A stretch of DNA of 52,085 nt from a virus: the IMG/VR virus record IMGVR_UViG_3300017788_000035, positions 1 to 52,085 of that record; one strand, 5' to 3'. Numbering within the stretch: position 1 is the first letter of the stretch; every line of letters starts with the position of its first letter. The notes beneath the pieces were generated by a model. It had not been told where the DNA came from. It worked only from the letters and a program-made list of their open reading frames with translations, and made no database searches. The position numbers and the translations under genes were made by a program. This document shows positions 1-52,085 of this stretch, one piece after another.

Positions 1-1
1 A

Positions 2-52
2 ACAGCTTATAATGATGTTGTCTTTGATACAGACACAGAAGAGGATTCTTAA
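2..52 (+). CDS. 3' end of an unidentified protein, truncated by window
   Basis: The frame starting at base 2 is open and ends with TAA at 50-52, giving a 16-residue tail TAYNDVVFDTDTEEDS. It is strongly acidic, with five Asp/Glu among its last eight residues. Acidic tails are common on phage replication proteins such as UvsX-type recombinases and SSBs, and the neighbourhood is replicative. With only 16 residues no family can be assigned. Confidence 0.6.
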   Translation, partial: TAYNDVVFDTDTEEDS

Positions 53-63
53 CCTTCTCTTAG

Positions 64-98
64 TTGACACATCTGATACGGTTATGCTATTATAAATA
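64..98 (+). promoter_or_regulatory. Overlapping sigma-70 and T4-type late promoters
   Basis: TTGACA at 64-69 is followed after 18 bp by TATTAT at 88-93, preceded by TGC (extended -10). A T4 late promoter box TATAAATA lies at 91-98 and overlaps the -10. Either would start RNA near 100-104, only a few bases before the terminator at 109-135, so the product would be a very short RNA unless the terminator is read through into the tRNAs. The sequence match is seen; activity is inferred. Confidence 0.55.
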
Positions 99-108
99 CA
101 TCCAGTGA

Positions 109-135
109 AGGCACCCCTTTCTGGGGTGCTTTTTG
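109..135 (+). terminator. Rho-independent terminator
   Basis: AGCACCCC-type stem: GCACCCC at 111-117 pairs with GGGGTGC at 123-129 around a short loop, followed by a T-run. It closes the upstream replication operon and separates it from the tRNA pair. Confidence 0.8.
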
Positions 136-169
136 ACTCCCCCTCCCGATATACTGGGGAGGTAAACAT

Positions 170-257
170 GGAAAGGTGGCCGAGTGGTTTAAGGCAGCAG
201 TCTTGAAAACTGCCGATGTGAAAGCATCCGTTGGTTCGAATCCTACCCTTTCCGCCA
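170..257 (+). tRNA. tRNA-Ser(UGA)
   Basis: Acceptor GGAAAGG (170-176) pairs with CCTTTCC (247-253). The anticodon arm GCAGT/ACTGC (197-201/209-213) holds a 7-nt loop with TGA at 204-206. A long variable arm, typical of class II tRNAs, and a T-loop GGTTCGAATCC are present. Discriminator G254 and an encoded CCA (255-257) follow. It reads UCA. The next tRNA begins at the adjacent base, so both are probably cut from one transcript. Confidence 0.95.
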
Positions 258-331
258 CGGGGTGTAGCGCAGTTTGGTAGCGCATCTGCTTTGGGAGCAG
301 AGGGCCGGGGGTTCGAATCCCTCCACTCCGA
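258..331 (+). tRNA. tRNA-Pro(UGG)
   Basis: Acceptor CGGGGTG (258-264) pairs with CACTCCG (324-330), with one G-U pair. Anticodon loop TTTGGGA (290-296) carries TGG. The T-loop is GGTTCGAATCC. Discriminator A331 is followed by TCA, so the mature CCA end must be made post-transcriptionally. It directly abuts tRNA-Ser. Confidence 0.95.
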
Positions 332-346
332 TCAGATATAGATACT

Positions 347-535
347 ATGTACATAACTAAAAGTATGGAAGAACAAAATAATCCTTTTCAAGAATCAAAT
401 GATTTTATTAGAAACTCTTTTATGCAAGTTATAGAAGTCCTAGATGAATACATTGAAGACGAAGAACTTAAGAAAGAAACTTTTGTAGAAATGGCCAGAA
501 AATTTAATGACAATTTAGGAGGATTTTTAAAATGA
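347..535 (+). CDS. Small conserved-type phage protein, unknown function
   Basis: A 62-residue, acidic, predicted mostly helical protein with no cysteine, no signal peptide and no membrane segment. The C-terminal part, ending GGFLK, follows a charged helix rich in Glu and Lys. Two starts are possible, ATG 347 or ATG 365 (MEEQNNPF); neither has a clear ribosome binding site, so the longer is given. Its stop overlaps the glutaredoxin start by 4 nt, implying translational coupling. I do not recognise a family. Confidence 0.7.
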   Translation: MYITKSMEEQNNPFQESNDFIRNSFMQVIEVLDEYIEDEELKKETFVEMARKFNDNLGGFLK

Positions 536-768
536 AATTAGCAGTTTACAGTAAAGTGGGGTGTCCATATTGTGATAAAATCAAACAACTATTCCAAATG
601 AAAGGATGGAACTATGCTACCTATGAATTAGATAGAGACTTTACAAAAGAACAATTTTATAGTCAATTTGGTTTTGGTGCTACTTTCCCTAGAGTAATTA
701 TGGATGACCTTATGCTAGGTGGATGTACCGAATCTATTCAATATTTCAGATCTAGAAATATGCTATAA
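532..768 (+). CDS. nrdC: Glutaredoxin
   Basis: A 78-residue glutaredoxin/thioredoxin-fold protein. It carries the dithiol active site CPYC at residues 11-14 after the first beta strand, and the TFPRVIMDD cis-proline region followed by GGCTE, which binds glutathione. Family members reduce ribonucleotide reductase and other disulfides in the cytosol, so in a lytic phage it would help supply dNTPs. The start ATG 532 has a strong AGGAGG at 517-522 and overlaps the upstream gene. T4-like cyanophages commonly carry such a gene near replication genes. Confidence 0.92.
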   Translation: MKLAVYSKVGCPYCDKIKQLFQMKGWNYATYELDRDFTKEQFYSQFGFGATFPRVIMDDLMLGGCTESIQYFRSRNML

Positions 769-771
769 ATA
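764..771 (+). promoter_or_regulatory. T4-type late promoter box TATAAATA
   Basis: A perfect TATAAATA spans the glutaredoxin stop codon. Predicted start is near 778, ahead of the membrane protein gene at 832. Confidence 0.55.
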
Positions 772-831
772 ATCATACGTTTAGAATTCTGGAGGTTGAG
801 CCCTTTATAACTGTTGTATCTAGGAGGACTC

Positions 832-1071
832 ATGGAACATTTAGAGTTTGTTTTCGTTTCATTTTTTTTGACTATTGGCAGCTTTATCCTTGGATTTATG
901 TCTGGTTGGTTTGCTAATAATATCTTTGATGCTTGGTATGAAAATGCAGGTTATGCCAAGTCCATTACACATCCAGAAATGCTGGATGAAGATGGCAATA
1001 TTATCAGAGAGGAATTAACCTACTTGACATTGGTTGAGGAGGATGATATTATGGACGATGAAGATGATTAA
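832..1071 (+). CDS. Small single-pass membrane protein
   Basis: A 79-residue protein with one hydrophobic segment near residues 6-30 (VFVSFFLTIGSFILGFMSGW) and a very acidic C-terminus ending in DDEDD. A start at 814 is possible, but AGGAGG at 822-827 lies inside that extension, so ATG 832 is chosen. It follows glutaredoxin and precedes rnh. The topology suggests an N-terminal anchor with a cytoplasmic acidic tail. The function is unknown. A consensus sigma-70 promoter for the next gene lies within its 3' end. Confidence 0.8.
   Translation: MEHLEFVFVSFFLTIGSFILGFMSGWFANNIFDAWYENAGYAKSITHPEMLDEDGNIIREELTYLTLVEEDDIMDDEDD
1024..1052 (+). promoter_or_regulatory. Sigma-70-like promoter inside the preceding gene
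   Basis: TTGACA at 1024-1029, 17 bp, TATTAT at 1047-1052. Predicted start about 1059, which gives a leader of about 20 nt for rnh at 1080. Its location in coding sequence is typical of compact phage genomes. Confidence 0.6.
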
Positions 1072-1079
1072 AACCTAAT

Positions 1080-1961
1080 ATGATCCTTATTGATATGAAC
1101 CAGGTAATGATTTCTAATCTGATGGTTCAAGTAAAACTATCCGAAGATGGAATCAATAAAGGACTGGTTCGCCACATGGTACTTAATTCGCTTCGGATGT
1201 ATGTCCAGAAGTTTAGAGAAGAGTACGGTGGAGAACTGGTCCTTTGTTATGATTCAAAACGCTATTGGCGTCGAGAATATTTTCCCTTCTATAAAGCAAC
1301 TCGTAAGAAAGATCGAGAGAAATCTAATTTCAATTGGGGCCAGATCTTTGAAGTCCTTAACGAGATTAGAGATGAACTTCGGCAAAATGTTCCATACCGA
1401 GTTATGGAGGTTGATGGTGCAGAAGCAGATGATATTATTTCTGTGTTGACTAAGCGTATTGCTTTTAAGAATATTAGATTGCAGAACAACATGCAACCAC
1501 CTGAAAAGGTATTAATTCTTTCTGGAGATAAAGACTTCATTCAATTACAAAAGTATCCCTGGCTTCAGCAATACAATCCTGTTATGAAGAAGTACGTCAA
1601 TGGTATGAATCCTAAACAGTATATTGTTGACCATGTACTCAAGGGAGATAAGTCAGATGGTATTCCAAACTATCTTTCTCCAGACGATACTTTTGTTGAG
1701 GGTAAACGCCAAAAACCTCTCTCCATTAAAACCCTAGACAAGATTCGTAATTTATCTCCAGAACAGTTTTGTAATGAAGAACAAATGGAATTCTATAAAA
1801 GAAATCTGACACTCATCGATTTCTCATACATACCTTTAGAAGTCGAACAAAAAATTGTGGATACTTACGACACCGTTATTCCAGTTAGCAAGATACGTTT
1901 ACATAAGTATTTACTAAGAAACAAATTATTTGAATTACTTGAAAAAATTGAGGAGTTTTAA
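1080..1961 (+). CDS. rnh: T4-type RNase H, 5'-3' flap exonuclease
   Basis: A 293-residue member of the FEN1/T4 RNase H family, which removes RNA primers from lagging-strand fragments. The acidic metal-binding residues typical of the family are visible: D5 (LIDMNQ), D58 (YDS), the E/D cluster at 110-118 (EVDGAEADD), D150 and D152 (SGDKDF), D190 and D193 (GDKSDGIPN). The YDSKRYWRREYFPFYKATR region corresponds to the bridge/helical arch. Length is close to T4 Rnh. Translation is probably coupled to the acidic membrane protein upstream, and a promoter lies inside that gene. Confidence 0.93.
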   Translation: MILIDMNQVMISNLMVQVKLSEDGINKGLVRHMVLNSLRMYVQKFREEYGGELVLCYDSKRYWRREYFPFYKATRKKDREKSNFNWGQIFEVLNEIRDELRQNVPYRVMEVDGAEADDIISVLTKRIAFKNIRLQNNMQPPEKVLILSGDKDFIQLQKYPWLQQYNPVMKKYVNGMNPKQYIVDHVLKGDKSDGIPNYLSPDDTFVEGKRQKPLSIKTLDKIRNLSPEQFCNEEQMEFYKRNLTLIDFSYIPLEVEQKIVDTYDTVIPVSKIRLHKYLLRNKLFELLEKIEEF

Positions 1962-1962
1962 A

Positions 1963-2415
1963 ATGTCAATGACCACAAGCAATCGTATGTTGATTTCTGA
2001 AATCTTTCAGAAAGTATCAAATGCAAAAACCAAAGAGCAGAAAATCAAAATTCTGCAAGATAATAATACGCAAGCACTACGTAGTCTTTTAATTTGGAAT
2101 TACGATGACACTGTTATCTCTCTTGTACCAGAGGGAGAAGTTCCTTATAGAGCTAATGAAGCACCTGCAGGTACAGAGCATACTGTTCTTGAGAAGGAAG
2201 CACGTAAACTGTATTACTTCATCAAGGGTGGAGATAATACTATAAAGCAATTTAAACGTGAGCAAATGTTTATTCAGATGTTAGAAGGACTTCATGCATC
2301 TGAAGCAGAACTTCTAGTTCTTGTAAAGGATAAACAACTTCAAAAGAAATATCGAATTACTAGAGCAGTAGTTGAAGAAGCTTTTCCCCAAATTAAATGG
2401 GGAGGCCGTTCCTAA
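1963..2415 (+). CDS. Conserved cyanophage hypothetical protein (DUF6433-like)
   Basis: A 150-residue soluble, lysine- and glutamate-rich protein. The start ATG 1963 (MSMTTSNRML) has GAGGAG at 1950-1955; a longer frame from 1930 would bypass this site. Features include YFIKGGDNTIKQFKREQMFIQMLEGLHASEAELL, which looks helical, and a C-terminal KYRITRAVVEEAFPQIKWG. Proteins of this kind accompany rnh in T4-like cyanophages and resemble DUF6433. The biochemical role is unknown; position suggests replication. Confidence 0.8.
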   Translation: MSMTTSNRMLISEIFQKVSNAKTKEQKIKILQDNNTQALRSLLIWNYDDTVISLVPEGEVPYRANEAPAGTEHTVLEKEARKLYYFIKGGDNTIKQFKREQMFIQMLEGLHASEAELLVLVKDKQLQKKYRITRAVVEEAFPQIKWGGRS

Positions 2416-2416
2416 T

Positions 2417-2668
2417 ATGAAAATTCTTGCAAAAGATTGTGATCCTGTTCTCGCGGAAGATAGAACTCTACCATACAATACTTATCTTGTTAAATATAAA
2501 TTAGATGGATTAATTCATTTTGACCTTGTACAAAGTAATAAGAAAGTAGAAATCTTTGATTTTTATTGGGATAGGTATCGTGGAGATATGATTTCTTTTG
2601 TACAAAGTGAAGGTAGAACTAATCCAAATACATGGAACTCCCCCGATAAAGAAAAGAAAAAGAAATGA
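2417..2668 (+). CDS. Small hypothetical protein, replication cluster
   Basis: An 83-residue protein, MKILAKDCDPVLAEDRTLPYNTYLVKYKL, ending in a lysine tract KEKKKK. ATG 2417 is preferred because GGGGAGG sits at 2399-2405; the upstream in-frame ATG at 2372 would overlap the previous gene by 44 nt. Alternating hydrophobic and aromatic residues (FDLVQ, IFDFYWDRYRG) suggest a small beta-rich fold. The function is unknown. It overlaps the next gene by 4 nt. Confidence 0.75.
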   Translation: MKILAKDCDPVLAEDRTLPYNTYLVKYKLDGLIHFDLVQSNKKVEIFDFYWDRYRGDMISFVQSEGRTNPNTWNSPDKEKKKK

Positions 2669-3081
2669 ATTTCAATTTCAATTTTGGAAAAAAGAAACCA
2701 GGTATTAAAGAGTATGCAATCATCGGAATAGTTTTATCTTCGTTGATTGGTGGCCTATCACAGTGTACAGGAGTATCAACAGATGCAATATGGGATTTGG
2801 TGGACGAAATTCAAAGAAAGTATTTCCCACAAACTATTCTTAATGAGTTTATACTTAAAGATCCTGAAAAATTAAAACGAAGGATTGGACGGGATGTAGA
2901 CAGAGCAATAGATGACTACGTTAAAAAGTCTGGATTAAAAGAATCTGGAGTGGATAAACCAATCTTCATAGATAAATCTATTGATCCAAAAGTATGCTAT
3001 ACTAAAGAGTGTCAATCCCTAGGGGGAGAAATGAGACTCTGTGCTCCGTGGGTATTTGATTGTAAACCAAATGACAAATAA
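2665..3081 (+). CDS. Membrane-anchored or exported hypothetical protein
   Basis: A 138-residue protein with a basic N-terminus (GKKK at residues 8-11) followed by a hydrophobic stretch around residues 17-33 (YAIIGIVLSSLIGGLS) and then a hydrophilic domain with five cysteines. The C-terminal pattern (CYTKECQSLGGEMRLCAPWVFDCK) could form disulfides outside the cytoplasm. The Cys after the hydrophobic segment is preceded by SQ, a poor lipobox, so lipoprotein processing is doubtful. It starts in an ATGA overlap. No family recognised. Confidence 0.75.
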   Translation: MNFNFNFGKKKPGIKEYAIIGIVLSSLIGGLSQCTGVSTDAIWDLVDEIQRKYFPQTILNEFILKDPEKLKRRIGRDVDRAIDDYVKKSGLKESGVDKPIFIDKSIDPKVCYTKECQSLGGEMRLCAPWVFDCKPNDK

Positions 3082-3082
3082 A

Positions 3083-3370
3083 ATGACAGTATATCTAGAC
3101 CCAAGAGGTCCTGCTCAGGAAGAAGCAGAACAAAGTGCTGAAGAGATTAAACAACAACTTGAAGAACAAGCAAAACGTGAATCTCTAGAGAAGGCAAATC
3201 AGATTCTATCTGCAGCATTTGCTTATCTTGCGATCTTGCCCTTCTTATTCATGTTTGCATATAACTTATCATTGGCTAAGATGTTTAGTCTTGATAAAAT
3301 AGGATATGTTGAATCACTTGGTATCGTAGTTGTTGCAAGAGTATTGAGAGGTAAAAATTCTAATGGCTAA
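3083..3370 (+). CDS. Small membrane protein with N-terminal coiled coil
   Basis: A 95-residue protein, MTVYLDPRGPAQ, followed by a Glu/Gln-rich amphipathic helix (residues about 13-40) and one or two hydrophobic segments (AFAYLAILPFLFMFAYNLSLAKMF; then SLGIVVVARVL). ATG 3071 (MTNKMTVYL) is an alternative start. It immediately follows another membrane-associated gene, and the two may act together. The function is unknown. Its end overlaps thyX by 8 nt. Confidence 0.75.
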   Translation: MTVYLDPRGPAQEEAEQSAEEIKQQLEEQAKRESLEKANQILSAAFAYLAILPFLFMFAYNLSLAKMFSLDKIGYVESLGIVVVARVLRGKNSNG

Positions 3371-4061
3371 AGTATGTTTAATTTCGGTGACTCCAGATGC
3401 AGAAAAAACAATGGCATATGTTGCTAGAGTTAGCAACCCTGCGAATCAAGACAACGAAAACTATGCCAAGTTGCTTGCTTATTGTATTAAGCATAATCAT
3501 TGGTCTGTTTTTGAGCAGTCTTTTATGACTCTTGAGATCGAGACCACTCGTGGTATCGCAGCACAAATTCTTCGTCATAGGTCATTCACATATCAAGAGT
3601 TCTCTCAAAGATATGCGGATGCAACATTGCTGGGTGAGATTCCCATTCCCGAACTTCGCAAGCAGGATACCAAGAATCGTCAAAACTCTACTGATGATCT
3701 TGAACCAGAACTCAAACAAAAGTTTGAACGTCGTATCAAGCATGTGTTTGCAGATGTTATGGATCTGTATGATGATATGCTCACTGCAGGTGTTGCAAAA
3801 GAGTCAGCACGTTTTGTGCTTCCCCTAGCAGTACCAACCAAAATTTATATGAGTGGCTCATGTCGTTCATGGATTCATTATATCAATTTGCGTTCTGCCA
3901 ATGGCACTCAAAAGGAGCATATGGAGATTGCAGAGTTATGCAAAAAACATTTTATCTGTAAGTTTCCTAGTACCTCTGAGGCACTTGGATGGTGTGTTAA
4001 TCGAGACTGCGGTTGCACCGACTGGGCAGATTGTTTACAACCTAGTTTAAGGATCGACTAA
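3363..4061 (+). CDS. thyX: Flavin-dependent thymidylate synthase
   Basis: A 232-residue ThyX that makes dTMP from dUMP using methylene-tetrahydrofolate and FAD/NADPH. The signature RHRx7S is intact at residues 71-81 (RHRSFTYQEFS), and Y78 and the QRY motif follow. The YMSGSCRSWIHYINLR region near residues 162-177 matches the dUMP-binding/activation segment. The enzyme functions as a homotetramer in the cytosol and supports phage DNA synthesis. ThyX is a hallmark auxiliary gene of T4-like cyanophages. No truncation is seen. Confidence 0.96.
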   Translation: MAKVCLISVTPDAEKTMAYVARVSNPANQDNENYAKLLAYCIKHNHWSVFEQSFMTLEIETTRGIAAQILRHRSFTYQEFSQRYADATLLGEIPIPELRKQDTKNRQNSTDDLEPELKQKFERRIKHVFADVMDLYDDMLTAGVAKESARFVLPLAVPTKIYMSGSCRSWIHYINLRSANGTQKEHMEIAELCKKHFICKFPSTSEALGWCVNRDCGCTDWADCLQPSLRID

Positions 4062-4062
4062 A

Positions 4063-4203
4063 ATGAACAACCAAGAAGTAATTGAAACCGCAAAAGAATG
4101 TGGATTGATTTACAATAACAACCATGATATTTTAGAATTCTATCAACGTATTCGTACTGTACTCAAGAAAGAATTTATTCCCCAACCCGTGCATACTAAA
4201 TAG
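4063..4203 (+). CDS. 46-residue small protein
   Basis: A short frame starting MNNQEVIETAKECGLIYNNN and ending QPVHTK, placed 1 nt after the thyX stop and 10 nt before the next start. It fills an otherwise empty gap exactly, and codon use resembles its neighbours, which supports it being real. The DILEFYQRIRTVLKKEF segment is an amphipathic helix. No Shine-Dalgarno is seen, so translation is probably coupled to thyX. The function is unknown. Confidence 0.65.
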   Translation: MNNQEVIETAKECGLIYNNNHDILEFYQRIRTVLKKEFIPQPVHTK

Positions 4204-4213
4204 GAGGTGCATC

Positions 4214-4444
4214 TTGCCTACATATCCCGTTAAAAACTCTAAGACTGGAGAGACCAAAGAAATCTACATGACCATGGCTGAATATGACCAGTGGAAAATA
4301 GAAAATCCTGACTGGGATAAAGACTGGTCTGCTGGTATAGGTGGAGTCACTTATGGTACACCTAAACAGTCAGATGGTTTTAAAGAGGTAATGAACAAGG
4401 TGCAGAAAGCCCATCCAAGAGCAAACCTTTCCCGTTTCACCTAG
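4214..4444 (+). CDS. Small FmdB-like N-terminus protein, TTG start
   Basis: A 76-residue protein beginning MPTYPVKNSKTGETKEIYMTMAEYDQWKIENP. The MPTY start followed by a short beta hairpin resembles the N-terminal part of FmdB-type zinc-ribbon proteins, but the cysteines are absent. The start codon is TTG at 4214, chosen because AGGAGG at 4202-4207 is correctly spaced and no ATG is near. The C-terminal part (KEVMNKVQKAHPRANLSRFT) is basic. Similar small proteins lie next to phoH in cyanophages. The function is unknown. Confidence 0.78.
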   Translation: MPTYPVKNSKTGETKEIYMTMAEYDQWKIENPDWDKDWSAGIGGVTYGTPKQSDGFKEVMNKVQKAHPRANLSRFT

Positions 4445-4445
4445 T

Positions 4446-5201
4446 ATGCCAGTAAAAAAGAGGAATAACAACGCAGTTGTACCTGCAGGAATGAGTGCAA
4501 AGCAGATGAGAAGAAAGAAACCAATTAATAATGAACATCTTCTCAACATCGAACCACTAACAGATTCACAAAAATCTGTGTTTGATTGTTGGGCAGAAGA
4601 CAAACATTTAGTTCTGCATGGTTGTGCTGGTACTGGTAAAACTTTTATTAGTCTTTATCTTGCACTCAGAGAAGTATTAAATCCTAATACTCCCTACGAT
4701 AAAATTTACATTGTACGTTCTCTAGTTCCAACTAGAGAGATTGGATTCCTCCCTGGAGATCATGAAGATAAGTCTGCACTTTATCAAATTCCATATAAGA
4801 ATATGGTAAAGTATATGTTTGAAATGCCTGATGACAATGCGTTTGAAATGTTGTATAATAATCTGAGAACGCAAGAAACAATTTCATTCTGGAGTACATC
4901 TTATATTCGCGGTGTCACTCTTGATAACTGCATCATTATTGTTGATGAATTTGCAAACCTTAACTTTCATGAACTTGACTCTATGATCACTCGTGTGGGT
5001 CAAGATGCTAAGATTGTTTTCTCTGGTGATGTTTCACAATCCGACCTTGTGAAACAGAATGAAAAGAATGGAGTCTTAGACTTCATGAAAATTCTAGAAA
5101 CCATGGAAGAGTTTTGTTGTGTTGAATTCGGTGTCGATGACATCGTTCGTTCTGGTTTAGTCCGTAGCTACATTATTAGTAAATTGAATCTAGGTTTCTG
5201 A
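4446..5201 (+). CDS. phoH: PhoH-like P-loop ATPase
   Basis: A 251-residue PhoH family protein. Walker A GCAGTGKT lies at residues 59-66 and Walker B IIIVDEF at 163-169. FSGDVSQSD near 192-200 corresponds to the sensor/motif III region of this SF1-helicase-like family. PhoH proteins are ATPases linked in bacteria to phosphate starvation, with proposed RNA roles; the role in phage is not established. A lysine/arginine-rich extension of about 30 residues precedes the domain. It is a core gene of cyanomyoviruses. Confidence 0.93.
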   Translation: MPVKKRNNNAVVPAGMSAKQMRRKKPINNEHLLNIEPLTDSQKSVFDCWAEDKHLVLHGCAGTGKTFISLYLALREVLNPNTPYDKIYIVRSLVPTREIGFLPGDHEDKSALYQIPYKNMVKYMFEMPDDNAFEMLYNNLRTQETISFWSTSYIRGVTLDNCIIIVDEFANLNFHELDSMITRVGQDAKIVFSGDVSQSDLVKQNEKNGVLDFMKILETMEEFCCVEFGVDDIVRSGLVRSYIISKLNLGF

Positions 5202-5872
5202 TGTTTAAATTTGTTGATCTTCCTGTTAAATTATTACAACTTGAGTCTATAGATAGAGATGGACAAAGATTTTATCCTGTACCCAGTGGTAAATTCTACC
5301 CTTCAATTACCACTGTAACGTCCTTTAAGAAAGCAGCATTCTTTAAGGAGTGGAGACAACGTGTAGGTCCTGAAGTTGCAGATAGGAAGACAACAAGAGC
5401 AACAACTAGAGGCACAGCATTTCACAGTATTGTTGAGGCATATTTAAAAAATGAGTCTATTGATCCTACTACTGTTGATCCTCTTCCTTTCACGTTATTT
5501 CAAGTTGCGAAACCTTCTCTTAATCGCATTAATAATATTCATATTTTGGAAGGGTCTCTTTATTCCGATTACCTTAGCGTTGCTGGTCGTGTTGATTGTA
5601 TTGCTGAATTCGATGGCGAGCTTGCTGTAATCGATTTCAAAACCTCGGACAAAGAAAAGAGAGAAGAATGGATTGAAAATTATTTTGTTCAAGAGACTGC
5701 ATATGCTGCTATGTTTTTTGAACGCACTGGATTACAACCTAAAAAAATTGTCACTATTATTGCAACTGAAGAAGGTCATTGTCAGGTGATTGTGAAAGAC
5801 AACCTAGATTATTATTTTACATTATTAAAGGAGTATATCGATGCTTTTACTAGAGGTAGGGTTAATGCATGA
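5201..5872 (+). CDS. PD-(D/E)XK nuclease, MGME1/RecB-like exonuclease
   Basis: A 223-residue nuclease-fold protein. The key residues are in order: GTAFHSIVEAY (H75), E118, GRVDCIAEFDGELAVIDFKTS (D132, D145 and K147 as the D...DxK catalytic set) and QETAYA (Q165, motif IV). This layout matches single-domain RecB-type exonucleases such as MGME1. It probably degrades or trims single-stranded DNA during phage replication or host DNA scavenging. The start ATG overlaps the phoH stop by 1 nt. All expected catalytic residues are present. Confidence 0.85.
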   Translation: MFKFVDLPVKLLQLESIDRDGQRFYPVPSGKFYPSITTVTSFKKAAFFKEWRQRVGPEVADRKTTRATTRGTAFHSIVEAYLKNESIDPTTVDPLPFTLFQVAKPSLNRINNIHILEGSLYSDYLSVAGRVDCIAEFDGELAVIDFKTSDKEKREEWIENYFVQETAYAAMFFERTGLQPKKIVTIIATEEGHCQVIVKDNLDYYFTLLKEYIDAFTRGRVNA

Positions 5873-6113
5873 TAGAGTAGAAGATAAATTTCTAACTGCT
5901 GCTAAGTTTTCTGAAACTATAGAAAAAATTGTCAAAGACTCTGGGGGGTTAGTAAATTATATTGAAGCTATCGTTGCTTATTGCGAAGAACATCAAATTG
6001 AATTTGAGACAGTAACTAAATTAATTTCTAAACCACTTAAAGAAAAAATTAAATACCAGGCTCAGAACCTGAATTACATGAAGAAAACTTCCAGAGGAAT
6101 CCTGCCACTATGA
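5841..6113 (+). CDS. 33: gp33 late transcription coactivator
   Basis: A 90-residue protein resembling T4 gp33. The aligned core is IEKIVKDSGGLVNYIEAIVAYCEEHQIE followed by VTKLISKPLKEKIKYQAQ, parallel to the T4 region IIEKMVEEFGMSYLEATTAF. gp33 bridges the sliding clamp gp45 and the RNA polymerase flap and, with gp55, activates late promoters. This fits the many ATAAATA boxes in the window. Start ATG 5841 has AAGGAG at 5828-5833; ATG 5865 (MHDRVED) is an alternative. The gene overlaps the exonuclease by 32 nt. Confidence 0.82.
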   Translation: MLLLEVGLMHDRVEDKFLTAAKFSETIEKIVKDSGGLVNYIEAIVAYCEEHQIEFETVTKLISKPLKEKIKYQAQNLNYMKKTSRGILPL

Positions 6114-6721
6114 CTGGATTTGAAGTTTATCAGATGTATCTATCGCTTAAACTTCACTTCACTAAAGATGACTATGATTACTTCCGATTTAATGGGAAGA
6201 CTAGAGCAAGTCAAGCATCGTTCGACAAACGAAATGATGCTTATTTCTTTAAGAAACTTGCATCTAAGTATGAACGTGACAGAATAGAAGAGTATTTCGT
6301 ATCAAACTTTGTAAGTGATAACAAAGGATACATTAAAGAAATCATTCGACCATTAGGAGAAACAACCTATCGAGAATGGAAAAAGAAACGACAGAGTTTC
6401 CTATATATTTTTAGAGAGGAATTGTCTGTCTTACTAGACAATATTGAATCTCCTTACGAAGACAACTTTGACGGTTTGTTTACTTGTTCAAAGGGTCGTC
6501 ATCCAATTATTCTTACATCCTATTTGAGGAAAGAGATAAGTGTAGAAACCTTAATTATTTTTGACACATGTTTAGGATATGTTAAACGATTAGATAAAAC
6601 GTTAACAGATCCAGTTTGGAAACAAGTTAAAACTCAAGTAATAAAGTATGCTCCCTTTCTAAGTATTGATTGTAAAGAATATAAGTCAATCATATTAAAG
6701 ACTGTTAGAGAAAAGGTATGA
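6110..6721 (+). CDS. 59: gp59 helicase loader
   Basis: A 203-residue homologue of T4 gp59, the protein that loads the gp41 helicase on gp32-coated forked DNA. Landmarks are GFEVYQMYLSLKLHF near the start, the basic KRNDAYFFKKLASKYERDRIEEYFVSNFV block (T4 has RRDKYFFQKLSEKY), and the C-terminal domain starting near LTSYLRKEISVETLIIFD. Length matches T4 gp59 (217). It is encoded between gp33 and gp32 and overlaps neighbours by 4 nt each side, consistent with a replication operon. Confidence 0.9.
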   Translation: MTGFEVYQMYLSLKLHFTKDDYDYFRFNGKTRASQASFDKRNDAYFFKKLASKYERDRIEEYFVSNFVSDNKGYIKEIIRPLGETTYREWKKKRQSFLYIFREELSVLLDNIESPYEDNFDGLFTCSKGRHPIILTSYLRKEISVETLIIFDTCLGYVKRLDKTLTDPVWKQVKTQVIKYAPFLSIDCKEYKSIILKTVREKV

Positions 6722-7050
6722 GCTTTTTTAATTCTGAAATCGTTCAGGAACAACTTCAATCAATTTACGACAACTATCTAGAACTGCAAAAAAATGCAGA
6801 AGCAATTGGCGAAATGCCAAAAGATAAAGCAATTAAACACATAGAAAAAACAAAGGCACTCATTGAGAAGCAAAAACTTTTCTATATTAGACTTCAATTA
6901 TCTTCTTGTGAAGACGAAGATGCAGCTGATATGAGACATCGTATCGACTTAATTACCAACATGTTTGGATACAATACTTTGTCAGAATCTCTTGACTCTA
7001 TGACAAAATATTTGGACAACGTGCGGGCATCGCTTGACAAGGTGGAATAA
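6718..7050 (+). CDS. DUF1825 family protein
   Basis: A 110-residue protein beginning MSFFNSEIVQEQLQSIYDNY, matching the cyanobacterial/cyanophage family DUF1825, whose members start M(S/G)FFDSEIVQ and are about 110 residues. It is helical and charged, with a heptad-like stretch around residues 10-60. Host cyanobacteria encode homologues, so the gene was probably acquired from a host ancestor. The function is unknown. The promoter for gp32 lies inside its 3' end, and its stop codon lies within that promoter spacer. Confidence 0.85.
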   Translation: MSFFNSEIVQEQLQSIYDNYLELQKNAEAIGEMPKDKAIKHIEKTKALIEKQKLFYIRLQLSSCEDEDAADMRHRIDLITNMFGYNTLSESLDSMTKYLDNVRASLDKVE

Positions 7051-7062
7051 ATAGAGTATCAT
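7034..7062 (+). promoter_or_regulatory. Sigma-70-like promoter for gene 32
   Basis: TTGACA 7034-7039, 17 bp spacer, TATCAT 7057-7062. Predicted start about 7069, giving a 45-nt leader. A weaker late-type box AATAAATA lies in the spacer at 7046-7053. The -10 overlaps the left arm of the inverted repeat described separately. Confidence 0.6.
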
Positions 7063-7090
7063 ACCTTTGTTGGTATGATCATCCAACAAA
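7058..7090 (+). promoter_or_regulatory. Hairpin with potential H-type pseudoknot upstream of gene 32
   Basis: ATCATACC (7058-7065) pairs with GGTATGAT (7072-7079), a perfect 8-bp stem. The 6-nt loop TTTGTT (7066-7071) is perfectly complementary to AACAAA at 7085-7090, just downstream. T4 gene 32 mRNA has an upstream pseudoknot that nucleates gp32 binding for autogenous repression. Here the element ends 12 nt before the GGAGA at 7103-7107, separated by AU-rich sequence. It may alternatively be a DNA operator, since it overlaps the -10. Confidence 0.5.
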
Positions 7091-7113
7091 TACAATTAAT
7101 ACGGAGAATACAA

Positions 7114-8052
7114 ATGTCATTTGCAACCCTCAAAAAACAATCCAATTCAGTTTTTGAGAAACTGACTAAAGAGGTCGAGAAGATTTCCAATCCTGAAAGT
7201 AGTTCTGGTGTTGACGAACGCATCTGGAAACCAGAAATGGATAAGTCAGGTAATGGTTATGCAGTTATTCGATTCCTGCCTGCCCCTGATGGAGAAGACA
7301 TTCCCTGGGCCAAGGTGTGGAGTCATGCGTTTCAAGGTCCTGGTGGTTGGTACATTGAGAATAGTCTCACCACCATCAACAAAAAGGATCCTGTTGGCGA
7401 AATGAATCGTCAACTCTGGAACAGTGGTAGTGATGCAGATAAGGAAATTGCTCGTAAACAAAAGCGTAAACTGAGTTACTATGCTAACATCTATGTTGTG
7501 GAAGATCCTGCACATCCAGAGAATGAAGGACGAGTCTTCCTCTATAAGTTTGGCAAGAAAATCTTTGATAAAATCATGGCAGCAATGCAGCCAGAATTCA
7601 AAGATGAATCCCCCATCAACCCCTTCGACTTCTGGCAAGGGGCAGACTTCAAAGTAAAGATCCGCAAGGTGGATGGATACTGGAACTATGACAAGTCTGA
7701 GTTTTCTCGTCCTGGTACTCTCGGTCGTATGACTGATGACGAACTGGAGGCAGTGTGGAAAAAGCAGTATTCTCTGACTGAGTTCACTGCAGATTCTAAC
7801 TTCAAGACCTATGAAGAACTTGAAGTACGTCTTAACTCAGTGCTCAACTCTAAAGCTCCTGCTCGTCGGGTTGATCAAGAGACTGAAGAGGATGAGATGT
7901 TTGCACGTCCTTCATCTCCCTCTAGTTGGAGTGAAGAGGTTAGCACCTTTCGTTCTAATGTGAGTACATCTGTTCCTTCTCTCCCAACTTTTAATAGCGA
8001 GGAAGAGGATGATGACCTAAGTTACTTTGCTCGTCTTGCTGATGAGGACTGA
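7114..8052 (+). CDS. 32: gp32 single-stranded DNA-binding protein
   Basis: A 312-residue homologue of T4 gp32, the ssDNA-binding hub of replication and recombination. The N-terminus MSFATLKKQ with basic residues corresponds to the cooperativity (B) domain, the core contains the OB-fold (RFLPAPDGEDIPWAKVWSHAF), and the last 50 residues are Ser-rich then acidic (EEEDDDLSYFARLADED), the partner-binding A domain. The whole protein lacks cysteine, so the His-Cys3 zinc site of T4 gp32 is not conserved. Start ATG 7114 has GGAGA at 7103-7107. A strong terminator follows. Confidence 0.93.
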   Translation: MSFATLKKQSNSVFEKLTKEVEKISNPESSSGVDERIWKPEMDKSGNGYAVIRFLPAPDGEDIPWAKVWSHAFQGPGGWYIENSLTTINKKDPVGEMNRQLWNSGSDADKEIARKQKRKLSYYANIYVVEDPAHPENEGRVFLYKFGKKIFDKIMAAMQPEFKDESPINPFDFWQGADFKVKIRKVDGYWNYDKSEFSRPGTLGRMTDDELEAVWKKQYSLTEFTADSNFKTYEELEVRLNSVLNSKAPARRVDQETEEDEMFARPSSPSSWSEEVSTFRSNVSTSVPSLPTFNSEEEDDDLSYFARLADED

Positions 8053-8076
8053 AACCAAAATCGCATGTTAAAAACC

Positions 8077-8109
8077 AATGGGGCGTTCAAAAATCGCCCC
8101 ATTTTTTTT
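8077..8109 (+). terminator. Terminator after gene 32
   Basis: AATGGGGCG (8077-8085) pairs perfectly with CGCCCCATT (8095-8103), followed by a T-run to 8109. On the minus strand the A-rich left flank is weaker, but the hairpin may also stop convergent transcription from gp53. Confidence 0.9.
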
Positions 8110-8120
8110 ACTAAAAACGA

Positions 8121-8137
8121 AATGTTAAGAAATGTTA
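8121..8137 (+). repeat. 17-nt repeat copy 1, HLR1-like
   Basis: AATGTTAAGAAATGTTA is found again, identical, at 16142-16158. It contains two half-sites TGTTA at a 10-nt period. It lies between the gp32 terminator and the 3' end of the minus-strand gp53 gene. Confidence 0.7.
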
Positions 8138-8141
8138 AAGA

Positions 8142-8843
8142 TTATTCTAGGTCTGGATCTGATTCAGTATCAAATACTCTGGCCTTATAGAACAACTCGT
8201 CATCATCAGAACTATCTTTGATATCTTGAGATGTAATATCTGAACTGAACTGATATCTCAGTAACCTTTCCATCTCAGCAATAAAATCGTCGATAACAAA
8301 TGGGTTGATCAAATATATTGACCGCTTTTCTTCATTTTTAGTATACTCATATTCGTAATTCGATACTGGTCGTATTAAATTATCACCACTAATTATAGTT
8401 CCATTTGGCAGAGTAAATTTGTAGTCTATGTCTACAACTGTTCCTTCTGCAACTACTTCAATACCCTGATATTCTACTTTCTTAGTTACGTAATAATAAA
8501 GTCCTTCTATATTTGTTCCATATTTTTTCCTGAAGTAGATATCAAATTCATCATTTGATTTAGGCCATTGGGAATATACATTGACAATATTATTTGTTAA
8601 TAATATTACCCATTCATATTTTGGAGAACCATATATGCGTTGTGAGACTTGATATGGTTTGTCATCTCCAAAAATCACATACTTTTCAAAAGTCAGAACT
8701 GCCTTGTTCTTCGAAAAGTCCATTGTAGTTCTTCTGAAGATATTCTTCATCACTACATATTCTTGGTCCCAAGTATTCTTAGAACCAGGATATCCAACCC
8801 TTATGTTTGGTACAATTGAAAAGTAATGTTTATCCTGTGCCAT
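8142..8843 (-). CDS. 53: gp53 baseplate wedge protein
   Basis: A 233-residue baseplate wedge subunit. The segment QRIYGSPKYEWVILLTNNIVNVYSQWP parallels T4 gp53 NAIYGNPQLYWVLLMCN, and the C-terminal part RSIYLINPFVIDDFIAEMERLLRY matches the cyanophage form. In T4 this protein joins wedges into the hexagonal baseplate. An acidic tail (SSDDDELF...DTESDPDLE) extends beyond the core. It is the last gene of a minus-strand trio with gp48 and gp4, and its 3' end faces gp32. Confidence 0.88.
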   Translation of the reverse strand: MAQDKHYFSIVPNIRVGYPGSKNTWDQEYVVMKNIFRRTTMDFSKNKAVLTFEKYVIFGDDKPYQVSQRIYGSPKYEWVILLTNNIVNVYSQWPKSNDEFDIYFRKKYGTNIEGLYYYVTKKVEYQGIEVVAEGTVVDIDYKFTLPNGTIISGDNLIRPVSNYEYEYTKNEEKRSIYLINPFVIDDFIAEMERLLRYQFSSDITSQDIKDSSDDDELFYKARVFDTESDPDLE

Positions 8844-8845
8844 AT

Positions 8846-9877
8846 TTAGAACCCAGATGCTGCGTCTTGTGCGGTTACATATGCAACCTCTTTAAATGTT
8901 GTATCAATTTGAACTGCTGGAACGAATTGGTCATTTGTAGTTACATATCCCCCATCTGGTGTATATCCAACATTAAAACTTTCTAAGATACAGTCTTTGA
9001 ATTTATATACATTCTGTAGCTCACCACCAGTCGTAAATGAACCACCAGAATAATTAACTCTTTTCATTTTTAGACGGAATCTGTTTGGTACGGAAAGATA
9101 TCTACCAGCAGCGCCAGATCCGTAGGGAGATGCACCAACCGTAGAAGCAATGGATCCAGTTGGAGCAGCTGGTGTTGCGCTTGATGCTTTGTCACCTGTA
9201 GCAGTTGCAGGTTTGAATGTACTACTAGTAAAATTTGGTAGCATATTCGTTTTGAAAAAATTAATAATATGATTTATCTGTATTGCTTCTTGTTTATTTC
9301 TGGCAACCATTTTCCACTGGAATGGGTGAGACCTAAATGTAATCCCAGTAAAAATTTGTTCTTCAAATGGGTTGAATATTTTTCCCTGAGTCACTGCAGA
9401 TAAAGCAGATCCTGAGACCTGACCACCGACACCTATGGAACCAGCTAGATTTTCTGCTCCCTTTGCAATGTTATTGAACAATGCTTCTGGTGATGATGCC
9501 CCAGCAGCGGATTGGATAGCTGCAACAATTCCACCGTCACCTGTTGTCCCTAGCATTTCTGCAGCCATTTTTCCAGCGATACCAAATGCCATGTTAGAAT
9601 AATTTGCTTGATATGAAACACTTAAATTTTGTGGCATGTACAAAAATACACTATCACCTTCCTTACCTTGATCTTTAATTGCTGATGCACCTGCTGCCCC
9701 AGCGTTACTTAGTACGGCACCTTTATCGTATGTAATTTCGACCGCAGTAATTTGTAAGAAATCAATAAATGCTGTTGGAAAAGAAGAACCAGGATTGAAT
9801 AGACCTCCTAATTCAGCTGCTCCTGCTCCATCGGCTCCTGTGACTGGTGGTTGTATTGGATAATAGAAATTTGCCAT
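8846..9877 (-). CDS. 48: gp48 baseplate tail-tube cap protein
   Basis: A 343-residue baseplate/tube protein. The N-terminal half is Ala/Gly-rich with DSVFLYMPQNLSVSYQANYSNMAFG; the C-terminal half has FNPFEEQIFTGITFRSHPFQWKM and FKDCILESFNVGYTPDGGY, typical of cyanophage gp48. In T4, gp48 sits on the hub and, with gp54, starts tail tube assembly. A low-complexity Ala/Thr/Ser/Pro stretch lies near residues 225-250. Assignment to gp48 rather than gp54 rests on remembered cyanophage synteny with gp53. Confidence 0.75.
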   Translation of the reverse strand: MANFYYPIQPPVTGADGAGAAELGGLFNPGSSFPTAFIDFLQITAVEITYDKGAVLSNAGAAGASAIKDQGKEGDSVFLYMPQNLSVSYQANYSNMAFGIAGKMAAEMLGTTGDGGIVAAIQSAAGASSPEALFNNIAKGAENLAGSIGVGGQVSGSALSAVTQGKIFNPFEEQIFTGITFRSHPFQWKMVARNKQEAIQINHIINFFKTNMLPNFTSSTFKPATATGDKASSATPAAPTGSIASTVGASPYGSGAAGRYLSVPNRFRLKMKRVNYSGGSFTTGGELQNVYKFKDCILESFNVGYTPDGGYVTTNDQFVPAVQIDTTFKEVAYVTAQDAASGF

Positions 9878-10312
9878 TTAGATTTTTAATTCCTTCTCGG
9901 TTAATATGATAAATTCCCACATATGATCATGACAAAATTCTTCTGCTGCTTTCCATTTAGCTTTATTTATAGCATAAGTTACAACTTCATTAATATAATT
10001 TTTTGTGTTTCTTTTTTGTGTCGGTGGTTCAATAGTTTGCTTGAAGGGTTTAACTTCCACCAAGTATTTTTTCACATTACCTTGTTTGTTTTTTACCTTA
10101 ATAAAAAAATCAGGAAAATATCTATGCCGTTTGCCATCTGCAGGAGAGATGTAAGGTATGTGTAATTCTTCACTACCCCACTGTAAGATATTGTCGTTGG
10201 TATCACAGTATTTCATAAACTTAAGTTCCCATGAAGATCTAAAGATAATGTTTTTAGAATCTCCCAAGTATTTACCAGGATTTGATGGGGTGTACTTTCC
10301 TTTATACGACAT
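9878..10312 (-). CDS. 4: gp4 head completion nuclease-like protein
   Basis: A 144-residue protein closely patterned on T4 gp4 (head completion, also called gp50/65). It has MSYKGKYTPSNPGKYLGDSKNIIFRSSWELKFMKY, then HRYFPDFFIKVKN, KYLVEVKPFKQT and NKAKWKAAEEFC near the end. The FPDF...EVKP pair resembles a PD-(D/E)XK core (D about 69, E-x-K about 86-88). In T4 it is needed for joining heads to tails and possibly for trimming DNA ends. It is first in the minus-strand trio, with a late promoter at 10334-10341. Confidence 0.88.
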   Translation of the reverse strand: MSYKGKYTPSNPGKYLGDSKNIIFRSSWELKFMKYCDTNDNILQWGSEELHIPYISPADGKRHRYFPDFFIKVKNKQGNVKKYLVEVKPFKQTIEPPTQKRNTKNYINEVVTYAINKAKWKAAEEFCHDHMWEFIILTEKELKI

Positions 10313-10317
10313 AAATA
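10310..10317 (+). promoter_or_regulatory. Late promoter, rightward
   Basis: CATAAATA on the plus strand, starting 33 nt before the ATG at 10343. It overlaps the first codon of the leftward gp4 gene. Confidence 0.6.
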
Positions 10318-10333
10318 ATATTAATCATAGATC

Positions 10334-10341
10334 TATTTATC
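10334..10341 (-). promoter_or_regulatory. Late promoter, leftward
   Basis: GATAAATA read on the minus strand, 22 nt before the gp4 start at 10312. It drives gp4-gp48-gp53. It ends 1 nt before the start codon of the rightward gene. Confidence 0.6.
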
Positions 10342-10342
10342 G

Positions 10343-11263
10343 ATGACCGTATCAGTAACAAGTTTGTCGGGTGCAAATAGTTTCCAAGGATTTAGATCTT
10401 TGACGCAACGACATCCTCCTTCGTATAACAATCTATATTGGGTTAGATTTCGTAGGAAGCCTAATGTGCTGGCAGGAAGTGATTTTAATGGTTACTTCAA
10501 CAATGGTGTTACAAGTGGTCCAGGTCACGATAAATCTAGATTGTTGACTTACTATGCAACTGATGTAACGGTTCCCAGCAGACAAATCACAACTGGAGAA
10601 ATAAAATCTGTCGGATCACAATGGAAATATCCAACAGGTACTTCATTTAGTGAGATCAGTATTCAATTTATTGTTCCTAGAACTTATTTCACGAGGACTT
10701 TCTTCGAAAGATGGATGAACTACACCGCCTCAGATGCTGGGCAGTATGTATCATGGTATGATGATGCGGTATGCACATACCTAGATATTTTTAAATACGA
10801 ACGTGGTGGAGTTAAACCATATAACATTGCAGCATATACGAGTGGTAGTCTTGCTGCAACTACTGGATCACATCCAGGATCAGTAAGTTGGAATAGATGT
10901 GTAGGATCATGGACTATGCAAAATGTATATCCATTTAATATTAGTAGTATGCAGTTACAATCTGGGCCTGCTGCTGCTGCTACAATGGAAGTATCATTCT
11001 ACTTTGAGAGATATCGCTTCTTTGTTCCTTCAGAGGCTTCGGTACTTCAATATGAGACGCCTGCAACTGTTGTAGGATCAGCAGGTGTTAAGGCATCAAC
11101 CGCTGCTCTCAGTGCTTCTCTCGCAGCTGGACCTGCACCAACGACTGGAGGTACTCCTACGCTCATCACCACTGGCGGCCCTGGTGGCGCTGGCACTCCA
11201 ACAGTTAAGACTGTACCCCCTGCATCACCAGCAGGAGCGACACCTTCAAAGTCTGGTCCATAA
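10343..11263 (+). CDS. Tail-tube-fold baseplate protein, gp54-like
   Basis: A 306-residue virion protein. The section YATDVTVPSRQITTGEIKSVGSQWKYPTGTSFSEISIQFIVPRTYFTRTFFERWMN resembles the tail tube fold shared by T4 gp19, gp54 and gp48, with MEVSFYFERYRFF as a final strand. The last 75 residues are low-complexity Ala/Thr/Pro/Gly, probably a disordered tail. Position next to gp48 and before gp26 suggests the tube initiator gp54, but I cannot confirm that identity. It is transcribed divergently from gp4. Confidence 0.6.
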   Translation: MTVSVTSLSGANSFQGFRSLTQRHPPSYNNLYWVRFRRKPNVLAGSDFNGYFNNGVTSGPGHDKSRLLTYYATDVTVPSRQITTGEIKSVGSQWKYPTGTSFSEISIQFIVPRTYFTRTFFERWMNYTASDAGQYVSWYDDAVCTYLDIFKYERGGVKPYNIAAYTSGSLAATTGSHPGSVSWNRCVGSWTMQNVYPFNISSMQLQSGPAAAATMEVSFYFERYRFFVPSEASVLQYETPATVVGSAGVKASTAALSASLAAGPAPTTGGTPTLITTGGPGGAGTPTVKTVPPASPAGATPSKSGP

Positions 11264-11268
11264 AAGTA

Positions 11269-11276
11269 GATAAATA
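11269..11276 (+). promoter_or_regulatory. Late promoter for gp26
   Basis: GATAAATA, followed by AT-rich sequence; the predicted start near 11282 leaves a 28-nt leader to ATG 11310 with TGGAG at 11299-11303. Confidence 0.6.
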
Positions 11277-11309
11277 AATTTATAATATATTATTGCAACT
11301 GGAGTAATT

Positions 11310-12023
11310 ATGCCTTTACCTAAATTAGTGGTTCCTGAATATGAATTGGAATTACCATCAACCAAAGAGACAGTTAAGTATCGCCCATTTCTAGTTAAGG
11401 AGGAAAAATTACTCCTCACTGCTATGCAATTGGGTGAAGAAAAAGATATGATGACTGCTGTTAAGACTATCATTAAAAATTGTACTAACTTAAAAACAAG
11501 AGTAGAAGAATTATCTACCTTTGATATTGAATATGTCTTTCTCAGAATTCGTTCTAAGTCTGTTGGTGAAGTCTCTAGAGTTGTAGTTACTTGTCCTGAT
11601 GATGGTGAGACAACGACTGAAATTGATATTGATTTGGAAGCAATTCAAGTAGTTTTCCCAGAAGGACATACGAATAAAATTGAATTGACAGATGATATTG
11701 GTATTATTATGAAGTATCCTTCATTGGATATGTTTATCAAACTTAATTTCACGGGTGAAGACATTACTGTCGATAACATGTTTGAACTATCTGTATCTTG
11801 CATGTCTCAGATCTATCAAGGTGAAGAAGTATATGATTGCAGAACATATTCCAAGAAAGAAGTTATGGAATTCCTTGAGGGTTTGAAAAGTAGTGAGTTT
11901 GCAAAAATTCAAAACTTTTTTACCACTATGCCTAAACTAGAGCATGAAATTGAAGTTGAGAACCCCAATACTGGAGTGACAAGTAAAATCAAACTGGAAG
12001 GTCTGGGAAGTTTTTTCGCATAG
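11310..12023 (+). CDS. 26: gp26 baseplate hub assembly protein
   Basis: A 237-residue member of the T4 gp26 family (PF12322-like). Visible features are YRPFLVKEEKLLLTA near residue 25, the VTCPDDGE turn with neighbouring beta strands in the middle, and the C-terminal EFAKIQNFFTTMPKLEHEIE segment. gp26 is a chaperone for hub assembly in T4. The stop TAG at 12021-12023 follows the run TTTTTTC, and the -1 frame continues for 69 codons as a gp51-like protein. This is the arrangement seen in tail assembly chaperone pairs of many long-tailed phages. Confidence 0.87.
   Translation: MPLPKLVVPEYELELPSTKETVKYRPFLVKEEKLLLTAMQLGEEKDMMTAVKTIIKNCTNLKTRVEELSTFDIEYVFLRIRSKSVGEVSRVVVTCPDDGETTTEIDIDLEAIQVVFPEGHTNKIELTDDIGIIMKYPSLDMFIKLNFTGEDITVDNMFELSVSCMSQIYQGEEVYDCRTYSKKEVMEFLEGLKSSEFAKIQNFFTTMPKLEHEIEVENPNTGVTSKIKLEGLGSFFA
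12011..12017 (+). other. Putative -1 ribosomal frameshift site T_TTT_TTC
   Basis: In the gp26 frame the codons are AGT TTT TTC GCA TAG; slipping back one base gives TTT TTT CGC ATA GCC and enters the gp51 frame. T_TTT_TTC is a canonical X_XXY_YYZ heptamer. It lies 3 nt before the gp26 stop. No clear stimulatory hairpin is visible downstream; a weak GGGAAG lies just upstream at 12005-12010. Confidence 0.55.
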
Positions 12024-12226
12024 CCCTACTTCATGCTACATTAGAGAGTCATCTCGAAACAAACTTTGCGTTAATCCATTATCATAAATGGTCTTATAAT
12101 GATTTAGAAAATATGGTTCCATGGGAGAAGGCATACTATGTTGATAAACTTCTTGGTCACCTAAAACAAGAAGAAGAAAGATATAAGAAACAACAACAAG
12201 CAGCCAAAGGTCAGCAGAGTCTCTAA
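12011..12226 (+). CDS. 51: gp51-like baseplate hub chaperone, read by frameshift from gp26 or from a non-ATG start
   Basis: The frame reads IALLHATLESHLETNFAL, then HYHKWSYNDLENMVPWEKAYYVDKLLGHL and a Glu/Lys/Gln-rich helix, ending TAA at 12224-12226. The pattern with a short basic/aromatic segment, a D/E-L-E-x-M-x-P-W/F-E turn and a final helix matches gp51 and the T extension of lambda GT. There is no ATG, GTG or TTG between the preceding in-frame stop and the conserved region; the codon at the expected start is ATA (12020). A -1 slip would give a 305-residue gp26-gp51 fusion. The TAATG overlap couples it to the next gene. Confidence 0.72.
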   Translation, partial: FFRIALLHATLESHLETNFALIHYHKWSYNDLENMVPWEKAYYVDKLLGHLKQEEERYKKQQQAAKGQQSL

Positions 12227-15200
12227 TGTCACGTATCAAACCCTATAAGTACGTTAATCCAAACATGATTACTGCTATTAAAGCAAGTAATAAAATGGAT
12301 ATGTCTAAGGGTGGGGCAACCATTATTGCCGCAGGCAAAAAAATAACGGGTCCTTCAGATAAAAAGAAGACAACGGGACAGGCCGAGGGATCTGCTGCTG
12401 TATCGATGGGTCGTGCAACCCTCCTAAGTTTTAATAGGATTGGTGGTTCGATAGAATCGCTTGGCCGAGTTCAGGCACAGTTCATTAAAACATTAACTTC
12501 TGAGAAGGCATTCATTACTCAGCAAGCAGAATTTAGAAGAAGACAGCAACAAAGAGCTAGAGATCAAGCAGCAGAAGATTCTCAAGAAAATAATAAGTTA
12601 AAACCAGTTCGTGAACAAACAAAAAAACAAGTTGAGAAAACTAAAGAAAAGGGATTCTTTACTCAACTTATGGAAAAAATCTTTGGACCATTTAAAGGTA
12701 TTGTTGAGTTTGCCTTAAGAGCATTTATAACACAATCGGTTTTAACATGGATAGCAAATCCTAAAAATGGAGAAAAGATCCAGGTATTTATTAATACTTT
12801 AAGTACAGTATTTAAGTTTATATTTAATATTGCATATAAATCAATTGATTTCTTCCTTACAGGAGTATCAAATATTTTTGGTAATGGTGAAGCAAAGGGG
12901 TTTGATAGATTCAAGCAGGTCATGCTTGGACTTGGACAAGTCCTGATTGGAATTGCAGGATTCAAAGCCCTTTCATATCTAAATCCATTCAATCTAGTTA
13001 AAGATTTAGTAAAACTACTGGATTGGTTTAATGTGTTTGGAAACAAACCAACACCTTCTGCCCCACCTGCAGCAACTCCAGGCGGAGCACCAACTCCAGC
13101 TGCTAAACCAAGGGCAGCAGTACAAAAAATTGCATCTGAATATGGTGATGATGCTGCAAAGTATTATGATGATTTAATTTCACGAGGAAAAAATCCAGTA
13201 CAAGCACTTACTGCTGTAAGGAGTAGGTTTAAAAAACTTCCAGTAAAACCAAAGGGTCCTCTTGGTCAATTTGGTGATTTAATGGAGACTTGGAAGAAGA
13301 AAGCGGCAGGTGGACTGGATAACCTGAAGTCTGGTGTCATGAAGGGATGGGAAAATGTTAAGATGCTTGGTGGTAGCATTACCAAAGGTGTAAGAGATAA
13401 ACTGGCATCATCTACTAAGTGGTTTCAAGAGGGTGTCAGTAAAAAATTAACACCAATTGCTAAGTCTGCGTATAATTTACTAGAGAAGAAAGGTATAATT
13501 TCTGCTGCAAAGAAAGCAGGTCAATCTGCTAAAAATGCTATTACAAAAATACCTGGTTATGATAAAGTAATGAAAAAGGTCGCCCAGGAAGGTGGCGAGA
13601 AAATGCTTAGTAAGCTTGGTGGAAAAGCAATTCCAATTATCGGTGGACTAGTAAACCTTTATTTTGCTTATGATAGATTAAAATCTGGTGATAAGTCTGG
13701 TGCTGCCCTTGAAGCATTATCTGCTATTCTAGATCTATCTGGACTATTTGGATTTGTTCCTGGTCCATTTATCTCTTTGGCATTGGATGCATATCTATTT
13801 GGTAGAGACTTTTTCCCTGATGTAGTTAAGAAAGAAAACGAATTTCTTGATAAGATCATTGGTGGAATCATGTCTCCACTCAAGTCTATCCAAGATTCAC
13901 TACCAAAGATTCCTCAACTAGAAACTGGTGGTGTCATTAACAAACCCACTCTTGCCTACTTGGGCGAAAATGGACCAGAAGCAGTTGTTCCTCTTGGCCA
14001 AGGTGGCGGCGGTAATAAAAAAACACAAGCAACACTCATGGCTGCAATGCTGGGATCCTTGGAGGGAATGGGTCCTGGTGCAGATGTTGCCAAACAATTA
14101 TTAGGTGGTGATCTTAATAAGATCAAAGCAGAACTAGGATTGGGCATGGTTGGTGGTGTGGGCAGCGGAGAGTCTATTTCTAAAACGGTTGATAAAGTTG
14201 GTGGAATGGAGGATCCACTATCTCAACAAATTGGTACTAAAGCTCCCTCCTTTAGGAAAACTAATAAACCTGGTAATGCACCAATGACCTTAAGAGGTCA
14301 ATTAGCAAACGTATTAAGCGTATGGGCCTTATTAGCAGATTCAGACCTCAAGAAAGGTATGGGCGGTGGTGAGGGCAAAGCTGGCGGAGGTGACGGCAGC
14401 AGCGGCAGCAGCGGCAGTGGGGGTGATCGCGGCCGCGGTGGTGACACCTCTGGTGGTAATGCAAATATTCAACTTTCAGGCAGTGGATATTTGCCGCTCA
14501 TGATTGAAACTATGAATAAAGGTGGCATTAAAAATCCAAATGAAAGAATCATGTTTATGGCTCAAGTTGGTCATGAATCAGGTGAAGGTAGATACATGGA
14601 AGAAATTGCTTCTGGGGCTGCATATGAAGGTAGGAGCGATTTAGGTAATACTCAACCTGGGGATGGAAAAAGATACAAAGGAAGAGGATATATTCAAATT
14701 ACTGGACGTGCTAATTATAGAACTTATGGTCCTAAAGCAGGTGTTCCTGACGCAGAACAAAATCCAAAGAAACTAGCAGAACCTAAAAATGCAGCAAAAG
14801 TTGCCTTAGCATATTGGTTGGCTAGAGTTAATAGGGGTGCTGCGGCTAAAGGTATGGCAGGTATGAATACTGTGACCAAAAATATTAATGGTGGATTGAA
14901 TGGACTTAAAGATAGAATATCGAAATATAAAAAATATGAAAATATGGATGCTATTAAAAAAATGGCTAAAGGTGGACAATTGTGGAAGAGTCTTCATGGT
15001 ATTGAGTCTAGTCAAACTAAGGCAGATTCGCCACCCAAAAATGCAGCAAAGTCGGCTCCAGATAAAAAACCAGAAAGGTTTGCTTTAGGTGGTAATTATA
15101 AGAACGGCCAACTACCAGCGTCTGCATTAGGATCAATCAGAGGTGGTGGTAAATTGAGAAAGGAAGTTGCGCCACAATTTAATAAGATGTGGGATGATGC

Positions 15201-16101
15201 CAAAGCAGCAGGATTTAATTTAGGATTGACTTCTTCTTATAGATCGTATGAGGATCAAGTGAGAGTATATAATGAATATGGATCACCTAGAGCAGCAAAA
15301 CCAGGATCTTCACCACACTCATGGGGATTAGCAGTTGATTTGAGTTGGCCCAATACGAAAGGATATATGTGGTTAAGAAAAAATTCTAAGAAGTATGGTT
15401 TCAATCAAATACCTGGTTTAGAAACTGACAATCCAGGTGGATTTGAGGCTTGGCACTGGCAAGTTGGTACTGGACGACCATCTGGTGCCAGTGTCACAAA
15501 GGTCGATGGGTCTGCGCCCTCAACTGAATCAGATTCATCATCTAGTGGTGATACTGGAGGAGACAGTACAGGAAGTACTGGATCTGGGGGAGAATCTGAC
15601 GCAAATATTCTTGCGGAAATGGAGAGATCATTTAATGCCCTAAATCAAGGTCTTTATGGTATTGAAGCACCTAAAACAACTCCTGCTCCTGCAGCAGGTG
15701 GAACTGGAACACCAGCAGCAAAACCAGGAGCACCAGCACCAAAACCAGCACCTACTACTAATCCCCCTGGTGCTCTAGCACCAGGTCAAAGACCAGATAA
15801 GGCACTGACTAAAGAACAGTTTGCTATTGCGAAATTAGCAAGGGAGCAAGCAAAAGCTCTTAAACTTTCTGGTATGGATAAAGAGAAGTTTGTTGCACAA
15901 GCAGTGATGAGTGGCGGTACGAATTTATCTCAAGCATCACTTGATAATCAAGTCAGCAACACAGCGGCCTCTGCAGCAGCATCTGCACCAGCAGTAGTTC
16001 CGTTTCCAATAAATAATGGTGGAACAGGTACGACTATCGTCAGCGGTGGTGGAGGACAGGTAATGAGACCTGCTCAACCAATTTCAAATATATTTAAATA
16101 A
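12226..16101 (+). CDS. Giant tail protein with GH19-like lysozyme and M15 peptidase domains
   Basis: A 1291-residue virion protein. The N-terminal 130 residues are charged and helical; hydrophobic helices follow (near 155-175, 190-215 and 490-525). LGENGPEAVVPL near residue 578 is a motif frequent in tape measure proteins. A Gly/Ser linker (about 712-744) leads to a GH19 chitinase-like lysozyme domain (HESGEGRYMEE at about 782, GRGYIQITGRANY), then a VanY/M15 D-Ala-D-Ala peptidase-like domain with SYRSYEDQ, HSWGLAVDL and AWHW (about 955-1080). The tail is Ala/Pro-rich. It probably degrades peptidoglycan during entry; a tape-measure role is an inference. Confidence 0.8.
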   Translation: MSRIKPYKYVNPNMITAIKASNKMDMSKGGATIIAAGKKITGPSDKKKTTGQAEGSAAVSMGRATLLSFNRIGGSIESLGRVQAQFIKTLTSEKAFITQQAEFRRRQQQRARDQAAEDSQENNKLKPVREQTKKQVEKTKEKGFFTQLMEKIFGPFKGIVEFALRAFITQSVLTWIANPKNGEKIQVFINTLSTVFKFIFNIAYKSIDFFLTGVSNIFGNGEAKGFDRFKQVMLGLGQVLIGIAGFKALSYLNPFNLVKDLVKLLDWFNVFGNKPTPSAPPAATPGGAPTPAAKPRAAVQKIASEYGDDAAKYYDDLISRGKNPVQALTAVRSRFKKLPVKPKGPLGQFGDLMETWKKKAAGGLDNLKSGVMKGWENVKMLGGSITKGVRDKLASSTKWFQEGVSKKLTPIAKSAYNLLEKKGIISAAKKAGQSAKNAITKIPGYDKVMKKVAQEGGEKMLSKLGGKAIPIIGGLVNLYFAYDRLKSGDKSGAALEALSAILDLSGLFGFVPGPFISLALDAYLFGRDFFPDVVKKENEFLDKIIGGIMSPLKSIQDSLPKIPQLETGGVINKPTLAYLGENGPEAVVPLGQGGGGNKKTQATLMAAMLGSLEGMGPGADVAKQLLGGDLNKIKAELGLGMVGGVGSGESISKTVDKVGGMEDPLSQQIGTKAPSFRKTNKPGNAPMTLRGQLANVLSVWALLADSDLKKGMGGGEGKAGGGDGSSGSSGSGGDRGRGGDTSGGNANIQLSGSGYLPLMIETMNKGGIKNPNERIMFMAQVGHESGEGRYMEEIASGAAYEGRSDLGNTQPGDGKRYKGRGYIQITGRANYRTYGPKAGVPDAEQNPKKLAEPKNAAKVALAYWLARVNRGAAAKGMAGMNTVTKNINGGLNGLKDRISKYKKYENMDAIKKMAKGGQLWKSLHGIESSQTKADSPPKNAAKSAPDKKPERFALGGNYKNGQLPASALGSIRGGGKLRKEVAPQFNKMWDDAKAAGFNLGLTSSYRSYEDQVRVYNEYGSPRAAKPGSSPHSWGLAVDLSWPNTKGYMWLRKNSKKYGFNQIPGLETDNPGGFEAWHWQVGTGRPSGASVTKVDGSAPSTESDSSSSGDTGGDSTGSTGSGGESDANILAEMERSFNALNQGLYGIEAPKTTPAPAAGGTGTPAAKPGAPAPKPAPTTNPPGALAPGQRPDKALTKEQFAIAKLAREQAKALKLSGMDKEKFVAQAVMSGGTNLSQASLDNQVSNTAASAAASAPAVVPFPINNGGTGTTIVSGGGGQVMRPAQPISNIFK

Positions 16102-16167
16102 TATGGCGTTTTGAACCCGCGCCAAAAAATCATGAAAAAAGAATGTTAAGAAATGTTACAAAAATAA
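16102..16167 (+). promoter_or_regulatory. Intergenic control region before second giant tail gene
   Basis: The spacer holds TGGCG/CGCCA (around 16104-16124) with a following A-run, a weak hairpin, and then the repeat AATGTTAAGAAATGTTA at 16142-16158, extending to GTTACAAA. The downstream half-site GTTACAAA fits the cyanobacterial HLR1 half-site (RpaB box). No ATAAATA box with the right spacing is evident apart from AATAAAT at 16162-16168, which runs into the start codon. Confidence 0.4.
16142..16158 (+). repeat. 17-nt repeat copy 2, HLR1-like
   Basis: Identical to 8121-8137. Here it is followed by CAAA, so the second half-site reads GTTACAAA. It sits 10-26 nt before the ATG at 16168. Confidence 0.7.
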
Positions 16168-19100
16168 ATGGCAGTTAACATCCCCACTTCTAAACCCAAG
16201 ACCATCCTGTATAAGATGGTTACCGTGCCAAAGGTTAAAGTTACACCTCAGAATTCGGCTACGGTAACTTCTTATAAGGCTTTTACTACGGGTTTGAATA
16301 GATTAGGGGCGACAATCAATTCAATGATTGTTTTGCAACAAAGGACTAATGCCGCCTTAACAGAATCGTTAAAACTTAAGGTAAAAGAGGCAGAAAACGC
16401 CAGAAAACAAGCAGATAGAGCTAAATTTGATAAGAAAGGTGGCGGACTAGGCAAATTAGCAACAAATGTTGGTGTAATGGCAGCTTTTGTTGTCAAAGAC
16501 TTTTTTGAAAGTATAGCGGGTTTATTTGGAGGAATTCTAAAGGCAGTTTTAGTACAAGGAATATTACAATGGTTAGCGAATCCTGCAAATAGGGAGAAAT
16601 TAACTGTTATATGGAATGCGATGGTGGGATTCTTTAAATTCCTTTGGAATTTTATAAGTACCTCGGTAGGAAATACACTCAGTGGTCTTTCCGACATGTT
16701 AAACTCAAATAAGAGTTTTTGGGAACGATTGAAGGGGTTTGGAACATTTTTAGTTGGTTTAGGCGGATTACTTTTAACATTTACATTCCTAAAGAAACCA
16801 TCATTATTATTAGGTGGTGTTAAATTCGTTTTAAAAACAATTTGGGATTCTGTATCTGGTCTTATTTCACTGTTAGGGAAAAGAAAAGGTAAGTTATCTC
16901 AAACTCCAGGTGCTGCCCCTCGTACCCCTGGTGGTAAACCTGGAAGTGCTCCTCCAGGTCCAGCAGCAGCACCCAGAGGAAGGGCCGGAGCCATCATGAA
17001 GGGTATTGGCGCTGTCTCTATGATTGCGGCTCCACTCGTTGTGGGTGGAATACTGGGGCAAGGTGAGAATGAATTCACGAAAGCTAGAGATGGATCTGCT
17101 CCTACAGAGGGAGTTCCAGGACCAACTCCTGCTCCTGCTGTTGATAAGACTACTCCTCAAGCAAAAGATGGGGGTATTTTTACTAGACCAACACAAGCTA
17201 TTGTTGGTGAAGCAGGACCAGAAATGCGAGTACCACTAATAAGTGGTGCTCAAAACGCCATGAATTATAAAAATAATGGTATTTTGCCTTTGCCTGGCGG
17301 TGGTGGTGGACAACCAGATAGAAAACAAGCAGAAAATCTTTCGAAATTATATCAAGCACCATTTAAAGGTATTGGTGCGGCCATTCTTGCCAATATGGGA
17401 GCAATATCTCCTAATGTTCCAGGACCAGTTTTAAACACCCTTGTTGCTCCAATCGCAAACTCTTTTGGCGTACCTGCTGCTATTGTTAGCAAATTAGTAG
17501 GTAAGAAAGATTCTGATGAAAAGAAGAAAAAGGGAGTAGGTTTTGGTCAAGGAAGACGATCATCTCAAGGTAAAAAATTTCAACGAAAAGGTGATAATTC
17601 TGTTCTAGGTCTCTTAACTGATATTGTTGGTGCTGGCCAAGTCATTAATAATAAACTTGGTGTGGGTGAAGATCATACTGCATCTGGTGGTGGAGGATCT
17701 CCCGCACCAACATCCAAACCTCCAGATACCACTCCAGGAGAAGGAGCAAAAGAAGATTCTGCTGATGCAGGATCTACATCTGCTGTTGAAGCTGCAAACC
17801 AAGGAAAAGGAAGTCAAGATCTCAGTAAAGGGGAAAGTAAAGGTGCTTCTGTAGCTACACAACAGGGGCAATCATCTGATCAAAGAAGAAAGATGGATTC
17901 TTCTAATAAGGCAGCAAATAGGAAAAAACTCCCATTCAAAGGCCCCGATGGAGTAACAAACTATGAAGTTCTACTGAACGTAACTAATGGAGATTATGAG
18001 GTATATAAACATAATGGATTTATATGGCAGCGATTGAAAATCGATGGGGATAGTAATACGTTACAGAAACAAAAAGCATTTAATCAAGTAAGAGCATTCT
18101 ACATTAAACACGCTCAACAGCAAGGATTAGCTTTAAATTATATTACAGAAGAAGATGTTAAGAGAAGACAAGACTTAGTTAAAAAATATGATGCCGAAGC
18201 AAAATCAAAAGGAGTAGATACTACTGCACCACCAAGAAATAGAAGAGATAACGTGGGGAGAGCAGCTGGCGGATGGATTAGTGGTCCTCAATCTGGATAT
18301 CCAGTTTCTTTGGATGGTGGTGGATCGACTTCTTTCATAGGTCATGGTACAGAATGGGTTGGATTTAAAAAAGCGATGGGAGGAAAAACTGGAACTGATG
18401 CTTTCGTGGTTCCCTTCGATACTCCAGCAACTAAAAATAATCCTGGACTAACTGGATCTAGAATGCGTCAAGCAAAATCTGGTGGATATGCTATGCCTAA
18501 ATTTTCTGCTGGAGGAAAGGCAGAACAAGAGAAATTGAAAAAGAGTGAAGATTTTGCCAGCGGCGATGGAAGACCCAAGAAGAAGGCTTCTGCAGGTGGA
18601 GCAATTGTAGAAGGAGCTAAAAAAACAATTGGATATGGAAGAGGAGTTGGGGATCAATGTGCAAATAGTACTAGAGCTGCATTAAGAGCTGCTGGATCGA
18701 CATTTGCAGGAAAAGTTACAAAAAAAGGAGATCTAGACGCTGAAGGAACAAAATATAATGGTCCTGGATTTGCTGCTTCTTTTGCAGGATCTGATATGGG
18801 TACTGTTATTAAATCTCCTGGTGCCCTAGAACCTGGAGATATTGTATTATGGAAAGGTGGAGGTGGTTATGGCCCTGGAGCAATAACTCATGTTGGAATT
18901 AAAGGGGAAGGATCATCGTTATATCATCATGGTAGAAAGGATGGATTCAGAAAAACTAGTATGTATACTAGTCATGGTGGTCAATCATTTAAAGCAGGCA
19001 TTAGACTGGGAGGTGCTGTGGGCGCGGTAGGTTCTGATCCTAGCAATCCAAGCGCACCAGCAGATCCCGCTAATCCTAGCGATCCAAACGCAGCAGCGGG

Positions 19101-19536
19101 TGGTAGTGCGGATGTGCTTGCCGAGATGGAGAGATCGATGTCGGAGTTAAAGGTTATGATGGGTGTAAATCCAGCACCAGGAGAGGCCCCAGCTCCAGCG
19201 GCCGCTCCTGGTGCTGGATATGGATCAATGACAGCAGCAGATGTTGCTGCTTCTGCTGCTGCATTTAAATCTGGGGCAACCGCCTCAGTTTCTCAAGCAA
19301 CTGCTAATACTGCTGCGGCAAAAGATGGAGTGGCCGCTGCTGCAAAACAAGCAACTACAGTTGCGGCCGCTGGTGCTGCAGCTCAACTCGCCAATAAGGC
19401 AGCAGCGACTGGACAAAATGTTATGACAGCTCCGCCTGCACCACCCATTGTTCTTCCATCTGATCCACCTGGAAAAGATATATGTTTATTTTGGCCTGGA
19501 ACAGGTTTAATGAGTTTTAATGTAGGATTTAGGTAG
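16168..19536 (+). CDS. Giant tail protein with cysteine peptidase (NlpC/CHAP-like) domain
   Basis: A 1122-residue protein that parallels the preceding one. The N-terminal third has a similar plan, including LQWLANPANREK (upstream gene: LTWIANPKNGEK) and hydrophobic helices. VGEAGPEMRVPL lies near residue 350, the same place in the plan as GPEAVVPL upstream. The C-terminal peptidase has GVGDQCANSTRAALRAAG (Cys831), EPGDIVLWKGGGG and THVGIK (His908), a papain-fold hydrolase layout. Pro/Ala-rich linkers flank it. The two genes are probably ancient paralogues with exchanged enzymatic tips, and both lie between gp51 and gp27. Confidence 0.78.
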   Translation: MAVNIPTSKPKTILYKMVTVPKVKVTPQNSATVTSYKAFTTGLNRLGATINSMIVLQQRTNAALTESLKLKVKEAENARKQADRAKFDKKGGGLGKLATNVGVMAAFVVKDFFESIAGLFGGILKAVLVQGILQWLANPANREKLTVIWNAMVGFFKFLWNFISTSVGNTLSGLSDMLNSNKSFWERLKGFGTFLVGLGGLLLTFTFLKKPSLLLGGVKFVLKTIWDSVSGLISLLGKRKGKLSQTPGAAPRTPGGKPGSAPPGPAAAPRGRAGAIMKGIGAVSMIAAPLVVGGILGQGENEFTKARDGSAPTEGVPGPTPAPAVDKTTPQAKDGGIFTRPTQAIVGEAGPEMRVPLISGAQNAMNYKNNGILPLPGGGGGQPDRKQAENLSKLYQAPFKGIGAAILANMGAISPNVPGPVLNTLVAPIANSFGVPAAIVSKLVGKKDSDEKKKKGVGFGQGRRSSQGKKFQRKGDNSVLGLLTDIVGAGQVINNKLGVGEDHTASGGGGSPAPTSKPPDTTPGEGAKEDSADAGSTSAVEAANQGKGSQDLSKGESKGASVATQQGQSSDQRRKMDSSNKAANRKKLPFKGPDGVTNYEVLLNVTNGDYEVYKHNGFIWQRLKIDGDSNTLQKQKAFNQVRAFYIKHAQQQGLALNYITEEDVKRRQDLVKKYDAEAKSKGVDTTAPPRNRRDNVGRAAGGWISGPQSGYPVSLDGGGSTSFIGHGTEWVGFKKAMGGKTGTDAFVVPFDTPATKNNPGLTGSRMRQAKSGGYAMPKFSAGGKAEQEKLKKSEDFASGDGRPKKKASAGGAIVEGAKKTIGYGRGVGDQCANSTRAALRAAGSTFAGKVTKKGDLDAEGTKYNGPGFAASFAGSDMGTVIKSPGALEPGDIVLWKGGGGYGPGAITHVGIKGEGSSLYHHGRKDGFRKTSMYTSHGGQSFKAGIRLGGAVGAVGSDPSNPSAPADPANPSDPNAAAGGSADVLAEMERSMSELKVMMGVNPAPGEAPAPAAAPGAGYGSMTAADVAASAAAFKSGATASVSQATANTAAAKDGVAAAAKQATTVAAAGAAAQLANKAAATGQNVMTAPPAPPIVLPSDPPGKDICLFWPGTGLMSFNVGFR

Positions 19537-19544
19537 GTATAACT

Positions 19545-20855
19545 ATGGCAGCAGGATCAACTTCGAACAATATAAAACTACGTTCGGCAAAATTTGAAGC
19601 TAATTCAAAAAAATCTGATGATTTCCAGAAACTGGTCACAGAAATTCAGATCATTGAATCAATTGATTCTCCCGCTATGAGAATGAGTATTGCAGTAGAT
19701 GACTCTACTGGAATGATTAATTTGATGAGAGGTAGTGAATTGATTGAAATCGTCCTTGAGGATGGTATAAACAATAAGACATATACTTATAAAATGAGAA
19801 TTTATCGTCTGGGCCCACGACTTAGATTTCAGAAAAATGACAAATATGTACTCGAAGCAGTATCTAATGAGTTTTTAATGAATGAAACTACTGTTATAAC
19901 GAAATCATTTAAGAATAAAAAGGCTAGTGAAATTGTTAAAGATCTGCTGAAAGACACCCTAAAAACTAATAAAAAGAACTTTATTGAGAAAACAAAAGAT
20001 AAAATACAATGCGTTGTTCCTAATTGGAGACCATTTGATTTCTTTAACTGGTTAGGTATGAGATCAGTTCGAGATGAAAATACTGAACAAGCTGGATTTA
20101 TATTTTGGGAAAACTTTAAAGGATTTCACTTTAAATCTTTGGATAAAATTATCAAAGATTGTAAAGCTGGAACTGGACAAGACAAAGTTTTTAAATATAC
20201 ATATGGTGAAAAAAATACTACTAATAGTACTGCAGCAGACTTCTTTGGAATTCAAATGGTACAATATCCCAATGCATTTGATTCCCTGCTGGGTGTAAGA
20301 AATGGACAATGGGCTGGTGCATATTGCACGGTATCTCTTGATTTTGCTGAAAATAGTAAGTTCCAATCAGCAAATAGTCCTGAAATCCCATTTAAAGGTA
20401 AGTATTGGAATGTCATAGAGATGTATGCTAAACAGACACATCTTGGAAGTAAAAAACCATTTTTAGACGACGATCCACAAATTAAAGGATTGATGAACTC
20501 TGTTAGAAGAATACGTTATAGACCAAATCAACTTCATTTATGGGATGATGACACAACAAAAACTGCTTCTCAGGGTAAATTTCCAGAAAGAAGTCAGGAA
20601 ACCGCAACATATGTTTTCTGTAGGAAAATTACGTTTGAAACCATCAAATTAAAAATTATTGTACCTGGCAACTTGGCATTACATGCTGGAGAAGCTGTTG
20701 ATGTGGAAATCCCAGATCCCTTGGCAGAAAAGGGAAAAGTTGAAAAAGATAAAACATATAGCGGTCGATATGTTATTGCTGGTGTCAGACATAAATATTC
20801 TGGTGGATCAGCAATGACTAGTGAGTTAGAATTAGTCAAAGATTCAATTGACTAA
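19545..20855 (+). CDS. gp27-like baseplate hub protein
   Basis: A 436-residue protein with the hub-domain plan of T4 gp27/phage tail protein D. It has an N-terminal beta domain (VTEIQIIESIDSPAMRMSIAVDDSTGMINLM), a central part with VVPNWRPFDFFNWLGMRSV (the loading and trimer region) and a C-terminal beta domain ending KYSGGSAMTSELELVKD, similar to hub proteins that cap the spike. Size is near T4 gp27 (391). In the baseplate it forms a trimer that connects the tube to the gp5 needle encoded at 22456. Identity is by fold pattern and synteny. Confidence 0.72.
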   Translation: MAAGSTSNNIKLRSAKFEANSKKSDDFQKLVTEIQIIESIDSPAMRMSIAVDDSTGMINLMRGSELIEIVLEDGINNKTYTYKMRIYRLGPRLRFQKNDKYVLEAVSNEFLMNETTVITKSFKNKKASEIVKDLLKDTLKTNKKNFIEKTKDKIQCVVPNWRPFDFFNWLGMRSVRDENTEQAGFIFWENFKGFHFKSLDKIIKDCKAGTGQDKVFKYTYGEKNTTNSTAADFFGIQMVQYPNAFDSLLGVRNGQWAGAYCTVSLDFAENSKFQSANSPEIPFKGKYWNVIEMYAKQTHLGSKKPFLDDDPQIKGLMNSVRRIRYRPNQLHLWDDDTTKTASQGKFPERSQETATYVFCRKITFETIKLKIIVPGNLALHAGEAVDVEIPDPLAEKGKVEKDKTYSGRYVIAGVRHKYSGGSAMTSELELVKDSID

Positions 20856-20885
20856 ATACTCATAATGTTCACTAAAATACTTTTA

Positions 20886-21098
20886 ATGGAAACTATTGAT
20901 AGCCATATAGAGCATGATAAAAGAGTCTTAGATGACCCCCAAATATCTCCTCAATCTCGTAGACACACTGAGGAAGAATTGAGGGCCCTAGAAATTTATA
21001 AAGAGCATCACCCTGAAGATGACCATGATCCAACGTCACTAGAGTTATTCTGTGATGGTCATCCAGATGCAGTAGAATGCAAAAAATACGACATTTGA
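20886..21098 (+). CDS. cp12: CP12-like Calvin cycle inhibitor
   Basis: A 70-residue protein METIDSHIEHDKRVLDDPQ ending LELFCDGHPDAVECKKYDI. The C-terminal CxxxxPDAxEC motif and terminal YD match CP12, the redox-switched linker that inactivates GAPDH and phosphoribulokinase in cyanobacteria. Only the C-terminal cysteine pair is present. Cyanophages carry CP12 to slow the Calvin cycle and direct NADPH to dNTP synthesis. A longer start at 20865 exists; ATG 20886 gives the family-like N-terminus. It is flanked by gp27 and cpeT, and a promoter for cpeT overlaps its stop. Confidence 0.86.
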   Translation: METIDSHIEHDKRVLDDPQISPQSRRHTEEELRALEIYKEHHPEDDHDPTSLELFCDGHPDAVECKKYDI

Positions 21099-21123
21099 CA
21101 ACCTCTCCTCTTTCTGCTATGAT
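21095..21123 (+). promoter_or_regulatory. Strong sigma-70-like promoter for cpeT/tRNA-Val
   Basis: TTGACA 21095-21100, 17 bp, TATGAT 21118-21123, with TGC before the -10. The -10 contains the ATG at 21119 usually expected for cpeT, so RNA from this promoter starts after that codon. Confidence 0.7.
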
Positions 21124-21574
21124 AACGGAGTTCTTGAGTTGCCTGCTTGGTCGATGGTCAAACAAAGATCAAGCATTCAGTAACCCAACACGCTATTCTT
21201 GGATTCTCAGTTCTTGGGATGATGTCGGTGAAGGAAAAATTCTCTCTAAGCAGTGGTATCACTACATGGGAGAAGATAAACCCTACCGAGAAAAGATTAA
21301 AACTTTTATTGAAACAGAATCTGGAATTTTAGCTCAAACTTGGGATATTGATGGCACTCGGAACAATTTATGTGATATGCATATCACATTATCCAAAGGG
21401 GTTTGGATCGGTAAGAATCTTGGAACGGAGTGCATCATTAATGGTGCAACACTCCGTTCTGAGTTCGAACTACAACCAGGTCAATTTTTAACTCGTGATG
21501 CTGGATTTATAGATGATAAATTAGTCTGGGGTAACCTAGACTATTATCATTTCGGGCGATTAGCGCAGCGGTAG
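21119..21574 (+). CDS. cpeT: CpeT-like phycobiliprotein lyase family protein
   Basis: A 151-residue CpeT/CpcT-family protein. The first third LLGRWSNKDQAFSNPTRYSWI matches the family start (GxxxNxxQAFxNPxxYxxI); the second half has ATLRSEFELQPGQFLTRDAGFIDDKLVWGN, the conserved strand preceding the C-terminus. CpeT proteins are bilin lyases or chaperones that act on phycoerythrin; cyanophage versions may alter host antenna assembly. ATG 21119 gives the family-like start, but it lies in the promoter -10; TTG 21134 is an alternative. Its last 21 nt overlap tRNA-Val and the stop TAG is in the tRNA D-loop. Confidence 0.83.
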   Translation: MITEFLSCLLGRWSNKDQAFSNPTRYSWILSSWDDVGEGKILSKQWYHYMGEDKPYREKIKTFIETESGILAQTWDIDGTRNNLCDMHITLSKGVWIGKNLGTECIINGATLRSEFELQPGQFLTRDAGFIDDKLVWGNLDYYHFGRLAQR

Positions 21575-21625
21575 CGCAGTTGCTTTACACGCAATTGGTC
21601 GGCGGTTCGAATCCGTCATCGCCCA
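21554..21625 (+). tRNA. tRNA-Val(UAC)
   Basis: Acceptor GGGCGAT (21554-21560) pairs with ATCGCCC (21618-21624). Anticodon loop TTTACAC (21584-21590) carries TAC; T-loop GGTTCGAATCC; discriminator A21625. No CCA is encoded. The 5' half overlaps the cpeT coding end. Confidence 0.95.
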
Positions 21626-21744
21626 TTGGTAATACCAAAAAATACTATGAGAGAATGAGTATTACCATTAGAGCCGAGGAAGGTGCCCGCTGAGAGGTTG
21701 GGTGTACCCCCCTTCTATTCGGATGTAGAGTTCAATCAATTTAA
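21626..21744 (+). other. Non-coding spacer with inverted repeat
   Basis: GGTAATA (21628-21634) is complementary to TATTACC (21660-21666) around a 25-nt loop. It is followed by GCCGAGGAAGGTGCCCGCTG and a GGGTGTACCC hairpin near 21699-21708, which could fold into a structured leader. No T-run, late promoter or tRNA-like cloverleaf is seen. It leads to the lysin gene at 21745. Confidence 0.4.
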
Positions 21745-22386
21745 ATGCAACAATTCCTTACAGTAACCCTGCCCCTTCTGGCAACGGTTACAACCAATGT
21801 GGCAACACTGCCTTCAGTGTTTCCTCCTCCCCCCGCGAGTGGTCCTCCACCATTTGCTATTATTCAAGAGGAGCCTACATCAAAGACAGCGACCAAAGAG
21901 GTTGCTCCCGAAAAACCTAAAGAGACAAGGTTAATTTGTAACGGGTGTTCACAATACGAAAACCTCGCTTTGGAATATTTCCAAGACAGAGGTATTAAAG
22001 ACAGAAACGCCCTTGCTACCATTATGGGCAATATTAAACAAGAGTCTACTTTTGTTCCTAATATTTGCGAAGGTGGTAGTAGGACCAGTTACGGTGGTTG
22101 CTACGGCGGCTACGGACTGATCCAATGGACATCTGCCAACAGATACTATGGATTGGGTGATTTTGCTAAGAAGTTTGGTGGTTCACCATCATCACTTGAG
22201 ACGCAACTTCGTTATCTAACAAATGAGGTCCAATGGAAAGACATTGAGGAGAAGATGAAAACTCCTGGTAAGTCTATCAATCGCTATATGGACTATGCGT
22301 ATGATTGGATTGGTTGGGGCATTCATGGTGCTCGCACACATTATGCACATGAGTATGCTTCCAAACTGATCAAGGTAGAAGTTTAA
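21745..22386 (+). CDS. Phage tail lysozyme-type lysin with N-terminal signal-like segment
   Basis: A 213-residue protein. Residues 3-25 are hydrophobic (LTVTLPLLATVTTNVATLPSV), resembling a signal or signal-arrest sequence, followed by a Pro-rich linker to about residue 60. The domain from about 68 to 205 has MGNIKQESTFVP (E100 as likely catalytic acid), GGYGLIQWTSANRY and a C-terminal YDWIGWGIHG, matching the phage tail lysozyme family (PF18013-like). Cysteines at 65, 68, 108 and 119 could form disulfides. It could be the lysis endolysin or a hub-associated lysozyme that substitutes for the domain missing in the gp5-like gene. A terminator follows. Confidence 0.78.
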   Translation: MQQFLTVTLPLLATVTTNVATLPSVFPPPPASGPPPFAIIQEEPTSKTATKEVAPEKPKETRLICNGCSQYENLALEYFQDRGIKDRNALATIMGNIKQESTFVPNICEGGSRTSYGGCYGGYGLIQWTSANRYYGLGDFAKKFGGSPSSLETQLRYLTNEVQWKDIEEKMKTPGKSINRYMDYAYDWIGWGIHGARTHYAHEYASKLIKVEV

Positions 22387-22390
22387 AAGT

Positions 22391-22421
22391 TAAAGGGAGG
22401 TGCTGCAGACCCTCCCTTTTC
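22391..22421 (+). terminator. Terminator after lysin gene
   Basis: AAAGGGAGG (22392-22400) pairs with CCTCCCTTT (22411-22419) around TGCTGCAGAC, followed by a short T-run. Confidence 0.85.
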
Positions 22422-22424
22422 TTG

Positions 22425-22432
22425 TATAAATA
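22425..22432 (+). promoter_or_regulatory. Late promoter for gp5-like hub gene
   Basis: Perfect TATAAATA. Predicted start about 22438-22440, so the ATG at 22456, not the TTG at 22435, is the usable start. Confidence 0.7.
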
Positions 22433-22455
22433 TTTTGGATGAATTGATATTACGT

Positions 22456-24966
22456 ATGTCTGCAAAATTCGATGCAATCTTAGATGAGCCTAGTGTAGAC
22501 TTCGTAGGTAAAGATGGATTCTATTGGTGGTTTGGAGAAATTGTTATTAACGAAGACCCTCTCCAAATGGGTAGAGTAAAATGTCGTATCATGGGATGGT
22601 ACACAGGGGTCAGTAATAAGTTTAAAGATGATATGCCAGATAATGATCTTCCCTGGTGTATTGTATTACAACCAACTAATCAAGCTGGCGTAGGTTCTTC
22701 TGGACAATCAGTGGGACAGTTGCAAAAAGGTGCAATGGTAATGGGATTCTTCCTGGATGGGGAAGAAGCACAATCACCAGTTGTATTTGGCGTAGTAAGA
22801 TCAAGAAAAAAATCTGGCCAGGCTGATTCTAAAATTGGAATTAATTCCCTCTTTAGTAATGAGAAATATGATGCAACTGCTAATGCTGCCTTGAATAGTA
22901 GTGCAACAAATACAACCGATGGTGCCGGCCATACTGGTCCTCAAACAGGAGGAAGTAATCAGACTCCTCCTGGTCAAACAATCAGCCGTAACGATGCCAG
23001 TCTAATTGCTAGTGCAGTTGTAGGTGGCAGTAGTGCAAACCCAGGAACTCCCTCTCTGTCTGGTACAACTGCTGCAAATGGCGTTGCTGGTTCTGCAAAT
23101 ACCTTTGAAGGTACGATGAAAAGGATGATGGAGAACATTGGTATCGCCGCATCCCAAGTTAGACAGACTGGTGCGAACACATATCAAAGTATAATAAATG
23201 GGCAACCAGTCAACATTAGGGCTTTAGTAGGTACAGCAACAAACTTAATTAGTTCTGTTTTATCAGAAGCTCTTGCCGCAATAAAAGAACTGTTTTTGAC
23301 TACAATTGCTACTGGATTAAAAGCACTAAAGATTGCAGGAATTTTCGGTATTCCATTTATTATAACCACAGCAATCCAACTAATTATTCAAATTGTTCTT
23401 AAGTTTCTTTGTGGACTTGACGCAAGTTGGTTGATGGGTATTCTCAATGCTCTAAGTCAAAGTTTAGAAAACTTTTTATTGTCGGTTCTTGGGGCAGCAT
23501 TTGATCAATTAGCCTCAATTATACAATCTGCATTTGATGATTTGATCAATAAAATACTATGTGCAATTAGTGGTGCTTTGGATGCTATTCAAGCAGTCAT
23601 TAATGTTATTGCTACAGCTGTTGCTGTAGCAAAAACAGTTGCAGACATCATGAAAAACGGCACAGCATTTTTCCAAAATCTGGAACAACTCACTATTAAT
23701 GATTTAACCAGCATTACAAGTCTCCTTAGTTTAATCATTGGTCTGATACCTACTCAGTGTGATCGAAAGGCTCCAGGTGGAAATGATATCACAACATTTG
23801 TACCTTTTATGGGATCTACTACTTGCGATGTTTTAGATTCTAGTCCTATTGGTAGTCTTGGATCTTGTGGATCATTTAGTAGTTCTGGTGGTGGTGCTGC
23901 GGGCGGTATAGCCTCGGCCGCCAATGCTGTTCAAGCAATTATACAACAGGCGGATGCATATTTAACTACTGTAAATACATCAATAAGTGGTTTCAATGAA
24001 AGTCAATTTGGTACTCCTGGTCGTCAAGCAACGGTACAGAAATTTCCTAGTGGAGCTTCCTGGTGGAGTATCAAGAGCAATGATCAAGCATATAATAATT
24101 TTAAAGCAACACAGGATGCCAGGAAAGCAGGTAAACCAGCACCAACGACCCCACCAGTGAATCCAAATAATACTATTTTTGGTGATACTATCACATTTTC
24201 TGGTGCAACGCAAATAGAATCTCAAAAAGATTTCTTGTTAAAAAATATTGGTCAATTCCAACACAATGTTGATGGCAGTTACTTCTTAAAGATTGTTGGA
24301 AATCTTGATATTGAAGTTGGCGGAAGACTGGCATTGAAAGTCAATGGAGCACCCCAGAAAAAGACTCCAACGGGAGCGAATGCCTCTGGAGATACTAGTA
24401 AGCAATCCAAAAACCTTATTATTTTTGATAGTGATACAGAAATAGCAGGTAGAGGTAAAATTGAACTTCAAGCTACAGGATCTACTACTTCAGCAAAACC
24501 TGGAACAGACTTAAAAATGAATACAGATACCTTGAATCTGTCTGCAGGAGTAATCAACTTGAATGCCACTAACGATCTAAAATTAACTGCTGGTAATGCC
24601 ATGTATGTTGAGACACCATCTTTAGTTAGGGCCATAAATGTACCAGGAGTTATTCCAAGGGCCAAAGCAGGTATTTTCACAATTATGCACGGTTCCTATG
24701 ACATGATTATAAATCCCTCCGTTTCTGCTGCTGACGCAATACCTCGTTGCACCATTAACAATACCGTTGGACCTATTTCCTTGCTGTGCGGTGCTGGAGG
24801 TATGTTCTTTACCGTTGCTGCAGGTGGCCTAACTGCCACTGTAGCCGCTGGAGCAATGGCATTGACTACAGCTGCTGGTGCTGTCACAATCAACTCAGGC
24901 GCCGCCATGACACTTACTGCTGCAGCAATCATGACACTCACTGCAGCAACCATCAAATTGAATTGA
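22456..24966 (+). CDS. 5: gp5-like baseplate hub/spike protein without lysozyme domain
   Basis: An 836-residue hub-spike protein. Residues about 15-115 form the OB-fold of gp5/VgrG proteins (YWWFGEIVINEDPLQMGRVKCRIMGWY, GAMVMGFFLDGEEAQSPVVFGVV). A Gly/Ser/Thr-rich linker follows. Residues about 255-400 are unusually hydrophobic and helical (FIITTAIQLIIQIVLKFLCG, IQAVINVIATAVAVAKTVADI). The last 250 residues are short beta repeats ending in an Ala/Thr-rich strand array (AAGGLTATVAAGAMALTTAAG), the triple-stranded needle. T4 gp5 has a lysozyme domain between OB-fold and needle; here that place is taken by the hydrophobic region. Confidence 0.83.
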   Translation: MSAKFDAILDEPSVDFVGKDGFYWWFGEIVINEDPLQMGRVKCRIMGWYTGVSNKFKDDMPDNDLPWCIVLQPTNQAGVGSSGQSVGQLQKGAMVMGFFLDGEEAQSPVVFGVVRSRKKSGQADSKIGINSLFSNEKYDATANAALNSSATNTTDGAGHTGPQTGGSNQTPPGQTISRNDASLIASAVVGGSSANPGTPSLSGTTAANGVAGSANTFEGTMKRMMENIGIAASQVRQTGANTYQSIINGQPVNIRALVGTATNLISSVLSEALAAIKELFLTTIATGLKALKIAGIFGIPFIITTAIQLIIQIVLKFLCGLDASWLMGILNALSQSLENFLLSVLGAAFDQLASIIQSAFDDLINKILCAISGALDAIQAVINVIATAVAVAKTVADIMKNGTAFFQNLEQLTINDLTSITSLLSLIIGLIPTQCDRKAPGGNDITTFVPFMGSTTCDVLDSSPIGSLGSCGSFSSSGGGAAGGIASAANAVQAIIQQADAYLTTVNTSISGFNESQFGTPGRQATVQKFPSGASWWSIKSNDQAYNNFKATQDARKAGKPAPTTPPVNPNNTIFGDTITFSGATQIESQKDFLLKNIGQFQHNVDGSYFLKIVGNLDIEVGGRLALKVNGAPQKKTPTGANASGDTSKQSKNLIIFDSDTEIAGRGKIELQATGSTTSAKPGTDLKMNTDTLNLSAGVINLNATNDLKLTAGNAMYVETPSLVRAINVPGVIPRAKAGIFTIMHGSYDMIINPSVSAADAIPRCTINNTVGPISLLCGAGGMFFTVAAGGLTATVAAGAMALTTAAGAVTINSGAAMTLTAAAIMTLTAATIKLN

Positions 24967-24970
24967 CCCC

Positions 24971-24999
24971 TTGACAAGGACCCTCGGCGGTGCTATGAT
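24971..24999 (+). promoter_or_regulatory. Strong sigma-70-like promoter
   Basis: TTGACA 24971-24976, 17 bp, TATGAT 24994-24999 preceded by TGC and followed by AAC, nearly the same core as at 21095. It drives the two small genes at 25038 and 25232. Confidence 0.75.
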
Positions 25000-25037
25000 A
25001 ACTCTGCACAGGTTCAAACCAATTCTCTAAAAGCTCT

Positions 25038-25235
25038 ATGAAGATCACTGCATTTTCCGAACTAGATCATGTTGTTCTAGATTTTACTAAACGTACCATT
25101 GAACTTCATGGTACTGATGGTGAATTTATATCTGAGTCTTGTCCTTTTAATGATAAAGGACGTATTCAGTTCGAAAATATGGTAGAATACTGCCAGAAAG
25201 TTCTTAAACCTGAACAACGTATCTACAAACTATGA
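25038..25235 (+). CDS. Small hypothetical protein
   Basis: A 65-residue protein MKITAFSELDHVVLDFTKRTIELHGTDGEFISESCPF, alternating hydrophobic and charged residues, probably a small beta-alpha fold. It is the first gene after a consensus promoter in a switch from late structural to early-type transcription. The stop overlaps the next start by 4 nt. I see no known domain. Confidence 0.75.
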   Translation: MKITAFSELDHVVLDFTKRTIELHGTDGEFISESCPFNDKGRIQFENMVEYCQKVLKPEQRIYKL

Positions 25236-25489
25236 ACACACAAGTACCTGTAATTAATCTGTCAGAACTAGTAGACAACGCAGAGTTTATCTGTGAAGTC
25301 CTTGTTGGGAGAAATAGGATGTCATTAAGAGTGACCACTGAAGAGCATGGTGATTTCTTATTAGTTCCTGTAATTGAAAAAGGTCCTATTCCTGAAGATA
25401 TTCTGCAAGACTTACAGGAGATGCAAAAAGCCATGGAATCTCCTGATATTGGACTTGCAGGTCCTCCTCCTCTTGACATGCCCTTCTGA
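25232..25489 (+). CDS. Small hypothetical protein
   Basis: An 85-residue acidic protein beginning MNTQVPVINLSELVDNAEFICEVLVG, with a beta-rich first half (RMSLRVTTEEHGDFLLVPV) and a Pro-rich end (GLAGPPPLDMPF). It is co-transcribed with the previous gene through an ATGA overlap. The promoter for tRNA-Leu lies in its last codons. Function unknown. Confidence 0.75.
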   Translation: MNTQVPVINLSELVDNAEFICEVLVGRNRMSLRVTTEEHGDFLLVPVIEKGPIPEDILQDLQEMQKAMESPDIGLAGPPPLDMPF

Positions 25490-25501
25490 GTCTGCTATCA
25501 T
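25473..25501 (+). promoter_or_regulatory. Sigma-70-like promoter for tRNA-Leu
   Basis: TTGACA 25473-25478, 17 bp, TATCAT 25496-25501 preceded by TGC. Start about 25508, 47 nt before the tRNA. Confidence 0.65.
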
Positions 25502-25554
25502 ACATTCATCCAGAAAACTGGTTTACGATTCAGCGGTCGAGAGATCGCTTTCTT

Positions 25555-25637
25555 GGGGGGGTGGTGAAATCGGTAGACACACCAGACTTAAAATCTGTTG
25601 GGCATTGCCCGTGGGGGTTCAAGTCCCCCTCTCCCTA
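25555..25637 (+). tRNA. tRNA-Leu(UAA)
   Basis: Class II tRNA with a long variable arm. The acceptor is seven Gs (25555-25561) pairing with TCTCCCT (25630-25636) through several G-U pairs. Anticodon loop CTTAAAA (25587-25593) carries TAA. The T arm GGGGG/CCCCC has loop TTCAAGT. Discriminator A25637, then CCT, so CCA is not fully encoded. The G-U-rich acceptor stem is odd. Confidence 0.92.
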
Positions 25638-25640
25638 CCT

Positions 25641-25648
25641 AATAAATA
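25641..25648 (+). promoter_or_regulatory. Late promoter before halogenase 1
   Basis: AATAAATA, 3 nt after tRNA-Leu and about 22 nt before the halogenase start. Confidence 0.5.
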
Positions 25649-25669
25649 CATCGTGGCGAGGATATGTTT

Positions 25670-27148
25670 ATGATAAGTTCATTAACTGTATTGGGTGGAG
25701 GAACCAGTGGACTTATTTCTGCATTGATGATTAAAAAATCATGGCCAGAATTAAAGATTACCTTAATTGAATCTTCTACTATTGGAATTATTGGTGTTGG
25801 AGAAGGCAGTACCGAGCATTGGAGTCGTTTTATGGCTCATATTGATCTTGATGTTTCCGACTTAATTCGTGAAGCTGGTGCTACTTATAAAATTGGAATT
25901 AAATTTAATAACTGGCATGGTGACCAAACAAGTTATTGGCATTCATTAGGTGAAGACTATACTAAACGGTGTCCTAATACTGGTTTGTATTATATGTTAA
26001 TGGGAATGATTGGTGATAATAAAAACCAAAATGAAAGTGTTTATAAATTTTCTAGAGATAGTTATCACACTGAACCATTACATTTAAGCACAGCTCAATA
26101 TCATTTTGACACATTTAAGTTAAATACTTTTTTACATAAAAAAGCAAAAGAAAGAGGTATTGAATTTATTGATACTGATATTGTAGATGTTGAATTAGAT
26201 GAACAGGGATATGTATCATCTCTGATTGATAAAAATAATCAACGTTATTCTAGCGATTTTTATATTGATTGCAGTGGATTTAAACGTATTATTGGTACTA
26301 AATTAGGAATCAAATGGATTTCTTGTCAAGAAGAACTTCCAATGAATAGTGCCATGGCATTTCCCACTCCAGGTACTGATGATATTCCTAGTTACACTGA
26401 GGCCACAGCATTAACTTCTGGGTGGATGTGGCGTATACCAACTCAAGAACGATATGGCAATGGGTATGTGTTCTGTGATTCTTTTATTACAGAAGATAAC
26501 GCACAACAAGAGTTGGAAAGTATACATGGTAAAGTAAACATCGGGAGAAGAATTAAATTTACTCCAGGTTATGTGAATAAATCTATGGTTAAAAATTGTG
26601 CTATGATTGGTCTTAGTTCAATATTTGTCGAACCTTTAGAAGCTTCTAGTATTGGTACTACAATTCAACAAATCTTTTTATTGATACCTAATCTATTTCA
26701 TTTTTCTAAAGGAGATAAAAATCGAACTTCCGATATTTACAATCAACACATGGAGGAGATTAATCAAAATGTAATTGATTTTATTCAGTTGCATTATTTT
26801 ACACAACGAAGTGATAGTGAATTTTGGAACTGGTGTAAATCAAATATAGCAATCACTGAATTTAATAGAGACACGCTAGAGTATTTTAAGACAAATTGGC
26901 CAAACCATTTACATTTTCCTAATCAATTGGCACTTTTTTCTGCTGTTAACTGGATTCAAGTTATGTGGGGATTGAGATTATTTGATTCTTCTGCAATTAA
27001 GTCTAAAATTCCATCATCATTAAGACCGTTGATAGATTCTCAAGAAAAAGAGATTGAGAAATGGGTATCTTCCGTTCAAACATTTTCACATAGAGAATCA
27101 ATAGAGATTCTTAAAACACGTTACCCACAGATTTCCTATGCACTTTAA
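25670..27148 (+). CDS. Flavin-dependent halogenase-like protein 1 (tryptophan halogenase family)
   Basis: A 492-residue FAD protein of the tryptophan halogenase family. It has GGGTSG (9-14), GVGEG (42-46), ATYKIGIKF with the catalytic lysine K74, GWMWRIP (W252-P257, the WxWxIP signature) and VEPLEASS (321-327). The glutamate equivalent of PrnA E346 (E324) is kept, but the following S-T-G, which binds halide in PrnA, is A-S-S. The enzyme needs reduced flavin and would halogenate an unknown substrate. ATG 25670 fits GAGG at 25658-25661 better than ATG 25664. It is flanked by tRNA-Leu and tRNA-Thr. Confidence 0.88.
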   Translation: MISSLTVLGGGTSGLISALMIKKSWPELKITLIESSTIGIIGVGEGSTEHWSRFMAHIDLDVSDLIREAGATYKIGIKFNNWHGDQTSYWHSLGEDYTKRCPNTGLYYMLMGMIGDNKNQNESVYKFSRDSYHTEPLHLSTAQYHFDTFKLNTFLHKKAKERGIEFIDTDIVDVELDEQGYVSSLIDKNNQRYSSDFYIDCSGFKRIIGTKLGIKWISCQEELPMNSAMAFPTPGTDDIPSYTEATALTSGWMWRIPTQERYGNGYVFCDSFITEDNAQQELESIHGKVNIGRRIKFTPGYVNKSMVKNCAMIGLSSIFVEPLEASSIGTTIQQIFLLIPNLFHFSKGDKNRTSDIYNQHMEEINQNVIDFIQLHYFTQRSDSEFWNWCKSNIAITEFNRDTLEYFKTNWPNHLHFPNQLALFSAVNWIQVMWGLRLFDSSAIKSKIPSSLRPLIDSQEKEIEKWVSSVQTFSHRESIEILKTRYPQISYAL

Positions 27149-27362
27149 AGTTGGTTCTTTCGTCAAATGGGAACAAATTGAAGGTTATATTCGATTTGTT
27201 TGTGACCAATATATTTCTATTTGTGTCAATATATATGACGGAGATAATCACTTTGATTGTTGTGTGCTTTGTTACAATACTGACTGGAATAAAGTCACTG
27301 TTTATAAAGAAGTGACTCCAATTTATCCAATTAAACCATGCCTCCGTAGCTCAGCTGGATAG
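27138..27362 (+). CDS. Small hypothetical protein ending inside tRNA-Thr
   Basis: A 74-residue protein MHFKVGSFVKWEQIEGYIRFVCDQYISICV, beta-rich, with two adjacent cysteines (DCCVLCY). The plan (KVGxxVKW, G-x-I-x-F, then CVLCYxxxW) resembles small SH3-like cyanophage proteins of unknown function. It overlaps the halogenase by 11 nt. The last 23 nt are the 5' part of tRNA-Thr, and the stop TAG is the one in its D-loop; the residues CLRSSAG are therefore tRNA-derived. Confidence 0.7.
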   Translation: MHFKVGSFVKWEQIEGYIRFVCDQYISICVNIYDGDNHFDCCVLCYNTDWNKVTVYKEVTPIYPIKPCLRSSAG

Positions 27363-27413
27363 AGCAACGGTTTTGTAAACCGTAGGTCGTCGGTTCAAGT
27401 CCGTCCAGAGGCT
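27340..27413 (+). tRNA. tRNA-Thr(UGU)
   Basis: Acceptor GCCTCCG (27340-27346) pairs with CAGAGGC (27406-27412), with one C-A mismatch. Anticodon arm ACGGT/ACCGT with loop TTTGTAA (27372-27378) carries TGT. T-loop GGTTCAAGTCC. Discriminator T27413; CCA not encoded. Confidence 0.93.
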
Positions 27414-27414
27414 T

Positions 27415-27422
27415 CATAAATA
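27415..27422 (+). promoter_or_regulatory. Late promoter after tRNA-Thr
   Basis: CATAAATA, 25 nt before the GTG start at 27447. Confidence 0.55.
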
Positions 27423-27446
27423 CTAGGTACTAGTTGGATTACATCC

Positions 27447-27659
27447 GTGACAGAGCGGAGAACTTTTTTTGTAGAAACTCGAAATGACTGGAATCCTTTT
27501 ATCTATCAAATGCTCAAATACATAGACAAATTGCAAGAGTATTATATTAGAACGGGAGATCCATTCTATGAAATCCAAGCACAAAAAATTAGAAGACTTG
27601 TAAAAGAACACAAACAACAAATACATCAATTGGAAGGATTTGACGGGCCGCCGTATTGA
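27447..27659 (+). CDS. Small helical hypothetical protein, GTG start
   Basis: A 70-residue protein MTERRTFFVETRNDWNPFIYQMLKYIDKLQEYYIRTGDPFYE, mainly helical with a coiled-coil-like C-terminal half rich in Lys, Gln and Glu. The start is GTG; no ATG is available nearby and no clear Shine-Dalgarno is seen. It is expressed from a late box immediately after tRNA-Thr and precedes the tail fibre block, so a structural or assembly role is possible. Family not recognised. Confidence 0.7.
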   Translation: MTERRTFFVETRNDWNPFIYQMLKYIDKLQEYYIRTGDPFYEIQAQKIRRLVKEHKQQIHQLEGFDGPPY

Positions 27660-27668
27660 TGCTATACT
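27640..27668 (+). promoter_or_regulatory. Sigma-70-like promoter facing a terminator
   Basis: TTGACG 27640-27645, 17 bp, TATACT 27663-27668 preceded by TGC. Predicted start about 27675; the terminator begins at 27692, so only a transcript of about 45 nt is expected. Confidence 0.6.
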
Positions 27669-27691
27669 CAATTGTCCGTGTGAAGGAAGTG

Positions 27692-27721
27692 AAGGAACTA
27701 GAATTCTAGTTCCTTTTCTTT
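27692..27721 (+). terminator. Terminator, perfect palindrome
   Basis: AAGGAACTAG (27692-27701), loop AATT, CTAGTTCCTT (27706-27715), then TTCTTTT. The stem is a perfect 10 bp. Confidence 0.9.
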
Positions 27722-27729
27722 TATAAATA
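27722..27729 (+). promoter_or_regulatory. Late promoter for tail fibre operon
   Basis: Perfect TATAAATA directly after the terminator, 30 nt before the GTG at 27759. Confidence 0.7.
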
Positions 27730-27758
27730 AATCTGAAGAACATCCCGAAGGTTTACTT

Positions 27759-29069
27759 GTGGCAGGAACCAAAAAAATATCTCAATTAGATAATTTAACC
27801 AATGATATTTTGACGGGTGAAGCAATTGTTCCCGTAGTAATTGCAGATCCCTTGACTCCTAATAGGAAGGCAAAGATCAATCAGTTATTCCGTGGCGTTT
27901 CATCAGGATCAAAATCTGCTCCTGGATTAGCTTTTGACTTGAATCGAACCACGGGTTTGTATCAAACTGCATATAATGAAATAGGACTTGCTTTTGGAAC
28001 AGCAGGATTTTATTTAACTAAAATCACTGAGTCACAAACAAATACTGTGACTAACAAAATTCAAGCAGTTGATGATGTTGCTAACAATGTAAACATTATA
28101 TTCCAACCAAAGGGTGCAGGAACTGTAAGTGTTCAATCTGGATCTACATTTAGATTGCAAGATACACAATTTGAAATCGCTGATGACGTGTCTTCTGCAA
28201 AGAGAGCACGTTTTGAAGTAAGTAATATTGGTACTGGTCTTAGAATCTTTGCATTACCTCTTGTTGATGTTGGTAATACTACAACTTTACTTGGTAGTGA
28301 TACATCGCAAACGATTACTAACAAAACTATTCGTGTTAATGAAGCAAATTTCACTCTTCTTGATTCAACAAAAGAAGCCAAGTTTGGTATTGACTGGATT
28401 TTAACAGAGACAGGTCTCAAGACATACTTCTTACCTGATCCTGGCCCAGGAACTATACAATCTAATATTATTGATGACGTATCTACACAGACTCTATCAA
28501 ATAAAACTTTAGTACAACCAAGTTTTGCTGTTAGTGCTACTAGTTCAAATAAAGCTTTGTTCGATGCATCAAACTTAACTGGAACCAGAACAGTTACTTT
28601 CCCAGATCTTAGCGTTACTCTGGTTGGTACTGACTCTACTCAAACATTATCTGCCAAGACCTATGTTTTTCCAGTCTTTGCGGATACCGCTGACCAGTCA
28701 AAGAAAGTAACTTTTAACCTAAGTAATCTTTTGACCAGTACTACGTCTGCATTTTCTTTTCCACTTTCAACACTACTAAATACTACTGGAACTTCGATAT
28801 TAGTCTCTGAACTTGCTACTCAAACAATTAGTAATAAATTAATTAACAATCCAACTTTTGTTGATGTTGCTAATACAAATAGAAGAATACAAATTGATTT
28901 GTCAAACATCACCGCTGAAAGAATGATTCAGTTTCCAGACGGTGACGCTACATTACTATCTACTAGTAATGCTGGTTCACTTTCAAATATTGACTTTGGT
29001 GGACAGATCACCGCTCAATCCCTAGGAGGGAGATTAAGACTACAACAATACTTTATCGCAGGATGGTAA
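27759..29069 (+). CDS. Repetitive tail fibre/virion structural protein
   Basis: A 436-residue, Thr/Ser/Asn-rich beta protein. From about residue 175 it has four units of roughly 60 residues, each introduced by TQT(I/L)(S/T)(N/A)K (SQTITNKT, TQTLSNKT, TQTLSAKT, TQTISNKL) and ending with a FP-D/x strand. Such units are typical of trimeric phage fibres. The N-terminus MAGTKKISQLDNL is a common attachment segment in cyanophage fibre proteins. The start is GTG 27759 with AAGG upstream. Likely a baseplate-attached fibre, exact homologue unknown. Confidence 0.72.
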   Translation: MAGTKKISQLDNLTNDILTGEAIVPVVIADPLTPNRKAKINQLFRGVSSGSKSAPGLAFDLNRTTGLYQTAYNEIGLAFGTAGFYLTKITESQTNTVTNKIQAVDDVANNVNIIFQPKGAGTVSVQSGSTFRLQDTQFEIADDVSSAKRARFEVSNIGTGLRIFALPLVDVGNTTTLLGSDTSQTITNKTIRVNEANFTLLDSTKEAKFGIDWILTETGLKTYFLPDPGPGTIQSNIIDDVSTQTLSNKTLVQPSFAVSATSSNKALFDASNLTGTRTVTFPDLSVTLVGTDSTQTLSAKTYVFPVFADTADQSKKVTFNLSNLLTSTTSAFSFPLSTLLNTTGTSILVSELATQTISNKLINNPTFVDVANTNRRIQIDLSNITAERMIQFPDGDATLLSTSNAGSLSNIDFGGQITAQSLGGRLRLQQYFIAGW

Positions 29070-29075
29070 TTTAAA

Positions 29076-31112
29076 ATGCCCGCAGGAAAATTAGCTAGCG
29101 TTCTACCCGCAGCAACAACAAATACATTTCTTTATCGAACTCCTATTACAGGTGCAACTAGTTCTGTTTTAAGTGTTGTTAATCAAGCTTCAACGGCAGC
29201 AACGTACCGTGTTGGATTGAGAGATTATGATCAACTATTAACTCTAGATTCTTCATCATATAATTATCGTAGAGGAAATATTATTTCTTCGTATGTTGTA
29301 CAAATTATCCCTGGAGTTACAAAACAATCTCTAACTGCTGGTACACTCGTTCCTGTTGCAACAACTGAAGCATTATTTAGATTTTTAGATGTTTTTGTGG
29401 ATACATCAATTAAGGAAATTCCAACTAAAGCGGTATGTCTTGGAACTGTCGCTCTGACATCAGCTCCTTCAGGTGGAAGTGTTGATCCTGGTGAAACAAT
29501 TACTGGAGCAAAAGGATTTACTGCAACTGCGTTTACATATAATACTCAAGGCGGTGCAGGATTTACAGCATCAATTCCAAAAGTCAGCGCATCAGCAACA
29601 TCTGTATACCTTGCAAATACAGTTAATCCAGTTGCTGGAGATCTGCTTTGTATTTACGAACAATATTCACTAGAACCAAGTTTTGAAGTTGTTACCATTT
29701 CTGCAATCAACACAACTACAAATATTGCAACTATTGCTAGAGGTGCCTTAGGAACTACTGCTAAAAAAATTACTCCTGGATCAAGAGCAGCTCTACTAAA
29801 ACCCACAGGAATATCTACAACATTATCTGCTGGTATTACGGCTGAAGATACATCTTTGACTGTTGCTAGTGCGACTGGATTAACAGTTGGCGACTATCTA
29901 AGAATTGGTAATGAATTGATGTTTATTGATGCTATCAGTGGTACTACTGTTACAGTAACAAGAGCACAATGTGGAACAACTGCAATTGTTCATTCTGGCG
30001 GCGCTACAGTTACCTTAATTAATGAAGATGGATTCCAGATCTTACAGTATTTTGATAGTGGTGAAGAACTCACAATCCAGGGCGGCGGTACTGCAACATT
30101 ACAAGCATATTCTACCACACAAAATCCATTTGGACCAGTTGAAAGATTTGTTGTAGATGTAAATGAGAATGGCGTTTTTGAAGATCCTACTACAATTAGT
30201 TTAGATGTTGGTAGAACATATAGATTTCTACAAGATGATGCTTCAAATGCTACCAATACTGCAAGATTTAGAGCCACAGGTTCTACCACGGATTATACAA
30301 CAGGAGTGACTGTAAATGGAACTGCAGGATCATCGGGAGCATATACACAAATTGTAGTATCAAATAGCACTTCAACAAACCTAGAAATATATGCTGGATC
30401 AAATGGTACAGTCACTAATTATGGATTTGCTCCATTTCCAGTTACTATAGTTACCAATCCAGTTTATAATAAAATTTTTATATATGACGTTGACGGAACT
30501 TTAGAAGCTGGACATTCATTCTCAACTAATACTGGTACGCAAGATGTTGAATTCTTCTATCCGGCTCCATATGGATATGTTCATTCATATAGTGGTACTA
30601 CACTAAAAGTTTCTACTGGACCTAATTCTGCTTCTTGGCAGACTTCAATCACTACAACTATTACTGGTACAAGTGGACTCAAAACCGTTACAGTAGGTTC
30701 CGTTACTGGATTAGCACCTGGAATGTCAATTACAGGAACTGGTATTGCGGCAAATAACATAATCATATCTATTGCAGGAACCACGTTAACACTTGGTACT
30801 GCAAATACTGGAGCGGTTAGTGGTAATGGAACATTCAAATTTTTGTTCTATGATACTCCAAGAGAAAATGGATCCAATAGAAATTATGCTACGGTATCAA
30901 CAGCAGGCTCTACTACAGATGTTAATAGTGAAGATTACATTGTCTATGATAAATCTGTCGCTGGTGCATCAGTAGATAAGCACACTGGTCTTGTAGTGGG
31001 CCCTGGTCAATCAGTTGTTGTATATTCAAGTACAGCAACAGTTGGATTTGTATTGGATGGATTTGAGGATAACACGGGAGACTTTGTTACCAACTTATAT
31101 AACAGAACATAA
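29076..31112 (+). CDS. Virion structural/tail fibre protein
   Basis: A 678-residue beta-rich protein, MPAGKLASVLPAATTNTFLYRTP at the N-terminus. It contains SLTVASATGLTVGDYLRIGNELMFIDAIS followed by TVTVTRAQCGTTA, a module recurrent in phage structural proteins, and a similar variant around residues 525-570 (SGLKTVTVGSVTGLAPGMSITG). A mixed Thr/Gly/Ser composition and absence of enzymatic motifs indicate a fibre or baseplate part. It starts 6 nt after the previous gene, so it is probably co-translated and co-assembled. Confidence 0.75.
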   Translation: MPAGKLASVLPAATTNTFLYRTPITGATSSVLSVVNQASTAATYRVGLRDYDQLLTLDSSSYNYRRGNIISSYVVQIIPGVTKQSLTAGTLVPVATTEALFRFLDVFVDTSIKEIPTKAVCLGTVALTSAPSGGSVDPGETITGAKGFTATAFTYNTQGGAGFTASIPKVSASATSVYLANTVNPVAGDLLCIYEQYSLEPSFEVVTISAINTTTNIATIARGALGTTAKKITPGSRAALLKPTGISTTLSAGITAEDTSLTVASATGLTVGDYLRIGNELMFIDAISGTTVTVTRAQCGTTAIVHSGGATVTLINEDGFQILQYFDSGEELTIQGGGTATLQAYSTTQNPFGPVERFVVDVNENGVFEDPTTISLDVGRTYRFLQDDASNATNTARFRATGSTTDYTTGVTVNGTAGSSGAYTQIVVSNSTSTNLEIYAGSNGTVTNYGFAPFPVTIVTNPVYNKIFIYDVDGTLEAGHSFSTNTGTQDVEFFYPAPYGYVHSYSGTTLKVSTGPNSASWQTSITTTITGTSGLKTVTVGSVTGLAPGMSITGTGIAANNIIISIAGTTLTLGTANTGAVSGNGTFKFLFYDTPRENGSNRNYATVSTAGSTTDVNSEDYIVYDKSVAGASVDKHTGLVVGPGQSVVVYSSTATVGFVLDGFEDNTGDFVTNLYNRT

Positions 31113-31129
31113 TATAGGAACGTCAGCAA

Positions 31130-34100
31130 ATGTCATTAACAAGACTCAAGAATATTATTACGTCCAGAACTGGACGCATTATTTACGTCAACCCAGACGA
31201 TTTCGATGCTTCGGATGCCATTGATAACAGAGGCAACTCTGCTTTAAGACCATTCAAAACATTGCAAAGAGCTTTGATTGAAGTATCACGATTCTCATAT
31301 CGAGTTGGTCTTTCAAACGACGAATTTGATGCATTTAGCATCTACCTTTATCCTTCTGAATATATTATTGATAATAGACCAGGAGAAATTTTATATACAG
31401 AAATTCCACCCCTTGATGAAAATTCTAACTTTGATGTGACATCAGCATCAAACGTGTTGCATAAATTTAATTCTGTTGAAGGTGGTGTTATTGTTCCAAG
31501 AGGTTGTTCTATTATTGGATCTGACCTTAGAAGAACTAAAATTATTCCTAAATACGTTCCATATCCAACAACAAGGGCTTCATTAGGTATTACCACAATT
31601 AATGAACCAGCACCAACAAATATATTCAAAGTAACTGGTGGTTGCTATTTCTGGCAGTTCTCATTCTTTGACGGTGATTCAACAGGTGTTTATTATAAAG
31701 AGAATGATTCAGACACAATTCAACCAAACTATTCTCACCATAAGATAACTGCATTTGGATTTGCAGATGGTAGAAACAAATTAAGTGACTTGATTGCTAA
31801 CGGAACAGTCAACCCAAACTTTGATATTAACTCAACAATTATTCCAGATCTTACTTCTAGAACTGATTTGGAAATTTATTATCAAAAAATCTCTAGAGCA
31901 TTTACTTCTATTCCTGATACCTCTGGTACTCCATCACAAGACCAGATTCAACCAAGAATCGAAGAAAATAGAATCGTTGGTCCAATTTCTGATGAATTCC
32001 AAGTTCTACAAATTACTAGAAATGGACAAACAGCAACTGCTATTACTGTTGATGAATTAGGAAATCCTGCCCCTCATGGATTCTCTGTCGGTGTTAACGT
32101 TAATATTTCTGGTGTTACTGGTTCTACTGGCACTCAAAGTGAACTAGATGCTACACTTTATAATGGATCTTTTGCAGTTACATCTGCTCAAGGTAACGTA
32201 TTTACTTATCAAATGGCTGATGAACCAACTGGAAACGCAGTTGGATCTAGTATCTTAGTTAAAGTTGAAATTGATACAGTTGACTCAGCATCCCCTTATG
32301 TTTTCAACCTCTCTCTCCGTTCGGTTTGGGGTATGCAAGGAATGCACGCTGATGGTAGCAAAACCACTGGTTTCAAATCGATGGTTGTGGCCCAATATAC
32401 GGGACTATCGCTACAAAAAGATGACCGTGCATTTGTCCGCTATAACACAGCAACTGGATCTTATGATGAAGGTGGTCAAGGTGCTCACCTAGATGGTTCA
32501 TGTAGATATAAGAAGGGGTGGAGACACTGCCACGTTAAAGCATCAAACGACGCATTCATTCAGGTCGTTTCGGTGTTCGCTGTGGGATATGGCGATCACT
32601 TCTTTGCAGATAGTGGTGCTGACATGTCCATCACTAACTCCAACTCTAACTTTGGTAATACTGCACTTAGATGTAAAGGATTTAAGGCAGAAGCATTTAC
32701 AAAAGATAAGTTTGGAACCATCACTCATGTCATTCCACCAAAATCTCTTTCAGACGTAGCTGAGATTTCAGTTAACTATGTCAACATCGACATTCAAAGA
32801 ACTAGAACAGTTGCTAACCCACAAAGATTGTATCTGTACGGATATACCTCTCTCACAGCACCGCCACCATTAAAGATACAAGGTTATACTATTGGTGCTA
32901 GACAAGATGGTATAGGAACATCTGCAGTTGCTGATAAAATTCAATGTTTACTATTTTCTTCTGGTCAAAATGTAGCAACAATTAAAACTGCTCCCATCAA
33001 TCCATTTGGGCCATCAGTAAATGGTGCAGAAGTCAATACCTCTGCAAGTCCATTCAAGTTTGATACAAACACTTATACAATCAGTGGTGTTGCAAACAGC
33101 GTTGGTGGATGGTATATCCAAGTATCTAATACTTCTAGTGCTAACCAAATTTACACTGCACTAACAACAAACACTATTTACAACACTCTAGCATTTACTC
33201 CAACTTCATTTATCAAGAGAGTTCCTGATGCTCGTGTTCTAAAAGACAGAATTTATAGATTTAGATATGTTGTTCCAAAGGATTCATTCCCAATCCCAAG
33301 AGAACCTATTACGGGTTATGTAATACAACCTAGATCTTCTGAGGATGCAACTCCTTCTTTTAACAAGATTTATTACATCTATGAGATTGAAAAAATACAA
33401 GCATTTGATAAAGGTGTTGCAGATGGCATTTACTATCTAACTGTTCTCTGTGCATCTATTTCTCCATCAACATCAAACTTTGATGACTTTGTATTCTCTC
33501 AAAATGTAAATGAAGTATATCCTGCATTTGATAGAGATAATCCAAATTCTGACCCAACACACTCCGTCTCTGTTGCAGATAACGTAACGATTGGTTTAGT
33601 GTATGGAACAGATGGTGCTACTCCTACTCCAAATAAAGATACTAAGAGAAGCATTACAAAAGAGGCTACAAGATTCTTCCTAGCAGAATCAAACAATAAC
33701 CTTGCTTGGAACGCAACTTCTGGTACATTGGGAGCATTTACTTTAACTTCAAGACTTGGTGATGCAGAAACTAGAAAGATTCCATTGAAGGTTGATACTG
33801 ACAATGTAATGGTTCCTATTCAATGTGAGCTAAGAAGACACTCTATTCAACGTTCGGGTAACCATACGTTTGAATATACTGGTTTTGGCCCTGGTAACTA
33901 TTCAACTGCATTCCCACAAACTCAAGTAGAAGTTCTATCTACAGATCAAATTAAATTATCGCAGTCACTTAAAGAAGGTGCAGGTGTTTCTTTCTATTCT
34001 GGTCTAAACTCTAATGGTGACCTATTCATTGGTAACCAGGTTATTAACCCAGTTACAGGACAGATTACCTCTGAAGATATTGCACAATTGAATATTGTTG

Positions 34101-34828
34101 GTGAAGAGAATACTTCAATTCAAACATTCTCTGAAGTTATTCTGACGGATAAACTAACCGTCTTGGGTGGTGCGTCAAACCAGTTAGAATCTATCTTCTC
34201 TGGTCCAGTAACATTCCAATCAAAGATTACTTCAGACAAAGACATTCAGGCTAAGAAACTAACATATGCTAACCCTGATGGTACGATTCTCAAGTCAACA
34301 TTAATGGCACCAGATAATGGTTCTGGATCTCCGAATCTTGCTGGTTTGACTTATTATACTACTCCAATTGATGGTGATATCGTTTATAATACTTCTTGGA
34401 GTCCAGGCAAGAATGTTGGTTGGATGTATTATGGGGCATCCTGGGTTAAATTTGGACTATCAAACACAGGTTTTATTGATATCGCTACATTTGGTGCTAA
34501 CACCAATATGGCATTGGGTACTACCGCAAACACAAACTACAGGCTTGATGTTAGTGGTAATGTCCATGTTAGCGGTAACCTAGTTGTTGATGGTACTGGT
34601 GGTGTTTCTGCGTCTAAATATATTTTGAGAACTTATACAGGAAACGGAACAACACAAAACTTTACTATCACATCAGGTCATAATGCTAATAGTGTAATGG
34701 TATTCATTAATGGTGTATGTCAAGTTCCTACTACCAACTATACGGTATCTGGAACTAACGTACAGTTTGCTTCTGGTGATGCGCCCAAAACAGGTGACAT
34801 TGTACATATTAGAGAATTCCCAATCTAA
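31130..34828 (+). CDS. Large baseplate/tail fibre protein with beta-helix-like region
   Basis: A 1232-residue virion protein. The N-terminal section GRIIYVNPDDFDASDAIDNRGNSALRPFKTLQRAL is a hallmark of cyanophage fibre proteins and resembles the entry into a right-handed beta-helix (VPRGCSIIGSDLRRTKI, then the HLDGSCRYKKGWRHCHVKASND coil). The C-terminus has FTITSGHNANSVMVFINGVCQVP and VHIREFPI, a module repeated at fibre tips. It may correspond to a gp10-type wedge or a fibre shaft; I cannot decide. Start ATG 31130 has AGGAACG upstream. Confidence 0.75.
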   Translation: MSLTRLKNIITSRTGRIIYVNPDDFDASDAIDNRGNSALRPFKTLQRALIEVSRFSYRVGLSNDEFDAFSIYLYPSEYIIDNRPGEILYTEIPPLDENSNFDVTSASNVLHKFNSVEGGVIVPRGCSIIGSDLRRTKIIPKYVPYPTTRASLGITTINEPAPTNIFKVTGGCYFWQFSFFDGDSTGVYYKENDSDTIQPNYSHHKITAFGFADGRNKLSDLIANGTVNPNFDINSTIIPDLTSRTDLEIYYQKISRAFTSIPDTSGTPSQDQIQPRIEENRIVGPISDEFQVLQITRNGQTATAITVDELGNPAPHGFSVGVNVNISGVTGSTGTQSELDATLYNGSFAVTSAQGNVFTYQMADEPTGNAVGSSILVKVEIDTVDSASPYVFNLSLRSVWGMQGMHADGSKTTGFKSMVVAQYTGLSLQKDDRAFVRYNTATGSYDEGGQGAHLDGSCRYKKGWRHCHVKASNDAFIQVVSVFAVGYGDHFFADSGADMSITNSNSNFGNTALRCKGFKAEAFTKDKFGTITHVIPPKSLSDVAEISVNYVNIDIQRTRTVANPQRLYLYGYTSLTAPPPLKIQGYTIGARQDGIGTSAVADKIQCLLFSSGQNVATIKTAPINPFGPSVNGAEVNTSASPFKFDTNTYTISGVANSVGGWYIQVSNTSSANQIYTALTTNTIYNTLAFTPTSFIKRVPDARVLKDRIYRFRYVVPKDSFPIPREPITGYVIQPRSSEDATPSFNKIYYIYEIEKIQAFDKGVADGIYYLTVLCASISPSTSNFDDFVFSQNVNEVYPAFDRDNPNSDPTHSVSVADNVTIGLVYGTDGATPTPNKDTKRSITKEATRFFLAESNNNLAWNATSGTLGAFTLTSRLGDAETRKIPLKVDTDNVMVPIQCELRRHSIQRSGNHTFEYTGFGPGNYSTAFPQTQVEVLSTDQIKLSQSLKEGAGVSFYSGLNSNGDLFIGNQVINPVTGQITSEDIAQLNIVGEENTSIQTFSEVILTDKLTVLGGASNQLESIFSGPVTFQSKITSDKDIQAKKLTYANPDGTILKSTLMAPDNGSGSPNLAGLTYYTTPIDGDIVYNTSWSPGKNVGWMYYGASWVKFGLSNTGFIDIATFGANTNMALGTTANTNYRLDVSGNVHVSGNLVVDGTGGVSASKYILRTYTGNGTTQNFTITSGHNANSVMVFINGVCQVPTTNYTVSGTNVQFASGDAPKTGDIVHIREFPI

Positions 34829-34853
34829 ATACTAACGAAGCAGGTTTACAAGT

Positions 34854-35786
34854 ATGGCACTTCAGCTTATCAATGGTAACCAGATATCTACTGTTACAAA
34901 CGCTACCATTGCTCAATTACAATTTACTAACACAAATAGTGTTCTCCAATTACCTAGTGGTACTACAGCACAAAGGCCAACTGGGGTTGCATATGGAACC
35001 ATGCGATTTAATACTACACAAGATAAAGTCGAAGTTTATAGTACTAACTCTGATGGTCAAGGCACTGATGGATGGGTTCTTGTGGGCGCAGGTGGTCCTC
35101 ATGTAGGTACAAAAGATACATCTTATGTCCGTACAAATAGTGCTAGCATTGATGAAAACCTTACTATCGGTCCTGTTGCAAATGGTGGTGCTGCATTTAC
35201 AAATGGTTATGCTGCTGGCCCTGTAGAAATTGCCAGTGGTTTTACAATGACCATTGAAAATGGTGCTGCATTTTATGTTATTGGTGAAGATCCTGATTCA
35301 GCATTCTATGAAAATGTTGGTATTTTTGGAACGTTAGACACCCAAGGTGCAATGATAGACACTGGAGCAACTAGAGAAAAAATTCATGCTTTCAGATCTA
35401 ATATAGCAGATAGTATGATAAACATTGATTTTATGAATACAAATGCTGTGTACTTTGGTGGTATAACACAAAATTTTGCCATCAATATCCTCAATTTTCC
35501 AACTACGAATATTGGTCAAGGGCAGATAAATAACAATAAAGCATATGGATTTGTCATTAAATGGTTCAATGGGGATCCGAGATATCGTCCAACAGGAACA
35601 ATTATGCTAAATGGAACTTCAATTGGTAATGCTGTGTGGTCAGGTGGTGGCCCACCTGCTAACCTCACTGCTAATAGACACATTGTTGTAGGTCTATCAA
35701 TCGTTAGAGTTACAGAACTTACAAACTTAGTTGGTGGTACTAATACATTCTGGAGATCATATTTAACTTGGACTGAATTTGCGTAA
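34854..35786 (+). CDS. Tail fibre protein
   Basis: A 310-residue fibre protein. The N-terminal part has LQLPSGTTAQRPTGVAYGTMRFNTTQDKVEVYS, the common knob-like unit in which a fibre enters its shaft, followed by a W-rich strand (DGWVLVGAGG). The C-terminal 150 residues are of mixed beta type and include FVIKWFNGDPRYRPTGTIMLNG. A CTAAATA box at 34825-34831 resembles a degenerate late promoter. Host receptor interaction is probable by context. Confidence 0.72.
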   Translation: MALQLINGNQISTVTNATIAQLQFTNTNSVLQLPSGTTAQRPTGVAYGTMRFNTTQDKVEVYSTNSDGQGTDGWVLVGAGGPHVGTKDTSYVRTNSASIDENLTIGPVANGGAAFTNGYAAGPVEIASGFTMTIENGAAFYVIGEDPDSAFYENVGIFGTLDTQGAMIDTGATREKIHAFRSNIADSMINIDFMNTNAVYFGGITQNFAINILNFPTTNIGQGQINNNKAYGFVIKWFNGDPRYRPTGTIMLNGTSIGNAVWSGGGPPANLTANRHIVVGLSIVRVTELTNLVGGTNTFWRSYLTWTEFA

Positions 35787-35791
35787 AACAT

Positions 35792-36730
35792 ATGGGATTT
35801 CTTACACGACTAAAAGCAAGATTTTCGGCCGCCACTGCGTCGTTGGCAGGTGGCGGCGGTGCTGGAGTTCCAGCTATCCAGACAGTTGCTTCTGGCGGAT
35901 CTGTTTTTGATCAAACTGTTGAAGGTGTCAATTATAGACATCATGCTTTTGGACACACTGGAGGAAACCAAACCTTTAGTGTGAGCGCAATGGGAACCTT
36001 TAATACTATTGAGATGTATGCCTGGGGTGCTGCAGCTGGTGCTGGGGGACAAGCTGGAAATACTGGCGGAGCAGGAGGATTTGGTTATAGATCTCAAGAG
36101 AATATTGCAGTGAATAGTAGTTTTAGTTATACTGTAAGTGTAGGTGGTGGAGGTGGAAATGGTAGCGGATGCCATGGTTGCTGGGGCCATGGTGGCGGGG
36201 GTGGTGGACCTAATGGTGGCAGCGGTGCTAATGGGACACATGCTTCATGTAGTGGTTGCTCAGCTGGAGGCGGTGGCGGTGGTGCCATGAGTGCTGTATT
36301 TGGCGGCGGCCCTGGTGCTAGTGGTGTATGGGTTGTTGGCGGTGGTGGAGGCGGTGGCGGTGGTGCCGAATCAGGTGGCGCTGGCCACGGCGGTGGCGGC
36401 GGTCAAAATGGTAATGGTGGATCTTGTGGCTCAGGTGGTGGATGCACTAATTGTAATGGTCAATTTAATGGATCTGAATGTGGTCGTCCTGGTAATGATG
36501 CATCTGGCGGAGGTGGTGCAGGTGGAGGATATTGGGCCGGTGGTTGTGGCGGTAATCCTGGTTGTGATCAACAAGGAGCAGGCGGCGGCGGAGGAGGAGG
36601 AAACTATGGAACCTCTACTTCTAATGGCAGCACAGGTACACCAGGGAACTCAGGTCATTACTTAAGATCTGGTGCTGGACAACCCAATGGTGGTTCTGGT
36701 AGAATTGTGTTTAGATATAGATTACTTTGA
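35792..36730 (+). CDS. Glycine- and cysteine-rich adhesin
   Basis: A 312-residue protein dominated by glycine from about residue 120 onward, with runs such as GGGGGGP and GGGGGGGGGA. Polyglycine II sandwiches of this sort form the receptor tip (gp38) of T-even phages. Unusually, the Gly region carries many Cys pairs (GCHGCWGHG, SCSGCS, CTNCNG, GSECG, GCGGNPGCD), which might bind metal or form disulfides. The N-terminal 110 residues carry a beta domain similar in place to that in the two downstream fibres. It lies in the fibre operon, 5 nt after the preceding gene. Confidence 0.72.
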   Translation: MGFLTRLKARFSAATASLAGGGGAGVPAIQTVASGGSVFDQTVEGVNYRHHAFGHTGGNQTFSVSAMGTFNTIEMYAWGAAAGAGGQAGNTGGAGGFGYRSQENIAVNSSFSYTVSVGGGGGNGSGCHGCWGHGGGGGGPNGGSGANGTHASCSGCSAGGGGGGAMSAVFGGGPGASGVWVVGGGGGGGGGAESGGAGHGGGGGQNGNGGSCGSGGGCTNCNGQFNGSECGRPGNDASGGGGAGGGYWAGGCGGNPGCDQQGAGGGGGGGNYGTSTSNGSTGTPGNSGHYLRSGAGQPNGGSGRIVFRYRLL

Positions 36731-36738
36731 GGTACAAT

Positions 36739-37245
36739 ATGGAATTAGATAACCAAATTAGAAGTGAAACTGAAGCCAAAAAGAAATATGAAAAAACAAT
36801 TCCTAGAGCAGATCTGCAGTGTGTAATTGATATTAAGACAAAATCAATTGCATTTGATACTAATGATCTGTTTTTTCCTGATCTGAATTTGTTTTTTGGA
36901 TTTCGTGATGATGGAAAATTGGGCGTAGTATTTGATAATATGAGTTACGGTTGGGATATATCTGAACTGGATAATGACACATCATTTTATCTTACTAGTA
37001 AAGAATATCCAGGATATATATCTACAGATGCTATATATTTACAATCTGAATCTGTTTACGGATTGGAAACAGAGAAAACCTACGGATTAAATGTATGGTG
37101 TAAAAATAAAGGTGAGAGATTTTCTGGTCAATGTACGTTTAGAATTGCAAACGTACAGGAATATTTTCCAAAAGATATAAAAGTTCCTATGTTGGGTGAA
37201 CCAGGATACGCTAGAATTAATGTAGATGACCCCTGGTGGGTTTAA
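36739..37245 (+). CDS. Hypothetical protein between fibre genes
   Basis: A 168-residue soluble protein, MELDNQIRSETEAKKKYEKT, followed by a beta-rich domain (FDTNDLFFPDLNLFFGFRDDGKLGVVFDN) and a C-terminus GEPGYARINVDDPWWV. ATG 36739 is chosen; GAGGT lies at 36729-36733 and a longer TTG start at 36727 would bypass it. Position between adhesin genes suggests a fibre assembly or tip-associated protein. Like the protein at 38926, it ends in an Asp/Trp-rich tail. Confidence 0.72.
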   Translation: MELDNQIRSETEAKKKYEKTIPRADLQCVIDIKTKSIAFDTNDLFFPDLNLFFGFRDDGKLGVVFDNMSYGWDISELDNDTSFYLTSKEYPGYISTDAIYLQSESVYGLETEKTYGLNVWCKNKGERFSGQCTFRIANVQEYFPKDIKVPMLGEPGYARINVDDPWWV

Positions 37246-37249
37246 AGAT

Positions 37250-37257
37250 TATAAATA
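37250..37257 (+). promoter_or_regulatory. Late promoter before duplicated fibres
   Basis: Perfect TATAAATA, 29 nt before ATG 37286. Confidence 0.65.
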
Positions 37258-37285
37258 ACTAAGAAGAAAATTAGCACTAAAACTC

Positions 37286-38086
37286 ATGAGTACTTTAAAA
37301 GTTGCTGCTATTCGAGATCTGTCAAGCACGGGTGGTTTTACTCTTGCGTCTGGTGCTGTTACGGCCAACGGTACTTTAACAGTTCAAAACATTGTTATTA
37401 ATGGTACGGTTTCAGGAAACAGCAAAAATTATATACCATCTCAATCTGGTCACTCAGGAAAAATTTTGTTCAGTGATGGAACTACTGCCTTCTGGGGCAC
37501 AGCACCATCTGCAGAGAATATTTTCAGTATGCAGGTATTTACTAGTTCTGGTACATGGAATAGACCTACTGGTGTAAAATTTATTAAGGTTCAACTTGTT
37601 GGTGGAGGTGGTGGAGGTTCAGGTCACGGAGAATCTGGCGGAGCTGGAGGTTATTCTGAAAGAGTCATTGATGTTCAAGCAACAGCATCAGTTTCTGTTA
37701 CCATTGCTGGAGAAGTAAACGGAACATTTTATTCTGGACCTGGTGATAATAATGGTGGATCATCATTTGGTAGTTTTCTTTCTGCTTCTGGTGGATTTGG
37801 TGCTAACAGAAATAATCAACACTCTGGTGGATTAGGAGGAGTTGGATCTGGCGGTAACCTAAACATATATGGCGGTGGTGGACAATCACATCACAATTAT
37901 TCATCTGTGGGTGGAACTTCTTTCTTTGGCGGTGCTGTTGCTGCTGGTCACCCTCAAGGCGGAAATTTCTCTCATAACCACCAAAGTCACTCTGCCCCTG
38001 GATCTGGCGGATCTGGAGGATATTTTCATAACCATAGAGGGTCTAATGGCCGCCCTGGTATGTGTGTAATAACCCACTTTAAATAA
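37286..38086 (+). CDS. Glycine/histidine-rich tail fibre, copy 1
   Basis: A 266-residue fibre. The N-terminal 90 residues are shaft-like (MSTLKVAAIRDLSSTGGF). A beta domain starts with MQVFTSSGTWNRPTGVKFIKVQLVG, then a Gly-rich region, and finally a tip with several His-x-His motifs: FSHNHQSHS and YFHNHRGSNGRPGM. In T4 gp37 tips, HxH motifs hold a row of iron ions. It is a close paralogue of the next gene, and the two are separated by 5 nt. Likely receptor binding. Confidence 0.76.
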   Translation: MSTLKVAAIRDLSSTGGFTLASGAVTANGTLTVQNIVINGTVSGNSKNYIPSQSGHSGKILFSDGTTAFWGTAPSAENIFSMQVFTSSGTWNRPTGVKFIKVQLVGGGGGGSGHGESGGAGGYSERVIDVQATASVSVTIAGEVNGTFYSGPGDNNGGSSFGSFLSASGGFGANRNNQHSGGLGGVGSGGNLNIYGGGGQSHHNYSSVGGTSFFGGAVAAGHPQGGNFSHNHQSHSAPGSGGSGGYFHNHRGSNGRPGMCVITHFK

Positions 38087-38091
38087 AAATC

Positions 38092-38898
38092 ATGAGTACA
38101 TTAAGAGTAACAAATATCAGAGATCGCTCTGGAACATCAGGATTCACTTTAAATGGTGGTAATCTCACTACTGTAGGACGACTAATTTTAAATAATATAG
38201 TTGCTAATGGTACTATCACTGGAAGTACTCCGTCTTTCTTACCAAATCAAACTGGTCAAAATGGAAGAGTATTATCTACCAATGGATCAACCCCCTTCTG
38301 GCAAACAATTAATACTGCTGGTAATATTACTAGTATGCAGGTATTTACCAGTGGTGGTACATGGAATAGACCTACTGGTGTAAGATTTGTTCATGTTCAA
38401 GTTATTGGCGGCGGCGGAGGTGGATCGGGTCATGGTGAAAGTGGTGGATGTGGAGGTTATTCTGAAAGAGTCATTGATGTTCAAGCAACAGCATCTGTAT
38501 CAGTAACAGTTTCTGGTGAAGTAAACGGAACATTTTATGCTGGTGGCGGAGAAAATGGTGGATCTTCTTCATTCGGTAGTTTTCTTTCTGCTTCTGGTGG
38601 ATTTGGTGCTAATAGGAATAATCAACACTCTGGTGGCTTGGGCGGCAACGGATCTGGTGGTAACCTAAACATATTTGGCGGTGGTGGTGAATCTCACCAC
38701 TCTCGTGGAGGTAGTGCTACCACTAGTGGAGGTTTCTTTGGCGGTGGAGTTGCAGGAGGATGGCCTCAAGGTGGGAACTTTAGTCATAACCACCAAAGTC
38801 ACTCTCCCCCAGGATCTGGTGGAGCGGGAGCACACTATCATAACCATAGAGGGTCTAATGGCCGTCCAGGGATGGTAGTAGTAACTCATTACTTATAA
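38092..38898 (+). CDS. Glycine/histidine-rich tail fibre, copy 2
   Basis: A 268-residue paralogue of the previous fibre. GTWNRPTGV, GGGGGGSGHGESGG, GGYSERVIDVQATASVSVT and FSHNHQSHS are shared nearly word for word, while the first 90 residues and several loops differ. The tip reads AHYHNHRGSNGRPGM, again with HxH. A tandem duplication is the simplest origin; divergence is greater in the N-terminal part than in the distal domain. Its stop codon overlaps the late promoter of the next gene. Confidence 0.76.
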   Translation: MSTLRVTNIRDRSGTSGFTLNGGNLTTVGRLILNNIVANGTITGSTPSFLPNQTGQNGRVLSTNGSTPFWQTINTAGNITSMQVFTSGGTWNRPTGVRFVHVQVIGGGGGGSGHGESGGCGGYSERVIDVQATASVSVTVSGEVNGTFYAGGGENGGSSSFGSFLSASGGFGANRNNQHSGGLGGNGSGGNLNIFGGGGESHHSRGGSATTSGGFFGGGVAGGWPQGGNFSHNHQSHSPPGSGGAGAHYHNHRGSNGRPGMVVVTHYL

Positions 38899-38901
38899 AT
38901 A
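38894..38901 (+). promoter_or_regulatory. Late promoter
   Basis: Perfect TATAAATA overlapping the TAA stop (38896-38898) of the upstream fibre; start predicted near 38908, 18 nt before ATG 38926. Confidence 0.65.
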
Positions 38902-38925
38902 AACTTGTAAAGGATTTATTGAAAA

Positions 38926-39417
38926 ATGAAAAAAGCTTTAATGTCAATTCAAGGTTATGTTCACCAGATTGTAGAACCTGGGGAAGACTATGAAATTTAT
39001 TGTGGACCTGATGCCACTATTGCCTGGGTAGATGCTCCTGATGATATTACTCTTGATTGGACTTTAGAATACTCACCCAAGGCAAAGAAAATGGTGTGGG
39101 TAAAGAGAGATCGCGTTCACCAAGATCCTGTAATCGCAAGAAAAGTTGCTTATGGGGAGGTTGGTGAACAATTAGATATGATGTATAAAGATATGCTCGA
39201 TGGTGGAACTAGATGGAAAGATCATGTCGCTGCAGTAAAAAGAGATCTCCCAAAACCAGAACCAAATCCAACGGATACAATGACATTAGAGGAACTTCTA
39301 ATCTACTCTGAAACTGCAGAACCATCAAAAGATCAACAATGTGGTATCTCTACTGCAGATAATCCTTGTTGGGTTAGATATCCAGGATGGGCTGGTTACC
39401 AAGAACCTACTGTCTAA
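38926..39417 (+). CDS. Hypothetical protein at end of fibre block
   Basis: A 163-residue protein MKKALMSIQGYVHQIVEPGEDYEIYCGPDATIAWVDAP. The first half is beta-rich with several Trp; the middle has helical charged segments; the C-terminus STADNPCWVRYPGWAGYQEPTV is Trp/Pro-rich. Position and late promoter suggest a virion or fibre-assembly role. It shows weak resemblance in its terminal NPCWV motif to DDPWWV in the protein at 36739. Function unknown. Confidence 0.7.
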   Translation: MKKALMSIQGYVHQIVEPGEDYEIYCGPDATIAWVDAPDDITLDWTLEYSPKAKKMVWVKRDRVHQDPVIARKVAYGEVGEQLDMMYKDMLDGGTRWKDHVAAVKRDLPKPEPNPTDTMTLEELLIYSETAEPSKDQQCGISTADNPCWVRYPGWAGYQEPTV

Positions 39418-39429
39418 TGACAAAATTTA

Positions 39430-39438
39430 TGCTATAAT
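39430..39438 (+). promoter_or_regulatory. Extended -10 promoter for halogenase/oxygenase cluster
   Basis: TGC followed by a perfect TATAAT (39433-39438). No good -35 is found at 16-18 bp. The start is predicted near 39445, 29 nt before ATG 39474. No ATAAATA late box is seen here, so this cluster may be expressed earlier than the fibre genes. Confidence 0.6.
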
Positions 39439-39473
39439 GGGTTAGTGTCTAATTATCTGTAAAGTGATCTAAT

Positions 39474-41078
39474 ATGAGTAAAATTGAGAGTGTTATAATT
39501 ATTGGAGGTGGATCATCTGGATGGATGACAGCGGCCGCCCTAAGTAAATTGTGTCCGCATCTAGAAGTTGGTCTAATTGAGTCCAGAAACGTAAAATCTA
39601 TTGGTGTAGGAGAATCTACTCTCGGTCACATCAATAGATTCTTGCGTTTGCTTGATTTGAAAGATGAAGACTGGATGCCAGCATGTAACGCAACATACAA
39701 AAATTCCATTCGTTTTACTAATTTTAGAGAAAACGATGGAACTCACTTTGAGTATCCATTTGGTGCCAGCTGGGACTTTACCGATAAACCTCTTGGACTA
39801 GATACTTGGTCTGCACTTAAATTAATTGATCCAGATACTTACACTCCAGATACTTTTGCGGAATTTTATAATAGTAATGCATTTTTAGCAAAATATAATC
39901 GTCAGACTAGAAATGAGGAAGGCATTCTTCGAAATTATGATTTTAGTAATGATACTGCTTATCACTTAGATGCAGAACTATTTGGACAATATTTAAAAGA
40001 TAAAATTGCAATTCCAAATGGTGTCAAATATTATCAGGGAGATATTACTGGTTTTAAACATGTCTCTGGAAATGATTTGACTGTAGAGTATCTCCTCATG
40101 GATAAAGTTAATTTTGTGCAAGCCGATCTTTATATTGATTGTACAGGATTTAGATCTTTACTCCTAGGAGAATATATGGGAGTAGAGTTTTTATCATTTG
40201 AAAAAAAATTAGCTAATAATCGTGCTTTAGCATGTAGAATTCCTTATGTTGATCGTGAAAATGAAATGCGTAATGTCACTGATTGTCATGCATTGAAAAA
40301 TGGATGGGTTTGGAATATTCCTCTCTGGAATAGAATTGGTACTGGATATGTTTACTCCTCTAGATTTACTACAGCGGAAGAAGCAACCCAAGAATTTAGA
40401 GAGCATCTATCTAAAACAGACTCTAAGAGAGCAGAAGAAGCAGAAATAAAGTCAATTAATATAGCCCATGGAAAACGAAGATTATCTTGGGTTCGAAACG
40501 TTTGTGGTATTGGATTATCTTATGGATTTGTAGAACCATTGGAATCTACTGGCCTCTTGACAACTCATGAGAATATCATTAAACTAGTAGAAGTTCTCAA
40601 CCGTAGAAGTGGTTATGTGTCTAGATCTGAAATCGATGGATATAATTTTGCTGTAGATTATGAAGTACAAAGTTTTGTTGATTTTGTTTCTATGCATTAT
40701 GCATTTTCAATGAGAGAGGACACACCATATTGGCGTTGGGCTACTCAAATTAATGAATATAATCCTATCATGATGAGTGAGTTTACCAATAAAAACCATT
40801 CATATCAAACGTTTTTGTCAACAATGACTTCCAATAATAGTTGGTCACCAACTTCTAATGGAATAAATTACATCGCGGCAGGATTGGGATTATCCTCCAT
40901 TTCTACTTTAGAATTGCTAAGAGAAAAAGTATCAGACCAAGAAGCACTCATGGATTGTAATCGTAAATATAAACAATATAGAGACTATGTTGTTGAACAC
41001 GTCAAATCTTTGCCAACACATTATGAATTTTTACGTGACAATATTTATGGGGGTGTAGATGAATATCTTCAAAAATAA
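39474..41078 (+). CDS. Flavin-dependent halogenase 2 (VirX1-like tryptophan halogenase family)
   Basis: A 534-residue FAD-dependent halogenase. GGGSSG lies at 11-16, GVGES at 44-48, catalytic lysine K76 in NATYKNSIRF, the WxWxIP signature at W278-P283 (GWVWNIP), and EPLESTG at 354-360 with the intact glutamate, Ser, Thr and Gly of the PrnA active site. The cyanophage Syn10 halogenase VirX1 belongs to this group. All key residues are present, so an active enzyme is plausible; substrate and flavin reductase are unknown. It opens the oxygenase cluster and overlaps the next gene by 20 nt. Confidence 0.92.
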   Translation: MSKIESVIIIGGGSSGWMTAAALSKLCPHLEVGLIESRNVKSIGVGESTLGHINRFLRLLDLKDEDWMPACNATYKNSIRFTNFRENDGTHFEYPFGASWDFTDKPLGLDTWSALKLIDPDTYTPDTFAEFYNSNAFLAKYNRQTRNEEGILRNYDFSNDTAYHLDAELFGQYLKDKIAIPNGVKYYQGDITGFKHVSGNDLTVEYLLMDKVNFVQADLYIDCTGFRSLLLGEYMGVEFLSFEKKLANNRALACRIPYVDRENEMRNVTDCHALKNGWVWNIPLWNRIGTGYVYSSRFTTAEEATQEFREHLSKTDSKRAEEAEIKSINIAHGKRRLSWVRNVCGIGLSYGFVEPLESTGLLTTHENIIKLVEVLNRRSGYVSRSEIDGYNFAVDYEVQSFVDFVSMHYAFSMREDTPYWRWATQINEYNPIMMSEFTNKNHSYQTFLSTMTSNNSWSPTSNGINYIAAGLGLSSISTLELLREKVSDQEALMDCNRKYKQYRDYVVEHVKSLPTHYEFLRDNIYGGVDEYLQK

Positions 41079-41835
41079 AAGCTGGGTACGATTTTACTCA
41101 TTAGAACCTGCAGTAGCAGATTTATATCCAATTATTACAGCACATTCTCTTAAACGCAAGTGGCAAGATAAAAAAGTATCAAAGTGTCCACTTTCTGGAT
41201 TGATGTCTTCTGCAAATTGTCCAGGTATTACTAACATTGCTCATGCAGGTTATATTTTACCTGCACCAGCCGATTTTGTAATCACGACAAATGGTGAGGG
41301 CATTACATTTAGTTGGGAAGTTCCATATATGTTTGATTTTTGTGGATCTAAATCTTACATTGACAAGCATGATGCAAAGCAAACATATCCATTATTAGAT
41401 AATCCTGATACGACATTACATGAAATTGTTAAGGTAGAAACTCCATGGAGATTTAAAGCATCTGATGATATAGTTTTACTTCAAATGCCAGTTGCATATA
41501 ATAATGAAAAAAGATTTACTCCAGCAACAGGAATACTTGACCCTAAATATGGACATGTGTTAAATGTTCAATTATTCTGGCATGTTTTAGAGGGAGAAAC
41601 TTTTATTAAAGCTGGAACACCATTGGCACAATATGTTCCTATGAATCGTAAATATCTAAACCTTAATAATTTTGAGACTATTATTGATGGCGCGGGGGAG
41701 GTTGAAATTGAACTAGAAAAAGCATTTCAATATGCCAATAAGTGCAATACACTTAGATATGACACTGTACAATCACGAATAAATAGAGTGACTGAGATTT
41801 TTAAACGTTATCGTAAAAAAGGAGTTAGACTATGA
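41059..41835 (+). CDS. DUF6065-like protein
   Basis: A 258-residue protein. The order RFYSLEPAV, KRKW, CPLSGLMSSAN, AGYILPAPADFVI, FSWE, then HEIVKVETPWRFKASDDIVLLQMPV, TGILDP and AGTPLAQYVPMNRK matches the DUF6065 plan, a predicted beta-sandwich of unknown function. No HxD...H iron triad is evident, unlike the genes that follow. It overlaps the halogenase and the next gene, so it is translated with both. A helper or substrate-binding role for the tailoring cluster is an inference. Confidence 0.7.
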   Translation: MNIFKNKSWVRFYSLEPAVADLYPIITAHSLKRKWQDKKVSKCPLSGLMSSANCPGITNIAHAGYILPAPADFVITTNGEGITFSWEVPYMFDFCGSKSYIDKHDAKQTYPLLDNPDTTLHEIVKVETPWRFKASDDIVLLQMPVAYNNEKRFTPATGILDPKYGHVLNVQLFWHVLEGETFIKAGTPLAQYVPMNRKYLNLNNFETIIDGAGEVEIELEKAFQYANKCNTLRYDTVQSRINRVTEIFKRYRKKGVRL

Positions 41836-42050
41836 CTATTGATGAATTGATTGATAATTTCAGAGGGCAGCAACAGATAGCCCAAGAAGAAAAGGATAGA
41901 TTAGAAGAAGAATTTAGTAATACTAAATTAAATCCCTATGGTATTACTACAATTGACTTCAGTAAGCGTCAAGAGCAAATGGATTTACTCTTAAAACTTC
42001 AAGGTGCAATAGAAGGATTGGAGTTAGCAAAGGTTGAGTGTGATCTTTGA
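41832..42050 (+). CDS. Short coiled-coil protein
   Basis: A 72-residue protein MTIDELIDNFRGQQQIAQEEKDRLEEEF with heptad-like spacing in both halves, interrupted by NPYGITTIDF. It resembles a small helical hairpin. Its start and stop are each in 4-nt overlaps with genes of the tailoring cluster, which implies strict co-translation. The function is unknown; scaffolding of neighbouring enzymes is only a guess. Confidence 0.72.
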   Translation: MTIDELIDNFRGQQQIAQEEKDRLEEEFSNTKLNPYGITTIDFSKRQEQMDLLLKLQGAIEGLELAKVECDL

Positions 42051-42652
42051 CTAATATTATTTCGTTATGGACTCCATATATTTGGAAGTTTGAATATCAA
42101 TTTGATACTGAACTAATGGATTTAGCATTAGAACAAGTATCAAATCATTGGTCAGTGAGTCCTGAATCTAGTATGGTTGAAACAGGAGATTCATATTCAA
42201 CTGTTAGAGTTGGTGTGCATGATTGGAATCAACAACCACATTGTCTACCACAACTTGAATTTTATAATGCTTGGTTAGAACCAATCATTAATAAAATATG
42301 GTCTGAATGTAATTTTTTGCAGATGAAAAGTGAGGTTAGTAAATCTTGGTTTAATGTGCATCGCAAAACAGGTCAAACAATAGAACATCTACATACTGGA
42401 ACAGATTTAATTGTATCGGCCTATGTTCGTTGTGAAAAAGATTCTGGTAATATAGAATTTAGAGATCCGCTAGAGTACCAAAAAGTTAATTCAGTATGGT
42501 ATCGAGAAGAATCTTTATGGCAGGAAGTAAAAGTTAAAACCAATGATGTTCTTATTTTTCCTGGATGGATATATCACCGTACACAACCAAATTTGACTAA
42601 TACACAAAGAGTTGTAATGACATATAATATCGATGGAAATCCCACTCTTTAA
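42047..42652 (+). CDS. Putative 2OG-Fe(II) oxygenase 1 (TIGR02466-like), TTG start
   Basis: A 201-residue double-stranded beta-helix protein. WFNVHRKTGQTIEHLHTGTDLIVSAYV (H114/H116), VLIFPGWIYHRTQPN (H177) and QRVVMTYNI (R188) are laid out like TIGR02466 oxygenases, in which H...H plus an Arg bind iron and 2-oxoglutarate. The start is TTG at 42047 in an overlap with the previous stop; no ATG is near. It is the first of nine consecutive genes of this fold. Substrate unknown. Confidence 0.75.
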   Translation: MTNIISLWTPYIWKFEYQFDTELMDLALEQVSNHWSVSPESSMVETGDSYSTVRVGVHDWNQQPHCLPQLEFYNAWLEPIINKIWSECNFLQMKSEVSKSWFNVHRKTGQTIEHLHTGTDLIVSAYVRCEKDSGNIEFRDPLEYQKVNSVWYREESLWQEVKVKTNDVLIFPGWIYHRTQPNLTNTQRVVMTYNIDGNPTL

Positions 42653-43427
42653 TCGTTGCTATCCAGACAGAAATACCTTCAATGATGTCATCAGGATTAA
42701 GAATCCGCATGATTGGTCTGGAGAGCATGTTAAGGTTGATAATGCAATTGAATATTGGATTATGGATAATCCATTTTACGATAATGGATTTGAGTTATAT
42801 CGTCAGTTAGTATCTAAGTTTCCCATTGTAATAGATACGAACGATGAGGGATCTACAGATCCTAATCCATTTGCTACGATACATCTTCCACAGTGGTGTA
42901 GTGATAGTATATGGACGTTGTTCGAACAATATTTTGAGAAATATTTACCTCACTATATGAATATGAATTATTCAGAGTGGGGTAATTTATATTTTCCAGA
43001 TGAATATAAACCCTATGATTATTATAGATTACCTCATTGTGATGGGCCAAATGGTTTAGTTTCTAATTTATGGTTTACAGATCATCCGATAGAACAGTCT
43101 GGTACAATTTTATATAAGTATCATGGTAAGATCATAAAAGGACCAGATAATAAGTTATACTATGATTATCAGTCAGATAAAAGTCACAAGTTGTTTGAAG
43201 AGGCCAAAGAATTATATCTATCTAATAAACGATTAGACCGTACTACTCCTCTCACCATTGATGAAGAAATATATTGGGGATTTGAGAGAGTAGCAATTCT
43301 TCCATGTAAGTATGCTACAATGACAATCTATCCAACATCTGTATCTCATACACCTTTCATCACTACACAATGTGGGTTTAGGTGGTCTCACGCATATTCT
43401 ATTAATTATACTCCTCTTTTAGCATGA
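42633..43427 (+). CDS. Putative 2OG-Fe(II) oxygenase 2 (DUF6445-like)
   Basis: A 264-residue protein with an HxD...H...R set: LPHCDGPNG (H135, D137), SVSHTPF (H239) and GFRWSHAYSINY (R250). The strand order around these motifs suits the double-stranded beta-helix fold, and the long insert between residues 165 and 215 is unusual. It shares a plan with cyanophage DUF6445 proteins. The 20-nt overlap with the previous gene and 4-nt overlap with the next indicate coupled translation. Substrate unknown. Confidence 0.65.
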   Translation: MEIPLFNRCYPDRNTFNDVIRIKNPHDWSGEHVKVDNAIEYWIMDNPFYDNGFELYRQLVSKFPIVIDTNDEGSTDPNPFATIHLPQWCSDSIWTLFEQYFEKYLPHYMNMNYSEWGNLYFPDEYKPYDYYRLPHCDGPNGLVSNLWFTDHPIEQSGTILYKYHGKIIKGPDNKLYYDYQSDKSHKLFEEAKELYLSNKRLDRTTPLTIDEEIYWGFERVAILPCKYATMTIYPTSVSHTPFITTQCGFRWSHAYSINYTPLLA

Positions 43428-43960
43428 ATGATTACAAATTATATCAGATAGAAGGACTTGATCAAGATGAATTGATTTGGCATATCAAAATGTCAAGAGA
43501 CAAATTTAATCACATTTATCGTGGTATACTGGAACATGACACAAGTTTTTATTATCTCTATAATTTTTTTACTATAGCGGCATGTAATCATCATATATAC
43601 AAATTGTATAATGAGATGGTGAAATGCATGAGAGATTATAATTCGGATGCATCTTGGTTTCAATGTTGGATGAATATTCATCATCAGGATGAAGTATTGA
43701 AATCACATTCACATGGGTATCCTATACACGGATACTTTTCTCTTACTAATCATAATACATCAACAATATTCACAGATGGCCATGATGGTAATGAAATATA
43801 TCGTATAGATAATAAGCCCATGCAAATTTATATTGGTCCTGGTTATAGACATCATCATGTAGTTGTAAATGAACCGTATGATGATGAACGTATTACTTTA
43901 GGATTCGATATACAACTAGAAGATGCTATTGTTGAAAACTTTAGTTTTATACCCATATGA
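43424..43960 (+). CDS. Putative 2OG-Fe(II)-fold oxygenase 3
   Basis: A 178-residue protein. Candidate metal ligands are H95/H97 (KSHSHGYPIHGYFSL), a histidine trio at 143-145 (YRHHHVVVN) and R156 (DERITLGFDI). The aromatic, strand-rich C-terminal half is compatible with a cupin/double-stranded beta-helix. The first HxH motif lacks the acidic residue of classical HxD enzymes, as in TIGR02466 members. It overlaps both neighbours by 4 nt. The function can only be inferred from fold and context. Confidence 0.62.
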   Translation: MNDYKLYQIEGLDQDELIWHIKMSRDKFNHIYRGILEHDTSFYYLYNFFTIAACNHHIYKLYNEMVKCMRDYNSDASWFQCWMNIHHQDEVLKSHSHGYPIHGYFSLTNHNTSTIFTDGHDGNEIYRIDNKPMQIYIGPGYRHHHVVVNEPYDDERITLGFDIQLEDAIVENFSFIPI

Positions 43961-44544
43961 ACTTAGATTATTATTTTCCAACACCAATATGGTGGGAGGA
44001 TACCAACATTGATGTTAAACCAATAGAGGAATGGTGTTACTCCTTACGAGATCAAGATTCAACAGGTAGAAATCTGAGTAATCGTGGTGGATGGCAATCA
44101 CAAGAAATATCCCTTAATAAGGAAATACCAGAATTAGTTTCATTCATCATGAAACAGGCTGGTCGAACACTTGATGATTATGGATATGAACCAACAAGAA
44201 CTAAAATCTTTTTTGGGAATAGTTGGGTAAATATTAACAAGGGTAAAGACACCAATCAAATTCATTTACATCATGGTTCTTTCCTATCAGGAGTGTTTTA
44301 TGTCAAAACTACCCCCCAGAGTGGTAAAATATTTTTCTATAGGAATTTTGATCAAAATTACATTACTACTAGTTTTGCTAAAATTAAAGATTATACATCT
44401 ATAAGTAGTGGCACTGTTTGGTATCCACCTAAGGATGGAAGGTTAATTCTATTTCCTGCTAATCTTCTTCATGCTGTCGATGAAAGTACGGATGAAGAGG
44501 ATAGAATTTCGATTGCATTCAATATAGGTATTCAATATGAATAA
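43957..44544 (+). CDS. Putative 2OG-Fe(II) oxygenase 4 (TIGR02466 family)
   Basis: A 195-residue protein with clear family motifs: FGNSWVNINKGKDTNQIHLHHGSFLSGVFYV (H103/H105), GRLILFPANLLHAVDEST (H172) and DRISIAFNI (R183). TIGR02466 members are predicted 2-oxoglutarate/iron dioxygenases common in cyanophages. Residues 1-15 (MNLDYYFPTPIWWED) are the usual start. It is more canonical than the similar gene at 42047, and the two are probably distant paralogues. Substrate unknown. Confidence 0.85.
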   Translation: MNLDYYFPTPIWWEDTNIDVKPIEEWCYSLRDQDSTGRNLSNRGGWQSQEISLNKEIPELVSFIMKQAGRTLDDYGYEPTRTKIFFGNSWVNINKGKDTNQIHLHHGSFLSGVFYVKTTPQSGKIFFYRNFDQNYITTSFAKIKDYTSISSGTVWYPPKDGRLILFPANLLHAVDESTDEEDRISIAFNIGIQYE

Positions 44545-45247
44545 TATTATTTCACGTTTGTGTAATGAATCTAATTTTTTATATCAAGATCGTGCCTATT
44601 TTTTTCCTAAATTGATACCTAATCCTGAGGAGTACTTATCATGGAAAGATGTAGAATATTGTGTTAACAATCCTGCGTTCTATGAATTTGAAGTAATTGA
44701 CCACAATAATAACAAAATTCTTATTGACCGCTATATTAGGGCTTGGATACAAGAAAAGAAAGTACAAGATCATTGTCAGTTGGTAAACCAAATTAATCAT
44801 GGACATACTGTGATTATTATGAATTACGGTTTTCATAGCAGGAAAACTCAAGATCTGTTATTAGATTTAGAAAGATATTTTGATGTAGATGCTGCTATTC
44901 ATGTATACGGTGGATTGACAGGATCCAAATCTTTTAATATACATGATGATTACCCATGTAATTTTATTATTCAAACTCAGGGTACAACTGATTGGAAAAT
45001 TTACAAAAACAGAATATCACAACTACATAAAACAGGTCACGACTCATACAAGATTAGAGATGAACTATTGGAAGTTGATCTAGAGGTTACACTAACTCCT
45101 GGTGATTGTCTCTATATTCCATCTAGAGCATATCACTGTGCATTTCCAAAAGAAAAACGTTTGTCTATGAGTATACCTTGTTGGCCAAGATTACCTGGGT
45201 CGAATCAAACATCAAATCGAAATTTTTATAAATTGAATTATGAATGA
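44537..45247 (+). CDS. JmjC/cupin_4-type oxygenase (ribosomal oxygenase-like) 5
   Basis: A 236-residue protein of the cupin_4/JmjC type. FNIHDDYPCNFIIQTQGTTDWKIYKNR holds the HxD pair (H136, D138) followed by the typical G-x-x-x-W-x-I/V strand; LTPGDCLYIPSRAYHCAFP contains the second His (H200). HVYGGLTGSKSF before the motif matches YcfD/NO66/MINA proteins, which hydroxylate Arg or His in ribosomal proteins. A host ribosomal or a phage protein could be the substrate. It overlaps both flanking genes by 8 nt. Confidence 0.83.
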   Translation: MNNIISRLCNESNFLYQDRAYFFPKLIPNPEEYLSWKDVEYCVNNPAFYEFEVIDHNNNKILIDRYIRAWIQEKKVQDHCQLVNQINHGHTVIIMNYGFHSRKTQDLLLDLERYFDVDAAIHVYGGLTGSKSFNIHDDYPCNFIIQTQGTTDWKIYKNRISQLHKTGHDSYKIRDELLEVDLEVTLTPGDCLYIPSRAYHCAFPKEKRLSMSIPCWPRLPGSNQTSNRNFYKLNYE

Positions 45248-45806
45248 CATACTAGAAGTTAAGGAACTCATCACTAAGTCTAGACAAAAACATCTGTTAA
45301 ATGTGCTCACTGATATGAGTTTTAGTTGGCACTATTTGGAAGATGCCACATTTGAAAAAACTATTGAAAACAAGAAAACTGTACCATCTTTCTGTCATTT
45401 ACTATACAATAATGGCGAGAAAGGACATCATTTTGATACATTCTATCCTGTGTTATTAGATTTCTTAGAACACGAAGATCTTAAACTGGATAGGTTATTA
45501 AGAATGAGACTAGGATTTCTTCTTAACACAACTTATTCTATGCCTCATTTACCATATTCATACAATAATCCACATATTGATTTTGAACAACCACATATGG
45601 TAGGATTGTATTATTTAAATGAAACTGATGGCGACACTGTTGTATTTAATGAAACGGAAGAATCCGAGGAATATCATGTAAAGGCCAGAATAAAACCAGA
45701 ACCTGGTAAATTTGCTGCTTTCGATGGTAAGTACTATCATGCTAGTACTTGTCCTAAAATGTTTACTACTCGATTTGCAATAACATTTAATTTTACTGTA
45801 AAATGA
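45240..45806 (+). CDS. Putative 2OG-Fe(II) oxygenase 6
   Basis: A 188-residue P4H-like protein with an intact triad: NPHIDF (H112, D114), KYYHAST (H167) and TTRFAITFNF (R178). Between them lie VGLYYLNETDGDTVVFNE and the turn KPEPGKFAAFDGK, as in prolyl hydroxylase-type enzymes. It is a paralogue of the gene at 46411, sharing LDRLLRMRL/FNRLERMRF and the DGDTV motif. All residues needed for catalysis are present. Substrate unknown. Confidence 0.85.
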   Translation: MNDILEVKELITKSRQKHLLNVLTDMSFSWHYLEDATFEKTIENKKTVPSFCHLLYNNGEKGHHFDTFYPVLLDFLEHEDLKLDRLLRMRLGFLLNTTYSMPHLPYSYNNPHIDFEQPHMVGLYYLNETDGDTVVFNETEESEEYHVKARIKPEPGKFAAFDGKYYHASTCPKMFTTRFAITFNFTVK

Positions 45807-46414
45807 ACACACCAATCATAACAATTGATAATTTTTTTGAAACCCCATCTTTAGTAAGAGAATTTGCTTTAAGGCAAGAGTATTTCAAGGGTGATAGAGG
45901 AAATTGGCCTGGAGTTAGAACAGCATTTCTCGATACTATCAATAAAGAGTTTTTCCATATATTTGCATCTAAACTAATACAATATATTCCAGGTAAACAT
46001 TCTTTTACAAACTTGGAATCTACCTTTCAACTGATAGATGAATCATATGGATCTGGTTGGGTTCACGATGATGACGATAAATTTAATGTTGCTGGTATGG
46101 TGTATTTGAATCCTGGCCCTGTCAGACAGGGATGTGGTACGACTTTTTATGATTATAGATTAGATGTGAATGGTGAAGATTATTCAAAGATGTTTCAAGA
46201 AGAAGTGAATAGTGATGATATTGAAGGGAGACAAAAGTATCAAAAATATAGAGAAGAACATAGAGGAAAGTGGACTCCAAATGTTGTAGTTGAGAATCGG
46301 TATAATAGATGTAATATATTTAATTCTAAATTATGGCACAGTGCAGATAATTTCTTTGGTACAGATGCTGATACAACTAGATTAACACTTGTATTTTTTG
46401 GACACGCAATATGA
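45803..46414 (+). CDS. Putative 2OG-Fe(II) oxygenase 7 (DUF6445 family)
   Basis: A 203-residue protein. The run GWVHDDDDKFNVAGMVYLNPGP (H88, D90), SKLWHSADNFFG (H179) and TTRLTLVFFG (R193) follow the DUF6445 plan, a double-stranded beta-helix family of cyanophages. A charged insert (KMFQEEVNSDDIEGRQKYQKYREEHRGK) separates the two halves. 4-nt overlaps on both sides join it to neighbours. Substrate unknown. Confidence 0.75.
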   Translation: MNTPIITIDNFFETPSLVREFALRQEYFKGDRGNWPGVRTAFLDTINKEFFHIFASKLIQYIPGKHSFTNLESTFQLIDESYGSGWVHDDDDKFNVAGMVYLNPGPVRQGCGTTFYDYRLDVNGEDYSKMFQEEVNSDDIEGRQKYQKYREEHRGKWTPNVVVENRYNRCNIFNSKLWHSADNFFGTDADTTRLTLVFFGHAI

Positions 46415-46992
46415 TTGAAGTATTTGATGATGTTATATCAAAAGATTATCAGAAGTATATCTTGAATCTGGTAAATGAGCAGGACTTTCCTCTTTACTTT
46501 AGACCAAATATAGTGACACATAATTATTCAGATGTAGTAGCAAATATACATGGATTTACTCATCAATTATTCGAGAACAATAAATCTACATCAACATATT
46601 TCAATACAATATATCCAATGGTGCTAGGTATAACTGAGAAGACAAGAGTCAAATTCAATAGATTGGAGAGAATGAGATTTAATTTTGTTCTTGGTAATCC
46701 TGATTCCAAATTAGATTATCACATGCCACATGTAGATAACTACACATCTCATTTAGTGGCCATATATTATGTGAATGATTGTGATGGTGATACAGTTATA
46801 TTTGATCAATTCTTAGATGAGCAAACTAATGAAAGAGATGATCAGATATTAAAGATGAACAATTGGACAGTAAAGAAAAGAGTATCTCCAAAGATGGGAC
46901 GATTACTGGTATTTGATGGTAGACAATATCACACGAGTTCATATACAAAAACCCAACCATATAGATGTGTTATTAACATGAACTTATCATGA
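46411..46992 (+). CDS. Putative 2OG-Fe(II) oxygenase 8
   Basis: A 193-residue P4H-like protein: HMPHVDNYTSHLVAIYYV (H107, D109), GRQYHTSS (H174) and PYRCVINMNL (R185), with CDGDTVIFDQ and KMGRLLVFDG between. It is the paralogue of the gene at 45240, so the cluster grew partly by local duplication with the DUF6445 gene between the copies. Catalytic residues are intact. Substrate unknown. Confidence 0.85.
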   Translation: MIEVFDDVISKDYQKYILNLVNEQDFPLYFRPNIVTHNYSDVVANIHGFTHQLFENNKSTSTYFNTIYPMVLGITEKTRVKFNRLERMRFNFVLGNPDSKLDYHMPHVDNYTSHLVAIYYVNDCDGDTVIFDQFLDEQTNERDDQILKMNNWTVKKRVSPKMGRLLVFDGRQYHTSSYTKTQPYRCVINMNLS

Positions 46993-47516
46993 TTCATACT
47001 TTACAACATGCTATTTCTGAAGAAATGTGTGACTATATTGCTATCAATATGGAAATGCTTAGAGTGGCCCTGGGAAATCCTCCTGATCCAACAATTAAGA
47101 ATAGTTTTGGATACTATGCACCAATTTTTCTTGAGAGTTTTTTATTGTACGTACAACCAATTGTAGAGAAAGAGATCAATAAGACTCTGTATCCTACCTA
47201 TTCATATGGTCGCATATATGGCCGAGATAGTGTTCTAAAACGTCATATAGACCGTCCTGCAGGTGAATATGGAGTCACATGTTGTATTGAGAAGCAAACA
47301 GATTGGCCCATCTATTTTGAAATTGATGGCGAGGTACAATCTGTAGAATTAGAAGTGGGTGATATTTGTATCTACAAGGGGATTGAGTATCCACACTGGA
47401 GAGATCCATGTCCAGCAGATCGCCATATACAAGTATTTCTGATGTATGTTGATGCCAATGGTGAGTATTCGTCATGGAAATATGACAGAAGACATTATTT
47501 GTGTGGAGAAACTTGA
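46989..47516 (+). CDS. Putative 2OG-Fe(II) oxygenase 9
   Basis: A 175-residue oxygenase with LKRHIDRPAGEYGVTCCI (H86, D88), EYPHWRDPCP (H136) and DRHIQVFLMYV (R145). The motif order matches a cyanophage group in which HxD is followed by E-Y-x-V/x and PHWR. It is the last gene of the contiguous cluster; a new sigma-70 promoter overlaps its stop. The start is in an ATGA overlap with the previous gene. Substrate unknown. Confidence 0.83.
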   Translation: MIHTLQHAISEEMCDYIAINMEMLRVALGNPPDPTIKNSFGYYAPIFLESFLLYVQPIVEKEINKTLYPTYSYGRIYGRDSVLKRHIDRPAGEYGVTCCIEKQTDWPIYFEIDGEVQSVELEVGDICIYKGIEYPHWRDPCPADRHIQVFLMYVDANGEYSSWKYDRRHYLCGET

Positions 47517-47541
47517 CATCGGGTTCCCTTTAGTGTACTAT
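47513..47541 (+). promoter_or_regulatory. Sigma-70-like promoter for small-gene cluster
   Basis: TTGACA 47513-47518, 17 bp, TACTAT 47536-47541. Start about 47548, 24 nt before ATG 47572. Confidence 0.65.
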
Positions 47542-47571
47542 ATAGAAGTAGTTCGCTAAAATACACAAAAC

Positions 47572-47757
47572 ATGGGTCGCACTTATCGTCGAGATGACCA
47601 CCACTCCTGGGGCAAATACAACAAAGATCGCCGCCAGAAAGGATTCTCTGAACGCTACAAAAATGATGAATTTGGAGAATTTGCATCCCGTAAAAAGGGT
47701 AAGAAGAAATTTGATCTAACCAACACAGAATACTATGAGGAGAACTGGGATGGATGA
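47572..47757 (+). CDS. Small highly basic protein
   Basis: A 61-residue protein MGRTYRRDDHHSWGKYNKDRRQKGF, with many Arg, Lys and His and a KKGKKK patch. Such composition suggests nucleic-acid binding. It is the first gene after a consensus promoter, so likely early. It is followed by an acidic protein of 39 residues in an 8-nt overlap; the opposite charges invite the idea of a complex. Family unknown. Confidence 0.78.
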   Translation: MGRTYRRDDHHSWGKYNKDRRQKGFSERYKNDEFGEFASRKKGKKKFDLTNTEYYEENWDG

Positions 47758-47869
47758 AGAAGAATTTTTTACCGAAGATGTATCTCTAGATGGTCTAGAC
47801 GACGACTTTTCCATTGACTTTGATGATGCTACTGATTCGGATTATATCGAATACACTACTGATTGGTAA
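47750..47869 (+). CDS. 39-residue acidic protein
   Basis: A frame starting MDEEEFFTEDVSLDGLDDDFSI and ending TTDW with TAA at 47867-47869. Nearly half the residues are Asp or Glu. It overlaps the basic protein upstream and ends 5 nt before the next start, so it fits the operon exactly. The alternating acidic/aromatic sequence could mimic DNA or neutralise the basic protein; this is inference. Confidence 0.65.
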   Translation: MDEEEFFTEDVSLDGLDDDFSIDFDDATDSDYIEYTTDW

Positions 47870-47874
47870 TTACT

Positions 47875-48045
47875 ATGAAACTCAAAGAACCTAATACTCA
47901 CGTGAGTCTCACCGAAGCAGAATGTAAATTCCTTGTGAATGTTCTTCTTGATTGGGATCAATCACAAAAAAATCAAACTAAACCAGAAAAACAATTATGG
48001 GAGAGGTTAATCTCTGCTCTAGATCCTTATCTAAATGATAAATAA
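47875..48045 (+). CDS. Small helical protein
   Basis: A 56-residue protein MKLKEPNTHVSLTEAECKFLVNVLLDWDQSQK. ATG 47875 is taken over the TTG at 47863. Lys/Asn-rich, probably helical, with a Leu-rich core. Its stop overlaps the next start. I recognise no domain; similar tiny early proteins are typical of T4-like phages and often target host factors. Confidence 0.7.
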   Translation: MKLKEPNTHVSLTEAECKFLVNVLLDWDQSQKNQTKPEKQLWERLISALDPYLNDK

Positions 48046-48286
48046 TCCCTCTTATTACGGATTCGTAGCAACTTTGCTTGTTATCGGTTATTTCTTCTGG
48101 ATATATCCAGAAGGAATGAACCGTACTTTAATCTACTTAAATTTACAACTTCGTTATCTTAAGGTTGAAGTGTCTAGAGTTTATTTGAAATGGACTTTAT
48201 GGCGGCAACTTAATAGAATGAATAAAGAGATTGGCCTTCCACCAGTCCCATGGACTCATAAGAAAGACTCATCGGAAGACCCTTGA
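48035..48286 (+). CDS. Small membrane protein
   Basis: An 83-residue protein with one hydrophobic segment at residues about 8-24 (YGFVATLLVIGYFFWIY) followed by a basic, helical cytoplasmic part (RYLKVEVSRVYLKWTLWRQLNRMNKEI) and a charged tail. It overlaps its upstream neighbour by 11 nt. The next promoter starts inside its stop codon. Function unknown; could act at the host membrane. Confidence 0.75.
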   Translation: MINNPSYYGFVATLLVIGYFFWIYPEGMNRTLIYLNLQLRYLKVEVSRVYLKWTLWRQLNRMNKEIGLPPVPWTHKKDSSEDP

Positions 48287-48311
48287 CAAGAAACCTCATT
48301 TGTCTTATAGT
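48283..48311 (+). promoter_or_regulatory. Sigma-70-like promoter
   Basis: TTGACA 48283-48288 overlapping the upstream stop codon, 17 bp, TATAGT 48306-48311. Start about 48318, 17 nt before ATG 48335. Confidence 0.65.
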
Positions 48312-48334
48312 TCTTTTGTACATTACACAACGGC

Positions 48335-48583
48335 ATGACACACCTTCACTCCCCAAACCCTCCATCCCCGTTTATTTCTGGTCGTAGAGACAATTATTCA
48401 TTTGTACAGAATTTTCTAAATGATGATTTTCCAACATACGATTCTGTACATGATCCTGATGATGACTGGACTGTTGCATGTTTCGGTTCAGATTCTGAAT
48501 ATTATGAAAAACTTGTAGAAGATGGATCCAGTATTCAAGTATCTCACGAAACGTACAGCAAACGATACCAATCCCTACAATGA
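48335..48583 (+). CDS. Small acidic hypothetical protein
   Basis: An 82-residue protein MTHLHSPNPPSPFISGRRDNYSFVQNFLNDDFP, with DPDDDWTVACFGSDSEYYEKLVEDG in its second half. A Pro-rich N-terminus and acidic aromatic C-terminus. It begins a short operon from the promoter at 48283. Function unknown. Confidence 0.72.
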   Translation: MTHLHSPNPPSPFISGRRDNYSFVQNFLNDDFPTYDSVHDPDDDWTVACFGSDSEYYEKLVEDGSSIQVSHETYSKRYQSLQ

Positions 48584-48771
48584 CACATCACGATTTACTG
48601 ATTGACTCTTTGATGACGTATCTTTATGCTGCGTATAATAAAGGTCGAAATAATGAAACCTGGGACTTCTACAAGGATGGCGAAGTAATTGCACAGGAAA
48701 TTCTAGAAACTGTTGAAGAGTTTCAAGAAATGAGATCAAAAGTAACTACACAATGGAGAGCATCTGACTAA
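48580..48771 (+). CDS. Small helical hypothetical protein
   Basis: A 63-residue protein MTHHDLLIDSLMTYLYAAYNKGRNNETWDFYKDGEVIAQEI. It is helical with a central GRNNETWDFYKDG turn. It overlaps the previous gene by 4 nt and the next by 1 nt. Function unknown. Confidence 0.72.
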   Translation: MTHHDLLIDSLMTYLYAAYNKGRNNETWDFYKDGEVIAQEILETVEEFQEMRSKVTTQWRASD

Positions 48772-48968
48772 TGGCATTAGTACAACAAGTAACAGATTCA
48801 TTAGATGAAGCAACATCGGCACTACGAAATGCATTAGCATTTGCAGCTCGTCAAGAGCGACCAGTGGTTTGTAATACAATTTCAGACATTCTGTGTCGTA
48901 TTGAGCAACTCAAGTCTTTTGACGGACTAATGGATAAACTTGACAAGATGAATCTTACACAAGAATGA
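48771..48968 (+). CDS. Small helical hypothetical protein
   Basis: A 65-residue protein MALVQQVTDSLDEATSALRNALAFAARQ with strongly helical, Ala- and Leu-rich sequence and two cysteines (VCNTISDILCRIEQL). It is coupled to the flanking genes by overlaps. It could be a small dimeric helix bundle. Function unknown. Confidence 0.72.
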   Translation: MALVQQVTDSLDEATSALRNALAFAARQERPVVCNTISDILCRIEQLKSFDGLMDKLDKMNLTQE

Positions 48969-49531
48969 CATTTCATCAATTAAGAAACCCAAAATCAACT
49001 GTATATAATGAATTAAAACAATTTATTTTATCTGCAGATTTTCCTTGGTATTGGAATCCAAAAGCAACACCTGAAGATGTTGATACTGGTCAATATCAAG
49101 ATGTTCCTTTCTATAGTCATGTTTTATTGGCAAGACCTAGATGGAAAAGTATGTCCGATAGATGTTATCCAATGCAGCAATCTGTTCTGTTAGATAACTT
49201 CTGGCCTTTGTTAGATGAAATTATTGCATTCAATCCCAGAATGAATATCAATTCATTTATGCGAATCAATGCTAATTGTGTCATGCCACAATCTGATCCG
49301 AGAGTTACTATCCCACATCATGATCATCAATTTGAACATCACAATTTAATTGTGTATTTCAATGGGTGTGAGGATGGTGGAGAAACTATTCTCTTTGATT
49401 CTAGTGAGCAACTAGAGACAGCAGAGAGATATTATCCAAAGGAAGATGATATTGTAACTTTTACAGGATTGCATTGCATGAATCCTCCTAAAAAAGATAG
49501 ACGTGTTATTCTTGTAGCAACTTACATATGA
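48965..49531 (+). CDS. Putative 2OG-Fe(II) oxygenase 10, outside the main cluster
   Basis: A 188-residue P4H-type protein with TIPHHDHQFEHHNLIVYFNG (H118, D120), FTGLHCMNPPKKD (H170) and DRRVILVATY (R180), with EDGGETILFD between. The DGGET motif is typical of prolyl hydroxylase-like enzymes. It lies 1.4 kb downstream of the main oxygenase cluster, among small early genes, so it may be regulated differently. Substrate unknown. Confidence 0.83.
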   Translation: MTFHQLRNPKSTVYNELKQFILSADFPWYWNPKATPEDVDTGQYQDVPFYSHVLLARPRWKSMSDRCYPMQQSVLLDNFWPLLDEIIAFNPRMNINSFMRINANCVMPQSDPRVTIPHHDHQFEHHNLIVYFNGCEDGGETILFDSSEQLETAERYYPKEDDIVTFTGLHCMNPPKKDRRVILVATYI

Positions 49532-49698
49532 CTAAAACCACACCACAAACAGTAAAAGAAGCAAACCTGGGTTTGTTTCATGCTAAGATGAATCTTCCCC
49601 ATGCAGCCGCTCATTGTGGTATGACACAAAGGGAAATGAAAATGACATTTCGAGAGTTCTTAAAACATCATGAACCAAACTATTCCCAATCTAACTGA
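49528..49698 (+). CDS. 56-residue HTH-like protein
   Basis: A frame MTKTTPQTVKEANLGLFHAKMNLPHAAAHCGMTQREM ending SQSN. The LPHAAAHCGMTQREMKMTFREFLKHH region resembles a helix-turn-helix pair with a G at the turn. It starts in an ATGA overlap with the oxygenase and ends inside the next gene, which supports it as real. A small regulator is possible; unproven. Confidence 0.65.
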   Translation: MTKTTPQTVKEANLGLFHAKMNLPHAAAHCGMTQREMKMTFREFLKHHEPNYSQSN

Positions 49699-49846
49699 AT
49701 ATCAATGGAAGACAGTATTCTATGCTGTTAAACAGTATCAAAACACTCGCACAGAACTCAATTCTGATGATTATTGGGAGTGTGCAGAAATACTTGACGA
49801 ATTGTTTGATCTTGTCTATACTCAGACAAGAGAACAACCTACCTAA
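49670..49846 (+). CDS. 58-residue helical protein
   Basis: A frame MNQTIPNLTEYQWKTVFYAVKQYQNTRTELNS that ends QTREQPT. It is rich in Tyr, Gln and Glu and probably helical. It overlaps the previous gene by 29 nt and the next by 1 nt. The promoter for the next gene lies inside it. Function unknown. Confidence 0.65.
   Translation: MNQTIPNLTEYQWKTVFYAVKQYQNTRTELNSDDYWECAEILDELFDLVYTQTREQPT
49794..49822 (+). promoter_or_regulatory. Sigma-70-like promoter inside a small gene
   Basis: TTGACG 49794-49799, 17 bp, TATACT 49817-49822. Start about 49829, 17 nt before ATG 49846. Confidence 0.5.
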
Positions 49847-50019
49847 TGAAACACCTAAGAGTTATGCGAGTTTGTGATTTGTTACAGGATGCGAGAGATC
49901 GTATGCTTGAACTTGACGAGACTGAAGATGCTGCTGTAACTGAACTACTCTACCAGAAATACATCAAACTTTACCATGAATATCTTCGTGACCTCGTTAA
50001 ATCCACACCAATCAGCTAG
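49846..50019 (+). CDS. 57-residue helical protein
   Basis: A frame MKHLRVMRVCDLLQDARDRMLELDETEDAAVTELLYQKY, ending LVKSTPIS. Two charged helices are separated by the acidic DETED segment. It overlaps the next gene by 44 nt in another frame, the largest overlap among the small genes. Function unknown. Confidence 0.62.
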   Translation: MKHLRVMRVCDLLQDARDRMLELDETEDAAVTELLYQKYIKLYHEYLRDLVKSTPIS

Positions 50020-50503
50020 AGTTCTACCTGACAAACATGTGGTCAAAATGCCCCTAGAATGCTGTCAAATGCTTTCTATCGTATATTCTAACTGGTACTA
50101 TGATTGGGGCACCTTACCGAAGCAGGACGGGTGCGATTACAGCACACAAAAGGGTGCATTTCGTAATCATCCATGTACTCAATGGGCAGCAAAGAATATC
50201 TACAATACTGCATGGTTAATTGTGCATGGTCTAGCACTTTGCACAGAATATACTTATCGGTATGGCAAACAACATGCCTGTAATAAGTCTTTGTTTGAGG
50301 CAAAGAAACTGTTTCACATCAAAACAGGCAAGGCAATTACATGCTATAGTATGGCAGATCACTTTGCCCGTGCTATGCCTGACGAATACAAACTAGATAC
50401 TAGTATTGATACTCCTACGGCATATAAGATGTATGTTGCATCTAAACCATGGGTCAAAGATAATTATCTTCGTAAACCTGAACGTAAACCAGAATGGGTA
50501 TAA
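49976..50503 (+). CDS. Conserved phage protein of unknown function, glycosylase-like N-terminus
   Basis: A 175-residue protein MNIFVTSLNPHQSARVLPDKHVVKMPLECCQML. The pattern N-x-F-V...LPDxHVVKMPLExxQML is shared by many phage proteins and recalls the pyrimidine-dimer glycosylase-like set that starts MN(I/L)F. Further blocks are FRNHPCTQWAAKN, YNTAWLIVHGLALCTEYTYRYGK and AMPDEYK. The function is not established; a DNA-repair glycosylase is a candidate. Confidence 0.78.
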   Translation: MNIFVTSLNPHQSARVLPDKHVVKMPLECCQMLSIVYSNWYYDWGTLPKQDGCDYSTQKGAFRNHPCTQWAAKNIYNTAWLIVHGLALCTEYTYRYGKQHACNKSLFEAKKLFHIKTGKAITCYSMADHFARAMPDEYKLDTSIDTPTAYKMYVASKPWVKDNYLRKPERKPEWV

Positions 50504-50700
50504 ACAAGAAGACTAAACTGATTCTGGCACTAATACAGATTGAGAATATTTCTAATCTGATGCGAGAAAATGCCTGGGAAGGATTTACTACATCACATCT
50601 ACTACCACTTAAATATGAATTTGAACGTCAACTTGCACTTGAAAACCATGTGGAGACTTTGGGCCAAAGCACTCGGGGAAAAAGCACACAGGAGGGATAA
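50494..50700 (+). CDS. Small hypothetical protein
   Basis: A 68-residue protein MGINKKTKLILALIQIENISNLMRENAW, with a short hydrophobic N-terminal helix and a charged remainder (KYEFERQLALENHVETLGQ). It overlaps its neighbours (10 nt upstream, 53 nt downstream in another frame). Such overlaps are usual in this block. Function unknown. Confidence 0.68.
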   Translation: MGINKKTKLILALIQIENISNLMRENAWEGFTTSHLLPLKYEFERQLALENHVETLGQSTRGKSTQEG

Positions 50701-50890
50701 TGTCGCAGATAACGTTGCTATTATACGTACTGTTATTTTCCTCACTTACCTTGCTACTAATTGTTTCATCATTGCAGGCGTGGTAAGACATTGGAATGAT
50801 GAAACTCAAGTACTTGTTGAGATTCATGAGGCACAACCTACAGTGCCAATGATTCAAACCAAATATAATCGTACAGGACAATTTGAATGA
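50648..50890 (+). CDS. Small membrane protein ending NRTGQFE
   Basis: An 80-residue protein MWRLWAKALGEKAHRRDNVADNVAIIRTVIFLTYLATNCFIIAGVVRHW with one transmembrane segment near residues 25-45 and a periplasmic/cytoplasmic tail ending TKYNRTGQFE. ATG 50648 is chosen over 50570, which would extend far into the previous gene. Close relatives with MxRLWAKALGEK starts recur in cyanophages. The terminal NRTG(Q/E)FE is shared with the protein at 51740. Function unknown. Confidence 0.78.
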   Translation: MWRLWAKALGEKAHRRDNVADNVAIIRTVIFLTYLATNCFIIAGVVRHWNDETQVLVEIHEAQPTVPMIQTKYNRTGQFE

Positions 50891-51042
50891 GTTATCCTTA
50901 CCACGAATTAGATCCAACAACTCCATGGTACGAATGGTTAATGTACTGTGAGATTTGTCACCAACTCGGTGTTAAAGACCAACCAAATTGGAATAGATAT
51001 ATGCGGTATCGAAATTATCTCAAATCAATTAACCTATTATAA
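50887..51042 (+). CDS. 51-residue protein
   Basis: A frame MSYPYHELDPTTPWYEWLMYCEICHQLGVKDQPNWNR ending LKSINLL. It is rich in aromatic residues, with CEIC as a possible metal or redox pair. It starts in an ATGA overlap with the membrane protein gene. Function unknown. Confidence 0.68.
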   Translation: MSYPYHELDPTTPWYEWLMYCEICHQLGVKDQPNWNRYMRYRNYLKSINLL

Positions 51043-51094
51043 GCAGATTTGAAAAAAACTCAGATGACCATGAGGATTCCTAATCAATCACCCC

Positions 51095-51123
51095 TTGACT
51101 TCCGGCCCAGTCTACCCTATATT
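51095..51123 (+). promoter_or_regulatory. Sigma-70-like promoter
   Basis: TTGACT 51095-51100, 17 bp, TATATT 51118-51123. Start about 51130, 19 nt before ATG 51149. The upstream spacer 51043-51094 shows nothing else. Confidence 0.65.
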
Positions 51124-51148
51124 ACATAGGTAATCAACCAACGGACCC

Positions 51149-51316
51149 ATGCTCTGGCAAGACCGCAACGGCACCACCTTCTCTACCATCTCTCCCATTG
51201 ATGCTAAAATCCAGCGAGCAATGTGGGAAGCACGAATCGCAGAAAATGCTGAAAAAGTGTGGACCGAACGTGAATTGTCTGGTGATGCACTGTTTGACGA
51301 AATGTTTGGAGGTTGA
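51149..51316 (+). CDS. 55-residue protein
   Basis: A frame MLWQDRNGTTFSTISPIDAKIQRAMWEARIAENAEKVW, ending EMFGG. Helical with charged repeats; first gene from the promoter at 51095. It ends 3 nt before the next start and its last codons provide GGAGG (51309-51313) for that gene. Function unknown. Confidence 0.7.
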   Translation: MLWQDRNGTTFSTISPIDAKIQRAMWEARIAENAEKVWTERELSGDALFDEMFGG

Positions 51317-51319
51317 ATT

Positions 51320-51520
51320 ATGCGAAGAGTCACTGTAAAACCTAAATCTAGCAAGGCGAAGAATCGTCTTGCTAACTCTATGGATGGTAATCCTATCTGT
51401 ATTGTTGAGCAAGATAAAGGAGATGGTATGCTGTTTCTCGCTTCTGAGAATGGCAAATACTTCTTCTGGGTTAATGTAAGCGACGATTGCCACTGGGAAA
51501 CTGAATGGGAGGTACTATGA
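51320..51520 (+). CDS. Small protein ending HWETEWEVL
   Basis: A 66-residue protein MRRVTVKPKSSKAKNRLANSMDGNPICIVEQDKG, with a basic start and beta-rich remainder (MLFLASENGKYFFWVNVSDD). Its final codons, WETEWEVL plus TGA, are part of a DNA cassette that occurs three times and carries the ribosome binding site of the following gene. Function unknown. Confidence 0.72.
   Translation: MRRVTVKPKSSKAKNRLANSMDGNPICIVEQDKGDGMLFLASENGKYFFWVNVSDDCHWETEWEVL
51494..51520 (+). repeat. RBS cassette copy 1
   Basis: A 27-nt unit with core CTGAATGGGAGGTACTATGA (51501-51520). It encodes the end of the upstream protein, provides GGGAGG and ends in ATGA, the start of the next gene (51517). Confidence 0.85.
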
Positions 51521-51702
51521 CTTACACTATCACCAAACACATCAAAATTGAACACGAAGAGGATGATTGGAGTTTTGATTTTACTACTGATGAGTATGGC
51601 ACTGTCAGTGTAGAGGATGGTAATGGACGAGGATTTGAAACCATTCGCATCCCCAAAGATTGTATTCAACATTTTATTGACGTTCTGGAGCAATACAAAT
51701 GA
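51517..51702 (+). CDS. Small acidic beta-rich protein
   Basis: A 61-residue protein MTYTITKHIKIEHEEDDWSFDFTTDEYGTVSV ending LEQYK. Alternating beta strands and acidic residues. ATG 51517 is used because GGGAGG at 51507-51512 is well placed; an upstream ATG at 51505 would bypass it. Translation is coupled to the previous gene by ATGA. Function unknown. Confidence 0.72.
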   Translation: MTYTITKHIKIEHEEDDWSFDFTTDEYGTVSVEDGNGRGFETIRIPKDCIQHFIDVLEQYK

Positions 51703-51743
51703 AACCTAAAATCCGTTGGGAAACTGAATGGGAGGTACTATGA
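51699..51743 (+). CDS. 14-codon leader-like ORF ending WETEWEVL
   Basis: A frame MKPKIRWETEWEVL with start overlapping the preceding stop (ATGA) and stop overlapping the next start. It is a remnant or a translated coupling leader: its last eight residues equal the C-terminus of the protein at 51320. It probably serves to carry ribosomes to the gene at 51740 rather than to make a functional peptide. Confidence 0.45.
   Translation: MKPKIRWETEWEVL
51717..51743 (+). repeat. RBS cassette copy 2
   Basis: 27 of 27 nt identical to copy 1 at 51494-51520, starting TGGGAAACTG and ending in ATGA, which begins the gene at 51740. Confidence 0.85.
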
Positions 51744-51952
51744 GAAACATTAGACATCAAATCAAATCTAAATGGTACTACATCTTCTGGGGTGCCTGTG
51801 CTGTTGCTGTTGTTGGTGGTCAATTCTATGTTGGATCTGGTTATCGTGAGATGGCAGAAGCAACCAAGAATAATATCACCACAGTTCATTGTGAGTCACC
51901 CTATCAGATACCTGTCTATCCTTATCGAAATAGGACGGGAGAGTTTGAGTAG
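51740..51952 (+). CDS. Small membrane protein ending NRTGEFE
   Basis: A 70-residue protein MRNIRHQIKSKWYYIFWGACAVAVVGGQF with a basic N-terminus, one transmembrane segment (residues 12-27) and an outside or cytoplasmic tail ending YRNRTGEFE. ATG 51740 follows cassette copy 2. The tail is shared with the membrane protein at 50648, though the rest differs, so the tail may be a common interaction motif. Function unknown. Confidence 0.75.
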   Translation: MRNIRHQIKSKWYYIFWGACAVAVVGGQFYVGSGYREMAEATKNNITTVHCESPYQIPVYPYRNRTGEFE

Positions 51953-51965
51953 AGTGCCAATTTCT

Positions 51966-51988
51966 AAACTGAATGGGAGGTATTATGA
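51966..51988 (+). repeat. RBS cassette copy 3
   Basis: AAACTGAATGGGAGGTATTATGA, 22 of 23 nt as in copies 1 and 2 (C to T). The frame that codes TEWEVL is also kept, but a TAA stands just before it. It starts the gene at 51985. Confidence 0.8.
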
Positions 51989-52085
51989 CACACGAAGAAA
52001 TGTTTGAGGTTGCCGCACAACGAGAAGCATACAATAATGCCTGGGCAGCAGTAGAGAAATTTTTTGACGAAAATGATGATGCTCT
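51985..52085 (+). CDS. Small protein, truncated by window end
   Basis: The frame MTHEEMFEVAAQREAYNNAWAAVEKFFDE runs off the window after 33 codons. It is acidic and helical. It starts from cassette copy 3 with GGGAGG 7 nt upstream. No family can be named. Confidence 0.65.
   Translation, partial: MTHEEMFEVAAQREAYNNAWAAVEKFFDENDDA

Follow-up and report, generated by a model that had tools for sequence, protein, structure and literature searches.

The gp26 and gp51 genes of the virus fragment analyzed here (the window: the whole stretch of 52,085 nucleotides, from a 52-kb virus record whose nearest named relatives are the Synechococcus phages S-CREM1 and S-H38) would very probably be joined by a programmed −1 ribosomal frameshift at the heptamer U_UUU_UUC (12011–12017), making a short and a long tail assembly chaperone, a reading to which we give a probability of about 0.9. 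Most ribosomes would read AGU UUU UUC GCA UAG and end with gp26 (TAC-N, 237 residues), while in a fraction of them both tRNA-Phe would slip by one base in the −1 direction and reading would continue with CGC AUA GCC, the product being a fusion of 305 residues (TAC-NC) with the gp51-like sequence as its additional C domain. The two forms would then act jointly as tail assembly chaperones during the assembly of the hub, the tape measure and the tube, as in the lambda G/GT family; the slip, its efficiency and the chaperone role of its products are what we infer from the sequences. The features of the locus are the following:

10343–11263, + strand: tail-tube-like gene, directly upstream of gp26 (phrog_45, tail tube, E 4e-39)
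11310–12023, + strand: gp26, the short form TAC-N (237 aa), PF12322 T4_baseplate (E 2.9e-71; phrog_150, E 1.2e-78; AlphaFold2 pLDDT 86)
11984–11986, + strand: TAA stop of the −1 frame, upstream limit of the gp51 frame (from the sequence)
11996–12001, + strand: SD-like GGAAGG, candidate frameshift stimulator 9 nt upstream of the heptamer (family-wide GARGG at the same place)
12011–12017, + strand: slippery heptamer T_TTT_TTC, conserved in phase at 87/88 close and 159/173 wider junctions (the wider count including T_TTT_TTT)
12017–12226, + strand: −1 frame C domain, gp51-like, 69 codons plus TAA at 12224–12226 (phrog_634, E 5.7e-22; pS/pN in the −1 frame only)
12021–12023, + strand: zero-frame stop TAG of gp26, one codon past the heptamer (from the sequence)
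11310–12017 joined to 12017–12223, + strand: TAC-NC fusion, 305 aa, by the predicted −1 slip
12226–16101, + strand: next gene downstream, for a 1291-aa protein that contains GH19-like and VanY domains and may be a tape measure or a tail lysin (domain and PHROG matches)

The 3′ end of gp26 reads AGT TTT TTC GCA TAG, with a single codon (3 nt) between heptamer and stop, and the proposal of the first-pass annotation that a slip at this T_TTT_TTC leads into the gp51 frame and yields a 305-residue fusion proved exact (236 + 69 residues). Equally borne out was its statement that a gp51-like sequence follows gp26 in the −1 frame and has no usual start: the codons from 11987 read AAT CAA ACT GGA AGG TCT GGG AAG TTT TTT CGC ATA GCC CTA CTT CAT, and from that position to the conserved gp51 block the frame of the window contains no ATG, GTG or TTG. 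The identity of gp51 is real, since phrog_634, annotated as “baseplate hub assembly catalyst”, is its match in the −1 frame (E 6e-22), and the TAA of this frame overlaps the ATG (12226) of the next gene. A reading in the +1 frame was rejected, as stops close that frame shortly past the junction. The GGGAAG pointed out earlier is present (12005–12010), and a second SD-like element, GGAAGG, lies at a spacing relevant to frameshifting.

In all of the first 84 relatives, phage records as well as IMG/VR contigs that derive from isolates and from independent metagenomes, TTTTTTC stands one codon before the gp26 stop and gp51 is open in the −1 frame. The idea that the contig contains a wrong base or a broken gene, to which the fact that one single-base change would join the frames lends some appeal, is refuted by this identical frame relation in 84/84 relatives, and its probability is practically nil. 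In the close set of 88 distinct junctions, which includes P-SSM2, P-HM1, a Pelagibacter and a Methylophilales phage, and most of whose members are at 45–81% protein identity to the window, the first six bases of the heptamer (positions 0–5) are T without exception (88/88) and the last (position 6) is C in all but one (87/88), and the frameshift reading, already advanced in the first-pass annotation, is consistent with every sequence-level test.

The possibility that the heptamer is rare in itself was rejected, because TTTTTTC occurs 28 times in the window versus 23 expected, and T_TTT_TTY is found in phase six times among 14,029 codons; what goes beyond chance is its place and its conservation at 87 of 88 distinct junctions. 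Among the other Phe-Phe pairs of the same gp26 genes, T_TTTTTC was found at 0/96, and elsewhere in gp26 TTT makes up 67% of the Phe codons and T 41% of third bases, and therefore neither codon bias nor protein constraint explains the heptamer. Comparison of gp51 with its relatives in the −1 frame gives a pS of about 0.77, with synonymous sites saturated, and a pN of about 0.13, a pattern without counterpart in the other two frames, and both frames of the junction are protein-coding; this saturation, together with the 0/96, means that the two Phe codons and the preceding base have been kept as nucleotides and not as protein.

The presence of an invariant homopolymer run also speaks for slippage of the RNA polymerase on T6, which would join the frames in place of the ribosomes. 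However, six T is short for polymerase slippage; T7, which would be better suited and coding-neutral, is seen in only 1/88 close junctions; and the codon phase, the SD-like element and the downstream hairpin described below are hallmarks of ribosomal slipping instead, so that an origin in the polymerase is very improbable.

When divergent groups were added, to give a wider set of 173 distinct junctions, T_TTT_TTC or T_TTT_TTT was in phase at 159 of them, those that keep it including phages of Sinorhizobium, Pseudomonas, Aeromonas (Straboviridae, Emmerichvirinae), Vibrio (Schizotequatrovirus) and Stenotrophomonas, and in a few relatives (L104, L111) the gp26 stop has moved some 20–35 nt downstream with the heptamer unmoved. 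The 14 junctions without the heptamer are all in a group centred on the Ackermannviridae (Kuttervirus, Limestonevirus, and Klebsiella and Vibrio relatives), in which every gp51 that the profile detects is in the −1 frame, and several have a TAATG overlap start; an ATG without the heptamer, which would have counted against the frameshift reading, appears only in this outgroup and in no close relative. In the Kuttervirus-like sequences (L103, around 2271–2300; L189–L203) gp51 is in the −1 frame with neither the T6 heptamer nor an ATG, GTG or TTG at the junction, and TAATT stands where Limestonevirus and a Vibrio relative (L105, L097) have TAATG; these junctions would involve either an AUU start or a non-canonical slip at GATTTTC. 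In some distant relatives gp51 is separated from the long tail gene by small unnamed genes (L086, 2411–2740; L088, 2394–2813; L104, 2393–2795), and the order gp26–gp51–long tail gene is therefore not strict.

A different route to gp51 would be reinitiation past the gp26 stop, giving a separate protein from the AUA at 12020–12022, which overlaps the UAG, or from nearby AUGs in the relatives. An in-frame ATG does lie near the junction in 65/90 close junctions, many relatives having one 15–24 nt past the heptamer start; several GenBank records annotate gp51 as a separate gene; and the Stenotrophomonas and Vibrio phages L090, L093 and L100 have retained the heptamer as well as an ATG that overlaps the gp26 stop (TAATG/TGATG). 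Against this, the AUA codon is ATA, GTA, CTA or TTA among the relatives and thus is not kept as a start, which speaks against the alternative start at ATA 12020 considered in the earlier annotation; the position of the ATG varies by clade, whereas the Arg codon that precedes the ATGs is conserved; the annotated gp51 starts differ between records, ACG-2014d having no annotated gp51; and reinitiation leaves the nucleotide-level conservation of T_TTT_TTC unexplained. Reinitiation as the source of gp51 is for these reasons very unlikely.

Programmed frameshifting agrees with the fact that the −1 frame is constrained, in the close set, from the first codon past the heptamer, a CGN Arg in nearly all, followed by I/V/L and A/G/S, and that this constraint begins upstream of nearly every ATG found in any relative; in 20/90 junctions, the window among them, no ATG, GTG or TTG precedes the conserved block in this frame. 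Judging from their sequences, relatives with an in-frame ATG may make a separate gp51 as well, and L090, L093 and L100 could produce both the fused and the free C domain. In the public records L001, L002, L003, L004 and L085, gp51 is placed at inconsistent internal starts or is missing, and in none is it joined to gp26. The gp51 of many cyanophage records would then be misannotated as free-standing, or missed, its proper form being the joined gene.

The heptamer does not stand alone, as two signals resembling stimulators show selection across the family. Nine bases upstream of it, nearly all 88 close junctions have GARGG, in which GAG is used in about 71%, versus 31% of the Glu codons in the rest of gp26. 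The pairing predicted between this site and the 16S tail exceeds that of codon-resampled controls (z −7.8; 0/200 controls), while 19 other places give z from −3.0 to +4.2. This SD-like element, which the window has as GGAAGG (11996–12001), is thus enriched beyond codon choice, and is a candidate stimulator of the frameshift.

On the other side, many members of the family have a hairpin 5–6 bases downstream of the heptamer. The folding-energy minimum is sharp and limited to folding windows that start +10 to +15 nt from the first base of the heptamer (mean z −2.0), and compared with codon resampling in the −1 frame, those starting at 6 and 18 nt give z from −14 to −20. In the P-SSM2-like clade an 11-bp stem starts 5 nt past the heptamer, with 92.9% of cells paired and UA/GC/AU pair types at one position; it shows 8 double-sided changes versus 2.3 in shuffles (0/500) and a covariation score of 0.215 versus 0.121 shuffled (0/500), a control that overstates the certainty, as these sequences are kin to each other; they were also chosen because they pair, and the pairing is abolished when the partner is slid 1–3 columns. 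RNAalifold gave no consensus hairpin across all 88 junctions, because the clades use different stems, and the evidence for the hairpin consists of single-sequence statistics and the alignment of this one clade. In the window itself a hairpin is not significant at 43, 63 or 103 nt (z −0.71), and no strong downstream hairpin was found in its nearest relatives S-CREM1, S-H38 and L005, so that stimulation there would be weaker or of another kind.

The signal of bacterial dnaX is composed of an SD-like element about 10 nt upstream, the heptamer A_AAA_AAG, and a hairpin 5–6 nt downstream. The gp26/gp51 family has the same three-part layout, although with U_UUU_UUC as heptamer, and in it the slip would give the long product, whereas in dnaX it gives the short one.

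With respect to the known tail assembly chaperones, the −1 frameshifted family that includes lambda G/GT is said to have been described by Xu, Hendrix and Duda in 2004. The window shares with it an N-domain gene that has a slippery heptamer at its 3′ end and is followed by a C domain in the −1 frame, and a position between a tail-tube-like gene (phrog_45) and a long tail gene (that of the 1291-aa protein, which may be a tape measure or a tail lysin); it differs in the heptamer, T_TTT_TTC instead of GGGAAAG, and in its larger N protein (237 aa), and Pfam gives no match to a lambda-type TAC family. At the level of structure, the best solved matches of the gp26 AlphaFold2 model (pLDDT 86) are 2OB9, which is the tail assembly chaperone of HK97, and 3FGX, each with a moderate Z of 7.5; the alignment of the N domain model with 2OB9 covers 83 residues at 4.0 Å, the next unrelated row being at Z 2.3, and Foldseek gives the TAC-N fold of 2OB9 a probability of 0.80 but an E of 0.79. 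Searching the gp26 sequence against solved structures gave no convincing match. The modeled resemblance of gp26 to the HK97 chaperone fold is supportive, not proof.

T4 gp26 and gp51 are counted among the chaperones of hub assembly, gp51 being required for assembly and absent from the particle (PMC3004832). The first-pass annotation regarded the two as separate, which is correct as far as the genes are concerned, as they lie on opposite strands with no such frameshift junction; however, the T4 gp51, with 249 residues, has its own full PF12322 N domain (1–201) and gp51-profile C domain (206–244), and corresponds to the fusion and not to the 69-residue piece of the window. T4 has, in other words, the short form (gp26) and the long form (gp51) as two genes. 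The 52-kb fragment contains one PF12322 and one gp51 match, with no second PF12322 copy fused to a C domain as in T4.

Since Straboviridae outside Tevenvirinae retain the heptamer, frameshifting would seem to have preceded the T4-type arrangement. On balance it appears plausible that the TAC locus of the T4 superfamily ancestrally carried a dnaX-like three-part signal (SD-like element, U_UUU_UUC and a covarying hairpin), which would have disappeared as a duplication turned the locus, in T4 and its near relatives, into separate short and full-length genes; lineages such as that of the window would lack only the hairpin, and others, with an AUG, may also make the free C domain.

The link between T4-type hub chaperones and the frameshifted class, which had been put forward as a novelty, is supported, but the concept is already known. 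Poly-T −1 signals in the TAC-N genes of T4-like phages (as reported in PMC12846349), and the solution of some of these phages with a short gene and a fused gene (in PMC10885494), are credited to Vladimirov, Gautam and Davidson (2022; Virology 566:9–15), whose T4-like gp26/gp51 are the same genes as in the window; the second of these statements is borne out for T4 by the domain matches given above. The TAC locus of the Vandenendeviridae (phage Adele), although in another phage family, likewise shows conservation of a −1 frameshift, with a motif of the GTTTTT type where TAC-N has its 3′ end, and a −1 frame open in all genomes; stimulators are not among the features described in the available text (PMC12846349). 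In the open literature, with Vladimirov et al. (2022) represented by the papers that cite it, no description of the cyanophage junction, the SD-like element or the hairpin was found, and as far as that literature shows, what is new are the conservation statistics and the stimulators.

This arrangement would unite the hub chaperones of the T4 type and the tail chaperones of siphophages in a single scheme, and would explain the relation between T4 gp26 and gp51. It would also offer a natural series (the heptamer only, with hairpin, with AUG, and duplicated genes) in which the control of the ratio between the chaperone forms could be tested.

Finally, the two very long adjacent proteins downstream in the window (12226–16101 and 16168–19536) have common N-terminal PHROG matches (phrog_1200, 790, 2588 and 17500) and look like paralogous tail proteins, one of which is perhaps an unrecognized tape measure.

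Follow-up and report, generated by a model that had tools for sequence, protein, structure and literature searches.

In many viruses that infect cyanobacteria, the genes of a glycine-rich host-recognition fibre form a unit with those of one or two halogenases and as many as twelve oxygenases, and this linkage suggests that these viruses modify their own fibre tips chemically. The window analysed here is a stretch of 52,085 nucleotides (IMG/VR record IMGVR_UViG_3300017788_000035), where the block at 39474-47516 contains genes for a predicted flavin-dependent halogenase of the VirX1 type, a protein with a dUTPase-type fold and one of 72 aa, followed by nine consecutive genes of the 2OG-Fe(II)/double-stranded beta-helix type. 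It makes up the downstream half of a longer unit, composed of Gly-rich fibres (37286-38898), an accessory protein (38926-39417), halogenase(s) and oxygenases. This block probably supplies the enzymes of a mobile fibre-tip cassette, and they would act on the fibre-tip complex.

The linkage of halogenase and oxygenases is not random, since 4 to 12 oxygenase-family genes are found within 13 kb downstream in 47 of the 50 distinct fibre-anchored loci having enough sequence, these loci coming from several genera and occupying two positions in the genome. The tailoring operon of the original prediction is thus supported by this neighbourhood survey. A halogenase is located within 3.5 kb in 118 of 127 distinct fibre-anchored loci, and the nine loci without it were obtained by deliberate searches using cassette-less phages. 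Among 50,697 phage records, the fibre subtype is found in 20, the accessory protein in precisely those 20, and every one of them has the halogenase. The gene order is unchanged in the nine isolates examined, where the unit sits at either of two genome positions. Counting against the cassette reading, Sf-CH11 has the halogenase and oxygenases between fibre genes with the accessory gene absent, and halogenases without fibre linkage are found in S-B64, Syn1, S-PM2, S-MbCM6 and P-SSM2.

The block is not unique to the window, its order being common to Syn9 (gp41-gp54), Syn10 (CPUG_00132-00119) and S-CREM1 (ORFs 69-80). In the three phages, halogenase(s), a phrog_7084 gene, the small gene and nine oxygenases come immediately after the genes for the Gly-rich fibres and the accessory protein, as in the window. 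Their halogenases have 57.5-68% protein identity with that of the window; Syn9 and Syn10 contain two in tandem, unlike the window block. Ten oxygenases of S-CREM1 had already been listed by its authors, but genes of this type are treated in the literature as separate metabolic genes and not as a fibre unit, and we found no description there of the fibre-enzyme linkage.

All features described here between 37286 and 47516 are on the + strand. The fibre protein, F, is present in two copies of the same family with 70% identity, the first of 266 aa (37286-38086) and the second of 268 aa (38092-38898). The latter, with matches to PF21722 (Gly_rich_2) and to phrog_863 (tail), is the candidate fibre tip and candidate substrate; notwithstanding the PF21722 match, F has no sequence match in the PDB. 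Next comes the gp40-like fibre-accessory protein (163 aa, 38926-39417), recognised by its phrog_1787 match and its linkage, which has a domain of ~110 aa followed by a C-terminal tail (39262-39414), phrog_1787 covering residues 1-111 only. The last residues of the tail are NPCWVRYPGWAGYQEPTV, with W149, R151 and W155 invariant among close relatives. The label chaperone-like for this protein comes solely from its place behind the fibre. Homology to Tfa families or to Pam3 gp25 was looked for and not found, with no Pfam family in 23 members and no PDB match. Pam3 gp24 is a glycine-rich fibre tip, and the small gene after it, gp25, encodes its chaperone (PMC9608196). F may be a Gly-rich tip of the type of Pam3 gp24 and of the S16 gp38 adhesin, for which modifying enzymes are not described; no sequence match was found between F or the accessory protein and the Pam3 or S16 proteins. 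Fibre tips and accessory protein went undetected in the virion mass spectrometry of S-SZBM1.

The Trp tail is present in 131 of 132 distinct accessory proteins with a halogenase downstream and in 2 of 18 without (p=0.0012 on 50%-identity clusters), in a comparison set that is small, with related members and with tail length as a confounder. In cassette-less relatives, an S-RIM44 isolate included, the protein ends before the Trp tail. Considering a few examples by eye, the number of tail Trp shows no clear relation with the number of halogenases. A domain plus Trp tail beside a halogenase resembles the system of SrpI, a peptidyl Trp brominase guided by a leader to a C-terminal Trp (PMC10858898). 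The accessory protein could be a RiPP-like precursor, with the domain as leader and the Trp tail as core, which would be halogenated and hydroxylated to yield, on release, a bioactive peptide; its variable linker and conserved terminal motif would suit such a role. We regard this as very unlikely, since no protease for maturation, YcaO/Lan or other classical core-forming enzyme, transporter or exporter was recognised in the block, and the ~110-aa domain is also found behind fibre genes with neither tail nor enzymes. SrpI and MibH also belong to the flavin-dependent halogenases and have Trp of ribosomal peptides as their substrate, but their setting is that of bacterial RiPP clusters with thiazoline or lanthipeptide cores, with no phage fibre and no oxygenase battery.

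Among S-RIM44 isolates, the whole unit including the fibres is either present or absent between flanks ~95% identical, and the fibre region is exchanged as a block. The enzymes might be passengers of fibre regions that swap as big recombination blocks, and act on some other target, host surface glycans or ribosomal proteins for example. The lower GC of the block (0.33, against 0.39 and 0.385 in the flanks) is consistent with this, as is the presence of ribosomal oxygenases among the members of JmjC_2 (PF08007), the family of the fifth oxygenase. We consider it improbable, since it explains neither the association of tail and halogenase nor why this fibre subtype is missing from records without halogenase. 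Counting against the cassette reading, block recombination could give rise to co-inheritance of enzymes and fibre.

The product of 39474-41078 is predicted to be a complete VirX1-type flavin-dependent halogenase, as originally proposed. It matches PF04820 (E=2e-99), and its closest solved relative is VirX1 from cyanophage Syn10 (6QGM), the best PDB match, over the full length (residues 1-528, E=3.8e-211). The motifs GxGxxG (GGGSSG at 11) and WxWxIP (WVWNIP at 278) are present, and the catalytic Lys76 and Glu357 are present and invariant. VirX1 is a characterised enzyme, while that of the window is known from its sequence; no name for the natural substrate of VirX1 was found in the literature consulted. 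In vitro, VirX1 iodinates a range of small molecules (PMC8407142), which would fit a role in auxiliary metabolism, with halotryptophan or another small molecule as product of the halogenase and with host metabolism, 2OG levels or DNA repair reprogrammed by the oxygenases. Roles of this kind have been proposed for S-CREM1 (PMC9964418) and S-SZBM1 (PMC9146016), and also in relation to 2OG and nitrogen signalling (PMC3037559). However, they leave without explanation the co-inheritance with one fibre subtype, the joint presence or absence in S-RIM44 and the cassette-specific tail. Host-metabolism roles are thus less supported, and we find them unlikely.

The nine genes that follow the 72-aa protein are predicted to encode catalytic 2OG-Fe(II) oxygenases, in agreement with the original prediction. 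The beta-helix fold was assigned by a structure model in 46989 only and by Pfam/NCBIfam or profile links in the other genes. Oxygenases 1 (42047-42652) and 4 (43957-44544), both predicted as TIGR02466-like, are above the cut-off for 2OG-FeII_Oxy_5 (PF13759), while TIGR02466 itself is above its cut-off only in 43957. The cupin_4/JmjC assignment of oxygenase 5 (44537-45247) was confirmed by its match to JmjC_2 (PF08007). Of the two genes predicted as DUF6445-like, oxygenase 7 (45803-46414) matches PF20043, but oxygenase 2 (42633-43427, phrog_1644 group) has no significant Pfam match and is a distant relative with a profile-profile link of 93% to 45803. Oxygenases 6 (45240-45806) and 8 (46411-46992), predicted as P4H-like, are both in phrog_274 and linked to each other at 100%; no significant Pfam match was found for the former, and the latter has weak matches to PF13640/PF13759, below cut-off. 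The remaining links are 45803 with 45240 (96%) and oxygenase 3 (43424-43960, phrog_2696) with 43957 (97%). Neither 43424 nor oxygenase 9 (46989-47516, phrog_2954, labelled as ferrochelatase in PHROGs) has a significant Pfam match, and PDB profile searches with oxygenases 2 and 9 gave no meaningful sequence match. The AlphaFold2 model of 46989 (pLDDT 96.6) has prolyl hydroxylases, the P. putida P4H and PHD2, as best PDB matches in Foldseek. The weaker assignments are thus supported by the profile-profile links and, for 46989, by this model.

As predicted, metal-ligand sets are conserved in all nine families, being HxD..H in 42633 (H135xD137, H239), 44537 (H136xD138, H200), 46411 (H107xD109, H174) and 46989, and HxH..H in 42047, 43424 (H95xH97, H144) and 43957. 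About 80-90% of the members of the 45240 and 45803 families retain HxD (68-69 of 76 for 45803). The distal Arg was found (R250 in 42633, R208 in 44537, R185 in 46411, R156 in 43424, and conserved in 42047), being less clear in 46989.

Of the shared substrates named in the original prediction (a fibre, a host ribosomal protein or a small molecule), the fibre complex is the one favoured by the comparative data. The enzymes most likely modify the tip, the tail or both, as parts of the fibre-tip complex, ahead of assembly. Precedents are the Gly-rich fibre of Pam3 with its chaperone, the leader-guided SrpI and the open active site of VirX1 (PMC8407142). The cassette runs from the Gly-rich fibre gene(s) through those of the Trp-tailed chaperone-like accessory protein, one or two VirX1-type halogenases, the dUTPase-fold protein and the small protein to the 2OG-Fe(II) oxygenases, of which there are several to a dozen. 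In the infected cell, the accessory protein would engage the nascent fibre tip, and the halogenase and oxygenases would act there on the tip-accessory complex, the former halogenating aromatic residues (the tail's conserved Trp, Tyr of the tip, or both) and the latter hydroxylating tip side chains. Once modified, the tip would be placed on the virion, changing the adhesin chemistry and possibly adsorption. More tentatively, we propose a phage-encoded modification line for the phage's own host-recognition tip, in which the tail Trp is halogenated or recruits the enzymes and up to a dozen oxygenases write a swappable chemical pattern on the adhesin; VirX1 might have this as its natural role. Virus-encoded enzymes that modify the virus's surface proteins are also exemplified by collagen hydroxylases of giant viruses and by virion glycosylation in phages, and we know of no halogenase or multi-oxygenase cassette in them. 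Nothing useful was found in the literature consulted on Syn9 expression timing or on hydroxylated phage fibres. VirX1 was the first characterised viral halogenase, and in the sources read many cyanophage 2OG oxygenases carry metabolic labels without tests; with both tied to one fibre module, the two questions could be addressed directly by mass spectrometry of a few proteins from cultured phages (Syn9, Syn10, S-CREM1). If true, phage enzymes chemically edit virion adhesins, a host-recognition layer invisible in the genome sequence alone.

Regarding the layout, all twelve predicted ORFs are present in the block, with starts overlapping the previous stops, as described, by 4, 8 or 20 nt. The original prediction missed the upstream extension of the unit into the fibre genes. 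Its extended -10 motif exists (TGCTATAAT, 39430-39438, read in the sequence), but one conserved promoter was not upheld, since no counterpart was seen in the relatives compared; a promoter scan of the region gave promoter-like sites at chance level and none above.

The second gene (41059-41835, phrog_7084), predicted as DUF6065-like, is instead modelled with a dUTPase-type fold (AF2 pLDDT 80; best Foldseek matches to dUTPases, E 7e-5, TM by target 0.71). DUF6065 was ruled out, PF19541 giving no match at E<=10; members of the family have no Pfam match, and a PDB profile search returned no meaningful sequence match. The small conserved 72-aa protein (41832-42050) has orthologues in Syn10 and S-CREM1. 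Among cellular sequences, the dUTPase-fold protein has two real matches and a spurious one. The first real match comes from a 'Nonlabens' contig of 188 kb with the appearance of a P-TIM40-like phage; the second, from a short single-cell contig of Prochlorococcus, lies in the same gene order. Elsewhere in the window, we found a second halogenase (25664-27148), which the original prediction had not mentioned.

The 52-kb IMG/VR fragment comes from a T4-like cyanophage. The twelve genes of the halogenase-oxygenase block (39474-47516) were found at the predicted positions, all in a single direction and each overlapping its neighbour, in a segment with a GC content of 0.33 vs 0.39 in the flanks. The first gene (39474) encodes a complete flavin-dependent halogenase of the VirX1 type, and the nine genes at 42047-47516 encode, as claimed, 2OG-Fe(II)/double-stranded beta-helix proteins, part of them recognized by Pfam/NCBIfam and the others by profile-profile comparison. 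The product of 46989, among the weakest of these assignments, gives a model with pLDDT of 96.6 that matches prolyl hydroxylases, and the oxygenase ligand sets are kept across IMG/VR family members. The DUF6065 identity proposed for the second gene (41059-41835) was not borne out; its model (pLDDT 80) resembles dUTPases, suggesting a dUTPase-like fold. A further oxygenase, of phrog_274, lies outside the operon (48965-49531). The PHROGs labels of three of the oxygenase families look wrong (phrog_274, "DNA endonuclease V"; phrog_1644, "minor coat protein"; phrog_2954, "ferrochelatase") and have passed into RefSeq entries, that of Syn9 among them. Elsewhere in the window, a 1291-aa protein (12226-16101) contains a VanY (D-alanyl-D-alanine carboxypeptidase) domain and also shows weak similarity to chitinases.

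The component families are already known and the block is present in published genomes; Syn9, Syn10 and S-CREM1 resemble the window in carrying the block genes in the same order. These genes have been regarded as serving host metabolism: the S-CREM1 authors count ten 2OG oxygenases and a halogenase and treat them as metabolic genes (PMC9964418), and Sullivan et al. propose that cyanophage 2OG genes act in nitrogen signalling (PMC3037559). Within the portions of the literature searched, no connection of the block genes with fibres was found, and the linkage and tail association described below appear undescribed.

The block forms one half of a larger unit, which also includes fibre and accessory genes. 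In all nine examined isolates whose halogenase sits in such a cassette, Gly-rich fibre genes (two or three) and then a small accessory gene (38926-39417 in the window) precede the halogenase, and several oxygenase genes lie 3' of it. By tblastn against 50,697 phage records, the accessory protein was found in 20, the fibre subtype (F) in the identical 20 (as 12 + 8), and the halogenase is present in 20/20. Among 127 distinct IMG/VR loci, 118 have a halogenase within 3.5 kb of the fibre anchor, the other nine all stemming from searches made on purpose with S-RIM2-type phages that lack the cassette; 4-12 oxygenase-family genes occur within 13 kb downstream in 47 of the 50 loci with enough downstream sequence. 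As anchors were partly picked from cassette phages, both proportions describe this family rather than all cyanophages. Oxygenase number and order vary between lineages, while fibre, accessory gene and halogenase nearly always come in this order. Residues E116, Y149, N174, H179 and H202 of F show 94-100% conservation across 125 reduced cassette-linked sequences, whereas nine sequences without a cassette mostly have other residues there; these positions mark a subtype and are candidate modification sites.

In Syn9-like phages the cassette sits on the helicase side, and in Sf-FP1 and S-RIM44 it precedes the neck gene gp13. Within S-RIM44, it is present in NC_047734, and KX349295 is missing the entire set (fibre subtype, halogenases, dUTPase-fold gene, oxygenases), with flanks of about 95% nucleotide identity. 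By these comparisons the cassette appears to move as a whole, and the joint presence/absence argues against single metabolic genes gained independently. It is also compatible with swapping of the fibre region, in which the enzymes may be carried along as passengers.

S-RIM2, S-RIM12, S-B64 and S-RIM4 also encode the accessory domain (~110 residues), directly 3' of a Gly-rich or tail fibre gene and with no cassette behind it; there the protein ends at 112-117 residues. In cassette phages it extends into a tail, and S-RIM44 has this tail in the cassette-bearing isolate and not in the other. The tail contains Trp in 131 of 132 distinct proteins with a halogenase downstream vs 2 of 18 without, one of these two (locus L068) having a halogenase just upstream. 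The difference holds for 50%-identity clusters (11/13 vs 2/13, Fisher p=0.0012; L243, scored Trp-less along with one other cassette cluster, does have a tail Trp), although clusters are partly dependent, few proteins are available for comparison, and the longer tail of cassette phages is by itself more likely to contain a Trp. After a variable linker, the tail of close relatives closes with PAWxRYPGWxGY, in which W149, R151 and W155 are invariant.

We suggest that the accessory protein associates with the newly made fibre tip, as gp25 of Pam3 does with the glycine-rich gp24 (PMC9608196), and that the halogenase and oxygenases would act on this complex inside the cell. Sequence tests gave no support for a Tfa chaperone identity of the accessory protein or gp38 homology of F; their chaperone and gp38-like roles are inferred from position and composition. 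The Trp tail could be either halogenated itself or a recruiter of the enzymes. SrpI, a leader-guided halogenase acting on a C-terminal Trp (PMC10858898), is a precedent for such guided halogenation, and the active site of VirX1 is large and accessible (PMC8407142). Besides the metabolic and passenger readings, a RiPP-like reading of the accessory protein and enzymes is a rival to modification of the fibre tip. In S-SZBM1 virions, mass spectrometry detected the neighbouring fibre-region proteins 51-54, whereas tips, accessory protein and enzymes went undetected (PMC9146016). The missing enzymes fit action inside the cell, and the missing tip peptides can reflect low copy, poor digestion or modification beyond the search space. 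Of the original prediction, the block stands as observed, and its interpretation as combined hydroxylation and halogenation of a shared substrate is partly supported and extended. Cultured phages would allow a direct test.

Some cyanophage halogenases depart from the cassette pattern. In S-B64 and in the distant group of Syn1, S-PM2, S-MbCM6 and P-SSM2, the gene does not adjoin the fibre-accessory pair. Sf-CH11 has, before gp13, a fibre-region gene, two oxygenases, a halogenase, two oxygenase-family genes and then a LamG protein, without Gly-rich fibre and accessory genes. The window itself contains a second flavin-dependent halogenase (25664-27148), between a baseplate hub gene and fibre genes, which is nearer bacterial-type enzymes than VirX1 and retains GxGxxG, WxWxIP and TYK. 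One or two further opposite-strand halogenase genes lie behind many IMG/VR cassettes (loci L025, L026, L029-L031, L034, L036, L037 and others), and seven loci (L091, L097, L126, L130, L132, L147, L148) have three or four tandem halogenases, with an oxygenase between them and the accessory gene. A cassette was also found on a 188-kb contig of the Nonlabens xiamenensis assembly (NZ_RMVE01000006.1), which looks like a P-TIM40-like cyanophage and is probably a contamination.
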